From assembly GCA_947499635.1 (NCBI GenBank), contig CANMPD010000005.1, forward strand, positions 165,728-229,727: a stretch of 64,000 bases of DNA, given 5' to 3'. Shown here in pieces: positions 1 to 64,000 of this stretch. Numbering within the stretch: the stretch's first letter is position 1; each line of letters begins with the position of its first letter. The DNA comes from an uncultured Paracoccaceae bacterium (GTDB lineage: Bacteria > Pseudomonadota > Alphaproteobacteria > Rhodobacterales > Rhodobacteraceae). The position numbers and the translations under genes are program-made. The notes below the pieces were generated by a model. It searched no databases. It was not told where the DNA came from and saw only the letters and a list, made by a program, of their open reading frames with translations.

Positions 1-1
1 C

Positions 2-1045
2 ATGAATTCGCAGCGCGACAAAACACCGCTTTTGCGGGTTGATGGGCTTGAGAAACGGTTTGACCTTGACCGTGGGATTTTGGAGAGCCTGAAATTTAAG
101 AATGGCAAGTTGGCCATAGAAACCCGCGCTGTGCATGCGGTGAATACCATCTCGTTTGAGGTGGAGAAGGGCGACGCCCTATGTGTTGTTGGGGAAAGCG
201 GTTGTGGTAAGTCGACCATTGCACGGATGATTGCGGGTCTGCTTTCGCCCAGTGGTGGCGCGATTCACTATGATGGGGCACGGATTGATACGTTGCGCGG
301 TAAGGCGTTGTTGCCGCTGCGTAAAAAGCTGCAAATGATTTTTCAAAACCCTTATGCGTCTCTCAATCCACGGATGACCATTGCGCAAACCCTTGCAGAG
401 CCTTTGCGTTATCATAATCCGGGCCAGTCCAAGGGTGAACTGCAAGATAAGGCGATTTCAGTGATGAAATCCGTGGGCGTTGATCCGGCATGGGGCGCGC
501 GTTATCCGCATGAGTTGTCCGGTGGTCAGCGTCAGAGGATCGCCATTGCGCGCGCGCTAACCGTGGACCCTGAGTTTATCGTTGCCGATGAGCCGATCTC
601 AGCCCTTGATGTGTCGATCCAGGCGCAGGTTCTGAACCTGATGCTTGAGATGCAAGAGACCCATGGGCTGACCTATCTGTTCATTACCCATGACCTGAGT
701 GTAGTTGAGCATTTTGGCACAAAGGTTATCGTGCTGTACCTTGGGTCAATCTGCGAAATGGCGGATACGCGTACCTTGTTTGAGGCCCCAAAGCACCCCT
801 ATACTAAGGCACTGCTGTCGGCTGTACCGCAACTCAAGGAAAATCAACGCAGCCATATTCGACTACAGGGAGAGATCCCGACGCCGATCAATTTACCATC
901 CGGCTGCCCGTTTCGCACACGCTGTCCAATTGCCAACACACGATGTGCACAAGAAAAACCACAGCCTTTACAACAAGCTGATGGGTCCGTTGTGGCCTGT
1001 CATGCCGTAGAAGAAGAACGTCTTGGTGCATTGAACCCAGCCTAG
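2..1045 (+). CDS. Peptide-type ABC transporter ATP-binding protein (OppF/DppF family)
   Basis: This is the cytoplasmic ATPase subunit that powers an importer of peptides or related solutes. Of 347 residues, the Walker A motif GESGCGKS is at about 64-71, the signature LSGGQ at 172-176 and the Walker B FIVADE at about 192-197. The C-terminal tail carries the Cys-containing CPFRTRCP segment typical of the oligopeptide/dipeptide (HPY) extension. The ATG lies at the second base of the window, so the preceding subunits are out of view and this is probably the last gene of a transporter operon; an upstream start cannot be excluded. The substrate cannot be inferred. A LysR gene follows after 12 bp. 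Confidence 0.9.
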   Translation: MNSQRDKTPLLRVDGLEKRFDLDRGILESLKFKNGKLAIETRAVHAVNTISFEVEKGDALCVVGESGCGKSTIARMIAGLLSPSGGAIHYDGARIDTLRGKALLPLRKKLQMIFQNPYASLNPRMTIAQTLAEPLRYHNPGQSKGELQDKAISVMKSVGVDPAWGARYPHELSGGQRQRIAIARALTVDPEFIVADEPISALDVSIQAQVLNLMLEMQETHGLTYLFITHDLSVVEHFGTKVIVLYLGSICEMADTRTLFEAPKHPYTKALLSAVPQLKENQRSHIRLQGEIPTPINLPSGCPFRTRCPIANTRCAQEKPQPLQQADGSVVACHAVEEERLGALNPA

Positions 1046-1057
1046 GAGCAAGGTTTT

Positions 1058-1969
1058 TTGGAAATTAATTGGCTCAAAGATTTTGTCGCCTTGGCGGCAA
1101 CGAAGAATTTTTCGCGCGCGGCTGAAGTGCGATTTGTGAGCCAGCCTGCGTTTTCACGTCGGATCCGCGCGCTGGAAACTTATGTGGGCGCGCGGCTTGT
1201 GAATCGTGAGACACTGCCGCTGAGCCTCACACCCGCGGGAGAGCTGTTTCTGGACCATTCAAAAGCGCTTTTGCGGTCGCTGGAAAGCACGCTGGAGCAG
1301 TGCCGATTGATCGAGGTCGAAGATGAAAATGTCCTGCGTTTTGCCGCCAGTCAGTCATTATATACCACCTATTATGGGGACTATATTCAGCCCTTTGTGG
1401 ATCGCGGCCTGTTAACGGTGGACTTGGATTCCGTGTCTTGGCCGGCCGATAAATTTGTCGAAAAGCTACAGCACAGCAGTTGTGACCTTATTTTGTTTTA
1501 CTGGCATCCTTCGATGGGTTTTTTATCGTCAATGACGCGTGGGCAATTGGATTATGTCACGGTTGCAACGGATGTCTTGGTGCCAGTGTCTAAACCTGCG
1601 CCAGATGGATCAGCACTGTTTCAACTGCCCAACCCAGATAAATCACGCATACCTTTGATTTCATATGGGTCTGCGTCGGTATTACGACCCGTGGTTGATG
1701 AAATTTTAGCCTCTCACAGTGGCACTACGTCGACCTTGTTGGTGAGCCAAAACGCCTTGTCGAATTCGGTGATGGCTTTGATACAAGAAGGGTTTGGATT
1801 GGGATGGTTGCCGTTGAATCTGTGTCAATCCGCTTTGGATGACGGCAGTTTGGTACGCGCAGGGGGCGCAGATTTTGAAGAACCAATCGAAATTCGCGCC
1901 TATCGATTGCGGCAAAATCAAAAGCCAAAATTGCAGATGGTTTGGGATGAAATTTCGACCAAACCATGA
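1058..1969 (+). CDS. LysR-family transcriptional regulator
   Basis: This is a 303-residue LysR-type regulator. The N-terminal winged helix-turn-helix spans about residues 2-62 (FVALAATKNFSRAAE, then SQPAFSRRIRALE) and is followed by the effector-binding domain. The start is a TTG, supported by an AGGAG Shine-Dalgarno sequence at 1044-1048 with 9 bp spacing; no better ATG preserves the helix-turn-helix. Only 12 bp separates it from the peptide ATPase, so the two may be cotranscribed. The regulator could act on that transporter or on the glutaryl-CoA dehydrogenase gene downstream. The ligand is unknown. Confidence 0.88.
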   Translation: MEINWLKDFVALAATKNFSRAAEVRFVSQPAFSRRIRALETYVGARLVNRETLPLSLTPAGELFLDHSKALLRSLESTLEQCRLIEVEDENVLRFAASQSLYTTYYGDYIQPFVDRGLLTVDLDSVSWPADKFVEKLQHSSCDLILFYWHPSMGFLSSMTRGQLDYVTVATDVLVPVSKPAPDGSALFQLPNPDKSRIPLISYGSASVLRPVVDEILASHSGTTSTLLVSQNALSNSVMALIQEGFGLGWLPLNLCQSALDDGSLVRAGGADFEEPIEIRAYRLRQNQKPKLQMVWDEISTKP

Positions 1970-2090
1970 GCTGCGATGCACTTCATCCTGTTTTGGATGA
2001 ACTTATGTGAAAATACTAATTTTTCGTCTGGTCTCTGAGGTATATAGATCAAAAGGAATATTACCCATTGCCAGATGAAAGGGTCATCAC

Positions 2091-3290
2091 ATGTCTGCAC
2101 ATTCCTCCAAGGGCATTCCGTTTCAGTGGTCCGACCCCTTCTTGATGGATGGTCAATTTACTGACGAAGAGCGCATGATCCGCGATGCCGCTGAATCCTT
2201 TGCTCAGGATCGGTTGTTACCGCGTATTGAGGATGCCTATCTTGAGGAACGCAGCGACCCTGAGATTTTTGCCGAAATGGGCGCGCAGGGCCTGCTGGGC
2301 GTGACCGTGCCTGAGGAATATGGCGGGGTGGGGGCCTCTTATGTGTCCTATGGTTTGGTTGCGCGGGCCGTTGAGCGGGTCGACAGCGGATATCGGTCTA
2401 TGATGTCGGTGCAATCCAGCCTCGTGATGTATCCGATCTATGCATATGGCTCCGAAGAGCAACGACGCAAATACCTACCGAAACTGGCCAGCGGTGAGTG
2501 GATCGGCTGCTTTGGTCTGACGGAACCAGAAGCCGGTTCGGACCCGGCGGGGATGAAAACACGGGCGGTCAAGACGGATGGTGGCTATGTGCTGTCGGGG
2601 AGCAAAATGTGGATCTCAAACAGTCCAATTGCTGATGTGTTTGTGGTTTGGGCCAAGTCAGAAGCGCATGACAATAAGGTCCGTGGCTTTGTCTTGGAAA
2701 AAGGTATGAAGGGTCTGTCGACGCCCAAGATTGACGGAAAACTGTCGTTGCGCGCCTCGATCACCGGTGAGATTGTATTGGAAAACGTCGAAGTGCCCGA
2801 GACGGCGTTGTTGCCCAACACCCAAGGGATGGGCGGACCGTTTGGATGTCTGAATCGTGCGCGGTACGGGATTGCTTGGGGGGTTATGGGGGCAGCAGAG
2901 GATTGTTTTTATCGTGCGCGACAATATGGGTTGGATCGCAAACAATTTAACCGCCCATTGGCCGCAACGCAGCTGTATCAGAAGAAACTTGCGGATATGC
3001 AGACCGAGATTGCACTTGGTTTGCAGGCGGCACATCGTGTCGGCCAATTGTTTGACGAAGGCCGGTTTGCGCCCGAAATGATTTCGATTATCAAACGCAA
3101 TAACTGTGGCAAGGCGTTGGATATTGCCCGCCAGTCCCGCGATATGCACGGGGGCAATGGTATTCAGATCGGTTATCATGTGATGCGACATGCTGCGAAT
3201 CTTGAGACGGTAAACACCTATGAGGGCACTCATGACGTGCATGCGTTGATCTTAGGTCGCGCGATTACAGATATCGCAGCCTTTGGATAA
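2091..3290 (+). CDS. gcdH: Glutaryl-CoA dehydrogenase (acyl-CoA dehydrogenase family)
   Basis: This FAD enzyme oxidatively decarboxylates glutaryl-CoA to crotonyl-CoA in lysine/tryptophan/glutarate breakdown. At 399 residues it has the family length. It shows the opening FQWSDPF..L, the FAD-binding stretch [13 protein letters not shown] at about 140-152, MWISNSP, and the C-terminal MHGGNGI. The NTYEGTHD motif contains the catalytic Glu at about 378. The assignment as GcdH rather than a general acyl-CoA dehydrogenase rests on overall similarity of the N-terminus and of the [18 protein letters not shown] tail. It stands alone between a LysR gene and the heme cluster. Confidence 0.88.
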
Positions 3291-3353
3291 TGTGCTTTTT
3301 TCGTCGCGATATTGAGTTGGATATTGGTTTTTAAAACCGCGCGTTAATAATTC

Positions 3354-3381
3354 TTGACAGAATCCATTAGGTAATTGTAAC
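3354..3381 (+). promoter_or_regulatory. Candidate promoter for the heme-uptake receptor
   Basis: A perfect -35 hexamer TTGACA (3354-3359) is followed after 16 bp by TGTAAC (3376-3381), a 4/6 match to the -10 consensus. It lies 85 bp upstream of the TonB-dependent receptor ATG in a 175-bp gap after gcdH. An iron-responsive operator would be expected here, but none is recognised with confidence. Confidence 0.35.
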
Positions 3382-3465
3382 AGCCGACCAGAAACGCAGC
3401 ACGCAGTTAAGCTAGCTACACAGAGCCGTAACAAAAGCGGCCATATCTATAAAGCTAGGGATAAC

Positions 3466-5472
3466 ATGCATAGAGCCTCAATGGCCGCTCTGCTGGCAAG
3501 CGTATCTGCGTTGCCACTGATGGCGCAAGAAACGACACAAACAGACGGCGAATTTATCGGTACAGTTACTTTGGGGGAAAGCCGTCGGGGGGTCCAGACG
3601 GATGTCGCGGCCTCTGAGACGATTATCACCTTAGACGAAATCGAAGACCGCCAGGCCAGCACTGTTGCTGAGTTGCTGGATACCATTCCAAACGTTAGCT
3701 TGTTGAACGGGAGTACGCCACAAGGTGGTGGTATTTCGATCCGTGGTTTGGGCAGCCAAGCGGGTCTGTATGGGACGGACGGTAAGGTTTCGGTTGTGGT
3801 CGATGGCGTGGCCAGCGGCGCTGAAGAAGTCTATCGTAATGGCGCGTCTTTGGCGCTGGAACCAGAACTGTTCCGCGAAGTCAAAGTGACCCGCGGCCCG
3901 TCCAATAGTTTCCGCTATTCCAGTGGTGCGGTTGGTGGCACGATTGAATTGGAAACCAAAGACGCCAGCGACTTTTTAGAAGGCGACGACCATTTTGCGT
4001 TCCGCCAGAAACTTGGTTATGAAACCAATGGCGCCGGGCGTGTTTCGACATCTATTCTTGCATTTAAGCCGACAGACCAATTGGAAGTGTTAGCATTTTT
4101 AGGTGTGCGCAGTGTAAAAAACCGTGATGATGGCAATGGTGATACACTGGACGGAACTGAATTCCTGCAGCAATCTCAGTTGGTCAAGGCGAAATATCAC
4201 TTTAGCGACGCCACAACGCTGAGCTTTAGTTACAGCCGCAATGATATTCCTGAACGCGACGTATTTTATAACGTTTTTGACCCTAATATTGACTCGTTCT
4301 TTGGGACCGTCGATCGGTTTACCGAAGACGAAACAGCCTATGTTGAATTGGCATATTCTTCACCGGATAATGATCTTGTCAACTTAACTGCACGGTTTCA
4401 GTATAAGCACGAAGAGATCGAGATTGACCCGATCACCAACCCTTTTAATACGACGTTGCTTGAGGCGGATCACGAAACGGAGACAGTTTCATTTCGTCTA
4501 GATAACACGGCCTACTTTTCAACTGGCAGTGTTGCACACGCTTTAAGTGCAGGTGTGGAACTGTCTCGGCGCGAGCGGACTTCGGTTACCGAGGATGGGA
4601 CCAATGATACAAGTGCGCCGGGCGGAACCGATCGGTCGATTGCATTTTATATCGCAGATGAGATCCAAGCGACTGAAAAGCTGACTTTGACACCGCAAAT
4701 TCGATTTGAAACCCAAACTCTAGATGGTGACAATAACGGTTCAAATGCCAATGTGGATGATGAGGTTGTTCATAACTCTAGGGCTCTTACAGGCGCGTTG
4801 AGTGCGAAATATGACATCACCGACAGTTTCTCGGTGTTTGGGACGGCGGCGTACAATGAAAATCTGCCAATTCTAGATGATTTGAGCAACGATTTTATTG
4901 ATCAATCTGAGAAGGGCCGCACCTATGAGGCCGGTGTGTCTTATGATGGTTTCGATGTCTTGACATCCAATGACGCGTTCAAGGCCAAACTGACCTATTT
5001 CAACAGTGAAATTTGGGACGGAACGACGTATTTTGGCATTGATGGCGTTGAGATTGACGGCTTTGAACTAGAGCTCTCCTATGTCCATCCGCTGTTTTAT
5101 GCGGACTTTAACGCGGGCACCTCGCGGGCCGAAGTTACTGAGACGGGCGATGATTTCAACTATGGTATCGCGGATACGGCACAGTTGACGTTGGGCAAAC
5201 GGTTCTTTGACAACCAGTTGGATATCAGTGCTGAGGTTAGCCATACCTTTGACTACGATCGCACCAGCGCGACATCCGGAGCACTGGCGCCAACCGACGC
5301 CTATACGCTGCTTGATCTGAGTGTAAGCTACACCCCGAAACAGGGCGTCTTAAATGGTTTTGAGTTCCGCGCATCGCTCGAGAACGTGACGGATCGTCGA
5401 TATCGGGCCTATGGCAGCTCTCGCAATGGCGAGGGACAAAACCTTGCCCTCTCAATCGCGAAAACATTTTAA
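3466..5472 (+). CDS. hmuR: TonB-dependent outer-membrane heme/hemin receptor
   Basis: This is an outer-membrane beta-barrel receptor that binds heme or hemoproteins and imports heme using TonB energy. It has 668 residues: a signal peptide ending near MAQ (about residue 20), a possible TonB box GTVTLGES (about 29-36), a plug domain (TVAELLDTIPNVS through AVGGTIELETKD, about 60-165) and a long barrel ending in aromatic Phe (IAKTF). The heme assignment comes mainly from the adjoining hmuSTUV genes. The classical FRAP and NPDL boxes of heme receptors are not obvious: the corresponding region reads AAYNENLPILDD. The gene ends just before a terminator-like hairpin that separates it from hmuS. Confidence 0.88.
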   Translation: MHRASMAALLASVSALPLMAQETTQTDGEFIGTVTLGESRRGVQTDVAASETIITLDEIEDRQASTVAELLDTIPNVSLLNGSTPQGGGISIRGLGSQAGLYGTDGKVSVVVDGVASGAEEVYRNGASLALEPELFREVKVTRGPSNSFRYSSGAVGGTIELETKDASDFLEGDDHFAFRQKLGYETNGAGRVSTSILAFKPTDQLEVLAFLGVRSVKNRDDGNGDTLDGTEFLQQSQLVKAKYHFSDATTLSFSYSRNDIPERDVFYNVFDPNIDSFFGTVDRFTEDETAYVELAYSSPDNDLVNLTARFQYKHEEIEIDPITNPFNTTLLEADHETETVSFRLDNTAYFSTGSVAHALSAGVELSRRERTSVTEDGTNDTSAPGGTDRSIAFYIADEIQATEKLTLTPQIRFETQTLDGDNNGSNANVDDEVVHNSRALTGALSAKYDITDSFSVFGTAAYNENLPILDDLSNDFIDQSEKGRTYEAGVSYDGFDVLTSNDAFKAKLTYFNSEIWDGTTYFGIDGVEIDGFELELSYVHPLFYADFNAGTSRAEVTETGDDFNYGIADTAQLTLGKRFFDNQLDISAEVSHTFDYDRTSATSGALAPTDAYTLLDLSVSYTPKQGVLNGFEFRASLENVTDRRYRAYGSSRNGEGQNLALSIAKTF

Positions 5473-5482
5473 TAAACCTTGT

Positions 5483-5513
5483 GTCGGGGCGGCGTTTTGT
5501 GGCCCCGACTTTT
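5483..5513 (+). terminator. Hairpin with U-run between hmuR and hmuS
   Basis: GTCGGGGC (5483-5490) pairs perfectly with GCCCCGAC (5502-5509) across an 11-nt loop, followed directly by TTTTA. It resembles an intrinsic terminator or attenuator and would lower transcription of hmuSTUV relative to the receptor gene. Confidence 0.6.
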
Positions 5514-5534
5514 ATGTCTAAAGGAAATGCGGCA

Positions 5535-6596
5535 ATGACCGATATAATTTCAGCACAAGCCATTCGAAGTGCCAAGGCGGAAAACCCAAAACAACGGGAT
5601 CGGGATTTGGCGCAGAGCCTTGGGATTACCGAGGCGCAATTGGTTGCTGCCCATATGGGTAATCATGATGGCCAACAGGTGACACGGATCAACCCACATC
5701 CTGATCAGTTGATGCCAGCGGCATCGCGCTTGGGCGAAGTTATGGCACTGACCCGAAACGCCAGCGCGGTTCACGAGCGCGTGGGTACCTATGAAAAATA
5801 TCGTTCTGGCCCCCATGCTTCGGTGGTTCTGGGCAAGGAAATTGACCTGCGTATTTTCCCGCGCCATTGGGTGCACGGGTTTGCGATCGAGCAGGAGACC
5901 GACAAAGGTATCCGCCGAACTTTGCAGGTGTTTGACGCTGCAGGGGATGCAGTGCATAAGATTTTTCTACGCGATGCGTCCAACCATGACGCTTGGGCTG
6001 ATGTCGTCCGTGATTTGACGGTCGAGGATCAGTCTGAAGCGATTTCTGTTGAGCCGCGTAAACCAACTGAGGCTGCTAAACGTAACCCCAAAAAGCGGGA
6101 TATTCTGCTCGAAGAATGGGCGAAAATGACCGATACGCATCAATTTATGCGATTGACGTCGAAACTGGGGATGAACCGTTTGGGTGCCTACCGTGAGGTT
6201 TCCGGCACAAAGTGGGTGCGTCCGATTGACCCAAGCAGCATGGCTGACTTCTTTGAAAAGATGGGTCAAAGCGGTCAAGAAACAATTTTGTTTGTTGGCA
6301 ATATGGGCAACATTCAAATTCACTGGGGCCCGCTTGAGACCATCAAACCTATGGGGCCATGGCTGAACGTGATGGATCCGCGTTTTAATCTGCATCTGCG
6401 TGGCGATCATGTGGCTGAGGTTTATCAAATCATCAAACCGACAAAACGCGGGGATGCGATCTCGCTTGAGATGTTCGATGCCGAGGGCATGATCATTGCG
6501 CAGATCTTTGGTAACCGCACCGATGAGGATGATGATTTGGCGCAGTGGAAGTCCATTTTGGCCAGCCTGCCTGACGTTGAAAAGGAACTCGCATGA
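5535..6596 (+). CDS. hmuS: Hemin-degrading / heme-trafficking factor
   Basis: This is a cytoplasmic heme-handling protein of the HemS/ChuS/HmuS family, which accepts imported heme and in some members degrades it. The ATG at 5535 is preferred (353 residues). It has AAGGA at 5521 as ribosome binding site, whereas the longer reading frame from 5481 begins inside the hairpin. Two related halves are visible, as in the family: VMALTRNASAVHERVGTYEK near the N-terminus and KMTDTHQFMRLTSKLGMNR in the second half, and FPRHWVHGFAIEQE versus NLHLRGDHVAEVY. The stop overlaps the hmuT start (ATGA). Confidence 0.9.
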   Translation: MTDIISAQAIRSAKAENPKQRDRDLAQSLGITEAQLVAAHMGNHDGQQVTRINPHPDQLMPAASRLGEVMALTRNASAVHERVGTYEKYRSGPHASVVLGKEIDLRIFPRHWVHGFAIEQETDKGIRRTLQVFDAAGDAVHKIFLRDASNHDAWADVVRDLTVEDQSEAISVEPRKPTEAAKRNPKKRDILLEEWAKMTDTHQFMRLTSKLGMNRLGAYREVSGTKWVRPIDPSSMADFFEKMGQSGQETILFVGNMGNIQIHWGPLETIKPMGPWLNVMDPRFNLHLRGDHVAEVYQIIKPTKRGDAISLEMFDAEGMIIAQIFGNRTDEDDDLAQWKSILASLPDVEKELA

Positions 6597-7438
6597 TCCG
6601 GAATTTTGTTTTTGCGCTGGCCTTGGCTGCCAGCAGTGCGCAAGCTGACACTGAGGCAAAGGCCGTGGTCAGCATTGGCGGGCCTGTGACTGAAATCATC
6701 TATGCTTTGGGTGAGCAGGATCGCATTGTCGCGCGCGACACCACATCCGTTTACCCGCCGGCTGCGAATGAGCTGCCGGATGTCGGGTATATGCGCGCAC
6801 TGTCTGCAGAGGGCGTGCTGTCTGTTGGGCCGGATTTGATTTTGGCCCGTGACACGGCTGGCCCGCCAGAGGCGTTAGATCAGCTTAAGGCGGCGTCGGT
6901 TCCTATGGTTTTGACCCATGATGCCTTTACCGCACAGGCCGTAGTGGATGCGATCACTGTTGTGGGACATGCTTTGGGCGTTGACGATAAGGCGCAGGAT
7001 CTCGTGGCCAAGGTCAGCGGTGAGTTGGACAGTCTGGCACATGATGTTGCGGCATTAACCGACAAACGCAAGGTGATGTTTATTCTATCTCTGGACGGCG
7101 GGCGCATGAATGTTGCGGGCGCAGGCACGGGTGCGGACGGGATAATTTCGCTGGCTGGTGGGCAAAACGTGATGGCACAAGCCTACGAGGGCTATAAGTT
7201 AGTCAGCTCAGAGGCTGTCATCGAAGCGGCACCGGATTTGATCATCATGATGAGCAATGCTGGCGATCACAGTGGACGTAAAGACGAAGTGCTGGCCCTT
7301 GCGCCAATCAAGTTGACACCAGCAGGGGAAACCGGCGGGTTTGCGACGGTTCCCGGAGCGGCGTTGGGATTTGGACCACGCACCGCGACTTTTGCGCGCG
7401 ATTTGCATGACGTCTTATACGGGGCCGCGCAGCAATAA
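6593..7438 (+). CDS. hmuT: Periplasmic hemin-binding protein
   Basis: This is the solute-binding component of the heme ABC importer. It has 281 residues with a signal peptide (FVFALALAASSAQA, cleavage about residue 18). The class III binding-protein fold follows: VVSIGGPVTEIIYALGEQDRIVARD at the start of the mature protein, a central helix, and a C-terminal lobe with the GATVPGAALGFGPR-like segment. It overlaps hmuS by 4 bp and its stop is joined to the hmuU ATG, so the genes are translationally coupled. Confidence 0.9.
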   Translation: MIRNFVFALALAASSAQADTEAKAVVSIGGPVTEIIYALGEQDRIVARDTTSVYPPAANELPDVGYMRALSAEGVLSVGPDLILARDTAGPPEALDQLKAASVPMVLTHDAFTAQAVVDAITVVGHALGVDDKAQDLVAKVSGELDSLAHDVAALTDKRKVMFILSLDGGRMNVAGAGTGADGIISLAGGQNVMAQAYEGYKLVSSEAVIEAAPDLIIMMSNAGDHSGRKDEVLALAPIKLTPAGETGGFATVPGAALGFGPRTATFARDLHDVLYGAAQQ

Positions 7439-8505
7439 TGATACTCAGCGCATATATCCCTAAACCAGATATCGCAGGTGATCGCCGCTATTTGGCCTTG
7501 ATGCTGCGCCTTGTTTTGATTGCGGCATTGTTCGTGACGTGTTTGCTCAGCCTTGGCTGGGGCGCGGCGCGTGACAGTGATGTCATCGGAGCTTTGCTGG
7601 GGTGGTCGGATGTATCGCTGCGGGATCAGGTGATTGTTTGGGACATTCGCATGCCGCGTATGCTGACCGGCGTTGTGGTTGGCGCTGCGCTGGCGGTATC
7701 TGGTGCCGTAATGCAGGGTTTGTTTCGCAATCCTTTGGCTGATCCTGGATTAATCGGGATCAGTGCTGGTGCCGGATTTGGCGCTGTCGCTGCGATTGTA
7801 TTGGGCGGGTTATTACCTGTGGCAGTGCAGGCGTTTGTCGGGTCATACTTGGTGCCGATTGCGGCATTCTTTGGCGGCTGGATCTCCACCATTGTGCTGT
7901 ATAAAATTGCCACACGTGGTGGACGGACTTCGGTTGCGACAATGTTGCTGGCTGGGATCGCCTTGGGTGCGCTTATGGGCGCGGTGACGGGGTTAATGGT
8001 CTATTCTGCCGATGATGACCAGTTACGAGACCTGACGTTTTGGGGCATGGGATCTTTGGCTGGGGCGACGTGGGCCAAGTTGATTATAGCTGGCCCGCTG
8101 ATTGTTGCGACATTGGTGGTGACGCCGTTTCTTGCGCGGTCTTTGAATGCCTTGGCGCTAGGGGAAAATACGGCGGCGCATTTAGGTATCAACGTGCAAC
8201 GTATGAAAAACATTGCGATTTTGACGGTCGCAGGCAGTGTTGGCGCGTCTGTGGCCATAACAGGTGGCATTGGCTTTATCGGTATTGTTGTGCCTCATTT
8301 GTTACGGCTGGTCCAAGGGCCGGATCATCGTGGGCTCTTGGTTAATGCAGCACTTTTAGGCGCGGTAATTTTACTTATCGCTGATGGTGTGTCACGGACA
8401 GTGATTGCACCGGCTGAGCTACCGATCGGGATTATCACAGCGGCGATGGGTGGACCGTTCTTTTTATGGATTTTGCTGCGTAGCCGTGGAGTCATTGATC
8501 TATGA
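7438..8505 (+). CDS. hmuU: Hemin ABC transporter permease (FecCD family)
   Basis: This is an inner-membrane permease that passes heme from HmuT into the cytoplasm. It has 355 residues with about nine or ten hydrophobic helices. It shows the FecCD hallmarks IRMPRMLTGVVVGAALAVSG (about 71-90), NPLADPGLIGISAGAGFGA (about 99-117) and the C-terminal GGIGFIGIVVPHLLRL, which contacts the ATPase. The first base of its ATG is the last base of the hmuT stop, and its 3' end overlaps hmuV by 4 bp. Confidence 0.93.
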   Translation: MILSAYIPKPDIAGDRRYLALMLRLVLIAALFVTCLLSLGWGAARDSDVIGALLGWSDVSLRDQVIVWDIRMPRMLTGVVVGAALAVSGAVMQGLFRNPLADPGLIGISAGAGFGAVAAIVLGGLLPVAVQAFVGSYLVPIAAFFGGWISTIVLYKIATRGGRTSVATMLLAGIALGALMGAVTGLMVYSADDDQLRDLTFWGMGSLAGATWAKLIIAGPLIVATLVVTPFLARSLNALALGENTAAHLGINVQRMKNIAILTVAGSVGASVAITGGIGFIGIVVPHLLRLVQGPDHRGLLVNAALLGAVILLIADGVSRTVIAPAELPIGIITAAMGGPFFLWILLRSRGVIDL

Positions 8506-9299
8506 GCCAGTTGAATGCCCAAAACATCACGGTTCATATCGCCAAAACACAGGTTTTGCACGGAGTGGACTTCAGCGCAAAGGCAGGCGAGGTCACAGCG
8601 ATTGTCGGACCTAATGGCTGTGGGAAAACCACATTACTTCGCGCGGTGACCGGTGAATTGCCTTATGGTGGGCAGGTTCATCTGAATGGTGTGGATGTGG
8701 CAACGCAAAGTCCACAGATTTTGGCGCGGATGCGTGGCGTCTTACCGCAAGCGACGGCGCTTTCGTTTCCGTTCACGGTGCTAGAGGTCGTTCAATTGGG
8801 GCTGACCGCAGGTCTGGCAACGACCTCACTTCAAAACGGTGCGCATCTGCCGCAACAGGCATTGGCGCGCGTGGGTTTGGCCGGATTTGAGGGACGTTTT
8901 TACCAAGAGCTGTCTGGCGGTGAAAAGCAACGTGTGCAGTTGGCACGTGTGTTGTTGCAGGTTTGGCAACCGGTTCTAGAAGGTCAGCCGCGTTGGTTGT
9001 TTCTGGACGAGCCTGTCTCGGCCCTGGATATTGGACATCAGCTACAAGTGATGAAAATTGCGCGTGATTTTGCTGACGATGGCGGTGGCGTCGTGGCAGT
9101 GATGCATGATTTGAACCTGACCGCGATGTTTGCCCATTCCATGACCCTGATGCGGGCCGGACGTGTGTTACGGGTGGGCCGCCCACATGAGGTCATGACG
9201 AATACGGCGCTTAGCGCAGCTTATGACTGTCAAATTTCTGTCAACCAACCCCCAGCCGCAGGGCTGCCGTGGCTGCTGCCACAGGCGGCGACCTTGTAG
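8502..9299 (+). CDS. hmuV: Hemin ABC transporter ATP-binding protein
   Basis: This is the cytoplasmic ATPase of the heme importer. Of 265 residues, the Walker A GPNGCGKT is at about 36-43, the signature LSGGE at 137-141 and the Walker B WLFLDE at 165-170, with the switch His in VAVMHDLNLT. It overlaps hmuU by 4 bp and completes hmuSTUV. It is followed after 66 bp by a small exported protein gene and then the ExbB/ExbD/TonB genes, all in the same direction. Confidence 0.93.
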   Translation: MSQLNAQNITVHIAKTQVLHGVDFSAKAGEVTAIVGPNGCGKTTLLRAVTGELPYGGQVHLNGVDVATQSPQILARMRGVLPQATALSFPFTVLEVVQLGLTAGLATTSLQNGAHLPQQALARVGLAGFEGRFYQELSGGEKQRVQLARVLLQVWQPVLEGQPRWLFLDEPVSALDIGHQLQVMKIARDFADDGGGVVAVMHDLNLTAMFAHSMTLMRAGRVLRVGRPHEVMTNTALSAAYDCQISVNQPPAAGLPWLLPQAATL

Positions 9300-9365
9300 G
9301 TTATTTAGATTTAATCGGCATCCGGCGACGTTTGTCGCGGCATATGCCCGTACCCAAAGGACGAG

Positions 9366-9767
9366 ATGATGAAATCCTTTCTTTCTGTAGCAATGGCGCT
9401 GTGTCTTGGCTTGCCTGCGGTGGCCCAAGATCAACCTGCACCCATTTCGCTTGAGTTGAATACTTTAACACAGCTTGAAGGGGCGTGCCGGATGGTTTTC
9501 ACCGCACAGGCCGCTGCTCCGGTGGAGCAATTGGTTGCTGAGACTGTGTTGTTTGATGCAGCGGGCTCTGTGACGTTATTGACCCTATTTGATTTTCGCG
9601 ACCTGCCTGCGACCAAAGTGCGGGTGCGTCAATTTGATATTCCGGCGGCGCAGTGCAATGGCATTTCACGGGTGTTGTTCAATGGCCTTGAAAGTTGCAG
9701 TGGCGCAGGCTGCGCAAGCGGTCTGGCCCCGGCCTCACGTGTTGATGGCGTAGAGGTGTTGGGATGA
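9366..9767 (+). CDS. Small exported cysteine-containing protein of unknown function
   Basis: This 133-residue protein is not assigned to a family. The N-terminus is a clear signal peptide (FLSVAMALCLGLPAVAQ, cleavage about residue 21), so the mature protein of about 112 residues should be periplasmic. It contains four Cys in the mature part (GACRM, AQCNG, ESCSGAGCAS), compatible with disulfides. It lies between hmuV and exbB and its stop overlaps the exbB start (ATGATGG), so it is coupled to the TonB energy module. A role in heme uptake is inferred only from position. Confidence 0.7.
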   Translation: MMKSFLSVAMALCLGLPAVAQDQPAPISLELNTLTQLEGACRMVFTAQAAAPVEQLVAETVLFDAAGSVTLLTLFDFRDLPATKVRVRQFDIPAAQCNGISRVLFNGLESCSGAGCASGLAPASRVDGVEVLG

Positions 9768-10354
9768 TGGATCTGGTGATTTCTCGGTTACATAATATTA
9801 TCGAACTGGGTGGTCCGGTTGTGATGATCCTGGCATGTATGTCCGTTTTGGCCCTGGCAATTGCGATATGGAAAGCGATTGTTTTCGAACTCGAAGGGGT
9901 GGGCTATGGTCTGCGCCGGGGGTTTGTGCGCACAACGCTGGACGAATTGCATATCGGTACACAGGAAGTGTCTGATCTGCGTGAACGTATTTATGCGCGA
10001 CTGGACACGGGCTTTGGACGTGTGTCGTCGGGTTTGCGAATTTTGGATCTGACCGCGCAAATTGCACCGCTTTTGGGTCTGTTTGGCACCGTTTTGGGCA
10101 TGATTGACGCATTTCGCACGCTGCAAGAGGCGGGCAGCAGTGCAGATCCATCTATCTTGGCTGGCGGAATTTGGGTGGCTTTGATGACCACAGCAGCGGG
10201 TTTGGTGGTTGCTATGCCGTCTTCGCTGGTGCTGAGTTGGTTTGACGGCCGTCTCGAAGCGCACCGTCGTGCAGCAACCGAAGCGGTTGAGCAGCGCCTA
10301 ACGCCACGGGCTTTTGCGGGGCAAGAGGATCTCGGGCATGCGCTACCAGCCTAA
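9764..10354 (+). CDS. exbB: ExbB/TolQ-type proton channel subunit
   Basis: This is an inner-membrane proton-channel subunit that, with ExbD, energises TonB. It has 196 residues. The first membrane helix is at about 18-38 (GGPVVMILACMSVLALAIAI), and the MotA/TolQ/ExbB core LTAQIAPLLGLFGTVLGMI with a final helix GGIWVALMTTAAGLVVAMP lies in the second half. Two consecutive ATG codons at 9764 and 9767 are both possible starts. Its 3' end overlaps the first exbD by 17 bp. Confidence 0.9.
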   Translation: MMDLVISRLHNIIELGGPVVMILACMSVLALAIAIWKAIVFELEGVGYGLRRGFVRTTLDELHIGTQEVSDLRERIYARLDTGFGRVSSGLRILDLTAQIAPLLGLFGTVLGMIDAFRTLQEAGSSADPSILAGGIWVALMTTAAGLVVAMPSSLVLSWFDGRLEAHRRAATEAVEQRLTPRAFAGQEDLGHALPA

Positions 10355-10718
10355 AGCCCGTCGCAGGTTATCGATGACATCACTGATCGATGTGATCTTT
10401 CTGCTGCTGTTGTTTTTCATGTTATCGTCGACGTTTTCGCGATTTGGTGAGGTCAAGCTGGAACTCGGCGGTAGCGGTACTGTTGCCCCAGCACAGCAGT
10501 TGCCGATGATCCTGTTACGGATCTCGGCAGACGGGTTGGCATTGAATGGTAAGCCGGTTGAGCTGCAAGATACGCCTGATGCATTGGGTCAGTTGCGGGA
10601 TGGCAAACCTGCGCATTTGGTGGTGAGCGTTGCAGAGGATGCGACGGCAGAGGGTTTGGTACAGATCTTACACCAAACCCGCAGCGTAACCGATTTAAAA
10701 GTGTCGGTGGTACGATGA
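10338..10718 (+). CDS. exbD: ExbD/TolR-type protein, first copy
   Basis: This is a single-pass inner-membrane protein that forms the proton-motive-force-driven complex with ExbB and TonB. The ATG at 10338 (126 residues) is chosen because the basic N-terminus MRYQPKARRR and the helix SLIDVIFLLLLFFMLSSTF with the conserved membrane Asp follow directly, and AGAGGA precedes it. An earlier frame start at 10314 lies deeper in exbB. A periplasmic domain of about 80 residues follows. The stop overlaps the second exbD start. Confidence 0.88.
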   Translation: MRYQPKARRRLSMTSLIDVIFLLLLFFMLSSTFSRFGEVKLELGGSGTVAPAQQLPMILLRISADGLALNGKPVELQDTPDALGQLRDGKPAHLVVSVAEDATAEGLVQILHQTRSVTDLKVSVVR

Positions 10719-11119
10719 GACGCAGACTGACCACGAAACGGATTCAATCTGAACCGACGTTACCGTTGATCAATATCGTCTTTTTGATGCTGATCTTTTT
10801 CCTTGTGGCTGCGCAGTTATCCCGTCCGCTTGAAGGTGATTTGCAACTGGTGCACACGGATGATCCTGAATTGATCCCGCCACCGGATGCGCTGATTTTG
10901 ATGCAAGACGGGCAATTGATGTTCCGTGGCAGCGAGGCCGTAGCCGAAGATGTGATTGCAACCCTGCGTGCGGATGCGCCCGGGCAGGAGGCAGGTTTAA
11001 CTTTGCGATTGCTGCCAGATCAGCGGGCTAAGGCGCATGATGTGATGGACACGGCGGCTGCCCTGCGCGGCGCTGGTGCAGATGCAGTATTTATTGTGAC
11101 GCAGAGGGCATTAAAATGA
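10715..11119 (+). CDS. exbD: ExbD/TolR-type protein, second copy
   Basis: This second, divergent ExbD-like protein has 134 residues. It carries the basic N-terminus RRRLTTKRI and a membrane helix PLINIVFLMLIFFLVAAQL. Here the canonical membrane Asp of ExbD (LIDVIF in the first copy) is replaced by Asn (LINIVF), so it may not carry protons itself. The periplasmic domain is similar in size to the first copy. It overlaps both neighbours by 4 bp. Two ExbD paralogs in tandem suggest a hetero-oligomeric stator. Confidence 0.87.
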   Translation: MRRRLTTKRIQSEPTLPLINIVFLMLIFFLVAAQLSRPLEGDLQLVHTDDPELIPPPDALILMQDGQLMFRGSEAVAEDVIATLRADAPGQEAGLTLRLLPDQRAKAHDVMDTAAALRGAGADAVFIVTQRALK

Positions 11120-12024
11120 AATCACGTGTCTGGATTTTGGTGGCGGCCCTTGGAACATCCGCGGCGGCACATGTTGGGTTGGCTGGTCTGTCATGGCAAC
11201 CCAATGACGCGGTTTTGGATGGTGGGGCTCTTGCTGGGGCAGCCTCTTTGGGCAGCAGTTTTGCAGATCTTGTTGCGTATATTCCCGAGAGCCCAAAAGT
11301 ATCGGCTGTTTCGACACTTATGCCGACATCGGTGACCGAAATATCTGCGACGGCTTTGGCAACTGTCGAAGCGGTGGATCATGTCGTCACCACGCAAATT
11401 GCGGCAACGCAGATTGAAACGAAATTGGCCACGCTAACCCCTGCACCTGTACAGCCGTTGGTGACGGTGACCCGTGCCAAGGTGACCGCAGCACGGCCTT
11501 TGACGTCAACACAGGCCTCTACATCTGTGCTTCCGCCTGTACGCCCTCAGACGCGTGTAGAGCCTGTGCCGCAAGAGGAACCTGTTGCTAAGCCTAAGCC
11601 ACAAAAGAAAAAGACGCCTGCAAAAAAGCAGGTGGCGGCCAAATCACAACGGGGTAATGCGACGGCCAATGCACGGCGTGGCAGTCAAGATGCCGAGCAG
11701 GTCGCCCCCAATGGTGGTGGGACCGGAGCCACTGAAACAACGGCCAAACAGGCAGGCAATGGGGCGTTGAAATCTTATAAAACGGCTGTTTTGCGCAAAG
11801 TGTCGCGGACCCGTGCACGCAGTGCGGGCGGGCGTGGCAGTGTACATGTGAGCCTTCGTATTTCTGCGGCGGGTGCTGTAAGCGGAGTTACTGTGGCCAA
11901 AAGTTCGGGCAACACACGTGTGGACCGCGCAGCGCTTGCCAAAGTCTCTGGTGCGGGGAATTTTGGCGCAACACCAAATGGGCAGGCCGTGCGCTATACC
12001 ATCAAGGTTGACGTTAAAGGGTGA
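11116..12024 (+). CDS. tonB: TonB-type energy transducer
   Basis: This protein spans the periplasm and transmits energy to the heme receptor. It has 302 residues: an N-terminal membrane anchor (VWILVAALGTSAAAHVGLAGL), a Pro/Ala/Thr-rich central spacer, and a Lys/Pro-rich stretch (KPKPQKKKTPAKK, about 160-172). The C-terminal TonB domain (KVSRTRARSAGGRGSVHVSL, then AVSGVTVAKSSGNTRVDRAAL) ends at YTIKVDVKG. It is the last gene of the hmu-exb run and its 3' end overlaps the convergent DUF4386 gene by 11 bp. Confidence 0.88.
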   Translation: MKSRVWILVAALGTSAAAHVGLAGLSWQPNDAVLDGGALAGAASLGSSFADLVAYIPESPKVSAVSTLMPTSVTEISATALATVEAVDHVVTTQIAATQIETKLATLTPAPVQPLVTVTRAKVTAARPLTSTQASTSVLPPVRPQTRVEPVPQEEPVAKPKPQKKKTPAKKQVAAKSQRGNATANARRGSQDAEQVAPNGGGTGATETTAKQAGNGALKSYKTAVLRKVSRTRARSAGGRGSVHVSLRISAAGAVSGVTVAKSSGNTRVDRAALAKVSGAGNFGATPNGQAVRYTIKVDVKG

Positions 12025-12709
12025 TTTTCCCACGGCGTAACAACCACAGGGCAAAGATGAGTTCTGACAAAGCCACAAGGCTAAACAACGCACCAGTAAT
12101 CAGGGTGAGCAGGCCAGATGCGGGCATAGCATAGGCACGCAGACCATCAAGCAGGTACCCGGTGCTGCCAATCAATACGCCATAGATGATCAAACGCGGT
12201 ATGTCCGTGTTGCGCAACGCCAGTGTACTTAAGAGCCATAGGTGTAGGGCAAATAACACCTGCCAAACCCAAAGCCCTGCATCACGAATATAATGCAGGG
12301 CCCAAGCATGTTCGGCGCGCAGCATTGGGTCTAATCCGGAAAAAACGGGTGTCGGCACGGCGAGTGCATAGACGCCGGCTTGGGGCATCAGCATTGCGGC
12401 CATGACAGCGGCCACCATCAAGCGTGCGATCATAGCCATCAGGGCGAGAGTTTCACCAAACTGGCGAAACATTACATAGAGCAGGACAGAGAGGGCAATT
12501 TCAACAAGGACCACAAGGAATTCAGCCGTGAGACCGGCAGTGAACAGGCCCGGGTGTTGTGCAATCAGGTTCAACGTGGCCAGTGGGTCATTTGGCACGG
12601 TCAGCTGGGATGGCACCCACAACAGGGCAAAGGCACTGGCGAGGGCAATCACCAAATAGGCGAGACCTGCGCTGCGGGCAAAATTACGAGATGTTGGATC
12701 GTCGAACAT
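12014..12709 (-). CDS. DUF4386-type membrane protein
   Basis: This integral membrane protein of unknown function has 231 residues with about six or seven hydrophobic helices. The opening SRNFARSAGLAYLVIALASAFA and the overall pattern match the DUF4386 family. The ATG at 12709 is preferred because family proteins start a few residues before the ArgXXGLxYL segment; the open frame extends upstream to 12781 with unrelated sequence. It is convergent with tonB, overlapping by 11 bp, and is not obviously linked to either neighbouring pathway. Confidence 0.7.
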   Translation of the reverse strand: MFDDPTSRNFARSAGLAYLVIALASAFALLWVPSQLTVPNDPLATLNLIAQHPGLFTAGLTAEFLVVLVEIALSVLLYVMFRQFGETLALMAMIARLMVAAVMAAMLMPQAGVYALAVPTPVFSGLDPMLRAEHAWALHYIRDAGLWVWQVLFALHLWLLSTLALRNTDIPRLIIYGVLIGSTGYLLDGLRAYAMPASGLLTLITGALFSLVALSELIFALWLLRRGKITL

Positions 12710-12834
12710 AATGTGGCCTTGGGCTGTCGGTGCGCTGCCGCGGGCTAGGGATGGCAGACTTATGGACAGTTTAGGCGACAATTCGCATTTGCACAGTATA
12801 TGTTTGCATATGTGGTTTATAGTAGGTGTTCGCA

Positions 12835-12864
12835 GCGACAGGCAGGGCGCGGCCTGCTTGTCGC
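12835..12864 (-). terminator. Hairpin at the end of the iol operon
   Basis: GCGACAGGCAGG (12835-12846) is complementary to CCTGCTTGTCGC (12853-12864) with one wobble, separated by 6 nt. It lies 10 bp beyond the iolG stop on the minus strand. There is no strong U-run after it, so it may be a weak terminator or a 3'-end stabilising structure. Confidence 0.4.
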
Positions 12865-12874
12865 CAGAGGCCTG

Positions 12875-13867
12875 TTACAAGTTGACGGGCAGGCCTGTTT
12901 CGCGTGACTGTGTTGCCGCATCGGCAAGGCGTTGCGCCTGCAACCCGTCATGAATGCTGGGCGAGAGCTGGGTTCCATTGGTGACGGCATCCACAAAATG
13001 GGACATCTCGGCGCGATAGGCGGCTTCGTAACGTTCCAGAAAAAACGCCTGCGCCGGGGCGGTGCGTGTGCCTGCTGCGGTTGACGAGGCAACCGAGTTT
13101 TCGATGATATTGCCAGCTTGGAGCATGCCGCCTGATCCATGCACCTCGACGCGTTGATCATAGCCATAAGTCGCGCGGCGCGAATTCGAGATTTGGCAGA
13201 TTTTACCACTGGCCGTGGTAAGCGTCACGGCGGCGGTGTCTACGTCCCCAGCCGTGCCGATTTCGGGATCAACCAGTGCGGCGCCGACGGCGAAGACTTG
13301 GCTGATTTCTTCACCCAACAAAAATCGTGCCATGTCAAAATCATGCACCATCATGTCACGGAAAATTCCGCCGGAGCTTTTGACATAGGATAATGGTGGC
13401 GGCGACGGGTCACGTGATAGGATCGTCACAATCTCGACGTCGCCAATCTCTCCCTCGCGCAGGCGGGTTTGTAGATTGGCAAAGTTGGGATCAAACCGGC
13501 GGTTAAAGGCGGTGAGGAACGGAACATTGGCCGCGTCGACGGCACGGATGCAAGTTTTGATATTGTCGACAGACATATCGACGGGTTTTTCGCAAAAGAT
13601 TGCTTTGCCTGCTGCTGCTGCGGCTTGGATCAAGTCGAAATGTGTATCTGTCGGTGTACCGATCACCACGGCGTCGACATCATCGCTGGCAATCAATGCC
13701 TCTGCCTCCAAAACCTGTGCACCGGATTTCGCGGCAAGTGTTTCAGCTGGTGCCGCAAAGGCATCCGCGACGGCGCTGATGCGCACATTATCGAGCATAG
13801 CGGCAGCGCGGGCATGGACCTGCCCGATGCGACCACAGCCCAAAAGGCCTAGTCTTAACATAGTCAT
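12875..13867 (-). CDS. iolG: myo-Inositol 2-dehydrogenase
   Basis: This NAD-dependent enzyme oxidises myo-inositol to scyllo-inosose, the first step of inositol catabolism. It has 330 residues with an N-terminal Rossmann fold (LGLLGCGRIGQVHARAA), the Gfo/Idh/MocA signature CEKPVDMS at about 95-102, and a GGIFRDMMVHDFDMARF segment holding the catalytic Asp/His region. It is the last gene of iolD-C-B-J-G and overlaps iolJ by 4 bp. Position in the operon makes iolG the best name, although two more Gfo/Idh/MocA proteins are encoded nearby. Confidence 0.9.
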   Translation of the reverse strand: MTMLRLGLLGCGRIGQVHARAAAMLDNVRISAVADAFAAPAETLAAKSGAQVLEAEALIASDDVDAVVIGTPTDTHFDLIQAAAAAGKAIFCEKPVDMSVDNIKTCIRAVDAANVPFLTAFNRRFDPNFANLQTRLREGEIGDVEIVTILSRDPSPPPLSYVKSSGGIFRDMMVHDFDMARFLLGEEISQVFAVGAALVDPEIGTAGDVDTAAVTLTTASGKICQISNSRRATYGYDQRVEVHGSGGMLQAGNIIENSVASSTAAGTRTAPAQAFFLERYEAAYRAEMSHFVDAVTNGTQLSPSIHDGLQAQRLADAATQSRETGLPVNL

Positions 13868-14694
13868 GCTCCTTTAAAGCCCGCAAGAACCCGGCGTGTG
13901 GCGGCCACCACAGGATCATGGGTCTCGCTCAGGATGGTCACGCGATCAAAGCGATCGGGATCGGCGTTGACGGCAGTGCGCAGTGCGGCACCAAAAGCCA
14001 TGCGCAATTCGGTTCCGATGTTGAATTTGCAAATTTTAGAGCCGCGCGCGAGGGCCGTGCGTTGCGCCATGGGTACGCCAGAGCCGCCGTGAATAACCAG
14101 TGGCACCTCTGTGACGGCTTCAATGGCGCGAATGCGCGGCTCGTCCAGGCCCCCTTCTTTGTCTTGTTGCAAATGCACATTGCCCACCGAGATCGCCATA
14201 GCATCTACGCCGGTCTCGGCCGCAAATTGTGCGGCCTCGGTGGGATCGGTTCCAGCAGAGTTTTCACCGCCGCTGTAGCCAACAAACCCAATCTCGCCTT
14301 CGCAAGACACGCCCGCGGCGTGGGCCATTTCGACAATCGCACGGGTTTCGGCAATGTTTTCAGCCAAGGGCTTGCGTGAGCCGTCGAACATGACAGAGGT
14401 AAAGCCGCTATCAATCGCCTCGCGGCATTCATCAACTGTGTACCCATGATCCAGATGCGCGACCACCGGAACCAAAGCGCCCTGGGCCAGATGGCGGAAC
14501 ATTTTGCCAAGGATCGGCAGGGGCGTGTGGGCGCGGCAACTGGGACCGGCCTGTAAGATCACGGGGCAGTTTTCGGCCTCGGCGGCGGCGATATAGGCGC
14601 GCATGTCTTCCCAGCCCAAGGTGACCAGGCCAGCCACGGCGTGACCGTGTTGCAACGCCGGCTGCAACACATCTTTGAGAGTTACGAGGCTCAT
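13864..14694 (-). CDS. iolJ: Class II aldolase, probable 6-phospho-5-dehydro-2-deoxy-D-gluconate aldolase
   Basis: This zinc-dependent class II aldolase is expected to cleave 2-deoxy-5-keto-gluconate 6-phosphate into dihydroxyacetone phosphate and malonate semialdehyde. It has 276 residues from the ATG at 14694 (MSLVTLKDVLQPA). Visible are the metal-binding motif VVAHLDHG at about 81-88, the EGEIGFVG region, and the phosphate-binding VIHGGSGVP with FNIGTELR. The start overlaps the iolB stop (ATGA). It could be annotated as fructose-bisphosphate aldolase by similarity alone; the operon supports IolJ. Confidence 0.87.
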   Translation of the reverse strand: MSLVTLKDVLQPALQHGHAVAGLVTLGWEDMRAYIAAAEAENCPVILQAGPSCRAHTPLPILGKMFRHLAQGALVPVVAHLDHGYTVDECREAIDSGFTSVMFDGSRKPLAENIAETRAIVEMAHAAGVSCEGEIGFVGYSGGENSAGTDPTEAAQFAAETGVDAMAISVGNVHLQQDKEGGLDEPRIRAIEAVTEVPLVIHGGSGVPMAQRTALARGSKICKFNIGTELRMAFGAALRTAVNADPDRFDRVTILSETHDPVVAATRRVLAGFKGA

Positions 14695-15548
14695 TTGAAT
14701 TTTGCCACCATATCCATGATGCCGGGGATCGTGTGCAGCTGTGCTTCGTGTGTGGGTTGGAAATACTGCTTGAGAGAGCGCTGGCTGAGACCACCAAGGA
14801 TAGTGAAGTAATACATCTGATAGCCGGGTAAAACTGCACAGGGGTGATAGCCCTTGTCGATGCAAACGGTGGAGCCATCAACAATGTGATAGGCGTCACC
14901 GGATTTTCCGTCTTCGCGCTGCAACATCTGCAGACCCGAGCCGTAGTTGGGCTTGAAACGGAAGTTATAAGTTTCGTCGTGGCGGGTTTCGATCATCTCG
15001 CCCGTATCATCATGGCGGTCGGTGTCGTGTTTGTGGCTTGGAAAACCGGACCAGCCGCCTTCGCCGACGGTGAACAGTTCAGAGACCAACAGACGACCGA
15101 CCGTGTCGTGGTATTTGGTGCCAAGTATATGTTTGATTTTACGATGGGTTTTAGTCTCATCTGATCCGTATTGCACAATGTCCAGATCAGCGGCGCGTAC
15201 GTCAAAGGGCTCAAGCACCTTATCGTATTTTGCACCCGCAATGAATGTTTCGGTGGCGTCGGTTTTGCAGGTAATGCGCACCTTGGCGCCGGTGGGGACA
15301 TAGACGCCTTCGGGGTCAGCGTCCCAAACATCGGCGGTGCGCAGGCCAATATCGGGATAAGACGCGCCGTCCACTTCGACGTCAACGGTGCCGGTTGCGG
15401 GGGCAACACAGGTTTCGTACCCGGGGACGGCGTATTCAAAGGTCTCGCCTTTGGTGAGTTTGATGATGTTGAAATAGTTCAACGGAACCAGACCATCCTC
15501 GGCGTCGACGATAGGTTTGTTTTGGTTGTCAAAAGGGGCGATGTGCAT
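14691..15548 (-). CDS. iolB: 5-Deoxy-glucuronate isomerase
   Basis: This enzyme isomerises 5-deoxy-glucuronate to 5-dehydro-2-deoxy-gluconate. It has 285 residues from the ATG at 15548 (MHIAPFDNQNKPIV); the open frame continues further upstream but without family sequence. IolB cupin hallmarks are GWSGFPSHKHD, with metal-binding His, then ETYNFRF, and YHPCAVLPGYQMYYF near the C-terminus. It overlaps iolJ by 4 bp and lies 28 bp after iolC. Confidence 0.92.
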   Translation of the reverse strand: MHIAPFDNQNKPIVDAEDGLVPLNYFNIIKLTKGETFEYAVPGYETCVAPATGTVDVEVDGASYPDIGLRTADVWDADPEGVYVPTGAKVRITCKTDATETFIAGAKYDKVLEPFDVRAADLDIVQYGSDETKTHRKIKHILGTKYHDTVGRLLVSELFTVGEGGWSGFPSHKHDTDRHDDTGEMIETRHDETYNFRFKPNYGSGLQMLQREDGKSGDAYHIVDGSTVCIDKGYHPCAVLPGYQMYYFTILGGLSQRSLKQYFQPTHEAQLHTIPGIMDMVAKFK

Positions 15549-15576
15549 GGGGTATGTCCTGCGAATAAATAGGGAA

Positions 15577-16557
15577 TTAAACGGGGGTCGCGCCGGGGTG
15601 CGATTGTAAAAACGCATCCAGCTCGGCGGTGGTGGGCATGGCGGGGGCGCAACCTGGTTGCGACACCACGATGGAGGCACAGGCAGAGCCGCGCTCGATA
15701 CAGTCGCGCAAGTCGCGACCCTCGGCGATGCCTGCCAAAAGGCCGGAGATAAAACTGTCGCCTGCGCCATTTGGTTTTACAGCGGTTACAGGATAGATGC
15801 CGGTGCGGATTTCTTGGTCGTCCCACAGCGTAATCGCACCCTCGTGACCCATTTTATAAATCACGAACCGGCCCTGAGATGCGAGGCGGCGGGCCATATC
15901 CAGACCTTTGTCAAGGCCACCGGCCATAAAGCCGAATTCCTCGTCATTGCCGACAATCATGTCGCTGGCTTCGCCTGCGCGAGTCAGGACATCGGCGGCC
16001 ACCTCGGGGGAGGGCCAAGAATAAGGGCGGTAATCGATGTCAAAGATCACTGGTACGCCTGCGGCTTTGGCGTTTTCAAACGCTTTAAAGGTTGAACTGC
16101 GCGAAGGGTCTGCTGCGAAAACGGTGCCAGCGGTGATAAGCGCGCCGTACTGGTTGTAGGCCACACGGTCGACATCGGCGTCGGTGACCTGAAAATCCAC
16201 CGCATTGTTGCGATAAATACTGAGTTGAAAGTCGTCCATCGTACTTTCGTATACAGCGAGGGATACGCGGTACTCACCGCCCAGAACTTTGATGTATTGG
16301 GTGTCGACCCCATAATGTTGCAATTTGTTGGTGCAAAAGCGGCCCACGGTGTCGTCACTGACGGATGTGACCAGCGCCGATTTCATGCCCAGTTTACACA
16401 GACCCGCGCAAATGTTGGCAGATGACCCGCCAAGATCGGCGCGAAACAGATCTGCATGTTCTGCCTTGGTGCCTTGTGGGTCGGCATACATATCCATGCC
16501 CGCGCGACCAAAGACCACGAAATTACCGCGTTTGATGCCGTTGATTAATGCTGACAT
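15577..16557 (-). CDS. iolC: 5-Dehydro-2-deoxygluconokinase
   Basis: This PfkB-family kinase phosphorylates 2-deoxy-5-keto-gluconate using ATP. It has 326 residues from the ATG at 16557 (MSALINGIKRGNFVVFGRAG). The PfkB signatures are the N-terminal FRADLGGSSANICAGLCKLG and the C-terminal VKPNGAGDSFISGLLAG with the catalytic Asp. The ATG overlaps the iolD stop (TAATG), indicating tight translational coupling. Confidence 0.93.
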   Translation of the reverse strand: MSALINGIKRGNFVVFGRAGMDMYADPQGTKAEHADLFRADLGGSSANICAGLCKLGMKSALVTSVSDDTVGRFCTNKLQHYGVDTQYIKVLGGEYRVSLAVYESTMDDFQLSIYRNNAVDFQVTDADVDRVAYNQYGALITAGTVFAADPSRSSTFKAFENAKAAGVPVIFDIDYRPYSWPSPEVAADVLTRAGEASDMIVGNDEEFGFMAGGLDKGLDMARRLASQGRFVIYKMGHEGAITLWDDQEIRTGIYPVTAVKPNGAGDSFISGLLAGIAEGRDLRDCIERGSACASIVVSQPGCAPAMPTTAELDAFLQSHPGATPV

Positions 16558-18422
16558 TACACACCCTTTCGCTGATTTGTGCGGCCGGATTCCCAATCGG
16601 TGTGGGCTTGGCGGACAGTGTCGCTGGTGGTGATGTGGGGTGTGCCAACCTCCCACCATGTATGACCTTCGGTGGTCCAGCCCTCGTAGGGATCTACGTC
16701 CATGACGATGACATAAGTGGTGTCAGAGGCTTTGGCGCGTTTAAATGCCTCGGCAAATTCCGCTGGATTAGCGACTTTTTCGGATGTTGCACCCATGGAT
16801 GCAGCATGGGCCACGAAATCGACGCCAAAGGGTTTGGGGATGGTCGGGCAGTCAGCCAACAGGTTGTTAAAACTGTCATTTCCGGTGTTGTTTTGCAGCT
16901 TGTTGATCACCGCAAACCCACCGTTGTCCAGCACAAGGACGATCATTTTCTTTTGGCTGAGCACACTTGAGTAGATGTCAGAATTCATCAGCATATAAGA
17001 GCCATCGCCGCAAAAGGTGATGGTGTCTTGGTCGGGCTCGCGTTCGGCCTGCGCAATACGTGCCCCCCACGCGCCGGCCAGTTCGTAGCCCATGCAGCTA
17101 AAGCCGAATTCAACATCGACAGTGCCGATGTCCAGCGTGCGCCAGTTGGCGGTGACCTCGGCGGGCAGGCCACCGGCGGCGGCAATCACACGGTCACGGG
17201 GATCACACAGGTCGTTCACAACCCCAATAGCTTGCGCATAAGAGTTCGGCCGGTTGCCGGGTTTTACATTCTTGGCGACATAAGCGTTCCACTTTTTACG
17301 CTCAGAACAGGCCGTCTCGACCCATATTTGCGGGCCAGTGTACCCTGCCAAGGCGGTGCTGAGTGCGGTGAGTGACAGTTTCGCGTCGCCGACGATAGGC
17401 AAAGACATGTGTTTGCCGGCGTCGTGGCGTGCAGCGTTGATTGCAACAAAGCGCGCGTTTTGGTCAAAGGCTGTCCAAGATCCGGTGGTGAAATCCTGTA
17501 AACGGGTGCCTATGGCCAGTATGACATCTGCTTTGGCTGCGATTGCATTGGCACTGTCTGAGCCGGTGACGCCGATTGGTCCGATATTCAGGTCATGACT
17601 ATCCAACAGATTGGCACGGCCAGCGATGGTTTCGACCACGGGGATGTTATGGGTCTCGGCAAAGGCCGTAAGTTGCGCAACCGCGCGAGAATACTGCACG
17701 CCACCACCTGCGATGATCATCGGACGTTCGGCGGATTTCAGCAGGGCAACGGCGTCGGCGATTTCAGCCGCATCAGGTGTTTGTCGGCGGATACGGTGAA
17801 CTTTCTTGGCAAAGAACTTGGCCGGATAGTCGTATGTCCAGCCTTGCACATCCTGTGGCAAGCCAAGGAAAGCAGGCCCGCAATCGGCAGGATCGAGCAT
17901 AGTGGCGAGCGCGTTTGGCAGCGATTGTAGGATCTGCGCAGGATGACAGATGCGGTCCCAATAGCGCACAACTGGTTTAAACGCGTCGTTTACGCCAAAG
18001 GTCGGATCATTAAAGTTTTCCATCTGTTGCAACACCGGATCGGGCAGACGGGTGAGGAATTGATCACCACACAACAGCAACATCGGCAGCCGGTTGGCAT
18101 GGGCCAGTGCAGCACTGGTGACCAGATTGGATGTGCCGGGACCTGCAGAGGCGGTGCAGAACATAAACCGTTGGCGCAGCCATTGTTTGGTATAGGCCGC
18201 GGCTGCGAATCCCATGCTTTGTTCGTTTTGGCCACGATACAGGGGCAGCTCGTCGTGCACCTGATTCAGGGCTTCGCCCAGACATGTCACGTTGCCATGG
18301 CCAAATATGCCAAAGCCGCCACCGCAAACCCGCAGCTCCTCTCCGTCGATTTCAATGTATTGATTGGTAAGCCAGCGGATGATGGCCTGTGCCGTCGTAA
18401 GGCGGATTGTCTCTTGGGTCAT
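16557..18422 (-). CDS. iolD: 3D-(3,5/4)-trihydroxycyclohexane-1,2-dione hydrolase
   Basis: This ThDP-dependent enzyme opens the inositol-derived ring of trihydroxycyclohexanedione to give 5-deoxy-glucuronate. It has 621 residues from the ATG at 18422 (MTQETIRLTTAQAII). It shows the ThDP-enzyme architecture, with GHGNVTCLGEAL near the N-terminus, YRGQNEQSMGFAA carrying the activating Glu, and the cofactor motif FCGDGSYML around residue 470. It is the first gene of the minus-strand iol operon, 97 bp from the centre of the shared palindromic operator. Confidence 0.93.
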   Translation of the reverse strand: MTQETIRLTTAQAIIRWLTNQYIEIDGEELRVCGGGFGIFGHGNVTCLGEALNQVHDELPLYRGQNEQSMGFAAAAYTKQWLRQRFMFCTASAGPGTSNLVTSAALAHANRLPMLLLCGDQFLTRLPDPVLQQMENFNDPTFGVNDAFKPVVRYWDRICHPAQILQSLPNALATMLDPADCGPAFLGLPQDVQGWTYDYPAKFFAKKVHRIRRQTPDAAEIADAVALLKSAERPMIIAGGGVQYSRAVAQLTAFAETHNIPVVETIAGRANLLDSHDLNIGPIGVTGSDSANAIAAKADVILAIGTRLQDFTTGSWTAFDQNARFVAINAARHDAGKHMSLPIVGDAKLSLTALSTALAGYTGPQIWVETACSERKKWNAYVAKNVKPGNRPNSYAQAIGVVNDLCDPRDRVIAAAGGLPAEVTANWRTLDIGTVDVEFGFSCMGYELAGAWGARIAQAEREPDQDTITFCGDGSYMLMNSDIYSSVLSQKKMIVLVLDNGGFAVINKLQNNTGNDSFNNLLADCPTIPKPFGVDFVAHAASMGATSEKVANPAEFAEAFKRAKASDTTYVIVMDVDPYEGWTTEGHTWWEVGTPHITTSDTVRQAHTDWESGRTNQRKGV

Positions 18423-18510
18423 GATGCGGCGTCTCGGGTTGGTCCTGATTGGGAAATTCCAATGTCGGAGTGATTGCGTCTTGCTTGGTTCTGATTCCCA
18501 CGATACAAAC

Positions 18511-18528
18511 TTTGCAACCGGTTGCAAA
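18511..18528. promoter_or_regulatory. LacI-type operator in the iolD / oxidoreductase divergent promoter region
   Basis: The perfect 18-bp palindrome TTTGCAACCGGTTGCAAA has the central CG typical of LacI-family operators. It lies in the 131-bp gap between divergent iolD and the oxidoreductase gene at 18554. The same 16-bp core occurs once more in the window, at 22842-22857 beside the lacI-type gene. Confidence 0.8.
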
Positions 18529-18553
18529 TTGAAATTCAAAAAAGGGGGCAAAG

Positions 18554-19657
18554 ATGCAAAGAATCGGTATTGGGATTCTAGGCGGCGGATACATGGGTAA
18601 GGCCCATTCCGTGGCAATGGCTGCTGTTGGTGCTGTGTTCAACACAACCCTGCGTCCGCATTTAGAAATGATTTGTGCGTCCCGCCCCGAAAGCGCGGAG
18701 CGCTATCGCAAAGCCTATGGATTTGCGCGTGCAACCTGCGAGTGGCGTACCCTTGTCGCTGATCCAAAGGTCGAGGCGATTGTAATTGCAACCCCGCAGG
18801 AAACCCACCGCGAGATTGCGGAACTGGCGTTTTCTCTTGGTAAACCGGTGTTTTGCGAAAAACCTTTGGGCGCATCACTTGCAGATAGCCGGGCTATGGT
18901 TGCTGCCGCAGAAGCGTCAGGATGTCCGAATATGGTGGGGTTCAATTATATCCGTACCCCTGCCAGTCAATATGCGCGCCAGCTGATTGCAGATGGCGCC
19001 ATCGGCGAGATCACAATGTTTCGCGGCGAGCACACGGAAGATTTTTATGCGGATCCTGAAATGCCCGCCACATGGCGCACCGAGGGCGAAGCAAATGGAA
19101 CCATGGGTGATCTTGCGCCACATATGATCAACGGTGCATTGGCCTTGTTAGGCCCAATTACGCGGGTGATGGCTGAGGTTGAAACCGTTCACAAAACCCG
19201 CCCCGGTGGCACGGTTACAAATGATGATCATGCCCAGATGATGTTGCGATTTGAAAACGGCGCGATGGGGCAGATGTATGTCTCGCGCGTCGCGACAGGC
19301 CGTAAAATGGGCTATGCTTATGAGATTTTCGGCACAAAGGGCGCGATCCGTTTTGACCAAGAAGATCAGAACGCCATTTGGCTGTATCGCGCCGAGGGTG
19401 AGGCAGCCACACGCGGTTTTACCAAGATCCTGACTGGGCCTGCACATCCTGATTATGAGCCGTTTTGCCAAGGTCCCGGTCATGGCACAGGTTATCAGGA
19501 TCAAATCATTATCGAAGCGCGCGATTTTCTGCGTGCAATCGAAACAGGTACGGCCGTTTGGCCGACGTTCCGCGACGGGATGGAGGTTACCCGCGTGGTT
19601 CAGGCAGCATTGCGATCTGCAAAAGATCGGTGCTGGACCGACATTAAAGACATCTGA
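18554..19657 (+). CDS. Gfo/Idh/MocA-family oxidoreductase of the inositol cluster
   Basis: This NAD(P)-dependent sugar or inositol dehydrogenase has 367 residues. It has a Rossmann motif GIGILGGGYMGKAHS at the N-terminus, FCEKPLGAS at about 99-107, and a GTMGDLAPHMINGAL catalytic segment. It is likely to act on an inositol isomer or related cyclitol, since it opens the plus-strand operon with iolE and shares its promoter region and operator with iolD. AAAGGGGG just upstream is the ribosome binding site. The precise substrate cannot be told from sequence. Confidence 0.87.
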   Translation: MQRIGIGILGGGYMGKAHSVAMAAVGAVFNTTLRPHLEMICASRPESAERYRKAYGFARATCEWRTLVADPKVEAIVIATPQETHREIAELAFSLGKPVFCEKPLGASLADSRAMVAAAEASGCPNMVGFNYIRTPASQYARQLIADGAIGEITMFRGEHTEDFYADPEMPATWRTEGEANGTMGDLAPHMINGALALLGPITRVMAEVETVHKTRPGGTVTNDDHAQMMLRFENGAMGQMYVSRVATGRKMGYAYEIFGTKGAIRFDQEDQNAIWLYRAEGEAATRGFTKILTGPAHPDYEPFCQGPGHGTGYQDQIIIEARDFLRAIETGTAVWPTFRDGMEVTRVVQAALRSAKDRCWTDIKDI

Positions 19658-19677
19658 GTTTTGGAGGACTACCCCAG

Positions 19678-20571
19678 ATGAGTATTCGTATTGGAAATGC
19701 GCCCTGTAGCTGGGGCGTGGAGTTTGCGGACGATCCGCGTAATCCAACGTGGCAGACCGTTCTCAAGGAATGTGCTGGCGCGGGTTATAAAGGGATTGAG
19801 CTGGGGCCCGTTGGTTTTATGCCGGAAGATCCCGCTGAATTAGGCGATGCCCTTACCGCTCATGAGCTTGAGCTGATTGGTGGGGTGGTGTTCCAACCCT
19901 ATCATGACCCAGCGGCATGGGATAAAATTCTGGATGCGACGCATCGCACGGCAAAATCTTTGGCCGCGCATGGTGCGAAACATATGGTTTTGATCGATTC
20001 CATTTCACCGCGCCGTGCCCCAACTGCGGGTCGCGTGTCTGAAGCGGAGCAGATGGACAAAGCGGAATGGACCGCCTTTCGTGAACGTCTGGCCGAGTCT
20101 GCGCGTATCGGGACCGAGGAATATGGCCTGACTGTGGGTATTCATGCCCACGCTGCGGGCTTTATGGATTTCGAGCCCGAGCTGGAACGCCTGTTGGACG
20201 AGGTCGATGAAAAGATCCTCAAGATTTGTTTTGACACGGGGCATCACTCATACGCGGGATTTGATCCGGTAGCGTTTATGAAACGCCATATTGATCGTAT
20301 TTCTTATATGCATTTCAAAGACATCGCGCCTCGTGTCAAAGCGGATGTGATCGAAAAGCGCACGGGCTTTTATGACGCTTGTGGGCAGGGAATTTTCTGC
20401 AAGCTGGGTCAGGGCGATGTTGATTTTCCCGCCGTGCGACAGGTGTTGTTAGATGCAGGTTTTGAAGGTTGGTGCACGGTCGAGCAGGATATCGACCCAA
20501 CGCTGGATGTGACTCCAATGGCGGACAATCAGCAAAACCGTGAATATCTTGAATCTATTGGCTTTAATTGA
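19678..20571 (+). CDS. iolE: Inosose dehydratase (IolE-type TIM barrel)
   Basis: This enzyme dehydrates scyllo-inosose to the trihydroxycyclohexanedione used by IolD. It has 297 residues of the xylose-isomerase-like TIM-barrel fold. The opening IGNAPCSWGVEF is characteristic of IolE. Metal-binding residues are suggested in GIHAHAAGFMD, CFDTGHHSYAG and SYMHFKD, and the C-terminal EQDIDPT. It lies 20 bp after the first oxidoreductase and 12 bp before the second. Confidence 0.9.
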   Translation: MSIRIGNAPCSWGVEFADDPRNPTWQTVLKECAGAGYKGIELGPVGFMPEDPAELGDALTAHELELIGGVVFQPYHDPAAWDKILDATHRTAKSLAAHGAKHMVLIDSISPRRAPTAGRVSEAEQMDKAEWTAFRERLAESARIGTEEYGLTVGIHAHAAGFMDFEPELERLLDEVDEKILKICFDTGHHSYAGFDPVAFMKRHIDRISYMHFKDIAPRVKADVIEKRTGFYDACGQGIFCKLGQGDVDFPAVRQVLLDAGFEGWCTVEQDIDPTLDVTPMADNQQNREYLESIGFN

Positions 20572-20583
20572 GGAGAGCCTGAC

Positions 20584-21717
20584 ATGACCAAATTGAAATG
20601 GGGCATGATTGGCGGCGGCGAGGGCAGTCAAATCGGCCCGGCGCACCGCTTGGGCGCATTGGCTGATGCCCGTTTTGAGTTCACCGCAGGTGCATTAGAT
20701 CACCGCGCGGACGTGGGGCGCGAATATGCGCAACGTCTTGGGATTGCGACAGACCGCGCCTATGGCGATTGGACCGAAATGCTCGCGCGCGAAAAGGACC
20801 GTGAGGATCGCGTTGATCTTGTGACGGTTGCAACGCCGAATTCGACTCATTTTGAGATCACCAAATCCTTTCTTGAGGCCGGGTTTAACGTGCTGTGTGA
20901 AAAGCCGATGACCATGACCGTCGAAGAGGGCGAAGAGATTGTCAAAATCGCGGAAAAGAGCGGTAAAATCTGCGCCGTGAACTATTGCTATTCGGCCTAC
21001 CCGATGGTGCGTCAAGCGCGGGCTATGGTGCGGGCTGGCGAGATTGGCAAGGTCCGTGTGGTGGTTGCAAGTTTTAGCCATGGTCATCACGGCGACGCAA
21101 CGGATGCCGATAATCCACGCGTGCGTTGGCGCTATGATCCGGCGATGGCTGGGGTGTCTGGGCAGTTTGCGGATTGCGGAATTCACGCGCTGCATATGTC
21201 CAGTTTTATTGCCAATGATGAGGTGAAGACCCTGTCGGCGGATTTTGCGTCGACGATCCCAAGTCGGGAATTGGAAGATGATGCATTCGTTAATTTCCGC
21301 ATGGAGGGTGGCACAGTTGGTCGCCTTTGGACGTCTTCGGTTGCCATTGGTCGCCAGCATGGTTTTGATATTCAGGTCTTTGGTGAAACGGGTGGCCTGC
21401 GTTGGGCGTCTGAGCAGCCAAACCAGCTGTATTACACTCCCGTTGGCGGTCGTACGCAGATCATTGAAAAGGGCGAGGGCGGTCTGCACGAAGATGCGCA
21501 ACGCCTAAGCCGTGTGTCTATCGCGCACCCCGAAGGGTTTCCGTTGGCGGTGGCAAATATCTACTGTGATTTGGCGGATGCGATTGCGGGTGAAATCCGT
21601 GATAGTCTGCCAAATGCGGCGGATGGTGTGCGGTCGATGGCCGCTGTTCACGTGGCTGTGGACTCTGCCCGTCAAGGCAGCGTTTGGATGGATGCGCGTC
21701 CGTCTATATTCCGCTAA
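20584..21717 (+). CDS. Gfo/Idh/MocA-family oxidoreductase, second of the operon
   Basis: This is a 377-residue NAD(P)-dependent dehydrogenase. The Rossmann motif GMIGGGEGSQIGPAHRLGAL is at the N-terminus, the signature LCEKPMTMT at about 102-110, and GQFADCGIHALHMSSF in the catalytic half. The EGSQIGPAHR form marks it as a subfamily distinct from the other two Gfo/Idh/MocA proteins here. It probably interconverts inositol stereoisomers or oxidises a modified cyclitol; this is inferred from context. It ends the plus-strand operon and is convergent with the LacI gene. Confidence 0.87.
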   Translation: MTKLKWGMIGGGEGSQIGPAHRLGALADARFEFTAGALDHRADVGREYAQRLGIATDRAYGDWTEMLAREKDREDRVDLVTVATPNSTHFEITKSFLEAGFNVLCEKPMTMTVEEGEEIVKIAEKSGKICAVNYCYSAYPMVRQARAMVRAGEIGKVRVVVASFSHGHHGDATDADNPRVRWRYDPAMAGVSGQFADCGIHALHMSSFIANDEVKTLSADFASTIPSRELEDDAFVNFRMEGGTVGRLWTSSVAIGRQHGFDIQVFGETGGLRWASEQPNQLYYTPVGGRTQIIEKGEGGLHEDAQRLSRVSIAHPEGFPLAVANIYCDLADAIAGEIRDSLPNAADGVRSMAAVHVAVDSARQGSVWMDARPSIFR

Positions 21718-21764
21718 GTATTTCATTAGGCAAACAAAACGGATCTGTGGTAAGGTGCTGGAAC

Positions 21765-22766
21765 CTATTCGAGGATGGGTTTCAGCGTTTTGCGTTCTAT
21801 GATGTTGCAGGGAAACAAGCGCACTTCGGGGTAGCGGTCCGGTTCATCCAGCATGGCGACCACCAGCTCAATCGACGAGGCCACAATCTGGCGCGTGGGC
21901 TGTTGAATGGTGGTGAGGGCGATGTTTTCCCAGCTGGAAATTTCCATATCATTCAGACCAATAAGGCCAATATCTTCGGGGATGCGCAGCCCTTTGTCTT
22001 GTATGGCGGACAAGGCGCCCACCGATAAAACATCGTCACCACAGAAATAAGCCTGTGCAGGGGTTCCGTTCAGCAGGCGCATCATTTCGTGGCGCCCTGC
22101 TTGAAAGCGGTAAGCACTGGCAAAGCTATAGCTGGTCCGGATTTTTGGATGGGCCGACAGTTCTGACATGAAACCGGTATAGCGGTCCTGGGTCGAGGTG
22201 GCGTTTTCGGGCCCGCCGAGAAAGGCAACATCGGTATAGCCGCGTGCAATCAGGGTGCGTGCCGCCATGCGCCCGCATGCGACGTTATCAATGCCAACAA
22301 TATGCACCTGAGGTGTGGTGCCTGATCGGCCAAAGGAATGTACGACGGGGATATTGGCATCGCGAAACGCTTTGGAGAATCCTGTTGGCAGGTTGGACGA
22401 GGCCACAACAACGCCGTCGACATTATATTGCCGCAGCATTTGCAGCGCCGTGCTGGGTTCAATGTCGTCAGACAGATTAACAAGCAAGGGCCGCAGGCCG
22501 CGATCTTGCAGGCCTTTGGTGAATTGGTCGAAAATTTCCAAAAACAGAGGATTGTGAAAGTTGTTCGACACAAGTCCGATCAGCTTGGTGCGTCCGGTGG
22601 TCAAAGCTGAGGCGAGTGCGTTGGGGCTGTAGCCTAGATCTTTGGCGGCTTTTTCCACGCGTTTGCGCATTTTGTCGCTGACAGAGGCCCCGTCGGTAAA
22701 GGTGCGTGAAACCGCCGAGCGGCTAACTCCTGCGCGTTCGGCAACATCTTTCAGTGTAACAACCAT
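21765..22766 (-). CDS. LacI-family repressor of the inositol cluster
   Basis: This 333-residue regulator starts at the ATG at 22766 (MVVTLKDVAERAGVSRSAVS). The N-terminal LacI helix-turn-helix covers about residues 4-24, the hinge helix SPNALASALTTGRT about 48-61, and a periplasmic-binding-like sensor domain follows. It diverges from the inositol-type ABC transporter. A palindromic operator lies 76 bp upstream of its start and a second copy lies at the iolD promoter, so it most likely represses uptake, catabolism and itself. The inducer is probably an inositol intermediate, by inference. Confidence 0.9.
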   Translation of the reverse strand: MVVTLKDVAERAGVSRSAVSRTFTDGASVSDKMRKRVEKAAKDLGYSPNALASALTTGRTKLIGLVSNNFHNPLFLEIFDQFTKGLQDRGLRPLLVNLSDDIEPSTALQMLRQYNVDGVVVASSNLPTGFSKAFRDANIPVVHSFGRSGTTPQVHIVGIDNVACGRMAARTLIARGYTDVAFLGGPENATSTQDRYTGFMSELSAHPKIRTSYSFASAYRFQAGRHEMMRLLNGTPAQAYFCGDDVLSVGALSAIQDKGLRIPEDIGLIGLNDMEISSWENIALTTIQQPTRQIVASSIELVVAMLDEPDRYPEVRLFPCNIIERKTLKPILE

Positions 22767-22841
22767 ATTGGCTCCGTTTGTGATCCGCCTCCTCGGTGTC
22801 GAAGCTATGCGTATTCTTATTATGAAAAGCAAAGAGTCATT

Positions 22842-22857
22842 TTGCAACCGGTTGCAA
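22842..22857. promoter_or_regulatory. LacI-type operator in the lacI / ABC transporter divergent promoter region
   Basis: The perfect 16-bp palindrome TTGCAACCGGTTGCAA lies between the divergent LacI gene (start 22766) and the binding-protein gene (start 22949). It is identical to the core of the palindrome at 18511-18528. Confidence 0.8.
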
Positions 22858-22948
22858 TGAGAATTGATCTGTGTTTTGATCTGAGTCGGAACGACGAGAT
22901 TGAGGAGTCTCGCCATCTATTCGGATAGATTTTCCAAGGGAGGGGAAA

Positions 22949-23887
22949 ATGAAAACAGTCTTTAAGACACTTGCCACCGCAACGGCTATCGCATTCACGC
23001 CATTTATCGCTATGGCAGAGGGTGAAAAATACATTTTGGTTAGCCACGCGCCAGATAGTGACAGCTGGTGGAATACCATTAAAAATGGCATTGCGCTTGC
23101 GGGCGAGCAGATGAACGTCGAAGTGGAATATCGCAATCCGCCGACCGGTGACCTTGCAGATATGGCACGGATTATCGATCAGGCCGCAGCCTCTGGCCCA
23201 AATGGTATTATCACGACACTGGCGGATCTGGATGTTTTGTCCGGCCCGATCCAAGCTGCAATCGACAGCGGTATTGATGTGATCATTATGAATACCGGCA
23301 GCCCAGAAGCCGCGCGCGAAATGGGCGCTTTGATGTATGTCGGCCAGCCTGAGTATGACGCAGGCTATGCTGCGGGTCTGCGGGCCAAAGGTGACGGTAT
23401 TGGGTCATTCCTTTGCGTGAACCATTATATCGTTCAACCTTCGTCAACCGAACGTTGCCAAGGTTTCGCAGATGGTTTGGGTGTTGAATTGGGCAACCAG
23501 ATGATCGATTCCGGTCAAGACCCGTCAGAAATCAAAAACCGTGTTCAGGCTTATCTGTCCGCGAACCCTGAAACGGACGCCGTTTTGACACTTGGTCCAA
23601 CCTCGGCCAACCCAACGATGTTGGCGTTGGAAGAAAACGGTTTAGCCGGTGATATTTACTTTGGTACCTTTGATCTGGGTGGTGAAATCGTCAAGGGCAT
23701 TCAGTCTGGCGTGATTGAATGGGGCATCGACCAGCAGCCGTTCCTGCAAGCGTATCTGCCTGTCGTTATAATGACGAATTACCACCGGTATGGTGTTTTG
23801 CCAGGCAATAACATCAACTCGGGCCCGGGGTTTGTTACGGCTGAAGGTTTGACAAAAGTGGAAGAGTTCGCAGGCGAGTACCGCTAA
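22949..23887 (+). CDS. Periplasmic substrate-binding protein, probably for myo-inositol
   Basis: This is the solute-binding component of a ribose-type (CUT2) ABC importer. It has 312 residues, with a signal peptide ending in FIAMA-EG (about residue 25) and the periplasmic-binding-protein I fold (YILVSHAPDSDSWWNTIKNG, then IIMNTGSPEAAREMG). A GGGGAAAATG start context gives a good ribosome binding site. The operator and LacI neighbour tie it to the iol genes, so myo-inositol, as in Caulobacter IbpA, is the likely ligand. A hairpin after the stop separates it from the permease gene. Confidence 0.88.
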   Translation: MKTVFKTLATATAIAFTPFIAMAEGEKYILVSHAPDSDSWWNTIKNGIALAGEQMNVEVEYRNPPTGDLADMARIIDQAAASGPNGIITTLADLDVLSGPIQAAIDSGIDVIIMNTGSPEAAREMGALMYVGQPEYDAGYAAGLRAKGDGIGSFLCVNHYIVQPSSTERCQGFADGLGVELGNQMIDSGQDPSEIKNRVQAYLSANPETDAVLTLGPTSANPTMLALEENGLAGDIYFGTFDLGGEIVKGIQSGVIEWGIDQQPFLQAYLPVVIMTNYHRYGVLPGNNINSGPGFVTAEGLTKVEEFAGEYR

Positions 23888-23902
23888 GTCGATCCGCCAG
23901 TG

Positions 23903-23950
23903 TCCGGGCCATCTGCCGCAGATAGAGCAGGGAGAGAGGCCCGGATTTTT
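23903..23950 (+). terminator. Attenuator-like hairpin between binding-protein and permease genes
   Basis: TCCGGGCC (23903-23910) pairs perfectly with GGCCCGGA (23938-23945) across a 27-nt loop and is followed by TTTTT. Partial termination or mRNA protection here would keep the binding protein more abundant than the membrane subunits. Confidence 0.6.
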
Positions 23951-23988
23951 CCAATTCAGATATACATGTATATTTAAGGAGCAATCCG

Positions 23989-25113
23989 ATGAGCGATATA
24001 GCTCAAACATCTCCTGCCACCGATGAGCGGGTTAAAGATATTTCACCGCTTCGCAAGGCCCTGATCCGGCCAGAACTTGGCGGAATTGTCGGCACAATCG
24101 CCGTTTTCACTTTTTTCCTTTTGTTTGCTTTTGACAGCGGCATGTTCAACGCGCAGGGCGTCATCAACTGGTCTGTGGTTTCCGCGCAGTTTGTCATTAT
24201 CGCGGTTGGGGCCTGTCTGTTGATGATCGCAGGCGAGTTTGATTTGTCTGTCGGTTCTATGATCGGGTTTGCAGGCATGTTGATCGCCATTTTCGGTGTT
24301 ACGCTTGGGTGGCCAATCTGGCTTGCGATTATCATCACATTTGTGATCTGCGTCGCCATTGGTGGTTTAAGCGGGTGGATTGTGATCCGTACGGGGCTGC
24401 CAAGTTTTATTGTGACATTGGCATTTTTGTTCATCCTGCGTGGTTTTACGATCTTTTTGCCGCAGATTATTGAGCGCAAGACAATTATTGGCGGGATCAA
24501 AGACGCGGCCGAAGGAGACTGGCTTGCGTCCGCTTTTGGCGGCAAAGTTTTTGGTGGGTTGTTTCAATGGATGGGCGATGCGGGTTTGATTGCGACCTTT
24601 ACCCGAGGCACCCGCGCGGGCCAGCCGGTGGTTGACGGCGTCCCGATGTTGATCATCTGGGCCCTGGTGTTGATGGCGCTTGCACATATTTTGCTGACCA
24701 AAACCAAATTCGGTAACTGGATTTTTGCATCTGGCGGTGACGCGGAGGCCGCGCGCAATTCTGGTGTGCCTGTGAACAAGGTCAAGATCCTGATGTTCAT
24801 GCTGACAGCCTTTTGCGCGACCGTTTTTGCCGTATGCCAGGTGATGGAATTCGGTTCTGCCGGCGCGGATCGCGGGCTGTTGAAAGAATTCGAAGCAATC
24901 ATTGCGGTTGTTATTGGGGGGGCGTTGTTAACCGGCGGCTATGGTTCCGTGATTGGGGCGGCTTTGGGCGCGTTGATCTTTGGGGTGGTACAGCAAGGTC
25001 TATTTTTCGCAGGTGTTGAAAGTTCGCTGTTTCGTGTTTTCCTTGGCGTTATCCTATTGGGCGCGGTCATCTTGAACACCTATATCCGCCGCATCATCAC
25101 AGGGGAGCGCTGA
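23989..25113 (+). CDS. Ribose/inositol-type ABC transporter permease
   Basis: This is an inner-membrane permease of the BPD_transp_2 class used by ribose-type importers. It has 374 residues with about ten hydrophobic helices. The motif LLMIAGEFDLSVGSMIGFAG (about 79-98) and GWIVIRTGLPSFIVTLA (about 132-148) are characteristic, as is the C-terminal LTGGYGSVIGAALGALIFG. AAGGAGC precedes the ATG. It overlaps nothing but is followed after 2 bp by the ATPase gene. Confidence 0.92.
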   Translation: MSDIAQTSPATDERVKDISPLRKALIRPELGGIVGTIAVFTFFLLFAFDSGMFNAQGVINWSVVSAQFVIIAVGACLLMIAGEFDLSVGSMIGFAGMLIAIFGVTLGWPIWLAIIITFVICVAIGGLSGWIVIRTGLPSFIVTLAFLFILRGFTIFLPQIIERKTIIGGIKDAAEGDWLASAFGGKVFGGLFQWMGDAGLIATFTRGTRAGQPVVDGVPMLIIWALVLMALAHILLTKTKFGNWIFASGGDAEAARNSGVPVNKVKILMFMLTAFCATVFAVCQVMEFGSAGADRGLLKEFEAIIAVVIGGALLTGGYGSVIGAALGALIFGVVQQGLFFAGVESSLFRVFLGVILLGAVILNTYIRRIITGER

Positions 25114-25115
25114 TC

Positions 25116-25901
25116 ATGTCTGAGCAATCACCAATCATTCAGATGCAAAATATCCAGAAACATTTCGGCAGTGTTATCGCGCTGGCGGGCGTTTCGGTGG
25201 ATATTTTTCCGGGCGAATGCCATTGCCTGTTGGGCGACAATGGCGCGGGTAAATCGACCTTTATCAAAACCATGTCCGGTGTGCACAAACCGACCCATGG
25301 CGAGATCCTGTTCGAAGGTCAGCCGATGTATTTCGCCGACCCCCGTGACGCGATTTCCGCAGGGATTGCGACGGTGCATCAGCACTTGGCGATGATCCCT
25401 TTGATGTCGGTCAGTCGCAACTTTTTCATGGGGAACGAGCCGCAGAAATCTTTGGGGCCGCTTAAGCTGTTCGATCACGACTATGCGAACAGGGTAACCA
25501 TGGAAGAGATGCGAAAAATGGGCATCAACTTGCGGGGGCCAGATCAAGCGGTGGGAACCTTGTCTGGCGGTGAACGCCAGACGGTTGCGATTGCCCGTGC
25601 GGTGCATTTCGGGGCAAAGGTTCTGATTTTGGACGAGCCCACTTCGGCCCTTGGTGTACGTCAAACGGCGAATGTTCTGGCGACGATCGATAAGGTACGC
25701 AAACAGGGCATTGCGGTGGTGTTTATCACGCACAATGTGCGTCACGCCTTGGCTGTGGGGGATCGTTTTACAGTGCTGAACCGTGGCAAAACGTTGGGCA
25801 CGGCCAAACGGGGCGAGATCACGCCGGAAGAATTGCAAGATCTGATGGCCGGTGGTCAGGAGCTTGTGAAACTGGAATCAAGCCTAGGTGGTACAGTTTA
25901 A
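25116..25901 (+). CDS. Ribose/inositol-type ABC transporter ATP-binding protein
   Basis: This is the ATPase of the inositol-type importer. At 261 residues it is a single-domain protein, whereas many ribose-type ATPases are duplicated (about 500 residues). Walker A is GDNGAGKST at about 43-51, the signature is LSGGERQ and Walker B is LILDEP. Switch-region sequence is FITHNVRHAL. Together with the preceding genes it gives a binding protein-permease-ATPase unit like Caulobacter IbpA-IatP-IatA. A bidirectional hairpin follows. Confidence 0.92.
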   Translation: MSEQSPIIQMQNIQKHFGSVIALAGVSVDIFPGECHCLLGDNGAGKSTFIKTMSGVHKPTHGEILFEGQPMYFADPRDAISAGIATVHQHLAMIPLMSVSRNFFMGNEPQKSLGPLKLFDHDYANRVTMEEMRKMGINLRGPDQAVGTLSGGERQTVAIARAVHFGAKVLILDEPTSALGVRQTANVLATIDKVRKQGIAVVFITHNVRHALAVGDRFTVLNRGKTLGTAKRGEITPEELQDLMAGGQELVKLESSLGGTV

Positions 25902-25923
25902 CTGCCATTGCCCTATGTCTACT

Positions 25924-25957
25924 AAATGCCGCCTGTGGTAATCCATATGCGGCATTT
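25924..25957. terminator. Bidirectional terminator between convergent ABC and thiamine operons
   Basis: AAATGCCGC (25924-25932) pairs with GCGGCATTT (25949-25957), giving an A/T-flanked hairpin readable on both strands. It sits in the 57-bp gap between the inositol transporter ATPase and the convergent end of the thiamine operon. Confidence 0.65.
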
Positions 25958-25958
25958 C

Positions 25959-26717
25959 TCATTTGACGTCAGCGGTTTGTGCGCCCGTGGCATAGTGGTT
26001 CAGCCGATTGGCAAAGACGGAAACTGCCATATGCAAAGCAACTGTCAGCACGGCCAATGTAATAAGGCTGGCAAACATCAGGTCAATCTTGGCACGCCCA
26101 TTGGCCAGTAACATCAGATATCCTAGGCCTTTGGAGGCCCCAACCCATTCTCCGATCACGGCGCCTATGGGAGCATAGACAGCAGCCAGTCGTAAACCGG
26201 TGCCAAGGGCCGGCAAAGCGTGAGGGATGCGGATGCGGCGCATAGTTTGCATATTATGCGCGCCCATCGTTTTGGCGAGGTCCAAGAGCCCCCGGTCTAC
26301 CCGCATCAACCCATCATAAAAGGCGGATGTGACAGGGAAGTAGATAATCATCACGGCCATCACGATTTTAGAGGCGATGCCATAGCCGAACCACAATGTT
26401 AAAAGAGGCGCGAGGGCAAAGACAGGTACGGCTTGTGTAAAGACCAAAATTGGCAAGATTAGCCGTTGCATCCATGTCGAACTTGCCAATTGAATGGCTG
26501 TAATTGCGCCTAAAACAGTGCCGATAACGAGGCCAAGTAGGACTTCGGTTATGGTGACAAGGGCGTTTTCGCCGATAATGACGCGACTTTTATATCCAGC
26601 CTCAGCCACTTGCATCGGAGAGGGGAGGATGAATTTTGGCACAGCTGTAATCCAAACCAAACCCTGCCACAGAAGCAAGCCAAAGATCATCGCTGCCAAC
26701 CCATAGATAAATCTCAT
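25959..26717 (-). CDS. thiX: Thiamine-precursor ABC transporter permease
   Basis: This is an inner-membrane permease of the taurine/nitrate/HMP-precursor class. It has 252 residues with about six helices. The EAA-like loop is DLAKTMGAHNMQTMRRIRIPHALP and is followed by TGLRLAAVYAPIGAVIGEWVGASKGLGYL. It is the last gene of the TPP-riboswitch operon; its start overlaps thiZ by 4 bp. With ThiY and ThiZ it should import a pyrimidine precursor such as formyl-aminopyrimidine or HMP. Confidence 0.9.
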   Translation of the reverse strand: MRFIYGLAAMIFGLLLWQGLVWITAVPKFILPSPMQVAEAGYKSRVIIGENALVTITEVLLGLVIGTVLGAITAIQLASSTWMQRLILPILVFTQAVPVFALAPLLTLWFGYGIASKIVMAVMIIYFPVTSAFYDGLMRVDRGLLDLAKTMGAHNMQTMRRIRIPHALPALGTGLRLAAVYAPIGAVIGEWVGASKGLGYLMLLANGRAKIDLMFASLITLAVLTVALHMAVSVFANRLNHYATGAQTADVK

Positions 26718-27442
26718 GCGTGCAGCCCCCGCATATGCGCCAAAAGTGCGGCTTGGCAGTTCAGGGTTTCGGAGGCATCTATGGCGCGAATGGGGGGCGT
26801 GTCAGGACAGGGCCAAACGGTGGCAGCATCTTTGGACAGCAGGACAATTTGGTCTCCCATACGGCTGGCTTCTGCGGGATCATGAGTAACCAGCAGTACG
26901 GTTTTGCCTTTTAGGACCTCTGCGGCGAGGTCTTGCATATTTGCGCGGGTGCCGGCGTCTAGCGCCGAGAAGGGTTCGTCCAGCAACACGACCGGGCGGT
27001 CTTCCATCAAGGTGCGGGCCAAAGCGGCGCGCTGGCGCATACCACCAGACAGAGCTGTGGGGGTTTTGTGTTGATGCTCGGCAAGACCTACGCGATCCAG
27101 CAACGCCTTTGCACGGGTCATATCCGGTGAATGACCGCGTAGGCGTGCCCCTAGAACGGTGTTTTCCAAAATGTCCAACCAAGGTAACAACAGATCGGAC
27201 TGCGCCATATAACTGATCCGATCCTTAAGCGGTTGTGCGTCGCCGGTGGTGATGTCACCGTGAAAGTCACCGGCGGTGGGCAGGCCAAGGATCAGGCGCA
27301 AAATGGTGGATTTTCCGACACCGGACGGACCTAGCAGACAGGTCCATCCGGCGGCGGGCAACGTGAGATGCACAGGGCCGAATAGGGTGTTGTCACCAAT
27401 GACATGGCGGCCACTGAACGTGATGGAAGGGGCGTGCATCAT
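26714..27442 (-). CDS. thiZ: Thiamine-precursor ABC transporter ATP-binding protein
   Basis: This is the ATPase of the pyrimidine-precursor importer. It has 242 residues from the ATG at 27442 (a second ATG follows directly at 27439). Walker A is GPSGVGKST at about 36-44, the signature is LSGGMRQ and Walker B is VVLLDEPFSALD. The start overlaps the tenA stop and the stop overlaps the thiX start. The open frame continues upstream, but that sequence lies inside tenA. Confidence 0.9.
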   Translation of the reverse strand: MMHAPSITFSGRHVIGDNTLFGPVHLTLPAAGWTCLLGPSGVGKSTILRLILGLPTAGDFHGDITTGDAQPLKDRISYMAQSDLLLPWLDILENTVLGARLRGHSPDMTRAKALLDRVGLAEHQHKTPTALSGGMRQRAALARTLMEDRPVVLLDEPFSALDAGTRANMQDLAAEVLKGKTVLLVTHDPAEASRMGDQIVLLSKDAATVWPCPDTPPIRAIDASETLNCQAALLAHMRGLHA

Positions 27443-28140
27443 GCGGTCTGTGTCTCGCCACCTCTGAGACCCATGTCCCAAAAGCTGACCTCGAGCGCGG
27501 TGGCTTTGGTAAAGCGGGTTTGCAAGTTTGCCCAGCGTGGGCTTGTGCTGGGGGTATCACCTAGTCGGCGTGCAACGGCCTTATCCAACATTTGACCCAC
27601 GGTTTTGCAAACGGTCTGATAGTCATCGCTGGCATAAGTGGCGATCCAGTCACCATAAGGCGTGTCGGCGGTGTGTTCAGCCCCAAGACGGGTCCCGATT
27701 TCGCCGTAGCCAAAGACGCAGGGGGCGAGGGCGGCCATTAAATCAAGAAAATCGCCTTGTAGGCCCGCATCCAGAACATAACGCGTATAGGCTAGATTTT
27801 CGGCTTCTTCGGCTGCATGAAACAACATGTCCTCGGAAATACCTTCTGCGGCACAGGTCTGGATATGCAGGGCCATTTCGTGATTGACCAGCGCGTCCAC
27901 GGTTGCCGCGCAGATTTTCATCTCGTCTAGCGTTTCCGATTTCACCACACCCAGAGACCATGCTCGTGAAAAATGGATCAGAAAGACGTAGTCTTGTACC
28001 AGATAGTGCAAAAACGCTTGTCGGGGCAGTTCGCCGGTTTGTAATCCCCGCACAAAACTATGGTGGGTGTAGTGGTCCCATGTCGGCCCCGCGCCACCCT
28101 TAAGGGCGGCGAAGGTTGTACCATAATCTAGCGCAGTCAT
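27439..28140 (-). CDS. tenA: Aminopyrimidine aminohydrolase / thiaminase II
   Basis: TenA hydrolyses aminopyrimidine from degraded thiamine to HMP, feeding salvage. It has 233 residues of the TenA/PQQC four-helix fold. Recognisable segments are HYLVQDYVFLIHFSRAW (about 45-61), the ETLDEMKICAATVDALVNHEM region, and APCVFGYGEIGTRL with the conserved Cys near residue 139. It overlaps thiY and thiZ by 4 bp each. Placement beside a pyrimidine importer fits salvage rather than degradation. Confidence 0.92.
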   Translation of the reverse strand: MTALDYGTTFAALKGGAGPTWDHYTHHSFVRGLQTGELPRQAFLHYLVQDYVFLIHFSRAWSLGVVKSETLDEMKICAATVDALVNHEMALHIQTCAAEGISEDMLFHAAEEAENLAYTRYVLDAGLQGDFLDLMAALAPCVFGYGEIGTRLGAEHTADTPYGDWIATYASDDYQTVCKTVGQMLDKAVARRLGDTPSTSPRWANLQTRFTKATALEVSFWDMGLRGGETQTA

Positions 28141-29075
28141 TTGGCAGTGACGTCGATTGCGATGTCGGACACTGGATGCACAGAAGGGATCATGCCTGAA
28201 GCGTGTAAAAAGGTCTCAAACGTTTCATAGCGCCCTTGGTCCATGGCCGTGGGGCGCAGGGCAAATCGTGGTAATGTATCGACCCATGCGCGGGCGTTTA
28301 GCTCGTCTTGTAACTCGGTTGAGGTGCCGGAAAAGAGCTCCCAACTTTTTTGCGGGTGGTTCACCATGTATTGTGTTGCCAGTTCAGTTGCCGCGAGGAA
28401 CCGTGTGATCATGTCAGTATCCATGGAAGTCGAGTTGGCAACATAGATCAGTTCGTCATAAGGGGGCAGGCCCTCTTCTTCGACGTAGAAACATTTGCCT
28501 TCTACGCCTTCGATCTCCATTTGGTTCAACTCAAAGTTCCGATAGGCACCGATAACAGCGTCAACTTGACCGGACATGAGCGACGGTGACAGGGACCAGT
28601 TGACGTTGACCAACTCAACATCCTGTAAAGTCATGTCGTATTTATTCAAAATAGCAGACAGAACGGTTTCCTCGACGCCGCCCACGGAAAAGCCAATTTT
28701 CTTTCCACGCAGATCTGCAGGGGTTTTGATAGGTCCGTCCTCAAGCGCGAGGAGGCAATTCAAGGGGGTCGCAACCAAGGTGCCAACCCGTTTCAGCGGC
28801 AGACCTTCGTGGATCTGTAGATGCAATTGTGGCTGATATGAAATTGCTAGGTCGGCTTGGCCTGCAGCGACCAGTTTTGGTGGATCAGATGGGTCTGCGG
28901 GGGCGATGATTTCGACTTCGAGATTTTGATCGGCGAAGTAACCCAGCTCTTGTGCGACAATGACGGGGCCGTGGTCAGGGTTGACGAACCAATCCAGCAA
29001 AAGTGTCATTTTATCTTGGGCGACGGCAGGTGCGGCCATCAGGGCCAGAGCGGCGGTAAGGGGTATGAGTTTCAT
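28137..29075 (-). CDS. thiY: Periplasmic pyrimidine-precursor-binding protein (NMT1/THI5-like)
   Basis: This is the solute-binding protein of the ThiXYZ importer. It has 312 residues with a signal peptide ending in APAVAQ (about residue 19). The NMT1/THI5-like fold opens with KMTLLLDWFVNPDHGPVIVAQELGYFAD split across the first strands, and GKKIGFSVGGVEETVLSAIL is the ligand-domain motif. It lies 21 bp after thiF and overlaps tenA. The ligand is inferred to be formyl-aminopyrimidine or HMP from the gene set. Confidence 0.9.
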   Translation of the reverse strand: MKLIPLTAALALMAAPAVAQDKMTLLLDWFVNPDHGPVIVAQELGYFADQNLEVEIIAPADPSDPPKLVAAGQADLAISYQPQLHLQIHEGLPLKRVGTLVATPLNCLLALEDGPIKTPADLRGKKIGFSVGGVEETVLSAILNKYDMTLQDVELVNVNWSLSPSLMSGQVDAVIGAYRNFELNQMEIEGVEGKCFYVEEEGLPPYDELIYVANSTSMDTDMITRFLAATELATQYMVNHPQKSWELFSGTSTELQDELNARAWVDTLPRFALRPTAMDQGRYETFETFLHASGMIPSVHPVSDIAIDVTAK

Positions 29076-29096
29076 GCGGGGGTTTCCTTTGTCGTA

Positions 29097-30083
29097 TTAT
29101 GTTTGTGCGGGCGCGGCGTCGCCCATTGCGATTAAACGAATGTCACCGTCCCAATAGCGCTGCAGCTTGCGTGCGGCTTGCCAGGCGCGCAGGCCCGAAC
29201 GGCAGGTCAGTATTGCGCATTGGCCGGCTTGAGGGCGGGGCTGGATGGTGTCGAAATCCTCGACGACATAGCGTAGTGCAGCAGGGGTTATGGGGGTTGG
29301 GGCCTCTTCAATGCCACGCAGGTCGACGACGTAATCCTTTGGTTTTACGGCTTGAGGTGCGATGAATTCCAAAGTGGTGCTCGGTTCTGGCGCGCCATCA
29401 AACCGAAACCCGCTGTTGCGATATGTTTTGAGGTCTATGCTGATCAATTGCCCAAGGGGCGAGGGGGTGGTGCCAAGCAAAACGGCAAGCGCCATTTGTG
29501 CTTGATAGGCCCCGATTGTACCGACGACTGGCCCCATCACGCCTGCTGTGGCGCAGGTGGCAAGGCGGTTTGGCAGGTCAGGGAACACCGCGCGGATCGA
29601 GGGGGCTGTGGCGCAAAATCCACCGACATAGCCGCCAAACTCAAGGACCGAGGCAGAGATGAGTGGTGTGTTCTGGCGCAGACATTCATCCGACAAGATA
29701 TAGGTTACCGCAAAACTATCGGCACAGTCCAAAACGATATCGGCAGAGGCAACCAATGCGGGTGTGGTCTGTGGGTCAAGCGTTGTGATAAGCGGGTCGA
29801 GCGTGACTTCGCTGTTGAGCAGTGTCAGGTGGTCACATAGGGCACGCGCCTTAGGCTGGCCGGCATCGGTTTCGGCAAAGGCCGTCTGGCGGTGAAGGTT
29901 GCTGAGCTCAACTGTATCCGGATCCACGATGGTGATCCTGCCCACTCCGGCCCCTGTCAGATATTGGGCGACGGGGTGACCCAGCCCACCAGCCCCGATG
30001 ATGAGAGCATGGGCCGAGGTCAGTCGGGCCTGACCTGCCACGCCGACCTCAGGTAAAATTGTTTGTCGGGTATAACGGGTCAT
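29097..30083 (-). CDS. thiF: ThiF/MoeB-type adenylyltransferase with C-terminal rhodanese-like domain
   Basis: This enzyme adenylates the C-terminal Gly of the sulfur carrier ThiS so it can accept sulfur for thiazole formation. It has 328 residues. The E1-like domain has the nucleotide motif ALIIGAGGLGHPVAQYLTGAG (about 27-47) and DNLHRQTAF-like ELSNLHRQTAF. The final 70 residues resemble a rhodanese domain with AILTCRSGLRAW and a candidate sulfur-carrying Cys. The start overlaps the thiE stop. Confidence 0.9.
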   Translation of the reverse strand: MTRYTRQTILPEVGVAGQARLTSAHALIIGAGGLGHPVAQYLTGAGVGRITIVDPDTVELSNLHRQTAFAETDAGQPKARALCDHLTLLNSEVTLDPLITTLDPQTTPALVASADIVLDCADSFAVTYILSDECLRQNTPLISASVLEFGGYVGGFCATAPSIRAVFPDLPNRLATCATAGVMGPVVGTIGAYQAQMALAVLLGTTPSPLGQLISIDLKTYRNSGFRFDGAPEPSTTLEFIAPQAVKPKDYVVDLRGIEEAPTPITPAALRYVVEDFDTIQPRPQAGQCAILTCRSGLRAWQAARKLQRYWDGDIRLIAMGDAAPAQT

Positions 30084-30691
30084 CTTGTGGCCGCAATCCA
30101 GTTGCGAACCCGCTGTTCAGGGTCTGCATTCAAGGTGATATCGGTCACGGCACTCACCACATCGGCGCCTGCGTCAAAAGCCCCTTGGGCACGAGCCACG
30201 GACATTCCACCGATGGCAATTAAGGGCGTGTCGCCGATGCGTGTTTTCCAGGATGTGAGTTTGTCTACCCCCTGTTGTTCCCATTTCATCTGTTTGAGGA
30301 TGGTGGGATAAATGGGCCCCAAGGCAATGTAATCAGGGGCCAATGTCAGTGCGCGTTCCAGCTCAGCCTCGTCATGGGTGCTGATGCCAATTCGAATACC
30401 AGCTTTGCGGATGGAGGCGATGTCGGCGGTGTCGAGGTCTTCTTGGCCAAGGTGAATGTAATCACAGCCGGTATCGATGGCGATTTGCCAATAGTCGTTT
30501 ACCACAAGGGTTGCATGTGCCGCTGCACATAGGTCGCGGGCTGTGCTGATTTCACGTGTTAGGGTCTGAATATCGGTATTTTTGATCCGCAGTTGGACCA
30601 GTTTAATGCCCAAAGGCAGCAGACGTTTCAACCAATCTGTGGTGTCGAAGATCGGGTAAAATCGGTCAAGTTTTGTACCGTGTAAGGTCAT
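30080..30691 (-). CDS. thiE: Thiamine phosphate synthase
   Basis: ThiE couples HMP-pyrophosphate and thiazole phosphate to thiamine phosphate. It has 203 residues of a TIM barrel. Motifs are LVQLRIKN at about 32-39, [25 protein letters not shown] with the pyrophosphate-binding Asp, [10 protein letters not shown] and IAIGGM. The start overlaps the thiG stop and the stop overlaps the thiF start. The sequence is somewhat divergent from the Escherichia/Bacillus type. Confidence 0.92.
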
Positions 30692-31461
30692 GAGAGAAAG
30701 GCCTTGCCTAGGAGGGGGGTTGAAGGGGCGGCCATATCGCGGGCCTCCATCGGGTCTGCGGCATGGGCCATCTGACCGGCAGTGATAGCGGCGGCAAAGG
30801 CTTGGGCCATTTGTGCTGGATCGCCCGCCTTTGCGACAGCCGTGTTGAGGAGCACCGCATCATAGCCCAGTTCCATTGCCTGAACCGCGTGGCTGGGCAG
30901 GCCGATACCTGCATCCACAACCAAGGGGATATCCGGGAAATGTGCCCGCATTGCACGCAGACCAAATAGGTTGTTCAATCCCTGACCCGACCCAATCGGT
31001 GCCCCCCATGGCATCAGGACTTCGCAACCGGCATCGACCAGTTTCCCCGCAACGACCAGATCCTCGGTCGTATAGGGAAAGACCTGAAAGCCGTCGTCAG
31101 ATAGAATGCGCGCGGCCTCGGTCAGGCCAAAGACATCCGGCTGCAGAGTGTCTTCTTCGCCGATCACCTCAAGTTTGATCCATTTGGTCCCAAAAATTTC
31201 ACGGGCCATATGGGCCGTGGTGACAGCCTCTTTGACGGTGTGACATCCGGCGGTGTTGGGCAGGATATGCACGCCGAGATTTTGGATCAGGGCCCAGAAA
31301 TCCTGTCCTGCACGGTCTTGCCCACTTTCACGACGCAGCGAAACAGTGGCGACGCTGGCACCTGATCGCTGAAACGCATCTGATAAAATCGCAGGTGACG
31401 GATATTGGGCTGTGCCTAGCATAAAACCATTTGCAAGATGAGTGCCGTAAAACGCGCGCAT
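30688..31461 (-). CDS. thiG: Thiazole synthase
   Basis: ThiG condenses deoxyxylulose phosphate, dehydroglycine and ThiS-thiocarboxylate to thiazole phosphate. It has 257 residues from the ATG at 31461; a GTG one codon upstream is the alternative. It shows the TIM-barrel motifs [39 protein letters not shown] (catalytic Lys) and [13 protein letters not shown]. It lies immediately after thiS and overlaps thiE by 4 bp. Confidence 0.93.
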
Positions 31462-31464
31462 CAC

Positions 31465-31662
31465 TCACCCTCCCTGCATTGGAGCGAGAACTTCGATTTG
31501 GTCGCCATCTGACAACGTATGCTCGGCACGCAGCGTGGCCGGGACAAATGTCCCGTTGACAGCAGTGGCCACTGTGGCAGCGCCATAGTTGTTTTCATCC
31601 AGCAATTGGGCAAGGGTTGTCGCCTTGCTGAGCACGGTGGCGCCATTAAGTTGCAGTTTCAT
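31465..31662 (-). CDS. thiS: Sulfur carrier protein ThiS
   Basis: ThiS carries activated sulfur as a C-terminal thiocarboxylate to ThiG. It has 65 residues of ubiquitin-like fold ending in the required Gly-Gly (VLAPMQGG). Internal motifs are VATAVNGTFVPA and LSDGDQIEVLAP. The start lies inside the last codons of thiO (17-bp overlap) and thiG begins right after the stop. Confidence 0.92.
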   Translation of the reverse strand: MKLQLNGATVLSKATTLAQLLDENNYGAATVATAVNGTFVPATLRAEHTLSDGDQIEVLAPMQGG

Positions 31663-32641
31663 CCATTACCTCGGGGGTTGTGCTGTCAAAAATTACCTCG
31701 GCAACCATGCGGGCGAGGGCGGGAGCCAGTAAAAACCCATGTCGATATAGGCCATTGGCTTGGATCAAATTGCCAGACCTGCGAATGCGCGGCTGGTTGT
31801 TGGCAAAGGCTGGGCGGTTGTCGACACCGGTTTCTAGTATCTCAGCTTCTCCAAACGCTGGGTTTAGGGCATAGGCTGCGCTGAGCATTTCAAGTACAGA
31901 GCGGGCCGTGATATGGTGACTGCCCAGACCTTCGATCATGGTGGCGCCCAGCATAAAAATCCCATTGCCGCGCGGTACAATATAGATTGGAATGCGGGGG
32001 TGTAGCAGACGAATAGGGCGGTTTAGGCTGATATCGGGGCAAGACAGGATCAGCATCTCTCCCTTGACGGCGCGCAAATCGGTGAGGGTGTCTTTGGCGG
32101 CAAAGCCGCGACAGTCGACGGTTATGCCCTGCGTTGCATGTGTCATCGGGTCAGCATCTTGCGTGACAAAACTCACCCCTGCCTCGACAAGAGATTGACG
32201 TAGGTTCGTAAGGGCTGCGCGCGGAGCGAGATGTGCCTCGGTTGGGAAATACAGACCCTTGGAAAAACGACCGGCGAGATCTGGTTCAAGTTGGGCGATT
32301 TCACCTGCGCCGACCTCTTGGAACGCGCTGGTGCGGCGGCCAAAACGGCGTAAGTCAGCATGGTCGCGGGTTGGGGAAATCACTAAGGACCCACAGTGAT
32401 GAACCGTTTTGGTTTTGGCTTGCCACCAGTCGGCGGCCTCTTGGCCGAGGCGTATTACGGGTTCTTCGGCACTCTCACCCTCACAATAGGGGGCGAGCAT
32501 ACCGCCGGCCCACCACGAACAGCCATGTGGGCCAGGTGCGCCTGCGCGATCATAAAGCGTAACACGTGCGCCGCGATCAATCAGGTTTCGGGCCACGCAT
32601 AGACCTGCGACACCGCCCCCTATTACTGTGACATCAAACAT
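31646..32641 (-). CDS. thiO: Glycine oxidase
   Basis: ThiO oxidises glycine to dehydroglycine for thiazole synthesis in aerobes, in place of ThiH. It has 331 residues from the ATG at 32641 (MFDVTVIGGGVAGLCVARNL). The FAD-binding GxGxxG motif is at about 8-13, CSWWAGGMLAPYCEGE at about 48-63, and the C-terminal NLIQANGLYRHGFLLAPALA binds FAD. It starts 1 bp after thiD and overlaps thiS. Confidence 0.92.
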   Translation of the reverse strand: MFDVTVIGGGVAGLCVARNLIDRGARVTLYDRAGAPGPHGCSWWAGGMLAPYCEGESAEEPVIRLGQEAADWWQAKTKTVHHCGSLVISPTRDHADLRRFGRRTSAFQEVGAGEIAQLEPDLAGRFSKGLYFPTEAHLAPRAALTNLRQSLVEAGVSFVTQDADPMTHATQGITVDCRGFAAKDTLTDLRAVKGEMLILSCPDISLNRPIRLLHPRIPIYIVPRGNGIFMLGATMIEGLGSHHITARSVLEMLSAAYALNPAFGEAEILETGVDNRPAFANNQPRIRRSGNLIQANGLYRHGFLLAPALARMVAEVIFDSTTPEVMDETAT

Positions 32642-32642
32642 A

Positions 32643-33440
32643 TCAGTCCCACATCGCATGAAAATGATGGACTGGGCCGTGACCGGCGCCGATATCCAAC
32701 TGATCGGCTGCTCTGATCGCTGCATGCAGGTATCTATGGGCCTGCGTGACGGCCTCTACAAGGCTGAGCCCCTTGGCCAGGTTGGCGGCAATTGCGGCGG
32801 AATAGGTGCAGCCGGTCCCATGGGTGTTACGCGTTGCGATACGGGGTGCACTGAGCGCGGTTGTGCCCTGTGCGTCTAGCAACAGGTCTGTGCAGGTCTC
32901 ACTTGTGCCATGACCGCCTTTTATCAATACGGCCTTAGCGCCCATGGCTTGCAAAGCGGTTGCTTGGGCTGTGTTGGCGGTTTCCGATTGGGTGTCTTGA
33001 TGACTGAGCAGAGCAGCAGCCTCGGGTAGGTTGGGTGTTAAGAGATCTGCCAATGGCAGGATATGCTCTTTCATTGCTGCTATCGCAGTTTCTTGCAGCA
33101 GGGCATCGCCAGATTTGGCGATCATTACCGGGTCAACAACCACTGGGCCGTCAAACCCTCGTAAGGCATCAGCGACACAGGTGATAATTTCAGGAGAGAA
33201 GAGCATGCCGATCTTGATGGCGTCGGGTTTTATGTCTGACAACACAGCTCTGATCTGGGCGTGTACGACATTGGTGGGAATTTCATGCAGGGCTGTCACT
33301 GAGGTGGTATTTTGCGCGGTGACCACGGTCAGTACAGATGCGCCAAAAACACCGTTTGCACTGAACGCTTTTAGATCGGCTTGAATGCCCGCACCGCCGC
33401 CGCTGTCGGATCCTGCGATTGTGAGTGCTTTTGCTACCAT
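32643..33440 (-). CDS. thiD: Hydroxymethylpyrimidine/phosphomethylpyrimidine kinase
   Basis: ThiD phosphorylates HMP twice to HMP-pyrophosphate. It has 265 residues from the ATG at 33440 (MVAKALTIAGSDSGGGAGIQ); the open frame extends upstream into the riboswitch leader and is not used. Motifs are AGSDSGGGAGIQADLKAF at about 8-25, VVDPVMIAKSGDALL and NTHGTGCTYSAAIAANLA. It is the first gene after the TPP riboswitch. Confidence 0.93.
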   Translation of the reverse strand: MVAKALTIAGSDSGGGAGIQADLKAFSANGVFGASVLTVVTAQNTTSVTALHEIPTNVVHAQIRAVLSDIKPDAIKIGMLFSPEIITCVADALRGFDGPVVVDPVMIAKSGDALLQETAIAAMKEHILPLADLLTPNLPEAAALLSHQDTQSETANTAQATALQAMGAKAVLIKGGHGTSETCTDLLLDAQGTTALSAPRIATRNTHGTGCTYSAAIAANLAKGLSLVEAVTQAHRYLHAAIRAADQLDIGAGHGPVHHFHAMWD

Positions 33441-33519
33441 TGCCCACGGCCTTTTCGTTGCTGCGGGCGTAACGATGGTGGAAAGCGGGCGTAGGTGCAG
33501 CATGTGCACAAGACAAATA

Positions 33520-33605
33520 TGACCCGTTCCCTCCGCCGGTATTGCCCGGATCAGGTTCGACGGGTCGATGCATGCATCTCTCAGCCCAAGGGCACCCCGA
33601 CGGAT
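33520..33605 (-). ncRNA. TPP riboswitch (THI element)
   Basis: Read on the minus strand, the leader contains the thi-box elements in order: GGGGTGCC, CTGAGA, then ACCCGTCGAACCTGATC followed by CGGGCAATACCGGCGGAGGGA. This is the conserved TPP-binding aptamer. It lies about 80 nt upstream of the thiD ATG. Thiamine pyrophosphate binding should lower expression of the downstream ten-gene operon; whether by translation or transcription is not clear. Confidence 0.95.
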
Positions 33606-33675
33606 TTGTTTAATGCTAAACAAAATATATCGCGGGCACAAGGGCTGCGTGGTGTTGGGTGTTTATTCATGTGTG

Positions 33676-33715
33676 AGAACACCACCACGCAAAAGGCGCC
33701 GCGCGGTGGTGTTCT
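33676..33715 (-). terminator. Hairpin at the end of the peptide-transport operon
   Basis: AGAACACCAC (33676-33685) pairs with GTGGTGTTCT (33706-33715), extended by a GC-rich inner stem. It lies just beyond the stop of the fused ATPase gene and before the thiamine leader, so it probably insulates the two minus-strand operons. The U-run is weak on the minus strand. Confidence 0.5.
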
Positions 33716-33719
33716 TTGT

Positions 33720-35324
33720 TTAGGTGCTGTGTTCCGCCATGACATCGTCCAACCAGCCGATGCGCATTTCTGGGATCGAGGTCAACAACTTGTCTGTATA
33801 GGCATCAAACGGTGGGTTCAGTACCTGACGTTTGGGGCCGTAACGTACCAAGTTCCCTTGGTGCATGACTGCGATAGAGTCCGCAATGGCTTTGACCGTG
33901 GCCAAATCGTGGGTGATGAACAAATAGGCCACGCCTTCGCGCTCTTGCAGGTCAGCAAGTAGCTTGAGGATGCCTTCGGCGACGAGGGGGTCTAGGGCAC
34001 TGGTGACCTCGTCGCAGATGATCACTTTGGGTTTTGCAGCCAAGGCCCGCGCAATACAGACACGTTGTTTTTGGCCACCGGATAGCTCAGCCGGATAACG
34101 ATCTGCGAAATCCACAGGCAGCTCGATGGCGTGTAGCAGTTCTTCAATACGCGCCTGTCGTTTTGCGCCCCTTAGACCAAAGTAAAAGGTTAGGGGACGG
34201 CCGATGATTTGACCCACAGTCTGGCGCGGGTTCATGGCGACATCTGCCATTTGATAGATCATCTGGATCTCGCGCAGTTGTTCGCGGGATCGTTGGGTTT
34301 GTTTCGGCGGAAGTGGCGTATTTTCAAAGACGACATTCCCGATACGCGGGGGCAAAAGACCGGTGACCACGCGCGCGAGTGTTGATTTCCCCGAGCCAGA
34401 CTCGCCAACGATGGCCAGCGTATGGCCAGGATCGAGAGACATGTTGATTGATTTCAAAATGTCGATCTTGCCGTAGCCCGCTGTGACATTGCTGATGTCT
34501 AAGACAGGTTTCTCCGTTGCGGGTTTTTCTTCGTGTTGTGCCGAGCGCACCGATAAAAGTGCTTTGGTATAGTCTTGTTGAGGGTCGTTGATAATCTGAT
34601 CAGTCGTGCCTTTTTCCACCATTTCGCCGTGGCGCAGCACCATGATTTCATCCGAGATCTGCGCCACAACGGCCAAATCATGGGTAATATAAAGTGCGGC
34701 GACATTGGTGATTTTGATGGCGTGCTTGATGGCTGCCAGAACTTCGATCTGGGTGGTGACATCCAGTGCGGTCGTGGGTTCGTCAAATACGATCAGATCA
34801 GGTTTAGGACACAGAGCCATGGCGGTCATAACCCGCTGCAACTGTCCGCCTGATACTTGGTGCGGATAGCGATCACCGATGGTTTCGGGCGAAGGCAGGC
34901 CAAGGGCTGTGAACAGCTCGACCGCACGGGTGCGTGCCTCATGTGCTGACATAAGACCGTGTTCCAATGTGGCCTCGATCACCTGATCAATCAGTTTGTG
35001 TGCAGGATTGAACGAGGCGGCGGCGGATTGGGCAACATAGCAGACTTCCTTGCCGCGCAATTGGTTTAAGACACCGCGTTTTGCTTGTGCGATATCGCGA
35101 CCATTCAAGATCACCTGACCCGCACTGGTGTGCAGCTTCCCGCGTCCATAACCCATAGCGGACATACCGATGGTGGATTTCCCCGCCCCGGATTCCCCAA
35201 TGAGGCCCATTACCTTGCCTTTTTCCAGATCAAAGGAGACGCCTTTGACGATTTTGAGCAAAGGTGATGTGCCTTCGACGGCGATTTCCAGATCGCGAAT
35301 TTTCAGGAGTGTTTCGTCAGACAT
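33720..35324 (-). CDS. Dipeptide-type ABC transporter, fused double ATP-binding protein
   Basis: This single 534-residue protein combines the two ATPases (DppD- and DppF-like) of a peptide-type importer. The first domain has Walker [10 protein letters not shown] at about 42-50 and the signature SGGQLQR. The second has GESGSGKST near 310 and [15 protein letters not shown]. Each half has its own Walker B (LIVFDEP; VIICDEV). It overlaps the DppC-like gene by 8 bp. The operon also holds a binding protein, two permeases and a CocE-type hydrolase. Confidence 0.92.
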
Positions 35325-36138
35325 CTTTGCCTCCCTTTAGGCTGCTGGTCAGGTTCAACACCCAGTCGGCAATCATGTTGATTGAAATAGCAAGCACTGC
35401 GATGGCACCAGCGGGGATCAGAGCCGCGGGAATACCAAAGGCAATACCGTCCTTGTTTTCTTTGACCATACCACCCCAGTCTGCTGCAGGTGGTTGAATG
35501 CCAAGACCAAGGAAGGAGAGCGCTGATAGAAACAGCACCATGAAAATAAAGCGCAAACCAAGTTCTGCGACCAGTGGTGACAAAGCGTTCGGCAGGATTT
35601 CACGGAAAATCACCCAAAGGCGGCCTTCGCCGCGTAGACGCGCAGCTTCGACAAAGTCCATTACAGCGATATCAACCCCAACAGAGCGCACCAGTCGAAA
35701 GACGCGCGTGCTGTCTAGGACGCCCATAACAACCACAAGCGTGAGCACGCTGGGCGCCAGAACGGATAGGATGACCAGCGCAAGGATCAGTGTAGGAATC
35801 GCCATAAGTAGATCGACAAGACGCGAGAGAGTTTGGTCGATCCAACCTCCAAAGGCAGCCGCAGACAGGCCGAGCATCGTGCCCATGCTAAAGGACAAGA
35901 TCGTGGCCAGTGCCGCAATCCCTAAAGTGACGCGGGCACCGTACATCAGCCGGCTGAGCAAATCACGGCCCAGGGTATCTGTGCCCAGCCAGTGCTCTGA
36001 GGACATGGGTTCCCAGACGTCCCCGACAATTTCTGTCATGGAGTAGGGGGCAAGGAGGGGGGCAAACACGGCCATGATCACAATGGTTGCCGTTATGATC
36101 ATCCCGATAAGGGCATTGAGAGGAATAGAAGTTTTCAT
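35317..36138 (-). CDS. Peptide-type ABC transporter permease (DppC family)
   Basis: This is an inner-membrane permease of 273 residues with five to six helices. Motifs are EHWLGTDTLGRDLLSRLMYGAR (split across about 48-69), the EAA-loop DFVEAARLRGEGRLWVIFREILPN, and the C-terminal ADWGGMVKEN typical of DppC/OppC. It lies 10 bp after the DppB-like gene and overlaps the ATPase gene. Confidence 0.92.
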   Translation of the reverse strand: MKTSIPLNALIGMIITATIVIMAVFAPLLAPYSMTEIVGDVWEPMSSEHWLGTDTLGRDLLSRLMYGARVTLGIAALATILSFSMGTMLGLSAAAFGGWIDQTLSRLVDLLMAIPTLILALVILSVLAPSVLTLVVVMGVLDSTRVFRLVRSVGVDIAVMDFVEAARLRGEGRLWVIFREILPNALSPLVAELGLRFIFMVLFLSALSFLGLGIQPPAADWGGMVKENKDGIAFGIPAALIPAGAIAVLAISINMIADWVLNLTSSLKGGKDV

Positions 36139-36148
36139 TGTGTCGCCC

Positions 36149-37108
36149 TTACTTTGGATGCCGCAGGCGCGGATTGGTGAGCAGGGCAGTGATGTCGGCC
36201 ACTAAATTGAGGCCAATAAAAATGGCGGCAAAGATCAGTCCACAGGCCTGAACCACAGGGATGTCACGTTTTGAGACGTGGTCGACCAGATACTGTCCAA
36301 GGCCGGGATAGACAAAGATAACCTCTATCACCACCACACCCACGATCAGATATGCAAGGTTCAGCATCACCACATTGACAATGGGCGCAATCGCATTGGG
36401 GAGGGCATGGCGGTAAATGATCTTGAATGATGACAGCCCCTTAAGCTCCGCAGTTTCGATATAGGCGGATTCCATCACGTTTAAGATTGCAGCGCGCGTC
36501 ATACGCATCATATGCGCCAGAACCACTAAGGTTAGGGCCATCGCAGGAAGGGCCATCGCGTTGAGGCGGGCAAAAAATCCCATGCCATCGTAAACTGAGG
36601 CCACCGAGGGAAAGAGTGGAATATTCACAGCGAAGATTAGGATCAGTACGTAGCCGATGAAAAATTCGGGTAAAGAAATAGAGGCCAGGGTGGTGGCGGA
36701 AATGAGTTTATCGGGCCAGCGGTCACGATAACGTACGGCCAATAAACCAAGAAAAATAGCTAAAGGTACGGACATCACGGCTGCAAATGCCGCTAGGAAC
36801 AGGGTGTTTATCAAACGCGATGTCATTGACTCTGCAATGTCACGACCATTGGTGAGCGCCGTTCCGAGGTCGCCTTGTATAATGCCACCTGCCCAGCTGA
36901 GATAACGACTGAGCGCGGGGTCGTTCAGGCCCATTTCAGTCCGTAGATTTTCCAAGGCTTCGGGGGTTGCAGATTGGCCTAGAATGTTCTGCGCGACGTC
37001 GCCAGGCAGAATTTCAGTGCCGATAAAGATCACTACGGACACGGCCCACAGGATCAAGAGGCTCAGCGCAAGGCGCTGAGCTATCATCTTTATCAGATCA
37101 GATGGCAT
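36149..37108 (-). CDS. Peptide-type ABC transporter permease (DppB family)
   Basis: This is the partner permease of 319 residues. It has an N-terminal helix (LALSLLILWAVSVVIFIGTEILPGD) split around residues 12-36, the DppB segment LSRYLSWAGGIIQGDLGTAL, and the EAA loop YIETAELKGLSSFKIIYRHALPN. The C-terminus holds VIEVIFVYPGLGQYLVDHV. It lies 4 bp after the binding-protein gene. Confidence 0.92.
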   Translation of the reverse strand: MPSDLIKMIAQRLALSLLILWAVSVVIFIGTEILPGDVAQNILGQSATPEALENLRTEMGLNDPALSRYLSWAGGIIQGDLGTALTNGRDIAESMTSRLINTLFLAAFAAVMSVPLAIFLGLLAVRYRDRWPDKLISATTLASISLPEFFIGYVLILIFAVNIPLFPSVASVYDGMGFFARLNAMALPAMALTLVVLAHMMRMTRAAILNVMESAYIETAELKGLSSFKIIYRHALPNAIAPIVNVVMLNLAYLIVGVVVIEVIFVYPGLGQYLVDHVSKRDIPVVQACGLIFAAIFIGLNLVADITALLTNPRLRHPK

Positions 37109-37112
37109 GGTG

Positions 37113-38699
37113 TTAGGCTTTCAACCAACACTTGATGGTTGCCATACCATTCATCATGGTTTGAGCTGGATCATCGTACCAGCCTTCCACTTCGCTGCGT
37201 GTGCCTTCAACCCAGTTTGCGAACATTGGGATCATGGCGCCACCTTCGTTGTTCACCATTACACTCATGTCGCGGTACAGACTTGTACGGGCCTCTGGAT
37301 TTGTTTCTACGCGTGCTGCAAGCAGTTTCGCGTCGAAATCGTCACGACGGAAATTGGTGTCATTCCAGTCTGCTGTTGACAGATATGCAGTGGAGTACAT
37401 CGCATCTTGCGTTGGACGACCACCCCAATAAGAGGTGCAGAACGGCTGTTTGTTCCAAACTTCAGACCAGTAACCGTCGTTTGGTTCACGCTTGATTTCG
37501 ATCTGAATACCAGCGGCTTGTGCGGATTGTTGGAACAGCTGCGCTGCGTCAACCGCACCGGGGAAAGACCCATCTGCAGTGCGCAGGACGATTGGGCCAT
37601 CATGACCAGAGGCTTTATAGTGTGCAGCCGCCTTTTCGGGATCATAAGTCCGCTGTTCGATGTCGCCAGAGAACAAAGGATACGCGCTATTGATTGGCGT
37701 GTCGTTCCCGACGCTGCCGTGACCGAATAGGATGCTGTCGACCATTTGCTGGCGGTCGATTGCATATTTCAGTGCAAGGCGCAGGTCGTTGTTGTCAAAC
37801 GGCGCTGTGTCACAGAACATGTTGAACACATAATGCCCGGGTCCGCCGGCTGAGTGGATGTCGATTTGTGGATGACGCTCAATCAGACCCGCAATCTTTG
37901 GTGGCACGCGGTTGGCAATATGAACCTGACCGGATTGCAGCGCGGCGATGCGGGCGGTGTCGTCGGCAATAACCAGCAGTTCAACAGCATCGACATGACC
38001 ACGGCTGTCATCCCAGTAATCGGCGAATTTTTCGAAGGTATAGCGAACGCCATGGTCAGCCTGAACAACTTTGTATGGGCCAGTACCGATGCCTGCGTCT
38101 GGGGCATCTAGGCCGCCGTTCGGCTGGATAACCAGGTGATAATCGGCCAGAAGATATGGTAGATCTGCGTTCCCATCCGCGAGAGTAATGACGACTTTGC
38201 CATCAACATCTTCGATGGTGTCGATACCGCGTAGAATACCTAGGGCACCTGATTGAGACGTCTCGTCGGCGTGGCGGCGCAGAGTGGCAACAACATCTGA
38301 CGCCGCTAGGGTGGCACCATTGTGGAAGGAAATGCCTTCGCGGATTGTAAAGGTCCAGACCTTTGCATCCGCTGAGGATTCAATCGCTGAGGCCAGGCGC
38401 ATAACGAGACTGCCGTCGACGTCTACTTCTACCAGGTAGTCGCCAAAATGTTTAAGAACAACAAGTGTCGTGTCATTGGTTGAGCGTGCAGGATCAAGGC
38501 TGTCAGTGGATTGACCACCAGAGATTGCCACTTTGAACGTGCCGCCTTTTTGCGGGGTCGCGGCGCGAGCAGCAGTACCGAGGAAGCTGCCTGCCATTGC
38601 GGTGGAGGCACCTAGCGCAGCAGCGCGAGACATAAACGCGCGACGGTTCAGCGCACCTGATGCAGCCATGGCGGCCAGTTGCTTGAGATCTTTAGTCAT
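37113..38699 (-). CDS. Periplasmic peptide-type binding protein (SBP family 5)
   Basis: This 528-residue family 5 extracellular solute-binding protein determines the specificity of the importer. The N-terminus carries a likely Tat-type signal (LNRRAFMSRAAALGASTA, cleavage near AARA). The signature LASAIESSADAKVWTFTIREGISFHNG is near residues 101-127. Substrate is unknown; pairing with a CocE-type hydrolase suggests a peptide, ester or modified amino acid. Confidence 0.9.
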   Translation of the reverse strand: MTKDLKQLAAMAASGALNRRAFMSRAAALGASTAMAGSFLGTAARAATPQKGGTFKVAISGGQSTDSLDPARSTNDTTLVVLKHFGDYLVEVDVDGSLVMRLASAIESSADAKVWTFTIREGISFHNGATLAASDVVATLRRHADETSQSGALGILRGIDTIEDVDGKVVITLADGNADLPYLLADYHLVIQPNGGLDAPDAGIGTGPYKVVQADHGVRYTFEKFADYWDDSRGHVDAVELLVIADDTARIAALQSGQVHIANRVPPKIAGLIERHPQIDIHSAGGPGHYVFNMFCDTAPFDNNDLRLALKYAIDRQQMVDSILFGHGSVGNDTPINSAYPLFSGDIEQRTYDPEKAAAHYKASGHDGPIVLRTADGSFPGAVDAAQLFQQSAQAAGIQIEIKREPNDGYWSEVWNKQPFCTSYWGGRPTQDAMYSTAYLSTADWNDTNFRRDDFDAKLLAARVETNPEARTSLYRDMSVMVNNEGGAMIPMFANWVEGTRSEVEGWYDDPAQTMMNGMATIKCWLKA

Positions 38700-38725
38700 T
38701 GAGTGACTCCCTGAAGTCTATTTTA

Positions 38726-40762
38726 TTATTCATTGGTCTGTGCGGATTTTTCATCTGGGGCGCGACGGATTTTGTCTTGAAAGATTGTCTCATGGACAAG
38801 GGTGTCTCCGTCCCAGGCTTTGAGGGTTTGATGAACCACAAAGTGGTCTTTTTGCCCCCACATGCGCGCAACCGTTTGGGTGCGTACATCAAATGGAATG
38901 TCTGTTTCACTGCGGCCAAGAGTGCGGTCCCATGTCATCTCAACATAAGCCGAGGCCGGGTCGTTTGGTGTTATGCTCCATGTTTCGGACATTGCACTAT
39001 GGATAGTCAAGCCATTCTCGAGATCTTGAACGATGCCGTGATTGCCTGCGATGTTTAGGGTGATTTTGCCCGTTTCATCAGAAATTTCACGTGTTTTCAT
39101 CTCGGTAGGCGATTGTAAGGTTTTATAGGGTCGCGCCTTTGTTTGCGTGGGGGCTGCAAAGCTACAGGTTTTGGGGGTTGGTGAGCCACTGTAGCGCGGT
39201 AAGCTCAGTGTGCCGGCGGTTAACCTGAGTGAAAAAGCGCGACCTTCGGGCCAGCAATAGGGCCAATAGCTATTGGATATCGAAAGGCGCAACTTGTGAC
39301 CGGCGGGCAAACGATATGCGCAATGATCTAGCGTGATGGTGACCTGATAGGGTTGGTCGGGAGCCAAATCACATGCGTTGTCAAATCCGTCGCGATGGCG
39401 CAAGTTTAGGAGCCCAAGACTGATTAGCGCTGAGGTGCCATCAGGGGCCACATCGCACAGACGCAGGATAATCTGCGCATGAGGCTGGTCGCTTGCAACG
39501 GTGAGTGTGGCACTGGGAGACCCCAGCAAAGTCCAGTCCTGATCCAGAGGGGTGCTGTCAAAACAGGACGATATGGTATCATCGTGGTGTTGGTTGTCTG
39601 GTAGTTCACCGGGGCCAAAGCCAAAGGGGAAGTACTCGCCGCTATTGCGGCCACAGGCCAAGTCACCGGTGACTTCGATGTCAAAAGCTGCGGCTTGGTC
39701 TTGTAAGCAATGCGCTGCTAGGGACAGGGTCGTCTGGGTGATGTCAGGGGATGGCCATTGATCAAAGGCCAACCATGTGCCCGGGCGATGATCTAGGCTG
39801 GGATGTGGTGGTACACTGTCCATTACGTATGCGCGATAGGCAGGGTCTTGGTCTGCCCCGTTGTCAATATTTTTCAACCAGCGATCCCACCAACGCAGGG
39901 CGATACCAAAATAGTCGATCGCAGGACTGATCGGACTGACATGTGGGTACTTGTGGCCCCAGGGTCCAGCGATTCCCTGCACCGGTGCAGATAAATTTTC
40001 GGTTAGATGTGCCATGGTATTGCGATAGCCATCTTGCAATCCACCAATCGCAAGCGTGGTGGCCTTGATTGATGAATAATCTTCGCACACCGAGCCATGT
40101 TCCCAATAGGCGTCACGATTGCTGTGGGTGATCCACTTTTTCGCAAGATTTGGCGTGTTTTTCAATCTCTCTAGCCAGATGTCACGCCAGTTCTCGCCGA
40201 CAAGATCAGGATCTGGAGGGGTAGACAACCAAGACATAGCTGTCGCGGCCCAGCCGATATTTTCACCTAACTGAATGCCGCCTTTATAATGGATGTCATC
40301 GGCAAACCGATCAACGGTAGACCCGATGGTGATCACTGCTTTAAGCGCATCAGGTGCCCGGGCCGCAATTTGTAGCCCGTTAAACCCACCCCAGGAGATG
40401 CCTTGGATGCCAACGGCCCCGCTGCACCATGACTGGGAGGCGATCCAGTTGATGATCTCAACCCCGTCGTCAATCTCTTCGAGCGAGTATTCGTCATCAA
40501 ACAAACCGGTACTGTCGCCACATCCACGTCGATCAACGCGCATGCTGACATAGCCGTGTTCAGCAAAATGCAAGTGCATCGCATGATCACGCGCAGCTGT
40601 GCCATCCGTTTTGCGGTAGGGAAGGTATTCCAGTATTGCAGGCAAAGGTGTTGAATGTGCAGTTTCCGGCATCCAAACACGGGCGGAAAGAACGGTATCA
40701 TCCGACAGAGGAATTCTCATGTCTGGTATGATTGTAACGTCTTGATTCTTAGTGCCGGTCAC
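38726..40762 (-). CDS. CocE/NonD-family hydrolase (X-Pro dipeptidyl peptidase S15-like)
   Basis: This serine hydrolase of 678 residues has the alpha/beta-hydrolase domain of the CocE/PepX family. MRVDRRGCGDSTG at about 75-87 is followed by the nucleophile motif GIQGISWGGFNGLQ at about 119-132. A C-terminal jelly-roll domain lies about 420-560. The start is a GTG at 40762 with GGGGAG 10 nt upstream; the ATG at 40720 lacks a ribosome binding site. No export signal is seen, so it probably acts on the imported substrate in the cytoplasm. It leads the transporter operon, 26 bp before the binding protein. It may cleave esters, amides or proline-containing peptides. Confidence 0.85.
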   Translation of the reverse strand: MTGTKNQDVTIIPDMRIPLSDDTVLSARVWMPETAHSTPLPAILEYLPYRKTDGTAARDHAMHLHFAEHGYVSMRVDRRGCGDSTGLFDDEYSLEEIDDGVEIINWIASQSWCSGAVGIQGISWGGFNGLQIAARAPDALKAVITIGSTVDRFADDIHYKGGIQLGENIGWAATAMSWLSTPPDPDLVGENWRDIWLERLKNTPNLAKKWITHSNRDAYWEHGSVCEDYSSIKATTLAIGGLQDGYRNTMAHLTENLSAPVQGIAGPWGHKYPHVSPISPAIDYFGIALRWWDRWLKNIDNGADQDPAYRAYVMDSVPPHPSLDHRPGTWLAFDQWPSPDITQTTLSLAAHCLQDQAAAFDIEVTGDLACGRNSGEYFPFGFGPGELPDNQHHDDTISSCFDSTPLDQDWTLLGSPSATLTVASDQPHAQIILRLCDVAPDGTSALISLGLLNLRHRDGFDNACDLAPDQPYQVTITLDHCAYRLPAGHKLRLSISNSYWPYCWPEGRAFSLRLTAGTLSLPRYSGSPTPKTCSFAAPTQTKARPYKTLQSPTEMKTREISDETGKITLNIAGNHGIVQDLENGLTIHSAMSETWSITPNDPASAYVEMTWDRTLGRSETDIPFDVRTQTVARMWGQKDHFVVHQTLKAWDGDTLVHETIFQDKIRRAPDEKSAQTNE

Positions 40763-40992
40763 GAAATCGAAACTCCCCTGACCGCATTTGGCACAAATGA
40801 TAGGCTTGATGCTACCGTTTCGGGGGTATCATTTTGTGTTTTTTATTTTTGTGACCCAAAATGCGTAAGAAATAGCGAGATTGGCGACCAGATCATGACT
40901 TTGGTCTCTATTCTTTAGATGGCGCTGATGCTTTGGTGCGGCAATCTGATCCGAATCCAAGCTGTATCCATCAGTCTGTGCGGTGCAACGGC

Positions 40993-43584
40993 CTATTGCA
41001 CCTGACGTGGGTTTAACGCCTGGCCCGAGAGATTGGGCCGAAACGTGATATGTGACAGCATTCGCAAAGCATGCGCAGCCAATAGACCCAGAAGGATACC
41101 GCCAAAAATCGCTACAATATCTGTCTGTAGAGGGCTGAGTGTAACATCTATCTGGGCTAAGATATTTGGCATGATGCTTTCCGGCACGAAACGGTGCAGC
41201 AGGTAAATTGGAAAGGCGCCCTGCGCGACGAGTGTGATTGTGCGGGTCAACCATCTAGAGGTGCTGATGTGCGGCAACTGGATGTGAGATACTGATAAAA
41301 GCAGGCCACACAGTGCCAAGAGGCTCATGTATTTGACCCATCCACCGTACCAATTGCCACCCAGATAAGCAGCCATTGGCATAATCACAGAGGCAGCCGC
41401 GATAACAACCAATCGCTGGGTCAGTGTTTGTGCAGTGGTGATGCACCAACCAAGAGCAAAGAGGTAAAAGACCCATGGTACGGAAAACTGTGATCGCCCA
41501 CTGCGTATAGGCCAAATTTCGGGGATCACAACACGCATAACGATGGCAAGTGCCAACAGGGCTAAGCCTACGACAAAGGGATTTTTGGCAAGAGCTGAGC
41601 GTGCGAATGGCAAAGTGAACAGGAGCAGAATAAGCACGGTCATCTGCATATAGGCTTCGACGAACCAGTATAGATAAGGCAGCATGAGGTGGGTTTCTGG
41701 TGACGTCACACCGAAATTTCCGATCAAAAAGACCGAGGCCCACGGGACCTGTTGCCAGGCCAGCGCATAACCCGCAACAATTGCGAAATAAGGCCATAAA
41801 ACACGCAACGTCGGCTGTAGAAATGGCCAAATTTGTCCTTGGACCAATGCGCTTGTGCGATGTTCGGCGACGCTCATTCCTAAGAGGATCACCATAGCAG
41901 CTGCGCCGCCATAGACGGGTAGGCTGGTTTGGTGGGCAACAACAACGGCAATGATCGCGAGGGCGCGTGCCAGGATCGGCATCGGCAGGCTGGGTCGTGC
42001 AGGTTTTGCCTGCGCAAGTTGTGCGATGGACATGTGCTCCCAGCCGACGGGCAACCCTTTGAGCTGTTTCTCAAGTGTGAGTGTGAGTTCAACATGACGC
42101 AACGAGTCGCCGCCAAGGGACTTAAAACTGTCACTATGAGATACGGGCTGGGGCGCAAAAATTTGCGCAAAACTGCTTAGGATCGCAGGAGGGTCATTGG
42201 GTGTGTTGTGCGCAGAACGTGACTGGGTTTGCTGTTTAAGTTTGGGATAGTTGATTTTGCCGCTGGCGTGGCGGGGCAAGGCGTCACATGTGGTGACTGA
42301 TATATGTGACCGGCCAATCCCTGCGCGTTCTGCGGTGAGGTTTTGCAGCGTGGTGATAACGTTGCTGTCGTGATCAGGGGTATTTTGTGCGGCAACGTGG
42401 ATTGTGGCGTCATCACCCCAAACGGCAGCGTCATAGCCTGCAGTCTCTAACGCGCGTTCTAATGCATCATGGCCTATGCGAATGCCGGCGATTTTTGACA
42501 TGCGTGACAGACGACCGGTGATGCGCAGTAAGCCATTCTTGTCACGGGTGGCCAGATCGCCGGTGGCCAGTTCGGTCAGCTCATGGCCGCGTATCAGGTC
42601 GGTGGCACCTTGTGCATAACCCATCATCACGTTTGGACCGCGATAGATCAGCTCTCCTTCGTTGGGGGAGGACGCGCCAGAGGAATCGCGCAGCAGGATT
42701 TCACCTCCGGGGATAGGCTGACCAATGGAGTTCGGATGTTCCGCAGCACGAGCAGGGGGGAGATAAGCGATGCGCGCGGTGGCTTCGGTTTGGCCGTACA
42801 TCACAACAAAGCGGCCCTGTTTTTGTTCGAACCTCGTTGCCCAGCGTTGTACCGCCTCTGGAGGCATGGCGCCGCCTGCGACAGTCATGCAGGTGATGCT
42901 GTCTGGCAGCCTGTCACTTAATCCTGCGGAATCGAGCATGGCAAAATGATGCGGAACACCGGCTAGGCTAGTCGCACCCGAGTCTGCGAGTTCGGTTGCA
43001 AAGCCCTCGTCTAGGATTGAACCTTGCGCCAGCCACAGACTTGCGCCCTGCGCCAGATGCGAATGAAGCACGGATAACCCATACGAGTAATGTAGGGGCA
43101 AAATCAAAGCAGCGCGATCGGTTGGAGTGATTTCCAAGTAATTTGCGATGGCCTGTGCATTGGATTTCACGGCCTCGTGGCTAAGACGTACGCCTTTGCC
43201 TTGGCCGGTGCTCCCCGAGGTTTGTAAGACGAGTGCCAAGTCCGGATGGATCGGGGTTGGGTTGACACAAGACACAAACCGACGACGTTCGGCGAGTGTG
43301 CGAAAAGCGGCTGCAGGACGAAACCGGTTAATCAATGCGCTGCTGAGTGTGGTGCTGCAGGTGGGCAAGGGCATCACCGCGTGCCCGGCACTGAGGGCGG
43401 CAAGGTAGGCAGCGATTGCTTCGATGCTTGCGTCCATTTCAACGGCGATCAGACCGCGTTGTTTGGGAAGCCGGTGGGTCATCTGTTCTATACGATCTGC
43501 GAGCTCGGCATAGGTGAGCACCGTATCGCGGGTTATCAAACATGGGTTGTCCGCAAAGTCGCGCAAATTCGATAAACTGAACAC
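40993..43584 (-). CDS. Adenylation-carrier-membrane acyltransferase fusion protein
   Basis: This unusual 863-residue fusion joins three domains. Residues about 1-450 form an AMP-binding/adenylation domain with QTSGSTGQGKG (121-131), VMYGQTEAT (261-269), LATGDLATRD, GRLSRMSKIAG and the catalytic Lys443 in ASGKINYPK. Residues about 465-530 form a carrier domain with the phosphopantetheine site LGGDSL (Ser494). From about 535 there is an acyltransferase-3-like membrane region of about ten helices, beginning ARALAIIAVVVAHQTSLP. The likely chemistry is activation of a carboxylic acid, loading onto the carrier, and transfer across or at the membrane to an unknown acceptor. It stands alone on the minus strand. 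Substrate and acceptor are unknown. Confidence 0.85.
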   Translation of the reverse strand: MFSLSNLRDFADNPCLITRDTVLTYAELADRIEQMTHRLPKQRGLIAVEMDASIEAIAAYLAALSAGHAVMPLPTCSTTLSSALINRFRPAAAFRTLAERRRFVSCVNPTPIHPDLALVLQTSGSTGQGKGVRLSHEAVKSNAQAIANYLEITPTDRAALILPLHYSYGLSVLHSHLAQGASLWLAQGSILDEGFATELADSGATSLAGVPHHFAMLDSAGLSDRLPDSITCMTVAGGAMPPEAVQRWATRFEQKQGRFVVMYGQTEATARIAYLPPARAAEHPNSIGQPIPGGEILLRDSSGASSPNEGELIYRGPNVMMGYAQGATDLIRGHELTELATGDLATRDKNGLLRITGRLSRMSKIAGIRIGHDALERALETAGYDAAVWGDDATIHVAAQNTPDHDSNVITTLQNLTAERAGIGRSHISVTTCDALPRHASGKINYPKLKQQTQSRSAHNTPNDPPAILSSFAQIFAPQPVSHSDSFKSLGGDSLRHVELTLTLEKQLKGLPVGWEHMSIAQLAQAKPARPSLPMPILARALAIIAVVVAHQTSLPVYGGAAAMVILLGMSVAEHRTSALVQGQIWPFLQPTLRVLWPYFAIVAGYALAWQQVPWASVFLIGNFGVTSPETHLMLPYLYWFVEAYMQMTVLILLLFTLPFARSALAKNPFVVGLALLALAIVMRVVIPEIWPIRSGRSQFSVPWVFYLFALGWCITTAQTLTQRLVVIAAASVIMPMAAYLGGNWYGGWVKYMSLLALCGLLLSVSHIQLPHISTSRWLTRTITLVAQGAFPIYLLHRFVPESIMPNILAQIDVTLSPLQTDIVAIFGGILLGLLAAHALRMLSHITFRPNLSGQALNPRQVQ

Positions 43585-43772
43585 AAGTATTCCCCTAATA
43601 TTTAGGAAGCTGGGTATAGTTCATGATAATTTTTGTAAAGTATTTGCGGATTCATTTTTTTCACAGTTTTTTGAAGTGTGCCAGATACTGGCTATCGATT
43701 TGGGAAACCCTCTTGTGCGCCTGATATTTGTGCAAAAATAGATTTTCATCTTGTAAATTTGAGCAATTCAAG

Positions 43773-43794
43773 TAATTATGCAATTGTATAATTA
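43773..43794. promoter_or_regulatory. Candidate TetR operator
   Basis: This 22-bp inverted repeat has arms TAATTAT and ATAATTA around GCAATTGT, with one mismatched pair in the inner part. It lies 15 bp upstream of the TetR-family ATG, in a 225-bp AT-rich gap after the divergent fusion gene. Its position suggests autoregulation of the tetR-transaminase-decarboxylase operon. Confidence 0.5.
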
Positions 43795-43809
43795 AGTGGA
43801 GTAAGTGCT

Positions 43810-44475
43810 ATGCCAGCTGTAACGCCGTTAGATGCACCCCAACCAAAATTCAAACGTGAACCTGCTGAGATCCGTAAAGAGGCATTGATTTCGGCAACGC
43901 TTGCGTTGGTTGGGGAGCGGGGTGTGCGGGGGGCAACGGTTCGTGCAATTTCAGAGCGAGCTGACGTCACGCAGGGGCTGATCCGGCACTATTTTAGATC
44001 CAAAGAAGATCTTATTTTGGCGGCTTACGACCATCATATGACACAGATGACAGAGATAACGGCGCAGGCTGACCTGCCTGCAAAATCTCCGGCGCAGGCG
44101 CGATTGGTGGCTTTTGTCATCAATGGATTAAAGCCACCAGTGGCCACGTCAACATCTGTCTCGATCTGGGCGAGTTTCTTGAACAAAGTGCGCGAAGACA
44201 CGCGGATGCGCGAGATCCACCAGAAAACTTACTTTGAATTTCGCGACCGCTTTGAGGGCTTGATCAAAGACACTTACGAGGAAGCAGGGCGCGTGGTCTC
44301 TGCTGCGCAGTTGCGCAGATATGCTATTGCCTGCAACGCCGTATTGGACGGGTTGTGGATGGAGGAAGGCGCATTGCCCGAAGCGTTTTCTGAGGGAGAA
44401 TTGCCAAGCATCGGCCTAGAGGCCGTGGGTGCAATTTTGGGCCTGCGACTGGACAAAGAAGAGTTAAGCCAATGA
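43810..44475 (+). CDS. TetR-family (BetI-like) transcriptional regulator
   Basis: This 221-residue repressor has an N-terminal TetR helix-turn-helix (ALVGERGVRGATVRAISERA followed by VTQGLIRHYFRSKEDLI, about residues 35-75). The C-terminal ligand domain resembles that of BetI. The stop overlaps the following transaminase gene by 4 bp (ATGA), so it is the first gene of a three-gene operon and probably senses a substrate or intermediate of that pathway. Confidence 0.88.
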   Translation: MPAVTPLDAPQPKFKREPAEIRKEALISATLALVGERGVRGATVRAISERADVTQGLIRHYFRSKEDLILAAYDHHMTQMTEITAQADLPAKSPAQARLVAFVINGLKPPVATSTSVSIWASFLNKVREDTRMREIHQKTYFEFRDRFEGLIKDTYEEAGRVVSAAQLRRYAIACNAVLDGLWMEEGALPEAFSEGELPSIGLEAVGAILGLRLDKEELSQ

Positions 44476-45659
44476 GATATACAGCAATTACACAGCGTCT
44501 AAAAGGTTTGGGCGGTGATAAATGGGATCTGCACTTCAAAGCAGAAGAACTGGCTGAGCAAGGCCATGATGTTTTACGGCTCACCATTGGTGAACCGGAT
44601 ATTGCGACACCGGATGCGCTGATCGAGAGGGCTCACGAGGCCATGCAACGCGGTCGCACTGGCTATTCTAATGGTCGGGGTGAACCCGGTTTGCGGAACG
44701 CATTGGCCGCGCGGTATAGCGCTAAAGCTGGTCGCGAGATTACGGAAGACCAGATTATGTGCCTCCCCGGTACGCAGACCTCGTTATACACGACGATGAT
44801 GGGGATCGTTGAAGCTGGAGACGAGGTTTTGGTGGGTGACCCCAACTATGTCGCATACGAGGGTTTGATCCGGGCCACTGGGGCAACAATTGTCCCTGTG
44901 CCATTGCGCGCAGAACACGGATTTCGCATGCAAGCCGATGATGTTGCCGCGCGAGTGACCCCTAAGACGCGGGCATTGTTGTTGAATACCCCGCATAACC
45001 CGACTGGGGCAATTCTGACACATGATGAGGTTGCAGCAATTGGGGCACTGGCGCGGGCACATGATTTTTGGCTGGTATCGGACGAAGTCTATGACGAGAT
45101 GATTTTTGACGGAACCCCATTCACGTCGCCGCTTGATCTGCCCGAGCTCGCGGATCGAACTGTGGTGGTGTCATCAATTTCAAAATCTCATGCGGCGCCG
45201 GGGTTTCGTTCGGGCTGGTGTGTCGGGCCCGAAGAATTTACCGAAGCCTTGCTGCCGTTATCTGAAACGATTTTGTTCGGCAGCCAACCTTTCATCGCGG
45301 ATATGACCGAGTTGGCCGTGCGGGATGGGTCTCCTGTTGCTGCTGGCATGTCTGCACGCTTTGCGCGACGCGCGGGTTATCTTGTGGATCGCCTTGGTGC
45401 AGAGACACGGTTGCAAGTATTGCGCCCGCAAGCGGGAATGTTTGCAATGGTCAATGTGGCTGCGACAGGGATGACGGGGTATGATTACGCACTTGACCTG
45501 CTTGAGACGCAGAGAGTTGCGGTGATGCCGGGCAGTTCCTTTGGCACAGTTTTGAATGATTGGGTGCGTTTGGCGCTCACGGTTTCCGATGAAGAGCTCG
45601 CGACAGCCTGCGATCGCATTGTTGCTCACGCCACTCTTGTGACAGGAGAAGCGGCATGA
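44472..45659 (+). CDS. PLP-dependent aminotransferase, AruH-like (arginine:pyruvate transaminase)
   Basis: This fold-type I aminotransferase has 395 residues. The N-terminus MRYTAITQRLKGLG..KWDLH resembles AruH, and motifs LTIGEPDIATP, NTPHNPTGA, VSDEVYDEMIFDG and the PLP-binding Lys238 in SISKSHAAPGFRSGW are present. AruH moves the amino group of L-arginine to pyruvate, giving 2-ketoarginine. The partner gene downstream looks like the matching decarboxylase, which supports this assignment over a generic aspartate aminotransferase. The start and stop both overlap neighbours by 4 bp. Confidence 0.8.
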   Translation: MRYTAITQRLKGLGGDKWDLHFKAEELAEQGHDVLRLTIGEPDIATPDALIERAHEAMQRGRTGYSNGRGEPGLRNALAARYSAKAGREITEDQIMCLPGTQTSLYTTMMGIVEAGDEVLVGDPNYVAYEGLIRATGATIVPVPLRAEHGFRMQADDVAARVTPKTRALLLNTPHNPTGAILTHDEVAAIGALARAHDFWLVSDEVYDEMIFDGTPFTSPLDLPELADRTVVVSSISKSHAAPGFRSGWCVGPEEFTEALLPLSETILFGSQPFIADMTELAVRDGSPVAAGMSARFARRAGYLVDRLGAETRLQVLRPQAGMFAMVNVAATGMTGYDYALDLLETQRVAVMPGSSFGTVLNDWVRLALTVSDEELATACDRIVAHATLVTGEAA

Positions 45660-47254
45660 AAAGTCTCGGAGAAGCGTTGGTCGCCCAGTTGGAAGCACGC
45701 GGAGTAACCTGTGTGTTTGGCATCCCCGGTGTCCATACGGTTGAGATGTATCGTGGATTGGCACAGTCAAACATTCGCCATATCACCCCGCGTCACGAAC
45801 AAGGCGCTGGCTTTATGGCGGAAGGCTATGCGCGGGCATCTGGCAAGCCGGGTGTAGCCTTTGTGATCACGGGTCCTGGGCTGGCCAATACCTTAACGGC
45901 AATGGGGCAAGCGCGCGCAGACAGCGTGCCGATGCTGGTGCTGTCTGGGGTGAATACTTTGGGTAGCTTGGGTAAGGGATGGGGGCATCTGCACGAGCTG
46001 CCAGATCAACGGGCAATGGCGCGAACTGTGGCGCTGCTGTCTGAACGTGTGGAGCAGCCTCAGGATTTATCATCTGCTTTGGATGCGGCCTTTACCCCGT
46101 TTTCGCAAGGTCGGCCGGGGCCGACACATATCGAAATTCCATTAGATGTGGCTGGCGCCGCGGCGATGGACACTGTACCTGGATCTGTTCCATCCCATCC
46201 TGAGGTGGCCCCTGAATTATTGACACGGGCAGTTGCCCTTTTAGAACAAGCGCGGCAACCGGTTATTGTCGTGGGCGGCGGTGCGCGCTTTTCTGGTTCG
46301 CAGATTTGCAAACTGGCCGAACACCTTGATGCGCCGGTGGTCCAAACCGTGAATGCGCGTGGGATTATGTTTGATCACCCTCTCAGTGTCCCTGCCAGCC
46401 CAAGCTTGGGTGCGGTGCGCCAGTTGATTGAAGAGGCGGATGTGGTTTTGGCCTTGGGAACCGAGTTGGGGCAAACCGATTATGATATGAATGCCACGGG
46501 CGAGATGCCGACGATGTCATGCATGATCCGCGTAGATTGCGACGCGGATCAGCTGACACGTCACACGGCGGAGGTCCCAATTTTAGGCGATGCTGGTCAG
46601 GTGGTCGCGGCGATCAATGCTGCGATCAGAGACAGCGGCCATGAGGGCGAGGGCGTTGCGCGGGCTGCTAAGGCACGTGAGGCGGCATTTGCAGAAATTG
46701 GTCCTGAAATGCGCGCACTCTGTGCGATTTTGGATAAGATGCGTGATACCTTGCCTGGGTCTTTGATGGTTGGGGATTCCACCTATCCGATTTATGCAGG
46801 CAATCTGTACTATGATCATGATCGCGCGGGTGGCTGGTTTAATGCAGCAACAGGATTTGGTGCACTTGGTTATGGGATACCGGCGGCGATTGGTGCGGCA
46901 ATTGCACGGCCGGATGTCCCTGTGATTTGTATCGCAGGCGATGGCGGTGCGCAATTTAGCCTGCCCGAAATGATGGTGGCCGTAGATGAAAACCTACCCA
47001 TCCGTTTTGTGATCTGGAACAATTTTGGCTATCAGGAAATCGCGACATCTATGCAGGCTGTGAATGTTGAAGTGGTTGGTTGCGATCCAACTCCGCCTGA
47101 TTTCGAATATGTGGCTAAGTCTTGTGGCATGCCGTTTTGGCGCATTGGTCCTGATCCAGATGCTGTGGCGGCGGCGCTTGCGGCTACAACAGATGTGGCT
47201 GGCCCAACTCTTATTGAGATTCGCGCGCCCAATGTTGCGCATCAGATCACTTAA
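45656..47254 (+). CDS. ThDP-dependent decarboxylase, AruI-like (2-ketoarginine decarboxylase)
   Basis: This enzyme of the acetolactate-synthase superfamily has 532 residues. The N-terminal FGIPGVHTVEMYRGL and TPRHEQGAGFMAEGYAR carry the activating Glu, and the cofactor motif is IAGDGGAQFSLPEM around residue 425. The form of the N-terminal segment matches 5-guanidino-2-oxopentanoate decarboxylases, which yield 4-guanidinobutyraldehyde. With the AruH-like gene it would form the arginine transaminase route. No dehydrogenase for the aldehyde follows. Another 2-oxo acid substrate remains possible. Confidence 0.8.
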   Translation: MKSLGEALVAQLEARGVTCVFGIPGVHTVEMYRGLAQSNIRHITPRHEQGAGFMAEGYARASGKPGVAFVITGPGLANTLTAMGQARADSVPMLVLSGVNTLGSLGKGWGHLHELPDQRAMARTVALLSERVEQPQDLSSALDAAFTPFSQGRPGPTHIEIPLDVAGAAAMDTVPGSVPSHPEVAPELLTRAVALLEQARQPVIVVGGGARFSGSQICKLAEHLDAPVVQTVNARGIMFDHPLSVPASPSLGAVRQLIEEADVVLALGTELGQTDYDMNATGEMPTMSCMIRVDCDADQLTRHTAEVPILGDAGQVVAAINAAIRDSGHEGEGVARAAKAREAAFAEIGPEMRALCAILDKMRDTLPGSLMVGDSTYPIYAGNLYYDHDRAGGWFNAATGFGALGYGIPAAIGAAIARPDVPVICIAGDGGAQFSLPEMMVAVDENLPIRFVIWNNFGYQEIATSMQAVNVEVVGCDPTPPDFEYVAKSCGMPFWRIGPDPDAVAAALAATTDVAGPTLIEIRAPNVAHQIT

Positions 47255-47276
47255 GGAATTGCCGCTTATTGCGGTT

Positions 47277-48164
47277 TCAAGGCTTTTTGATAGAGGTGCT
47301 TGGTTGAAAATGACCACGTAACCAAGCGCAAAATGCGCTTGCAGGTGCGGTCAGGCCACCCAGATCGGGCACCAACCAATAGGAGGCTGGTGCTGCGATT
47401 TCCGTCGGGAACGGGCGCAGCAAACGTCCGGTTTGCAATGCACGATCCACGGTGACGGCGTCACCCAGACACAGGCCCAATCCTGCCTCTGCAGCTGCAT
47501 ACATAGCCAACACACCTGTGAAGCCGGTTCCGCTGTGTTCTAGGTGAGAGGAGGCACCACATGCCTCAAGCCAGTGTTGCCAATCCGCTGTACTGTCTAG
47601 ATGTAACAACATTTGTGAGGATATGTCTTTGGGCGTTTTCAACGGGTGGCGGTGTAAGAAATCTGGGCTGCACACAGGGAAAAATTTTACCTCAAACAGG
47701 TGTTCTGCGTTCTCAGGCGGGGTATCGGTAAATGTGATGGCGACATCGTAGGGAGCAGTACTGAATCGGATGCCCTCGCCCATTGCGACACTGCGTAGGC
47801 GAACCGAAATGTCGGGAAAACGGTCGTGAAAATCTCGTAAACGCGGCGCAAGCCATGTTGCAGCAAAACCGGATGTCACTGCGATATCTAAGGAGCCTTT
47901 GGCTTGGCCCATACCATTATGTGCATCTCGCAATGTTTCAAGCGCGGGGCGAATGGCAGCGACGTATCGCTGGGCTTCACTGGTCAAGGCAACGCCGCGC
48001 CCTTGGGTTTTGGTTAATCGAAAACCCAGCGTCGCCTCTAGGGTTTTGAGTTTATGACTGACTGCACTTTGGCTGAGGTGTACGGTTTGCGCGGCGCCGC
48101 GAACGGATCCTGTGCGGGCAAGAGCATCCAAAACAACAAGGGCAGAGAGTGGAGGTAAATTCAT
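47277..48164 (-). CDS. LysR-family regulator (GcvA/AmpR-like subgroup)
   Basis: This 295-residue LysR protein has the helix-turn-helix in MNLPPLSALVVLDALART and VHLSQSAVSHKLKTLEATLG (about residues 1-55). The effector domain contains TSGFAATWLAPRL and ENAEHLFEV. It diverges from the desaturase/TIM-barrel operon with about 115 bp between starts and is the likely activator of that pair. Its 3' end is convergent with the AruI-like gene with 22 bp between stops. Confidence 0.87.
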   Translation of the reverse strand: MNLPPLSALVVLDALARTGSVRGAAQTVHLSQSAVSHKLKTLEATLGFRLTKTQGRGVALTSEAQRYVAAIRPALETLRDAHNGMGQAKGSLDIAVTSGFAATWLAPRLRDFHDRFPDISVRLRSVAMGEGIRFSTAPYDVAITFTDTPPENAEHLFEVKFFPVCSPDFLHRHPLKTPKDISSQMLLHLDSTADWQHWLEACGASSHLEHSGTGFTGVLAMYAAAEAGLGLCLGDAVTVDRALQTGRLLRPFPTEIAAPASYWLVPDLGGLTAPASAFCAWLRGHFQPSTSIKKP

Positions 48165-48279
48165 GCAAAATTTGCATCATTTATCGCCATATATGTCAAT
48201 AGACCTGAGGAATATTGATCAATATCACATGTGGAATATCTGAATTCCGCGATCTCTCTTTGTGCAAAGGACCATAAGA

Positions 48280-49263
48280 ATGGATGCAAGCTTTTCCCGA
48301 CGCGATTTGTTGGAGCCAGCCGAGTTACGTGCGCTTAACGCGCGATCAGATCTGCGTGGTTGGACGCAGATGCTTAGTCATCTTGGTGCTATCGTGGTGT
48401 GTGTTGTTCTACATGCTTATGCTTTGGGGACCCCTTGGGTGTGGGCCACAGGATTTGGCCTAGGCGTGTTGCTGAACTTTCTTTATGCGGCGCAGCACGA
48501 GTTGTCTCATGGGACAGTTTTTGCGCACAAACGCACAAACGAGGTTTTTGGTCGGTTCATTGGGTTTTTAATGATTTTCCCGCGTGATTTTGATCAGGTT
48601 ATGCATTTTGCCCATCATAAATGGACTCAAGATTGGGAGCGGGATGGAGAGCTGGTACGTGAACCTTATACGTTGCAGACCTATTTGATGTGGTTAAGCG
48701 GCGTCACCTATTGGCGCAACCGTGTGTTCGGTGTCGTACGCCGTGCGCGTGGCTTGATCATTGAACCCTATATTCGGGCAGATGAAGAGGCCAAGGTGAT
48801 CCGCGAAAGTCGTATTCATTTGGCGCTGTATCTGGGGATTATAGTCGTGTCTTTTGTCATGGGCAGTTGGGCCTGGGCTACGTTTTGGATTTTGCCGATG
48901 ATTCTCACAAAGCCGGTACATCAATTGCAAAATACGATTGAGCATCTAGGGCTAAGCCACGAGGATAATATCCTTGATAATACCCGCAGCACCCGCGCCA
49001 ACGGTTTTATTCGTTGGTTGTGCTGGCAGATGCCGTATCATACGGCGCACCATACCTTTCCATCAGTGCCATTTTGGAAGCTGAAAGATCTAAACGCAAA
49101 GATCGAAGAGAAAATCCAAGGCGAAGTTTGGCGTATGGGTTGGATTGAGTTCCAGATTGAGGTGATCAAAAAGCTACGTCAAAAGGACGAAAGCCAATAT
49201 CCGATGAATGAAGTTTGGATTGTCCCTGTGAAAGGTCGCCAAATGCGTCTGGAGGCTGAATGA
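48280..49263 (+). CDS. Membrane fatty-acid-desaturase-like di-iron oxygenase
   Basis: This integral-membrane non-heme di-iron enzyme has 327 residues from the ATG at 48280, supported by AAAGGA about 8 nt upstream; an in-frame GTG at 48262 lies upstream of that site. The three His boxes are HELSH (73-77), HFAHH (109-113) and HTAHH (254-258), with a further HQLQNTIEHLG near the last pair of helices. Such enzymes insert double bonds or hydroxyl groups using O2. The neighbours contain no lipid genes, so the substrate may be a small molecule rather than a fatty acid. Confidence 0.85.
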   Translation: MDASFSRRDLLEPAELRALNARSDLRGWTQMLSHLGAIVVCVVLHAYALGTPWVWATGFGLGVLLNFLYAAQHELSHGTVFAHKRTNEVFGRFIGFLMIFPRDFDQVMHFAHHKWTQDWERDGELVREPYTLQTYLMWLSGVTYWRNRVFGVVRRARGLIIEPYIRADEEAKVIRESRIHLALYLGIIVVSFVMGSWAWATFWILPMILTKPVHQLQNTIEHLGLSHEDNILDNTRSTRANGFIRWLCWQMPYHTAHHTFPSVPFWKLKDLNAKIEEKIQGEVWRMGWIEFQIEVIKKLRQKDESQYPMNEVWIVPVKGRQMRLEAE

Positions 49264-50099
49264 CTCAGTCTTTAGATGTGTATACGTCGCTTTGGGCAAT
49301 GCAACCGCATGATCAAAGCGGTGTAAAATTGCCCTATGCGCAGGTTGTCGAAATGGTTGCAGACGCGGGTTACAAAGGCATGGCGCTGGATTTCGGAGCA
49401 ACCTCAGTGGAGGATGTTAAACGAATCCAGCCGATGATGGCACGCGCGGGGCTGACGCCGTTTCTGGTGGATTTCCCAAAATCGATCGAAGCCCTGCGTC
49501 CAACGCTAAAGATGGCCAAGGATTTTGGCGCGCCCTTTGTGGTGGTAATTGGTCAGGTAATGCCGCTGACTGTTGAGGGTATGATCCCGGTTATCCGTTC
49601 GTGGATCGAAATGTCTGAGCATGAGGGTATGCCCATTCTGTTTGAAACGCATCGCGATTGTATCACGAACGATCTGTATACGACTCTGTGCTTATTGGAT
49701 GCGGTGCCCGAGATGAGGATGTGTGCAGATCTGTCACATTATGTGGTCGGACGTGAAATGGCATGTCCACTGCGTCCGCGTGATCGCGAGCATATGAGCC
49801 GTATCTTGGCGCGCTCTGATAGCTTTCAGGGTCGGGTGGCGAGCCGATCTCAGGTGCAAATCCCGTTAGATTTTCCACAAAATCAAAAATGGGTGGAGAT
49901 GTTCAAAGGCTGGTGGCGGGAAGGCTTGAGTGATTGGAAAACACGTAACGCGGATGGGACGTGTGTTTTCTTGTGCGAGTTAGGGCCGCCTGATTATGCG
50001 ATCACGGGGCCAGATGGGCGGGAATTGTCCAATCGCTGGGATGAGGCTTTGGTTATCAAAGGGTGGGTCGAAGAAATTTGGGATCAAATCGGCTCATAG
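49260..50099 (+). CDS. Sugar-phosphate isomerase/epimerase-like TIM-barrel protein
   Basis: This 279-residue protein is of the AP-endonuclease-2/xylose-isomerase-like TIM-barrel superfamily. Likely metal ligands are in LFETHRDCIT (Glu/His), CADLSHYVVG (Asp/His) and near the C-terminus CELGPPDY. The ATG overlaps the desaturase stop (ATGA), so the two are translationally coupled. A role as isomerase, epimerase or lyase on the desaturase product is an inference. No specific family name can be given. Confidence 0.8.
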   Translation: MTQSLDVYTSLWAMQPHDQSGVKLPYAQVVEMVADAGYKGMALDFGATSVEDVKRIQPMMARAGLTPFLVDFPKSIEALRPTLKMAKDFGAPFVVVIGQVMPLTVEGMIPVIRSWIEMSEHEGMPILFETHRDCITNDLYTTLCLLDAVPEMRMCADLSHYVVGREMACPLRPRDREHMSRILARSDSFQGRVASRSQVQIPLDFPQNQKWVEMFKGWWREGLSDWKTRNADGTCVFLCELGPPDYAITGPDGRELSNRWDEALVIKGWVEEIWDQIGS

Positions 50100-50231
50100 C
50101 TTAGCCGGGCATCTCTTCGGTGGCCATTCATATTACAATCGATGCCACTGATATGATTACCTGATTTCAAGTCTTGGCTATGCAGATGCACTGGCAATTG
50201 AAAGTAGAGTGTCGGAATTAGAAACGACAAA

Positions 50232-50266
50232 GGCCGAGCGGTGTTAATACCGCTCGGCCCCTTTTG
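50232..50266. terminator. Strong bidirectional intrinsic terminator
   Basis: GGCCGAGCGGT (50232-50242) pairs perfectly with ACCGCTCGGCC (50249-50259) across a 6-nt loop, with CCTTTTGTTT on the plus side and an A-rich flank giving TTTGTCGTTT on the minus side. It lies between the convergent TIM-barrel gene and katG. Confidence 0.85.
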
Positions 50267-50284
50267 TTTATGTGATCAGACAGC

Positions 50285-52489
<2,205 letters not shown>

Positions 52490-52511
52490 CTAGGGTCGTT
52501 GCAGCTTGTGA

Positions 52512-52540
52512 ATAGTGGATTATGGCGATAGGATCTAATA
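52512..52540. promoter_or_regulatory. Candidate OxyR-binding region between katG and oxyR
   Basis: The 104-bp divergent gap contains two ATAG half-sites spaced 16 bp apart (52512-52515 and 52528-52531), with AT-rich flanks. This loosely resembles the repeated ATAG elements of OxyR sites. The match is partial and the assignment is mainly positional. Confidence 0.3.
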
Positions 52541-52572
52541 CAAATATCAAATTATTATCATGAGAAAAACTA

Positions 52573-53472
52573 ATGAAGGGATTGACCCTAAAACAGTTGC
52601 GTTATTTTACTGCGTTAGCACAATACGGACATTTTGGTCGTGCCGCGGATGCCTGCTCGATCTCTCAACCTGCTTTGTCACTCCAAATCAAAGAGCTTGA
52701 GGCGATTATGGGAGGGCCGCTTGTCGAACGCGCGCCGCGTGAAGTTAGATTGACAGCATTGGGTGAAGATTTGCTTGAGCGGAGCCAAGGTATTCTGCAG
52801 CAGGTCGAAGAACTCGGCGATCTGGCGCGGCGACGGACAGGTGCTTTCTCGGGACGCTTGCGTATCGGTGTCATACCCACCGTGGCTCCGTATTTGTTAC
52901 CAAGTATTATTAAGTCTCTGCCTGAGCGGTATCCCAATTTAAGGCTTGAACCAAAAGAGACGGTCACACAGTCTCTGGTGCACGAGTTACTCGCATCACG
53001 TTTAGATGTCGCGATCGTGGCATTGCCCATATCAACACCTGCTTTGCGCGAATTCGCGCTTTTTGACGAAGAGTTCTTATTAGTACGTCCGGCAAGTGAC
53101 GCAGATTTGCCAATTCCAGATGCGGGTGCGCTTCCGACAATGCAATTGCTGTTGTTGGAAGAAGGGCATTGTTTTCGCGATCAAGCCTTGTCGTTTTGCG
53201 AAATAACCGGTGGGGATACGCGACCTGTTATGGAGGGGAGTTCCTTATCAACACTTGTGCAAATGGTAAGCGCTGGTATTGGTATTACCTTAATTCCAGA
53301 AATGGCACGGGCGTTTGAAACCCGTTCGGCGGATGTTTCTTTGTCACGTTTCAATGGTAAGCCGCCCAGTCGAACAATCGGGATGGTTTGGCGTAAAACA
53401 AACCCATTGAATGATGACTTGATGGCGCTGGGTGCCGTCATACGTAAAATTGCAGAGATCAACAGAGCATAA
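52573..53472 (+). CDS. oxyR: Peroxide-sensing regulator OxyR
   Basis: This LysR-family H2O2 sensor has 299 residues. The helix-turn-helix covers about residues 5-62 (LRYFTALAQYGHFGRAAD, SQPALSLQIKELE). The redox cysteines are Cys200 and Cys209 in LLEEGHCFRDQALSFCE, in the spacing of the OxyR disulfide switch. Divergent placement to katG supports the assignment: it likely activates katG upon oxidation and may repress itself. Confidence 0.95.
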   Translation: MKGLTLKQLRYFTALAQYGHFGRAADACSISQPALSLQIKELEAIMGGPLVERAPREVRLTALGEDLLERSQGILQQVEELGDLARRRTGAFSGRLRIGVIPTVAPYLLPSIIKSLPERYPNLRLEPKETVTQSLVHELLASRLDVAIVALPISTPALREFALFDEEFLLVRPASDADLPIPDAGALPTMQLLLLEEGHCFRDQALSFCEITGGDTRPVMEGSSLSTLVQMVSAGIGITLIPEMARAFETRSADVSLSRFNGKPPSRTIGMVWRKTNPLNDDLMALGAVIRKIAEINRA

Positions 53473-53605
53473 ATCTAGCCTACCAGTATCAGTCAGCTTA
53501 TCGATGGATGTTGTTCGGTAACTCTTGTGACAATTGGCAAATTTGCTTCACCTTAATGTGATGTTTTAAAAATAATTTCCCAAATTCAAAGAACGGCTCT
53601 AGATA

Positions 53606-53633
53606 TTGTCCGTTACATTACACAAATTACTAT
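53606..53633 (+). promoter_or_regulatory. Candidate promoter of the RND efflux operon
   Basis: TTGTCC (53606-53611) and TACTAT (53628-53633) are separated by 16 bp and lie about 40 bp upstream of the adaptor ATG, in a 198-bp AT-rich gap after oxyR. No operator for a dedicated local regulator is recognised. Confidence 0.35.
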
Positions 53634-53670
53634 ACCGTGCCCTCCGAATTTAGAAAATGGACTATCTCTT

Positions 53671-54792
53671 ATGAGAATTATCGCGCTCGTTGTGCTTTTC
53701 ACGCTGGCCTTACCGATTTCACTTGTTGCTCAGCAGGGGCCGCCACCTGTGACCGCTGCGAAGCCCGTTGTTAAATCTGTCGTTGAACGCGATGAATTTA
53801 CAGGCCGTTTTGAAGCAAAAGATGAGGTGATCGTCCGTTCACGGGTGTCTGGCTATTTGTATAAGTCTCATTTCGTTGAAGGAAGCATTGTCGAGAAAGA
53901 TCAGTTGCTGTTCACAATCGACCCTCGTGAATTCGAGACTGCTTTGCGCCAAGCTCAAGCGCAGATTTCTGTGGCTCAGGCGACGTTTGATTTTACGTCA
54001 GAGCAGCTTGAGCGCGCGCGATCGCTGATTGGCAACGGGACCATTCCACAAAGTACGCTGGACGAACGCCGCGAGGCCTATCTATCTGCGCAAGGTGCCT
54101 TAGAAGAAGCGCTTGCGGATATGGAGCTTGCGAAGCTGAATTTAGAGTATTCGGAGATCCGTGCACCAATGGCTGGGCGGATTGATAGATCGTTTGACAG
54201 TGTGGGGAACCTTGTTACGGCAAATACAACAGAGCTCACGTCAATTGTTTCGATCAACCCGATCAACTTTTTCTTTGATATTGATGAACAATATTTCCTA
54301 ACTTATTCACGGAATGCGCGCGAGCGAGGTGAACCTTTGACGCGCGGTGGCGGGGATCTAGAAGTTACCGTAACGCTTTCAGATGAACTGGCACAGACGC
54401 AGGTCGGCGTTATGGATTTTGCCGAAAACCGTATCGACGCGGAAACGGGTACGATGCGCATGCGCGCGGTGTTTGAAAACGCCGAAGAGGTGCTCGCACC
54501 AGGGTTATTTGGCACAATCACGGTACCCGGTTCTTTACCATATGAGGCAACATTAATTCCCGATCGCGCACTGGTTTCCGACCAAAATAGACGTCTGGTT
54601 ATGGTCGTTGATGGTGAAGGCAAGGTTAGTCCACGACCTGTCGTTCCTGGGCCGCTGGTGGATGGGTATCGTGTCATTCGAGATGGGCTTAGCAAAGATG
54701 ATGTCGTTGTGATTGATGGCTTATTACGTGCCCGCCCAGGTGGTACAGTGACGCCTGATATCGTTGAACTTCCTCCGGTCGCGGAGCAATAA
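53671..54792 (+). CDS. RND efflux periplasmic adaptor (HlyD/AcrA family)
   Basis: This membrane-fusion protein links the inner-membrane pump to an outer-membrane channel. It has 373 residues with a signal peptide (IIALVVLFTLALPISLVAQ). The order is lipoyl half-motif VIVRSRVSGYLYKSHFVEGS, an alpha-hairpin about 90-150 (FETALRQAQAQISVAQATFD), second lipoyl half MAGRIDRSFDSVGN, and a beta-barrel. No N-terminal lipobox Cys is seen. The pump gene starts 1 bp after its stop. No outer-membrane factor gene is nearby. Confidence 0.92.
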   Translation: MRIIALVVLFTLALPISLVAQQGPPPVTAAKPVVKSVVERDEFTGRFEAKDEVIVRSRVSGYLYKSHFVEGSIVEKDQLLFTIDPREFETALRQAQAQISVAQATFDFTSEQLERARSLIGNGTIPQSTLDERREAYLSAQGALEEALADMELAKLNLEYSEIRAPMAGRIDRSFDSVGNLVTANTTELTSIVSINPINFFFDIDEQYFLTYSRNARERGEPLTRGGGDLEVTVTLSDELAQTQVGVMDFAENRIDAETGTMRMRAVFENAEEVLAPGLFGTITVPGSLPYEATLIPDRALVSDQNRRLVMVVDGEGKVSPRPVVPGPLVDGYRVIRDGLSKDDVVVIDGLLRARPGGTVTPDIVELPPVAEQ

Positions 54793-54793
54793 A

Positions 54794-57700
54794 TTGGGTC
54801 GTTTTTTCGTTCATCGCCCGATTTTTGCGGTCGTTCTATCGGTTTTCCTAACCATCGTTGGTGTGATTTCTTACTTTGCTCTTCCGGTTGAGCAATATCC
54901 TGAAATCGCGCCGCCCTCGGTCGTCGTGCGTGCAGTATACCCCGGTGCAGATGCGCAAACGATTGCGCAGACAGTTGCTACGCCACTTGAAGAATCTATC
55001 AATGGTATCGAGGACATGTTGTACATGTCGTCCTACGCCACAGCAGATGGATCGTTGAGTTTAACGGTTACCTTTGCGCTGGGGACTGATTTGGATCAGG
55101 CGCAAATCTTGGTGCAAAACAGGGTTGCAACTGCCGAAGCGCGCTTGCCGACAGAAGTGCGGGCGCTCGGGGTGACGACCACCAAGTCATCGCCGGATTT
55201 GATGATGGTGGTACATATTTTATCGCCCAACCAAGCGTTTGACCAACTGTATGTATCGAATGTGGCGCGTACCCAAGTCCGCGATAAGCTGATCCGGCTT
55301 GCGGGTATCGGGAATATTAACATTTTTGGCGAACGCGAGTATTCGGCGCGTGTCTGGCTTGACCCCGGGCGTCTTGCTTCATTGGAATTGACAGCTGGGG
55401 ACGTGGTTCGGGCGCTTGCCGAACAAAACGTTCAAGTTTCTGGTGGATCACTGGGTGCGCCACCCAACGCCGGAGATAACGCGTTTCAAGTTGCGATCAC
55501 GGCTCAAGGGCGACTGGAAGATCCAGCACAGTTTGAAAGCGTGATTATTAAATCATCCGAAGACGGGCGTATTGTTCGGGTTCGCGATGTTGCACGAGTT
55601 GAATTGGGGGCTGAATCCTATTCCACCAACTCCTATTTAAACAACAACCCAGCCGTCGCGTTGGGGATTTTCCAGCGTCCGGGATCCAACGCATTGACCA
55701 CGGCCGAAGAAATCCGTGAAACGATGAAAGAGCTGTCCAGTTCTTTCCCCGAGGGGCTGGAATATCGGATCGTTTACAACCCGACCGAGTTTATCGAAGC
55801 ATCGATTGATGCGGTTTATGATACGTTGTTCGAAGCTATCATCTTGGTCGTTATTGTGATCATGGTGTTTCTGCAAAGTTGGCGCACGGCGATTATTCCA
55901 CTGTTGGCTGTGCCAGTATCTTTGATTGGCACCTTTGCTGTAATGTATGTGTTGGGGTATTCATTGAATCTCTTGACGCTCTTTGGCTTGATCCTTGCTA
56001 TTGGGATTGTGGTTGATGATGCAATTGTGGTTGTCGAAAATGTCGAGCGTAATATCGACGATGGGCTTGCCCCCCTTGCGGCTGCGACCCGCACAATGGA
56101 CGAAGTCCAAAGCGCGATTATTGGGACATCCCTTGTTTTGATCGCTGTATTTGTCCCTGCGGCTTTTGTTCCAGGACTCACTGGTCAGTTTTACGTGCAA
56201 TTTGCGGTGACAATTTCGGTTGCAACTGTGATTTCTACGATAAATTCTTTGACCCTCTCACCTGCACTCGCCGGTGTTTTGTTACGTTCGCACAAGACAA
56301 CAGATGAAAAACGGGGTGTTTTCATTCGCATTCTCCATTTTGCAGCGGCTTGTTTTAATCGTGTCTTTGACGGGTTAACGCGCGGGTATAGCGCGATCAT
56401 TCGGTTCCTGGTTGGATCCTGGGGTATGATTGGCGTGGTTCTTGTGGTGTTTGGGATGCTCATGGCCAGCACGGTTTGGGTCAATAATAAAGTACCAGGC
56501 GGTTTCATTCCAAAAGCGGATCAAGGTTATGCTATTGTTGTGGTACAGCTCCCGGACGGGGCTGCGTTGCAACGCACAGATGAGGTGATGCGCCAAGCTG
56601 CCGAAATTGCGTTAAATACACCCGGTGTTGCGAATGCGGTATCGTTTGCAGGCTTCTCCGGTGCAACATTTACTAATGCAAGCAATCAAGGTGTGATTTT
56701 CGCACCGTTTAAACCGTTCGAAGAACGGGCCGAGCAAGGCTTGGACGCGACAGCGATTGTCGGACAGCTTTTTGGTCGCATGCAGGGTATTCGTGAGGCC
56801 TTTATTATTGCGATCGCCCCGCCGACAGTTCGCGGTGTCGGTACGGGTAGCGGCTTTAAGATGCAAATCCAGAATACCGAAGGGGCCGATATGGCGCCTG
56901 CGCTTGCTGCTGCGCGCCAGATTATGGGGGCTGCGCGTGGATCGGATCAAGTTCAACGAGTGTTCACGACATTCTCGAACAGTTCACCTCAAGTCTATCT
57001 TGATATTGATCGCGTTCGGGCGCAGATTTTGAATGTTCCAATCGGAGAGATTTTTGACACTTTGTCGATCAATCTTGGCTCTGCCTTTGTGAATGATTTC
57101 AATGCATTTGGTCGACTTTACCAAGTCCGTGCTCAAGCAGATCAACAATTCCGGTTAACCCAAGATGACATTCGACGCCTGCGAGTTCGCTCGGCCACTG
57201 GGGCATTGGTGCCTTTGGGGACATTGGTAACTGTGCGTGAAACCGCGGGACCCGCTTTGGTGCAACGGTACAACCAATTGGTGTCTGTGCCTTTGCAAGG
57301 GACAGCAGCGCCTGGTGTTTCAACCGGAGAAGCTATCGCTGAGATGGAAGCACTTGCTGCTCAGACGCTACCCAATGGGATTACATTCGAATGGACAGAA
57401 TTGGCATATCAAGAGACTACAACAGGTGATACATCGGCCTATATCTTTGGGTTCTCTGTTCTGTTTGCATTTTTGTTTTTGGCTGCGTTGTACGAAAGTT
57501 GGGTACTGCCGCTTGCGATCATCTTGATTGTGCCTTTGGCGGTTCTATCGGCATTGACGGGGGTCCTGATACGGGGGATGGATAACAATATCCTTACTCA
57601 GGTCGGACTGATTGTGCTGGTTGGACTGGCCGCTAAAAACGCTATTTTGATTGTTGAGTTTGCAAAGCAAGCTCAAGAACAGCGTGGGTTGAACCCTGTG

Positions 57701-57946
57701 GATGCTGCAGTTGAAGCGTGTCGATTGCGCTTGCGGCCCATACTTATGACGGCGTTTGCGTTTATTCTTGGCGTTATCCCGTTGATGTATGCAACCGGAC
57801 CCGGGGCTGAGTTGCGTCAAGCACTTGGAACGGCAGTGTTCTTTGGAATGTCTGGCGTGACATTTTTGGGGCTGTTCTTAACACCGGTATTTTACGTGGC
57901 TTTGCGAAAGATATTTCCGGTCAGTAATAACCCGTCGCAGAGTTAA
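54794..57946 (+). CDS. RND-family multidrug efflux pump (HAE1 type)
   Basis: This inner-membrane proton/drug antiporter resembles AcrB/MexF. It has 1050 residues from a TTG at 54794, which gives the family-typical N-terminus GRFFVHRPIFAVVLS with GGAG 8 nt before it; an earlier in-frame TTG at 54764 lies inside the adaptor gene. The proton-relay Asp pair is D408-D409 in GIVVDDAIVVVENVER, matching AcrB positions. Twelve helices and two large periplasmic loops are evident. Substrates cannot be predicted. Confidence 0.95.
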   Translation: MGRFFVHRPIFAVVLSVFLTIVGVISYFALPVEQYPEIAPPSVVVRAVYPGADAQTIAQTVATPLEESINGIEDMLYMSSYATADGSLSLTVTFALGTDLDQAQILVQNRVATAEARLPTEVRALGVTTTKSSPDLMMVVHILSPNQAFDQLYVSNVARTQVRDKLIRLAGIGNINIFGEREYSARVWLDPGRLASLELTAGDVVRALAEQNVQVSGGSLGAPPNAGDNAFQVAITAQGRLEDPAQFESVIIKSSEDGRIVRVRDVARVELGAESYSTNSYLNNNPAVALGIFQRPGSNALTTAEEIRETMKELSSSFPEGLEYRIVYNPTEFIEASIDAVYDTLFEAIILVVIVIMVFLQSWRTAIIPLLAVPVSLIGTFAVMYVLGYSLNLLTLFGLILAIGIVVDDAIVVVENVERNIDDGLAPLAAATRTMDEVQSAIIGTSLVLIAVFVPAAFVPGLTGQFYVQFAVTISVATVISTINSLTLSPALAGVLLRSHKTTDEKRGVFIRILHFAAACFNRVFDGLTRGYSAIIRFLVGSWGMIGVVLVVFGMLMASTVWVNNKVPGGFIPKADQGYAIVVVQLPDGAALQRTDEVMRQAAEIALNTPGVANAVSFAGFSGATFTNASNQGVIFAPFKPFEERAEQGLDATAIVGQLFGRMQGIREAFIIAIAPPTVRGVGTGSGFKMQIQNTEGADMAPALAAARQIMGAARGSDQVQRVFTTFSNSSPQVYLDIDRVRAQILNVPIGEIFDTLSINLGSAFVNDFNAFGRLYQVRAQADQQFRLTQDDIRRLRVRSATGALVPLGTLVTVRETAGPALVQRYNQLVSVPLQGTAAPGVSTGEAIAEMEALAAQTLPNGITFEWTELAYQETTTGDTSAYIFGFSVLFAFLFLAALYESWVLPLAIILIVPLAVLSALTGVLIRGMDNNILTQVGLIVLVGLAAKNAILIVEFAKQAQEQRGLNPVDAAVEACRLRLRPILMTAFAFILGVIPLMYATGPGAELRQALGTAVFFGMSGVTFLGLFLTPVFYVALRKIFPVSNNPSQS

Positions 57947-57969
57947 TTCTCTGAGCGTATTATAATTTG

Positions 57970-58008
57970 GCCGGCACGTCTTTATCGCTTTTCGTGCCGG
58001 CTTCTATC
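57970..58008 (+). terminator. Intrinsic terminator after the RND operon
   Basis: GCCGGCACG (57970-57978) pairs with CGTGCCGGC (57993-58001) across a 14-nt loop, followed by TTCTATCT. It lies 23 bp beyond the pump stop. Confidence 0.65.
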
Positions 58009-58129
58009 TCAGAGGTTGTGTGGGGTTCTTGTAGGGTTTGTGCTGCTCAAAAGCCGACGCTCATGCGTTGTAACGCGCACAATATCCCTCGTGATAAAAA
58101 TTGCGCCGACATTAACGGAGATACCAATC

Positions 58130-59053
58130 TTGAGCATTGAAGTTAACGAGCGTCCCCAAAATGTCACCCGAGGGGTCATGATGATTGTCATGGCAGCGTT
58201 CACGATTTCAATTCAGGATGTCATTTTTAAACTGTTCAGCGGCAATCTGACGCTTTGGCAAATATTTGCGCTACGAGGTGTCCTAGCCGTGCCCATGCTG
58301 CTGGCTCTGAGTTGGATGCAGGGCGCACATAAAGGCATCTTGCGTGCGGCGTTTGGAAGATGGCCGCTGCTACGTGCGCTCTTTATCACCGCGACATTTC
58401 TGGCGTTTTATGCGGCCGTTCCGTTCCTAAGCTTATCCACGGTCGGTGCTGCAAACTATATCGCGCCTATTTTTGTGACATTGCTTTCAGCCTATGTCAT
58501 CAAAGAAGCTGTCGGGCCTATGGGCTGGATTGGTGTATTGCTTGGCTTTGTGGGTGTCGTTGTTTTGTTGCAGCCGGGCACAGATGCGTTCTCGCCTTGG
58601 GCTTTGTTACCAATCATAGGCGCGGCTTTTTATGCGCTTACACACATCACAACACGCATACGATGCCAAGGTGTTCCTCTTGCAGCCCTTTCGTTATCGC
58701 AAAATGCCATGATGTTGTTCGCTGGTATTGGTGTGACTGTTCTTCTGATGTTTCTAAAGCCACAAGACGAAATGGTCGTTGCCTATCCGTATGTTTTGGG
58801 AGGTTGGTCAGCAGTTACTCCGACTGACTGGCTCGTCCTCTTGGTGCTTGCGGGATTTGCCGTGGCTGTTGGTATGATGCTGGCAGGGGCCTATCAATCA
58901 GCACCACCATCAACTGTTGCTACATTCGAATATAGCTATCTCGTCTTTGTTGCAGTTTGGGATATTTTGTTCTTTGATATCGCGCCGACCGTAGCGTCGA
59001 TCACAGGTATGATCTTGGTCGTGGTGGCAGGATTATTGGTTCTGCGTCGTTAA
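58130..59053 (+). CDS. EamA/DMT-family transporter
   Basis: This is a ten-helix drug/metabolite transporter of 307 residues. The start is taken as TTG 58130 with ACGGAG about 9 nt upstream; the frame is open further upstream to 58016 but with poor context. The two EamA repeats begin at VTRGVMMIVMAAFTISIQDVIFK (split at about residues 13-35) and at SPWALLPIIGAAFYALTHI. It likely exports a small metabolite or amino acid. It is convergent with another EamA gene. Confidence 0.85.
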   Translation: MSIEVNERPQNVTRGVMMIVMAAFTISIQDVIFKLFSGNLTLWQIFALRGVLAVPMLLALSWMQGAHKGILRAAFGRWPLLRALFITATFLAFYAAVPFLSLSTVGAANYIAPIFVTLLSAYVIKEAVGPMGWIGVLLGFVGVVVLLQPGTDAFSPWALLPIIGAAFYALTHITTRIRCQGVPLAALSLSQNAMMLFAGIGVTVLLMFLKPQDEMVVAYPYVLGGWSAVTPTDWLVLLVLAGFAVAVGMMLAGAYQSAPPSTVATFEYSYLVFVAVWDILFFDIAPTVASITGMILVVVAGLLVLRR

Positions 59054-59304
59054 TGCACCGCGCAAAGGATGATGTTTCGTGGAAATGGTGGTGCTTAAAT
59101 GGGAACTTGCGTGGCATCATTAACCTCAAAAGATTAAAACCGGCCAAGCAAACCGATTAATGCAACAGCCCCGTGCATAGAGCTTGAGCAAGGTAGTGCG
59201 GCTAAGACCAACGCCACGAGGGTAACAAGGTGGCGCTGGTCGTCTCATGAACGAAATGGCTGTTCCAGATGTTCTGGGTGCGCATTCTGAGCAGACAACA
59301 GAAA
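59054..59304. other. Intergenic region without a supported gene
   Basis: These 251 bp lie between convergent EamA transporter genes. A 68-codon minus-strand frame (59126-59332) has low-complexity, Cys/Arg-rich content and is not convincing. The sequence GGGGCTGTTGCATTAATCGG (minus strand, about 59154-59174) is reminiscent of an insertion-sequence end, but no partner end or transposase is present. No clear terminator was found. Confidence 0.4.
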
Positions 59305-60237
59305 CTAGGCCAGCTTTTGCTCTTGGTTGCACGATCCTGAAGAACTTTTCTTCACGGTGCTCTCATTCCCAATAGTCAGCCATACGGCAGCTGCTGCAAT
59401 TATAAGACCGAGAAGATCAATGGCCGTTAACGCTTCTCCGAAAGCCAGAAAAGCGATTAGCATCGTGACAGGTGGTGACAAGTAAGTCAGGCTTGCAACG
59501 CTAGCGGCGGGCATTTCCCGCAACAATACGAACATGAGCCCATAAGCGGCGAGCGACACGATGATGGCAAGCCAAAACACAGCGAAGATCAATCCACCGG
59601 TAAAGCGCGCTTCGAATCCTTCCAAAATAAAGGCCAATGGAGTGAGCACGAGCAAAGAGGCAGCGCAATGAATGAAAGTGGTTGGGACAACTGGTGGTGC
59701 CTGATCTCTACCAAGCTCAGTTTGACGATCAATTAGTGATGCTACGCTGATAGCTGCAACTGCAACAAACGGCAAAAGATAGGCCGTCAGTGTGCCGCCC
59801 AATACCAATTTGTCTGATATGACCACAATAACTGCAACCAACCCAAGCAGCAGGCCGATCCATTGTCGGGAGGTTACGCGTTCACCTGTGAAAGACACAG
59901 AAAGAGCCCCTGTCATGATCGGCTGAAGCGCTGTAATAAATGCAGCCAGACCTGCAGAGATGCCCAAATCAATCGCGCCTAAAACCGCGGCCAACCAAGC
60001 GGCATGTGCCAGGATACCTACAAGTGCGTGTCTAACGATTTCTTCGGGGGCCATGGGACGCCACGCCTTAAGAACCCAAACGGTGAAAAACAAAACCAGT
60101 GTTACAAGAGCGTAGCGTAGAGCGAGGAATGTGAAGGTCCCGGCATAGCCGAGACCAAATTTCGCACCAACAAAGCCGGAGCTCCAAAGAAGAACGAACA
60201 GTGCGCAAAGCGCATAGGTCTGACGGGCCGGTACCAT
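59305..60237 (-). CDS. EamA/DMT-family transporter linked to the dioxygenase
   Basis: This ten-helix transporter has 310 residues. It starts MVPARQTYALCALFVLLWSS with the family motif SSGFVGAKFGLGYAGTFTFL in the first EamA repeat, and GEALTAIDLLGLIIAAAAVWLT near the C-terminus. AGGGGG lies just before the ATG. The first 136 bp overlap the 3' end of the upstream dioxygenase reading frame, on the same strand in another frame. Cotranscription suggests export or import of a compound related to the dioxygenase substrate. Confidence 0.87.
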   Translation of the reverse strand: MVPARQTYALCALFVLLWSSGFVGAKFGLGYAGTFTFLALRYALVTLVLFFTVWVLKAWRPMAPEEIVRHALVGILAHAAWLAAVLGAIDLGISAGLAAFITALQPIMTGALSVSFTGERVTSRQWIGLLLGLVAVIVVISDKLVLGGTLTAYLLPFVAVAAISVASLIDRQTELGRDQAPPVVPTTFIHCAASLLVLTPLAFILEGFEARFTGGLIFAVFWLAIIVSLAAYGLMFVLLREMPAASVASLTYLSPPVTMLIAFLAFGEALTAIDLLGLIIAAAAVWLTIGNESTVKKSSSGSCNQEQKLA

Positions 60238-61387
60238 GCTGCCACCCCCTGTTTGCGCGCGACAATACGGGTAAAGCCTTCGAGATCATCAAGTTCCATG
60301 TAGACCTGTTGGAAATGTCGCATGCCGCCGGAGCCGTCAAATGCACCTCGGCCATGCAAAACCCGGTGATTGTTGATGATTAGCATGTCACCTTGTTGGC
60401 AACGATACGAAAAGAGGTTCGCAGGATCATTGACGGCGGCTGACAGGACACGGTGGGCGTCATAGTACCCTGGCACCATGTTGAAAGGGACGGACCGGAT
60501 CGGCTGAACGGTCCAGTTGGCATAACGCATCAATTTCAAGGAGCCATCGTCATTGAGAATAATCGGCGGTGCCTTTGTGATCGTATCAGCATTGTCGGCA
60601 TAAAGCCGATATTCGACATCAATTGATGTCAGAATATCCAAGGCTTCTGGTGCGTGAACCTTGAGATACTCAAGAATCTTTTCACCATCAACGTAATGGG
60701 ATTCACCTCCTGTGACCTCGTTCTGGATACAATGGAAAACCATGACATTTGGGGGCCAGGAATAGCCAGAGCAATCTGTATGCAACGGTAGAGCTTGGTC
60801 CGTGAAGCCGATGTTGTAGGGATCAATGCTGACTTTGATATTCGCCATACGGTCGAAAGCTATCTCTCTGACATAACTAATTCGGTTAGCAAAGCGCTCG
60901 ACTTCATTGTTTGTCGTGACAGAGTTGGCGATTTTGATCAGACCATAGGTCTTGAACGCTTCAATCATATCTACAGCGTAGGTATCTTCGCTCATCACCT
61001 GTTCATAGTCAAACGTACGAACGGCGTCTCGATACTCCGCTCCCCAAGGGGTCGCTTTTGAGAAAGACCGATTGATCAGATTATCATAGGCGTTCTCTAT
61101 AAGGAAAGCTCTGGTGAAATGGCTGTCTTCCTCACCGTCAGACCACTGAAGCCGCAGGCCACAGCCAACCACCTCGGCCTCTAGAGCGATGAGGTCAGCA
61201 GGGATGTCCTCGCTACGGGCAATGCGTTCTCCGGTTCGATGGTCAAACCGTGATGCTGCTCTGCAATTGTCCCGCAGCCAGACGTAGTGAAATTTGTTAA
61301 CCGCTCCATCCGACCAAACAACGTTCAAATAATCTTTCTTGCGCTCAATAGAAAAAATCCGGGGGCTTGTGTGTTAAAATGTTGCAT
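60102..61387 (-). pseudogene. Gamma-butyrobetaine-dioxygenase-like gene with apparent 5' frameshift
   Basis: The product would be an Fe(II)/2-oxoglutarate dioxygenase of the TauD/BBOX type. Visible are an N-terminal zinc-domain-like FHYVWLRDNCR, the metal motif PLHTDCSGYSW, and a C-terminal His in NNHRVLHGRGAF with a downstream Arg. The good start is ATG 61387 (AAAGG 8 nt before), but that frame reads MQHFNTQAPGFF and stops at TGA within 21 codons. One extra base in the C5 or T6 run (61352-61365) would join it to the long frame that otherwise starts at a weak TTG (61328). The 3' end also runs about 45 residues past the usual family end, overlapping the transporter gene. A sequencing error or natural mutation is possible; a shorter functional protein from TTG cannot be excluded. 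Confidence 0.65.
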
Positions 61388-61534
61388 ATTTATAACCTTT
61401 GTTCTCTCAGTAGGTGAGTGTTCGATTCTGGGGTGTTTCGATCACACTGATTGAGTTGAGTATGTTGTGCAGGATGTGCTGACAGAATGGTCAAATCGCG
61501 GACATCGGGTTTCCGCATTTTGAAAAGGTGGCCA

Positions 61535-62422
61535 ATGGATTTGATCGAAAACTTGAAAATCGCACTGACTATCGCGCGTACAAAAAGCATCTCGGCTGCG
61601 GCGCGGGAGCTCAATATGACTGTGCCAACAGTCTCGCGACATCTTGATAATCTAGAAGACAGATTGAAAACCCGACTGTTCAACCGGACAACCAAAGGAC
61701 TTTTTTTGACAGATGACGGAGACGCCGTGTTGGTGGATGCTCAGGAATTAGTCGAGCGTGCAGAGAATCTTGGTTTTCGGGATACGGCCGCATCTGAAAG
61801 CCTTTCGGGAACACTACGTCTGACTGCGCCTGCTCGGTTTGGGCAAATTTACATCGCTCCTATCGTCGCTGATTTTATGCGCGCTCACCCTAACATCAGT
61901 ATTGACTTGGCTTGTACGGATCACATCCAGAACCTGGAAGAGGATGGCTTTGATCTAGCAGTGCGGATTGGGCGTGTGGGGCAGCATAACAATACAATCA
62001 AAAAGATCGTCGCCAATCGGCGGATACTTGTCTGCTCACCCGCATGGCTTGAACAAAATCCTATCCCACGAATGGTGTCGCAACTATCGGGGTGTGATGG
62101 TCTTTTGCTGGGGACTGAGACTAGGTGGCTGTTAAAAAATGCGACAGGCGAAGAGTTTTCAGTGACGCCACGTGCGCGGTTCGGGTCGCGTTATGGTGAT
62201 GTTATTCGCGAGATCTGCGAGGCTGGCTGCGGAATTGCCTTAAAGTCGATGTGGGATGTTGGTCCATGCCTTGAGGCAGGTACGTTGGTACAGATCTTTC
62301 CAGATTTTGAACAAAAAGAAACATCCGATATCACACTTGTCTACCCCGACCGCCGCTATGTCAGTGCACGAGCAAGAGCTTTTAGCACGACCCTTGAAAA
62401 TGTGCTTCGCATTAGGTTGTAA
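61535..62422 (+). CDS. LysR-family regulator diverging from the dioxygenase
   Basis: This 295-residue LysR protein starts at ATG 61535 (MDLIENLKIALTIART) with AAAAGG upstream; an in-frame ATG at 61487 would add 16 atypical residues. The helix-turn-helix includes KSISAAARELNMTVPTVSRHLDNLE (split over about residues 17-41). The effector domain has LTAPARFGQIYIAP and EICEAGCGIALK. It is likely to control the divergent dioxygenase-EamA operon, with about 150 bp between starts. Confidence 0.87.
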   Translation: MDLIENLKIALTIARTKSISAAARELNMTVPTVSRHLDNLEDRLKTRLFNRTTKGLFLTDDGDAVLVDAQELVERAENLGFRDTAASESLSGTLRLTAPARFGQIYIAPIVADFMRAHPNISIDLACTDHIQNLEEDGFDLAVRIGRVGQHNNTIKKIVANRRILVCSPAWLEQNPIPRMVSQLSGCDGLLLGTETRWLLKNATGEEFSVTPRARFGSRYGDVIREICEAGCGIALKSMWDVGPCLEAGTLVQIFPDFEQKETSDITLVYPDRRYVSARARAFSTTLENVLRIRL

Positions 62423-62467
62423 GGGGTTTGGCAAATGGCAGGGTCAAGGAACTGATTGCTCATCCCG

Positions 62468-62741
62468 TTAAAAACATAGCATCCTCGGCAAGTCCCTCGC
62501 CCCTTGCAACACCCGGATGATCTGCACTTGGCCATCCCTCTCTATGAAGAAGATCAAATAACGGCCATGAGGCGCGTAGCGCAGGCCAGAGTGCAGGTCC
62601 TCGCGCTTCTGGAAACTGCCGGGGTGCTCACCAATCTCCATGATCTTCGCCTTGATCTCATCAACGAAGGAGGCCGCACGGGGCGGGTTGTCGAGGGCGA
62701 TAAAGTCACCAATGTCGATAAAGAATAACCAGCTTGGCCAC
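62468..62741 (-). pseudogene. parE-type toxin gene with damaged 5' end
   Basis: The C-terminal 80 codons encode a typical ParE/RelE toxin: IGDFIALDNPPRAASFVDEI, GLRYAPHGRYLIFFIE and VQIIRVLQGARDL. The expected start, GTG 62741 just after the parD stop, reads VAKLVILYRHW and then stops; the toxin body is in another frame. A small deletion with frameshift near 62720-62730 would explain this. A TTG at 62743 opens the body frame with an atypical N-terminus, so a working toxin is unlikely. Confidence 0.7.
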
Positions 62742-62754
62742 AAATCAGGATTTA

Positions 62755-62859
62755 TTAGCGTAGCGCGCGCAGCTCGGCAAAGACCTCATCGGCGGGAATG
62801 CCGGGACCGCTGTCCAATCCGGCTTTGGTTGCGTCCCGTAGGGTCTCCAGCTCGCGGCG
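62755..62859 (-). pseudogene. C-terminal remnant of a parD-type antitoxin gene
   Basis: Only 34 codons remain: RRELETLRDATKAGLDSG, then PGIPADEVFAELRALR and stop. This is the C-terminal toxin-binding end of ParD-family antitoxins. An in-frame TAA lies directly upstream (62860-62862), and the sequence beyond belongs to another gene, so the DNA-binding N-terminal half is lost. It lies 13 bp before the damaged parE gene. Confidence 0.7.
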
Positions 62860-62878
62860 TTAAATGTCGTGTCCTATC

Positions 62879-63070
62879 ATGACCACTTGGTTCACCGCCG
62901 ACACCCATTTCGGCCACGAGAACATCATCAAGCATTGCGATCGCCCGTTCCAGTCAGCCAACCACATGGACCCAGTGCTGATCGAAAGCGTGTGGGCGAA
63001 AGTCGCGCCACAGGACACGCTCTGGGTCGTGGGCGATTTCGCTGTCGGGCAGAAGGCGAAGAGGGTCTGT
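62879..63070 (+). pseudogene. Metallophosphoesterase gene fragment cut by an insertion sequence
   Basis: The ATG at 62879 opens MTTWFTADTHFGHENIIKHC, carrying the first metal motif (DTH), and continues to VVGDFAVGQKAKR with the second motif GDF. After about 63 codons the frame meets the end of an IS3-type element at 63071. The remaining motifs (GNH, GHTH) are absent, so the protein cannot work. The other half may lie beyond the IS outside the window. Confidence 0.7.
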
Positions 63071-63108
63071 TGGACCTGTCCCGTTTTAGTGCCGCTCCAA
63101 GTGCTCGT

Positions 63109-63790
63109 TTAGGCCACTTTCCGTTCGAATGCGACGGTGCTTTTCCAGCCGAATGTTGAGTGGCGACGACGTGGATTGTAGAAGCCGTTGATGTATTCGA
63201 AGATAGCCATCTCAGCGTGCCGTCTGCATTCCCATGACCGCCGTCAGATCAACTCGGCCTTGATGGTTTTGAAGAATGTTTCGACGGCGGCATTGTCGTA
63301 ACAATTGCCTTTACCGCTCATGGACACCTTGAATGAAGGTCCAGGATCACAGCCAGATACAGCCATCCTTCGCGTGTCCAAATATAACTAATGCCGCCAG
63401 CCCATTTCTGGTTTGGTGCATCTGCCATGAAGTCACGATCCAATAGATTGGGTGCGATATTGAACTTATGATCACTGCCAGTGGTCACCTTATGTTTACG
63501 GGTTCTAACCACGGATATACCGTTCTGACGTATCAGACGACCAAAACGGCGATGGTCAACATTCAGACCGATCTCTTTCAACTCTTCAGTCATGCGCGGC
63601 CTGCTATAGCTGCCCAGGCTCAGATGCGACTGCTCTTTGATATGCGCCAGCGTAACCAGATCAGATCACTGTCTTCGACTGGCTGGGCGACAGCGGAATG
63701 CACGCACCCCCGTGTGCTGACGTCCAGAACATGGCACAGGCGATTAGTTGGGAAGCTGTTACAGTGTTCGTCGATGAACCGAAATCTCAT
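63109..63790 (-). pseudogene. IS3-family transposase orfB, multiply broken
   Basis: It starts MRFRFIDEHCNSFPTNRLCH and ends WKSTVAFERKVA-stop, as in IS3-type DDE transposases. Between them: a frame slip near a G run, then a TGA; a good block TEELKEIGLNVDHRRFGRLI through [15 protein letters not shown]; an internal deletion joining ...LDLHS to [20 protein letters not shown], with loss of the central catalytic region; and AELI followed by TGA where the family has Trp. It is non-functional. Confidence 0.8.
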
Positions 63791-64000
63791 TGCTTTAGGC
63801 CCGCGAAGAACTAGGTGGTCTTTTTTAGGATATCCCTCTCCTCCTTGAGAACACGCACCTCACCTCGAAGGCGTTCATTCTCCTGAGTGAGGCACAAATC
63901 CTCTTTCGAAACCACATCCGCGTCTCGGTGGGCTGTGATCCATTTGTTCAGCGTCGACATTCCGACACCCAAATCATCAGCTACCTGCTTGCGCGTCAGC
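63787..64000 (-). pseudogene. IS3-family transposase orfA, 3' part with premature stop
   Basis: The visible part reads LTRKQVADDLGVGMSTLNKW and a leucine-zipper-like TQENERLRGEVRVLKEERDI, typical of IS3 OrfA. A TAG at 63811-63813 interrupts ILKKTT just before the usual FFAGLKQ ending and the overlap with orfB. The 5' end is outside the window. Confidence 0.75.

Follow-up and report, generated by a model that had tools for sequence, protein, structure and literature searches.

The window, a 64,000-nucleotide stretch of DNA from an uncultured Paracoccaceae bacterium, carries on its minus strand one uninterrupted reading frame for a protein of 863 residues, while frame 1 of the plus strand across the same interval is full of stops; the original prediction had named no strand. 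The protein joins three domains, namely adenylation, carrier and membrane (Table 1). This three-domain layout in a single frame had been proposed in the original prediction and is upheld by the frame itself, by Pfam and by the invariance of the key residues. The Pfam AMP-binding model scored 160.2 bits (cut-off 29.9 bits), PP-binding reached 20.6 bits, 0.2 short of its cut-off of 20.8, and Acyl_transf_3 (PF01757) gave 19.0 bits, below the cut-off of 31. Among 48 family members, matches at E ≤ 0.001 were obtained in 48 for AMP-binding, in 38 for Acyl_transf_3 and in 34 for PP-binding. The predicted model of the full-length protein has a pLDDT of 91.0 and a pTM of 0.62. The gene is flanked on one side by genes for an S15-type peptidase and an oligopeptide-type ABC transporter and on the other by those for a TetR regulator and an aminotransferase; the earlier statement that biosynthetic genes are missing from the vicinity holds for this set of neighbours.

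Table 1. Features of the fusion gene, its product and its upstream region, in window coordinates.
Feature	Position	Strand	Basis
Fusion protein, 863 aa: adenylation + carrier + TmAT/AT3-like membrane domain	40993..43584	minus	GTG start at 43584, stop at 40993-40995; Pfam; homologues
Adenylation domain, residues 1-455	42220..43584	minus	Predicted model aligned with solved adenylating enzymes
Ser167, aligned with VinN Asp230 (amine-binding)	43084..43086	minus	S65/C22/A2 among 89 members, Asp never
Arg271, aligned with VinN Arg331 (proposed α-carboxylate binder)	42772..42774	minus	Invariant, 89/89
Lys443, aligned with EntE Lys477	42256..42258	minus	Invariant, 89/89
Carrier (thiolation) domain, about residues 465-528	42001..42192	minus	Pfam PP-binding match just under cut-off; 34/48 members at E ≤ 0.001
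Ser494 in LGGDSL, predicted phosphopantetheine attachment site	42103..42105	minus	Invariant, 89/89
Membrane domain, residues 532-846, predicted TmAT/AT3 fold, about ten helices	41047..41991	minus	Structure model
Arg540-X10-His551, AT3 TMH1 signature	41932..41967	minus	Invariant, 89/89; motif as given in the accessible text of PMC9833829
Intergenic region shared with divergent TetR gene; best RirA-like site 7 of 10	43585..43809	.	Chance-level score

Homologues of the protein are abundant: 2048 of 7998 scored candidates matched at E ≤ 1e-3, and among the matches listed (n = 120) all were 727–900 residues long with a query coverage of 85–100%. This number of matches, together with homologues that span most or all of the protein, excludes chance as the origin of the fusion, and the search for the same architecture across genomes that had been advised with the original prediction thus found it to recur widely. 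Relatives are present in Alphaproteobacteria, Gammaproteobacteria and Actinobacteria; Leisingera, Paracoccus, Mesorhizobium, Sinorhizobium, Devosia and Marinobacterium are named among the matches listed, and Streptomyces also carries members. A scan of one genome per species gave at least 591 pattern matches, with 587 of 591 encoding relatives, and its best 80 loci (35 actinobacterial, 45 other) were kept. The fusion is a patchy trait: a match at E ≤ 1e-60 occurs in 12 of 295 sampled genomes of the window's own family (its own genome counted), and 9 of 385 sampled genomes of its class match, five of these over the adenylation domain only. A FastTree phylogeny of 92 rows, in which long branches leave some placements unsure, contains an actinobacterial clade of 35 rows, a starred clade uniting the window's copy with other Rhodobacterales, Marinobacterium and rhizobial copies, and two small proteobacterial clades outside it. 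One of these small clades holds a 36%-identical paralogue encoded in the window's own genome, and two long Rhodobacteraceae branches attach on the actinobacterial side. A full-text literature search, whose reach leaves out most subscription journals, returned no title or abstract describing an adenylation–carrier–AT3 fusion. The accessible portion of a 2005 domain-architecture paper gave no match for it either, and in the available text of the AT3 papers checked, adenylation and carrier terms were absent, save that the phosphopantetheine moiety of CoA is mentioned once.

Residue conservation was counted over 89 aligned family members. Lys443, which occupies the position that we take to be the catalytic lysine of adenylating enzymes, is kept in all of them and, with the AMP-binding score, confirms the adenylation domain anticipated from the sequence. 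When residues 112–295 were compared with PDB sequences at E ≤ 1e-12, VinN chains were the only matches; in the comparison of the whole protein with solved chains, LgrA outscores VinN, and structures of DltA and the A domain of Pls (7wew) are among the structural matches of the adenylation domain. According to the accessible sections of the VinN literature (PMC7756342, PMC12186527, PMC11253843), this enzyme activates the β-carboxyl group of 3-methylaspartate, with Asp230 taken as the amine binder and Ser299 and Arg331 as binders of the α-carboxylate, the role of Arg331 being a proposed one (PMC7756342, PMC12186527); a review in this set, as far as its available text goes, describes small residues at the Asp position of hydroxy-acid enzymes. 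The pocket was mapped from a direct VinN alignment, plus EntE, and a by-eye mapping onto GrsA numbering agrees with the VinN alignment at two key positions. The LgrA alignment, which would place Asp235 at Gly169, was set aside in favour of the direct VinN alignment and EntE. By this mapping, the arginine typical of VinN-type enzymes is present, while the Asp230 equivalent and the shortened β13–β14 loop are missing and Ser299 corresponds to Ala236; the loop of VinN is one residue shorter than that of the window's protein, which counts against a firm reading of the acid.

From the retained arginine and the Ser, Cys or Ala in place of the amine-binding Asp, we predict that the acid is a hydroxylated dicarboxylic acid without an α-amine, malate being the first candidate, and we infer malate itself as the substrate from the same residues. 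EntE, an aryl-acid enzyme, likewise lacks the Asp, which counts against a firm assignment of the acid. Prediction of the acid pocket had also been suggested beforehand; it yielded the Arg271/Ser167 pattern, which disfavours α-amino acids. A D-alanine-like substrate was dropped as the lead idea because the amine-binding Asp is missing in 89 of 89 aligned members.

The carrier serine had been placed correctly at Ser494 in the original prediction. The relatives at loci L055 and L081 exceed the PP-binding cut-off that the window's protein narrowly misses, and the genome encodes two genes of the phosphopantetheinyl transferase family.

In the model, the membrane domain consists of about ten long helices, the number first proposed. 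An Arg-X10-His motif in TMH1 is the AT3 motif in the accessible part of the AT3 literature (PMC9833829). The relative at L055 passes the Pfam AT3 cut-off with 41.7 bits. In a split version of the system, the separate AT3 protein passes this cut-off as well and is homologous to the membrane domain. A VIA second look with the membrane model matched HGSNAT and GWT1, two of the ten top rows being titled only 'membrane proteins'. With Foldseek, the isolated membrane model had no match at E ≤ 0.001, and a search of PDB sequences with the membrane profile (hmmsearch) was empty up to E 1. The value from hhalign of this profile with one stand-alone AT3 protein, whose gene adjoins the fusion gene (hereafter the core) in L051, was 4.6% over 30 columns. 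The R-x-x-R motif of TMH3 in AT3 proteins was found neither in the corresponding 20-residue stretch of the window's protein nor at the aligned columns of 55 members (0/55); R-x-x-R occurs in another register in 30 of these 55, so that the result depends on the alignment. Its absence was rejected as proof of feeding by a carrier instead of CoA: the register is unsure, arginines lie near the motif position in actinobacterial members, and R-F-A-R is present in the split AT3 partner of L120. As the Pfam AT3 score lies under the cut-off, we name the domain TmAT/AT3-like and not a canonical AT3 member; the structural model predicts a domain of this kind rather than an MBOAT-like one as in DltB. The acyltransferase-3-like character first read from the sequence agrees with the Arg-X10-His motif in all 89 members, with the Acyl_transf_3 matches in 38 of 48 and with the TmAT structural matches. 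With the predicted TmAT fold, handover of the acid to an acceptor that is secreted or part of the envelope would be plausible.

Gene neighbourhoods were compared by gene calling and clustering, then by tblastn. The window's copy has no conserved partner: only two genes of the window have homologues at ≥45% identity and E ≤ 1e-40 in other fetched loci, one of them a phosphomethylpyrimidine (thiamine-type) kinase gene (32643-33641) that lies about 7 kb from the core here and about 2 kb from it in L109. Its flanking genes are not iron genes, which counts against an iron reading. By tblastn over the best 80 loci, an FbpA- or FbpB-like gene lies no more than 4 kb from the core in 22 of the 35 actinobacterial loci and in 3 of the remaining 45. 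In Actinobacteria, the Fbp genes are arranged divergently, upstream or downstream relative to the core, and the three non-actinobacterial loci belong to Rhizobium herbae, R. giardinii and a Mesorhizobium; no ferric transporter lies within 4 kb in 24 of 27 rhizobial loci, which likewise counts against the iron reading. One actinobacterial and one rhizobial FbpA were compared with solved chains, and the nearest were 7w3w, named an iron-utilization periplasmic protein (E 8.8e-78), and 1y9u, named a putative iron binding protein (E 1.4e-139), respectively. The two FbpA proteins have different nearest solved relatives, which suggests that the link between core and transporter arose more than once. 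An assignment of the FbpA-like proteins as phosphonate-type, from NCBIfam matches below cut-offs, was discarded, as the PDB comparison gave iron-binding proteins. Conserved neighbours, the check proposed with the original prediction, are thus lacking for the window's copy apart from the kinase gene of L109, and for the family they exist in part, in the form of the ferric transporter.

Furthermore, the regions upstream of many relatives contain candidate iron boxes. A DtxR/IdeR/DmdR1 box near the start codon was counted when it had at most six mismatches to the 19-bp DtxR/IdeR-type consensus given in the available text of PMC1382209. Such boxes precede 30 of 35 actinobacterial cores, and among the remaining genes of these loci 17 of 466 have one, some of them in a shared promoter region; in proteobacterial loci, the counts are 0 of 43 for cores and 2 of 705 for the remaining genes. 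Of the 21 actinobacterial cores that lack a divergent FbpA gene, 16 keep the box, which is therefore not merely that of the transporter. Upstream of rhizobial cores, TTGAC-N8-TCA is found in 19 of 23 cases vs 5 of 410 other genes, and this motif fits the IRO box of RirA, for which the accessible text of PMC6386902 and PMC8822346 gives the consensus TGA-N9-TCA; the latter occurs at 20 of 23 cores vs 48 of 410 control genes. The 23 rhizobial cores include many close relatives and are not 23 independent cases. From these motifs, control by iron starvation is predicted for the actinobacterial and rhizobial relatives, and for both groups this iron connection, which is new here, is statistically strong at the sequence level.

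An expression hint comes from Sinorhizobium meliloti, which has an 885-residue homologue (P0111). In the Ensifer aridi locus L018, the gene order by eye is core, DinB-like, GST-like and ndk, and ndk of S. meliloti is SMc00595; therefore, by synteny and not by sequence, the core corresponds to SMc00592. In the accessible part of PMC2848241, SMc00592 ('hypothetical, transmembrane protein') appears in a table of the swarming section together with heme and iron genes, and the middle columns of this table, whose headings lie outside that part, give 1.47 and 1.30 for SMc00592, close to the 1.48/1.53 and 1.49/1.39 of hmuV and hmuT. The same text states that up to 17 genes of the swarming-specific set S36 concern iron.

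For the window's own copy, the best RirA-like site agrees at 7 of 10 fixed positions, and 958 of 2000 random stretches of 190 bp drawn from the window also score at least 7. Of the upstream regions of six other Rhodobacterales copies, five score 9 of 10 (L006, L007, L008, L009 and L044), and that of L012 has 8 at a site elsewhere in the region. A motif shared with the iron genes of its own genome (fbpA, TonB-receptor) did no better than six shuffles. Hence, we infer iron control of the window's own copy from its relatives only.

Taken together, we tentatively favour, as a possible reading, an adenylation, carrier and TmAT protein that activates a malate-like acid and passes it to a hydroxyl acceptor, giving an acidic product likely for iron acquisition. 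The adenylation domain would activate the distal carboxyl of the acid in an ATP-dependent step, and the activated acid would be bound as a thioester to the Ser494 phosphopantetheine of the protein's own carrier. The carrier would then deliver it to the TmAT core with Arg540 and His551, where an ester bond to the hydroxyl acceptor would give a small acidic product. This acceptor may perhaps be the hydroxyl of another malate unit, and the product would then be an oligo- or polymalate, for which the transmembrane polymalate synthetase of a fungus (see below) sets a precedent. The acidic product would be exported and would bind metal. As the function of the window's protein, a stand-alone acid-transfer machine is plausible. 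Thus, the self-contained machine of the original prediction is retained as regards the domains, the key residues and the lack of a conserved partner of the window's copy; it did not foresee the family-level iron link, and the pocket disfavours an α-amino acid such as D-alanine.

Outside the window's clade, relatives, including the 36%-identical paralogue, adjoin genes that by eye are polysaccharide-like (L115, L051 and L040), and L115 has Wzz-type, tyrosine-kinase-type and glycosyltransferase frames, assigned by eye, beside an AT3 gene confirmed by Pfam. An envelope acceptor therefore stays a rival: the acid may be placed onto sugar hydroxyls of a surface or secreted polysaccharide outside the cell, and the iron response would be a change of the surface at low iron. 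The description of AT3 proteins as acylating mostly sugars in the accessible text of PMC9558356 and PMC9833829 is in line with such a decoration. However, conserved glycan genes were noticed around neither the window's clade nor the actinobacterial clade, and the recurrent partner is a ferric transporter, so that we consider this explanation somewhat unlikely.

The transfer of a malate-like acid to a hydroxyl acceptor may also be extended to a one-gene siderophore system in both Actinobacteria and Proteobacteria, in which a membrane-embedded TmAT synthetase, fed by its own carrier and not by CoA, would adenylate malate, or a close hydroxy-dicarboxylic acid, and string it into an oligo- or polyester across the membrane, the resulting ferric chelator being harvested by FbpABC-type transporters; in this extended form, the proposal is rather unlikely. 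The iron boxes and the transporter link would equally fit acylation or other tailoring of a siderophore made by other enzymes. Contig C9 of the window's own genome contains, within about 31 kb, a frame of NRPS size together with a further adenylating enzyme, a member of the phosphopantetheinyl transferase family and a TonB receptor, and a NIS (IucA/IucC) synthetase gave no match in this genome. Nevertheless, in the 19 loci for which neighbours were listed, inspection by eye of the three genes to each side of the core revealed no recognisable siderophore synthetase, leaving aside two frames in L047 and L036, and such tailoring appears unlikely. The frame in L047 is polyketide-synthase-like and lies about 4 kb from the core, and that in L036 is a further acyl-CoA-ligase-like frame.

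Iron boxes alone are no proof of uptake, and the enzyme is membrane-bound, as would suit an iron-sparing or stress-related modification of lipid or cell wall unrelated to metal capture; this is distinctly unlikely in view of the ferric ABC transporters that adjoin the core in two phyla, with different FbpA types. Least credible, and very unlikely, is a one-protein D-alanylation-like system that transfers an amino acid to an envelope acceptor by the logic of DltA-DltC-DltB. The order of activities is the same and the adenylation domain has DltA structures among its matches, but Ser, Cys or Ala replaces the amine-binding Asp throughout the 89 members and the membrane domain matches TmAT structures, from which the DltB fold is clearly distinct in the accessible description.

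If the transfer of a malate-like acid for iron acquisition is correct, an iron-scavenging chemistry with one biosynthetic gene would have been overlooked by searches for siderophore clusters. The protein would then also be the first TmAT/AT3 enzyme known to us that is supplied by a covalently linked carrier instead of CoA, and how the acyl donor passes the membrane in TmAT/AT3 enzymes could be examined in a single polypeptide. Both Sinorhizobium and Streptomyces have members, and these are hosts in which gene deletion and low-iron growth assays are routine.

Several known systems share parts of this design. D-alanylation by Dlt uses three proteins and D-alanine; DltA-DltC-DltB has activation, carrier and membrane transfer in the same sequence, whereas DltB has an MBOAT fold, unlike the membrane domain found here. 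Fusions of the Aas type (acyl-ACP synthetase/acyltransferase) also combine activation and transfer in one chain and act on fatty acids with a PlsC-type transferase domain; the superfamily matches of the window's protein to them are far below cut-offs. The ε-poly-L-lysine synthetase Pls, whose solved A domain (7wew) matches the adenylation domain, combines A and T domains in one membrane protein and produces a polymer that is secreted, but it activates lysine and has soluble condensation-type domains. In comparison with the VinN-type enzymes (VinN, BolO and AfcQ), the window's protein retains the α-carboxylate arginine and differs by Ser, Cys or Ala at the Asp230 position, Ala for Ser299 and the loop longer by one residue. 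The AT3/TmAT acyltransferases (OafB, OatA, HGSNAT and GWT1) have in common with it about ten helices, the Arg-X10-His motif in TMH1 and, for HGSNAT and GWT1, a structural match, whereas the window's protein possesses its own activating and carrier domains, a sub-cut-off Pfam AT3 score and no TMH3 R-x-x-R. Finally, the polymalate synthetase of Aureobasidium melanogenum (QHD40385.1) is described in the accessible text of PMC11905612 as a transmembrane enzyme with adenylation-like, thiolation and condensation-like domains that polymerises malate; by this description, it resembles the window's protein in combining adenylation-like and carrier domains within a single transmembrane enzyme and differs from it in its condensation-like third domain.

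Two frames lie directly upstream of the core gene (the adenylation, carrier and AT3-like membrane fusion) in the Arthrobacter-group locus L052, the longer of which resembles a PqqD-type domain by eye. The core gene there retains its predicted iron box, a match to the DtxR/IdeR-type consensus. In the neighbour comparison of the fetched loci, no pair of oligopeptide-type ABC transporter and S15-type peptidase, such as that adjoining the core gene in the window, was found near the core relatives.

Fusion relatives with the same three parts were also observed amid genes resembling exopolysaccharide genes in L051, L040 and L115, the last on contig C14 of the window's own genome (36% identity). In the tree, these three relatives fall in two clades, both outside that of the window, and they may use the same acid and put it on sugars.

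Elsewhere in the own genome, four gene types occur within about 31 kb of contig C9 (L005, L003, L134 and L139), and this group is possibly an ordinary siderophore cluster. The window itself carries a heme-uptake-like locus.

Features neighbouring the core gene or located elsewhere in the own genome
Feature	Location	Strand	Remark
280-aa frame and 803-aa frame	L052:6622-9882		directly upstream of core
Oligopeptide-type ABC transporter and S15-type peptidase gene	window 33720-40762	-	directly downstream of core
Phosphopantetheinyl transferase family gene	C9, about 101.7-132.7 kb		
2360-residue frame	C9, about 101.7-132.7 kb		matches A and carrier part
Further adenylating enzyme gene	C9, about 101.7-132.7 kb		
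TonB receptor gene	C9, about 101.7-132.7 kb		
TonB-dependent receptor, HemS/ChuX-type protein, 281-aa frame, FecCD permease, ABC ATPase	window 3466-9299	+	heme-uptake-like locus
TonB C-terminal protein	window 11116-12024		after heme-uptake-like locus

Stand-alone A domains with the counterpart of core Arg271 were observed in L122, L123, L124 and L125, where they adjoin two conserved genes; a small carrier-like gene is present in L123 and L125. We take the two conserved neighbours to resemble LuxE- and LuxC-type acyl-reduction genes.
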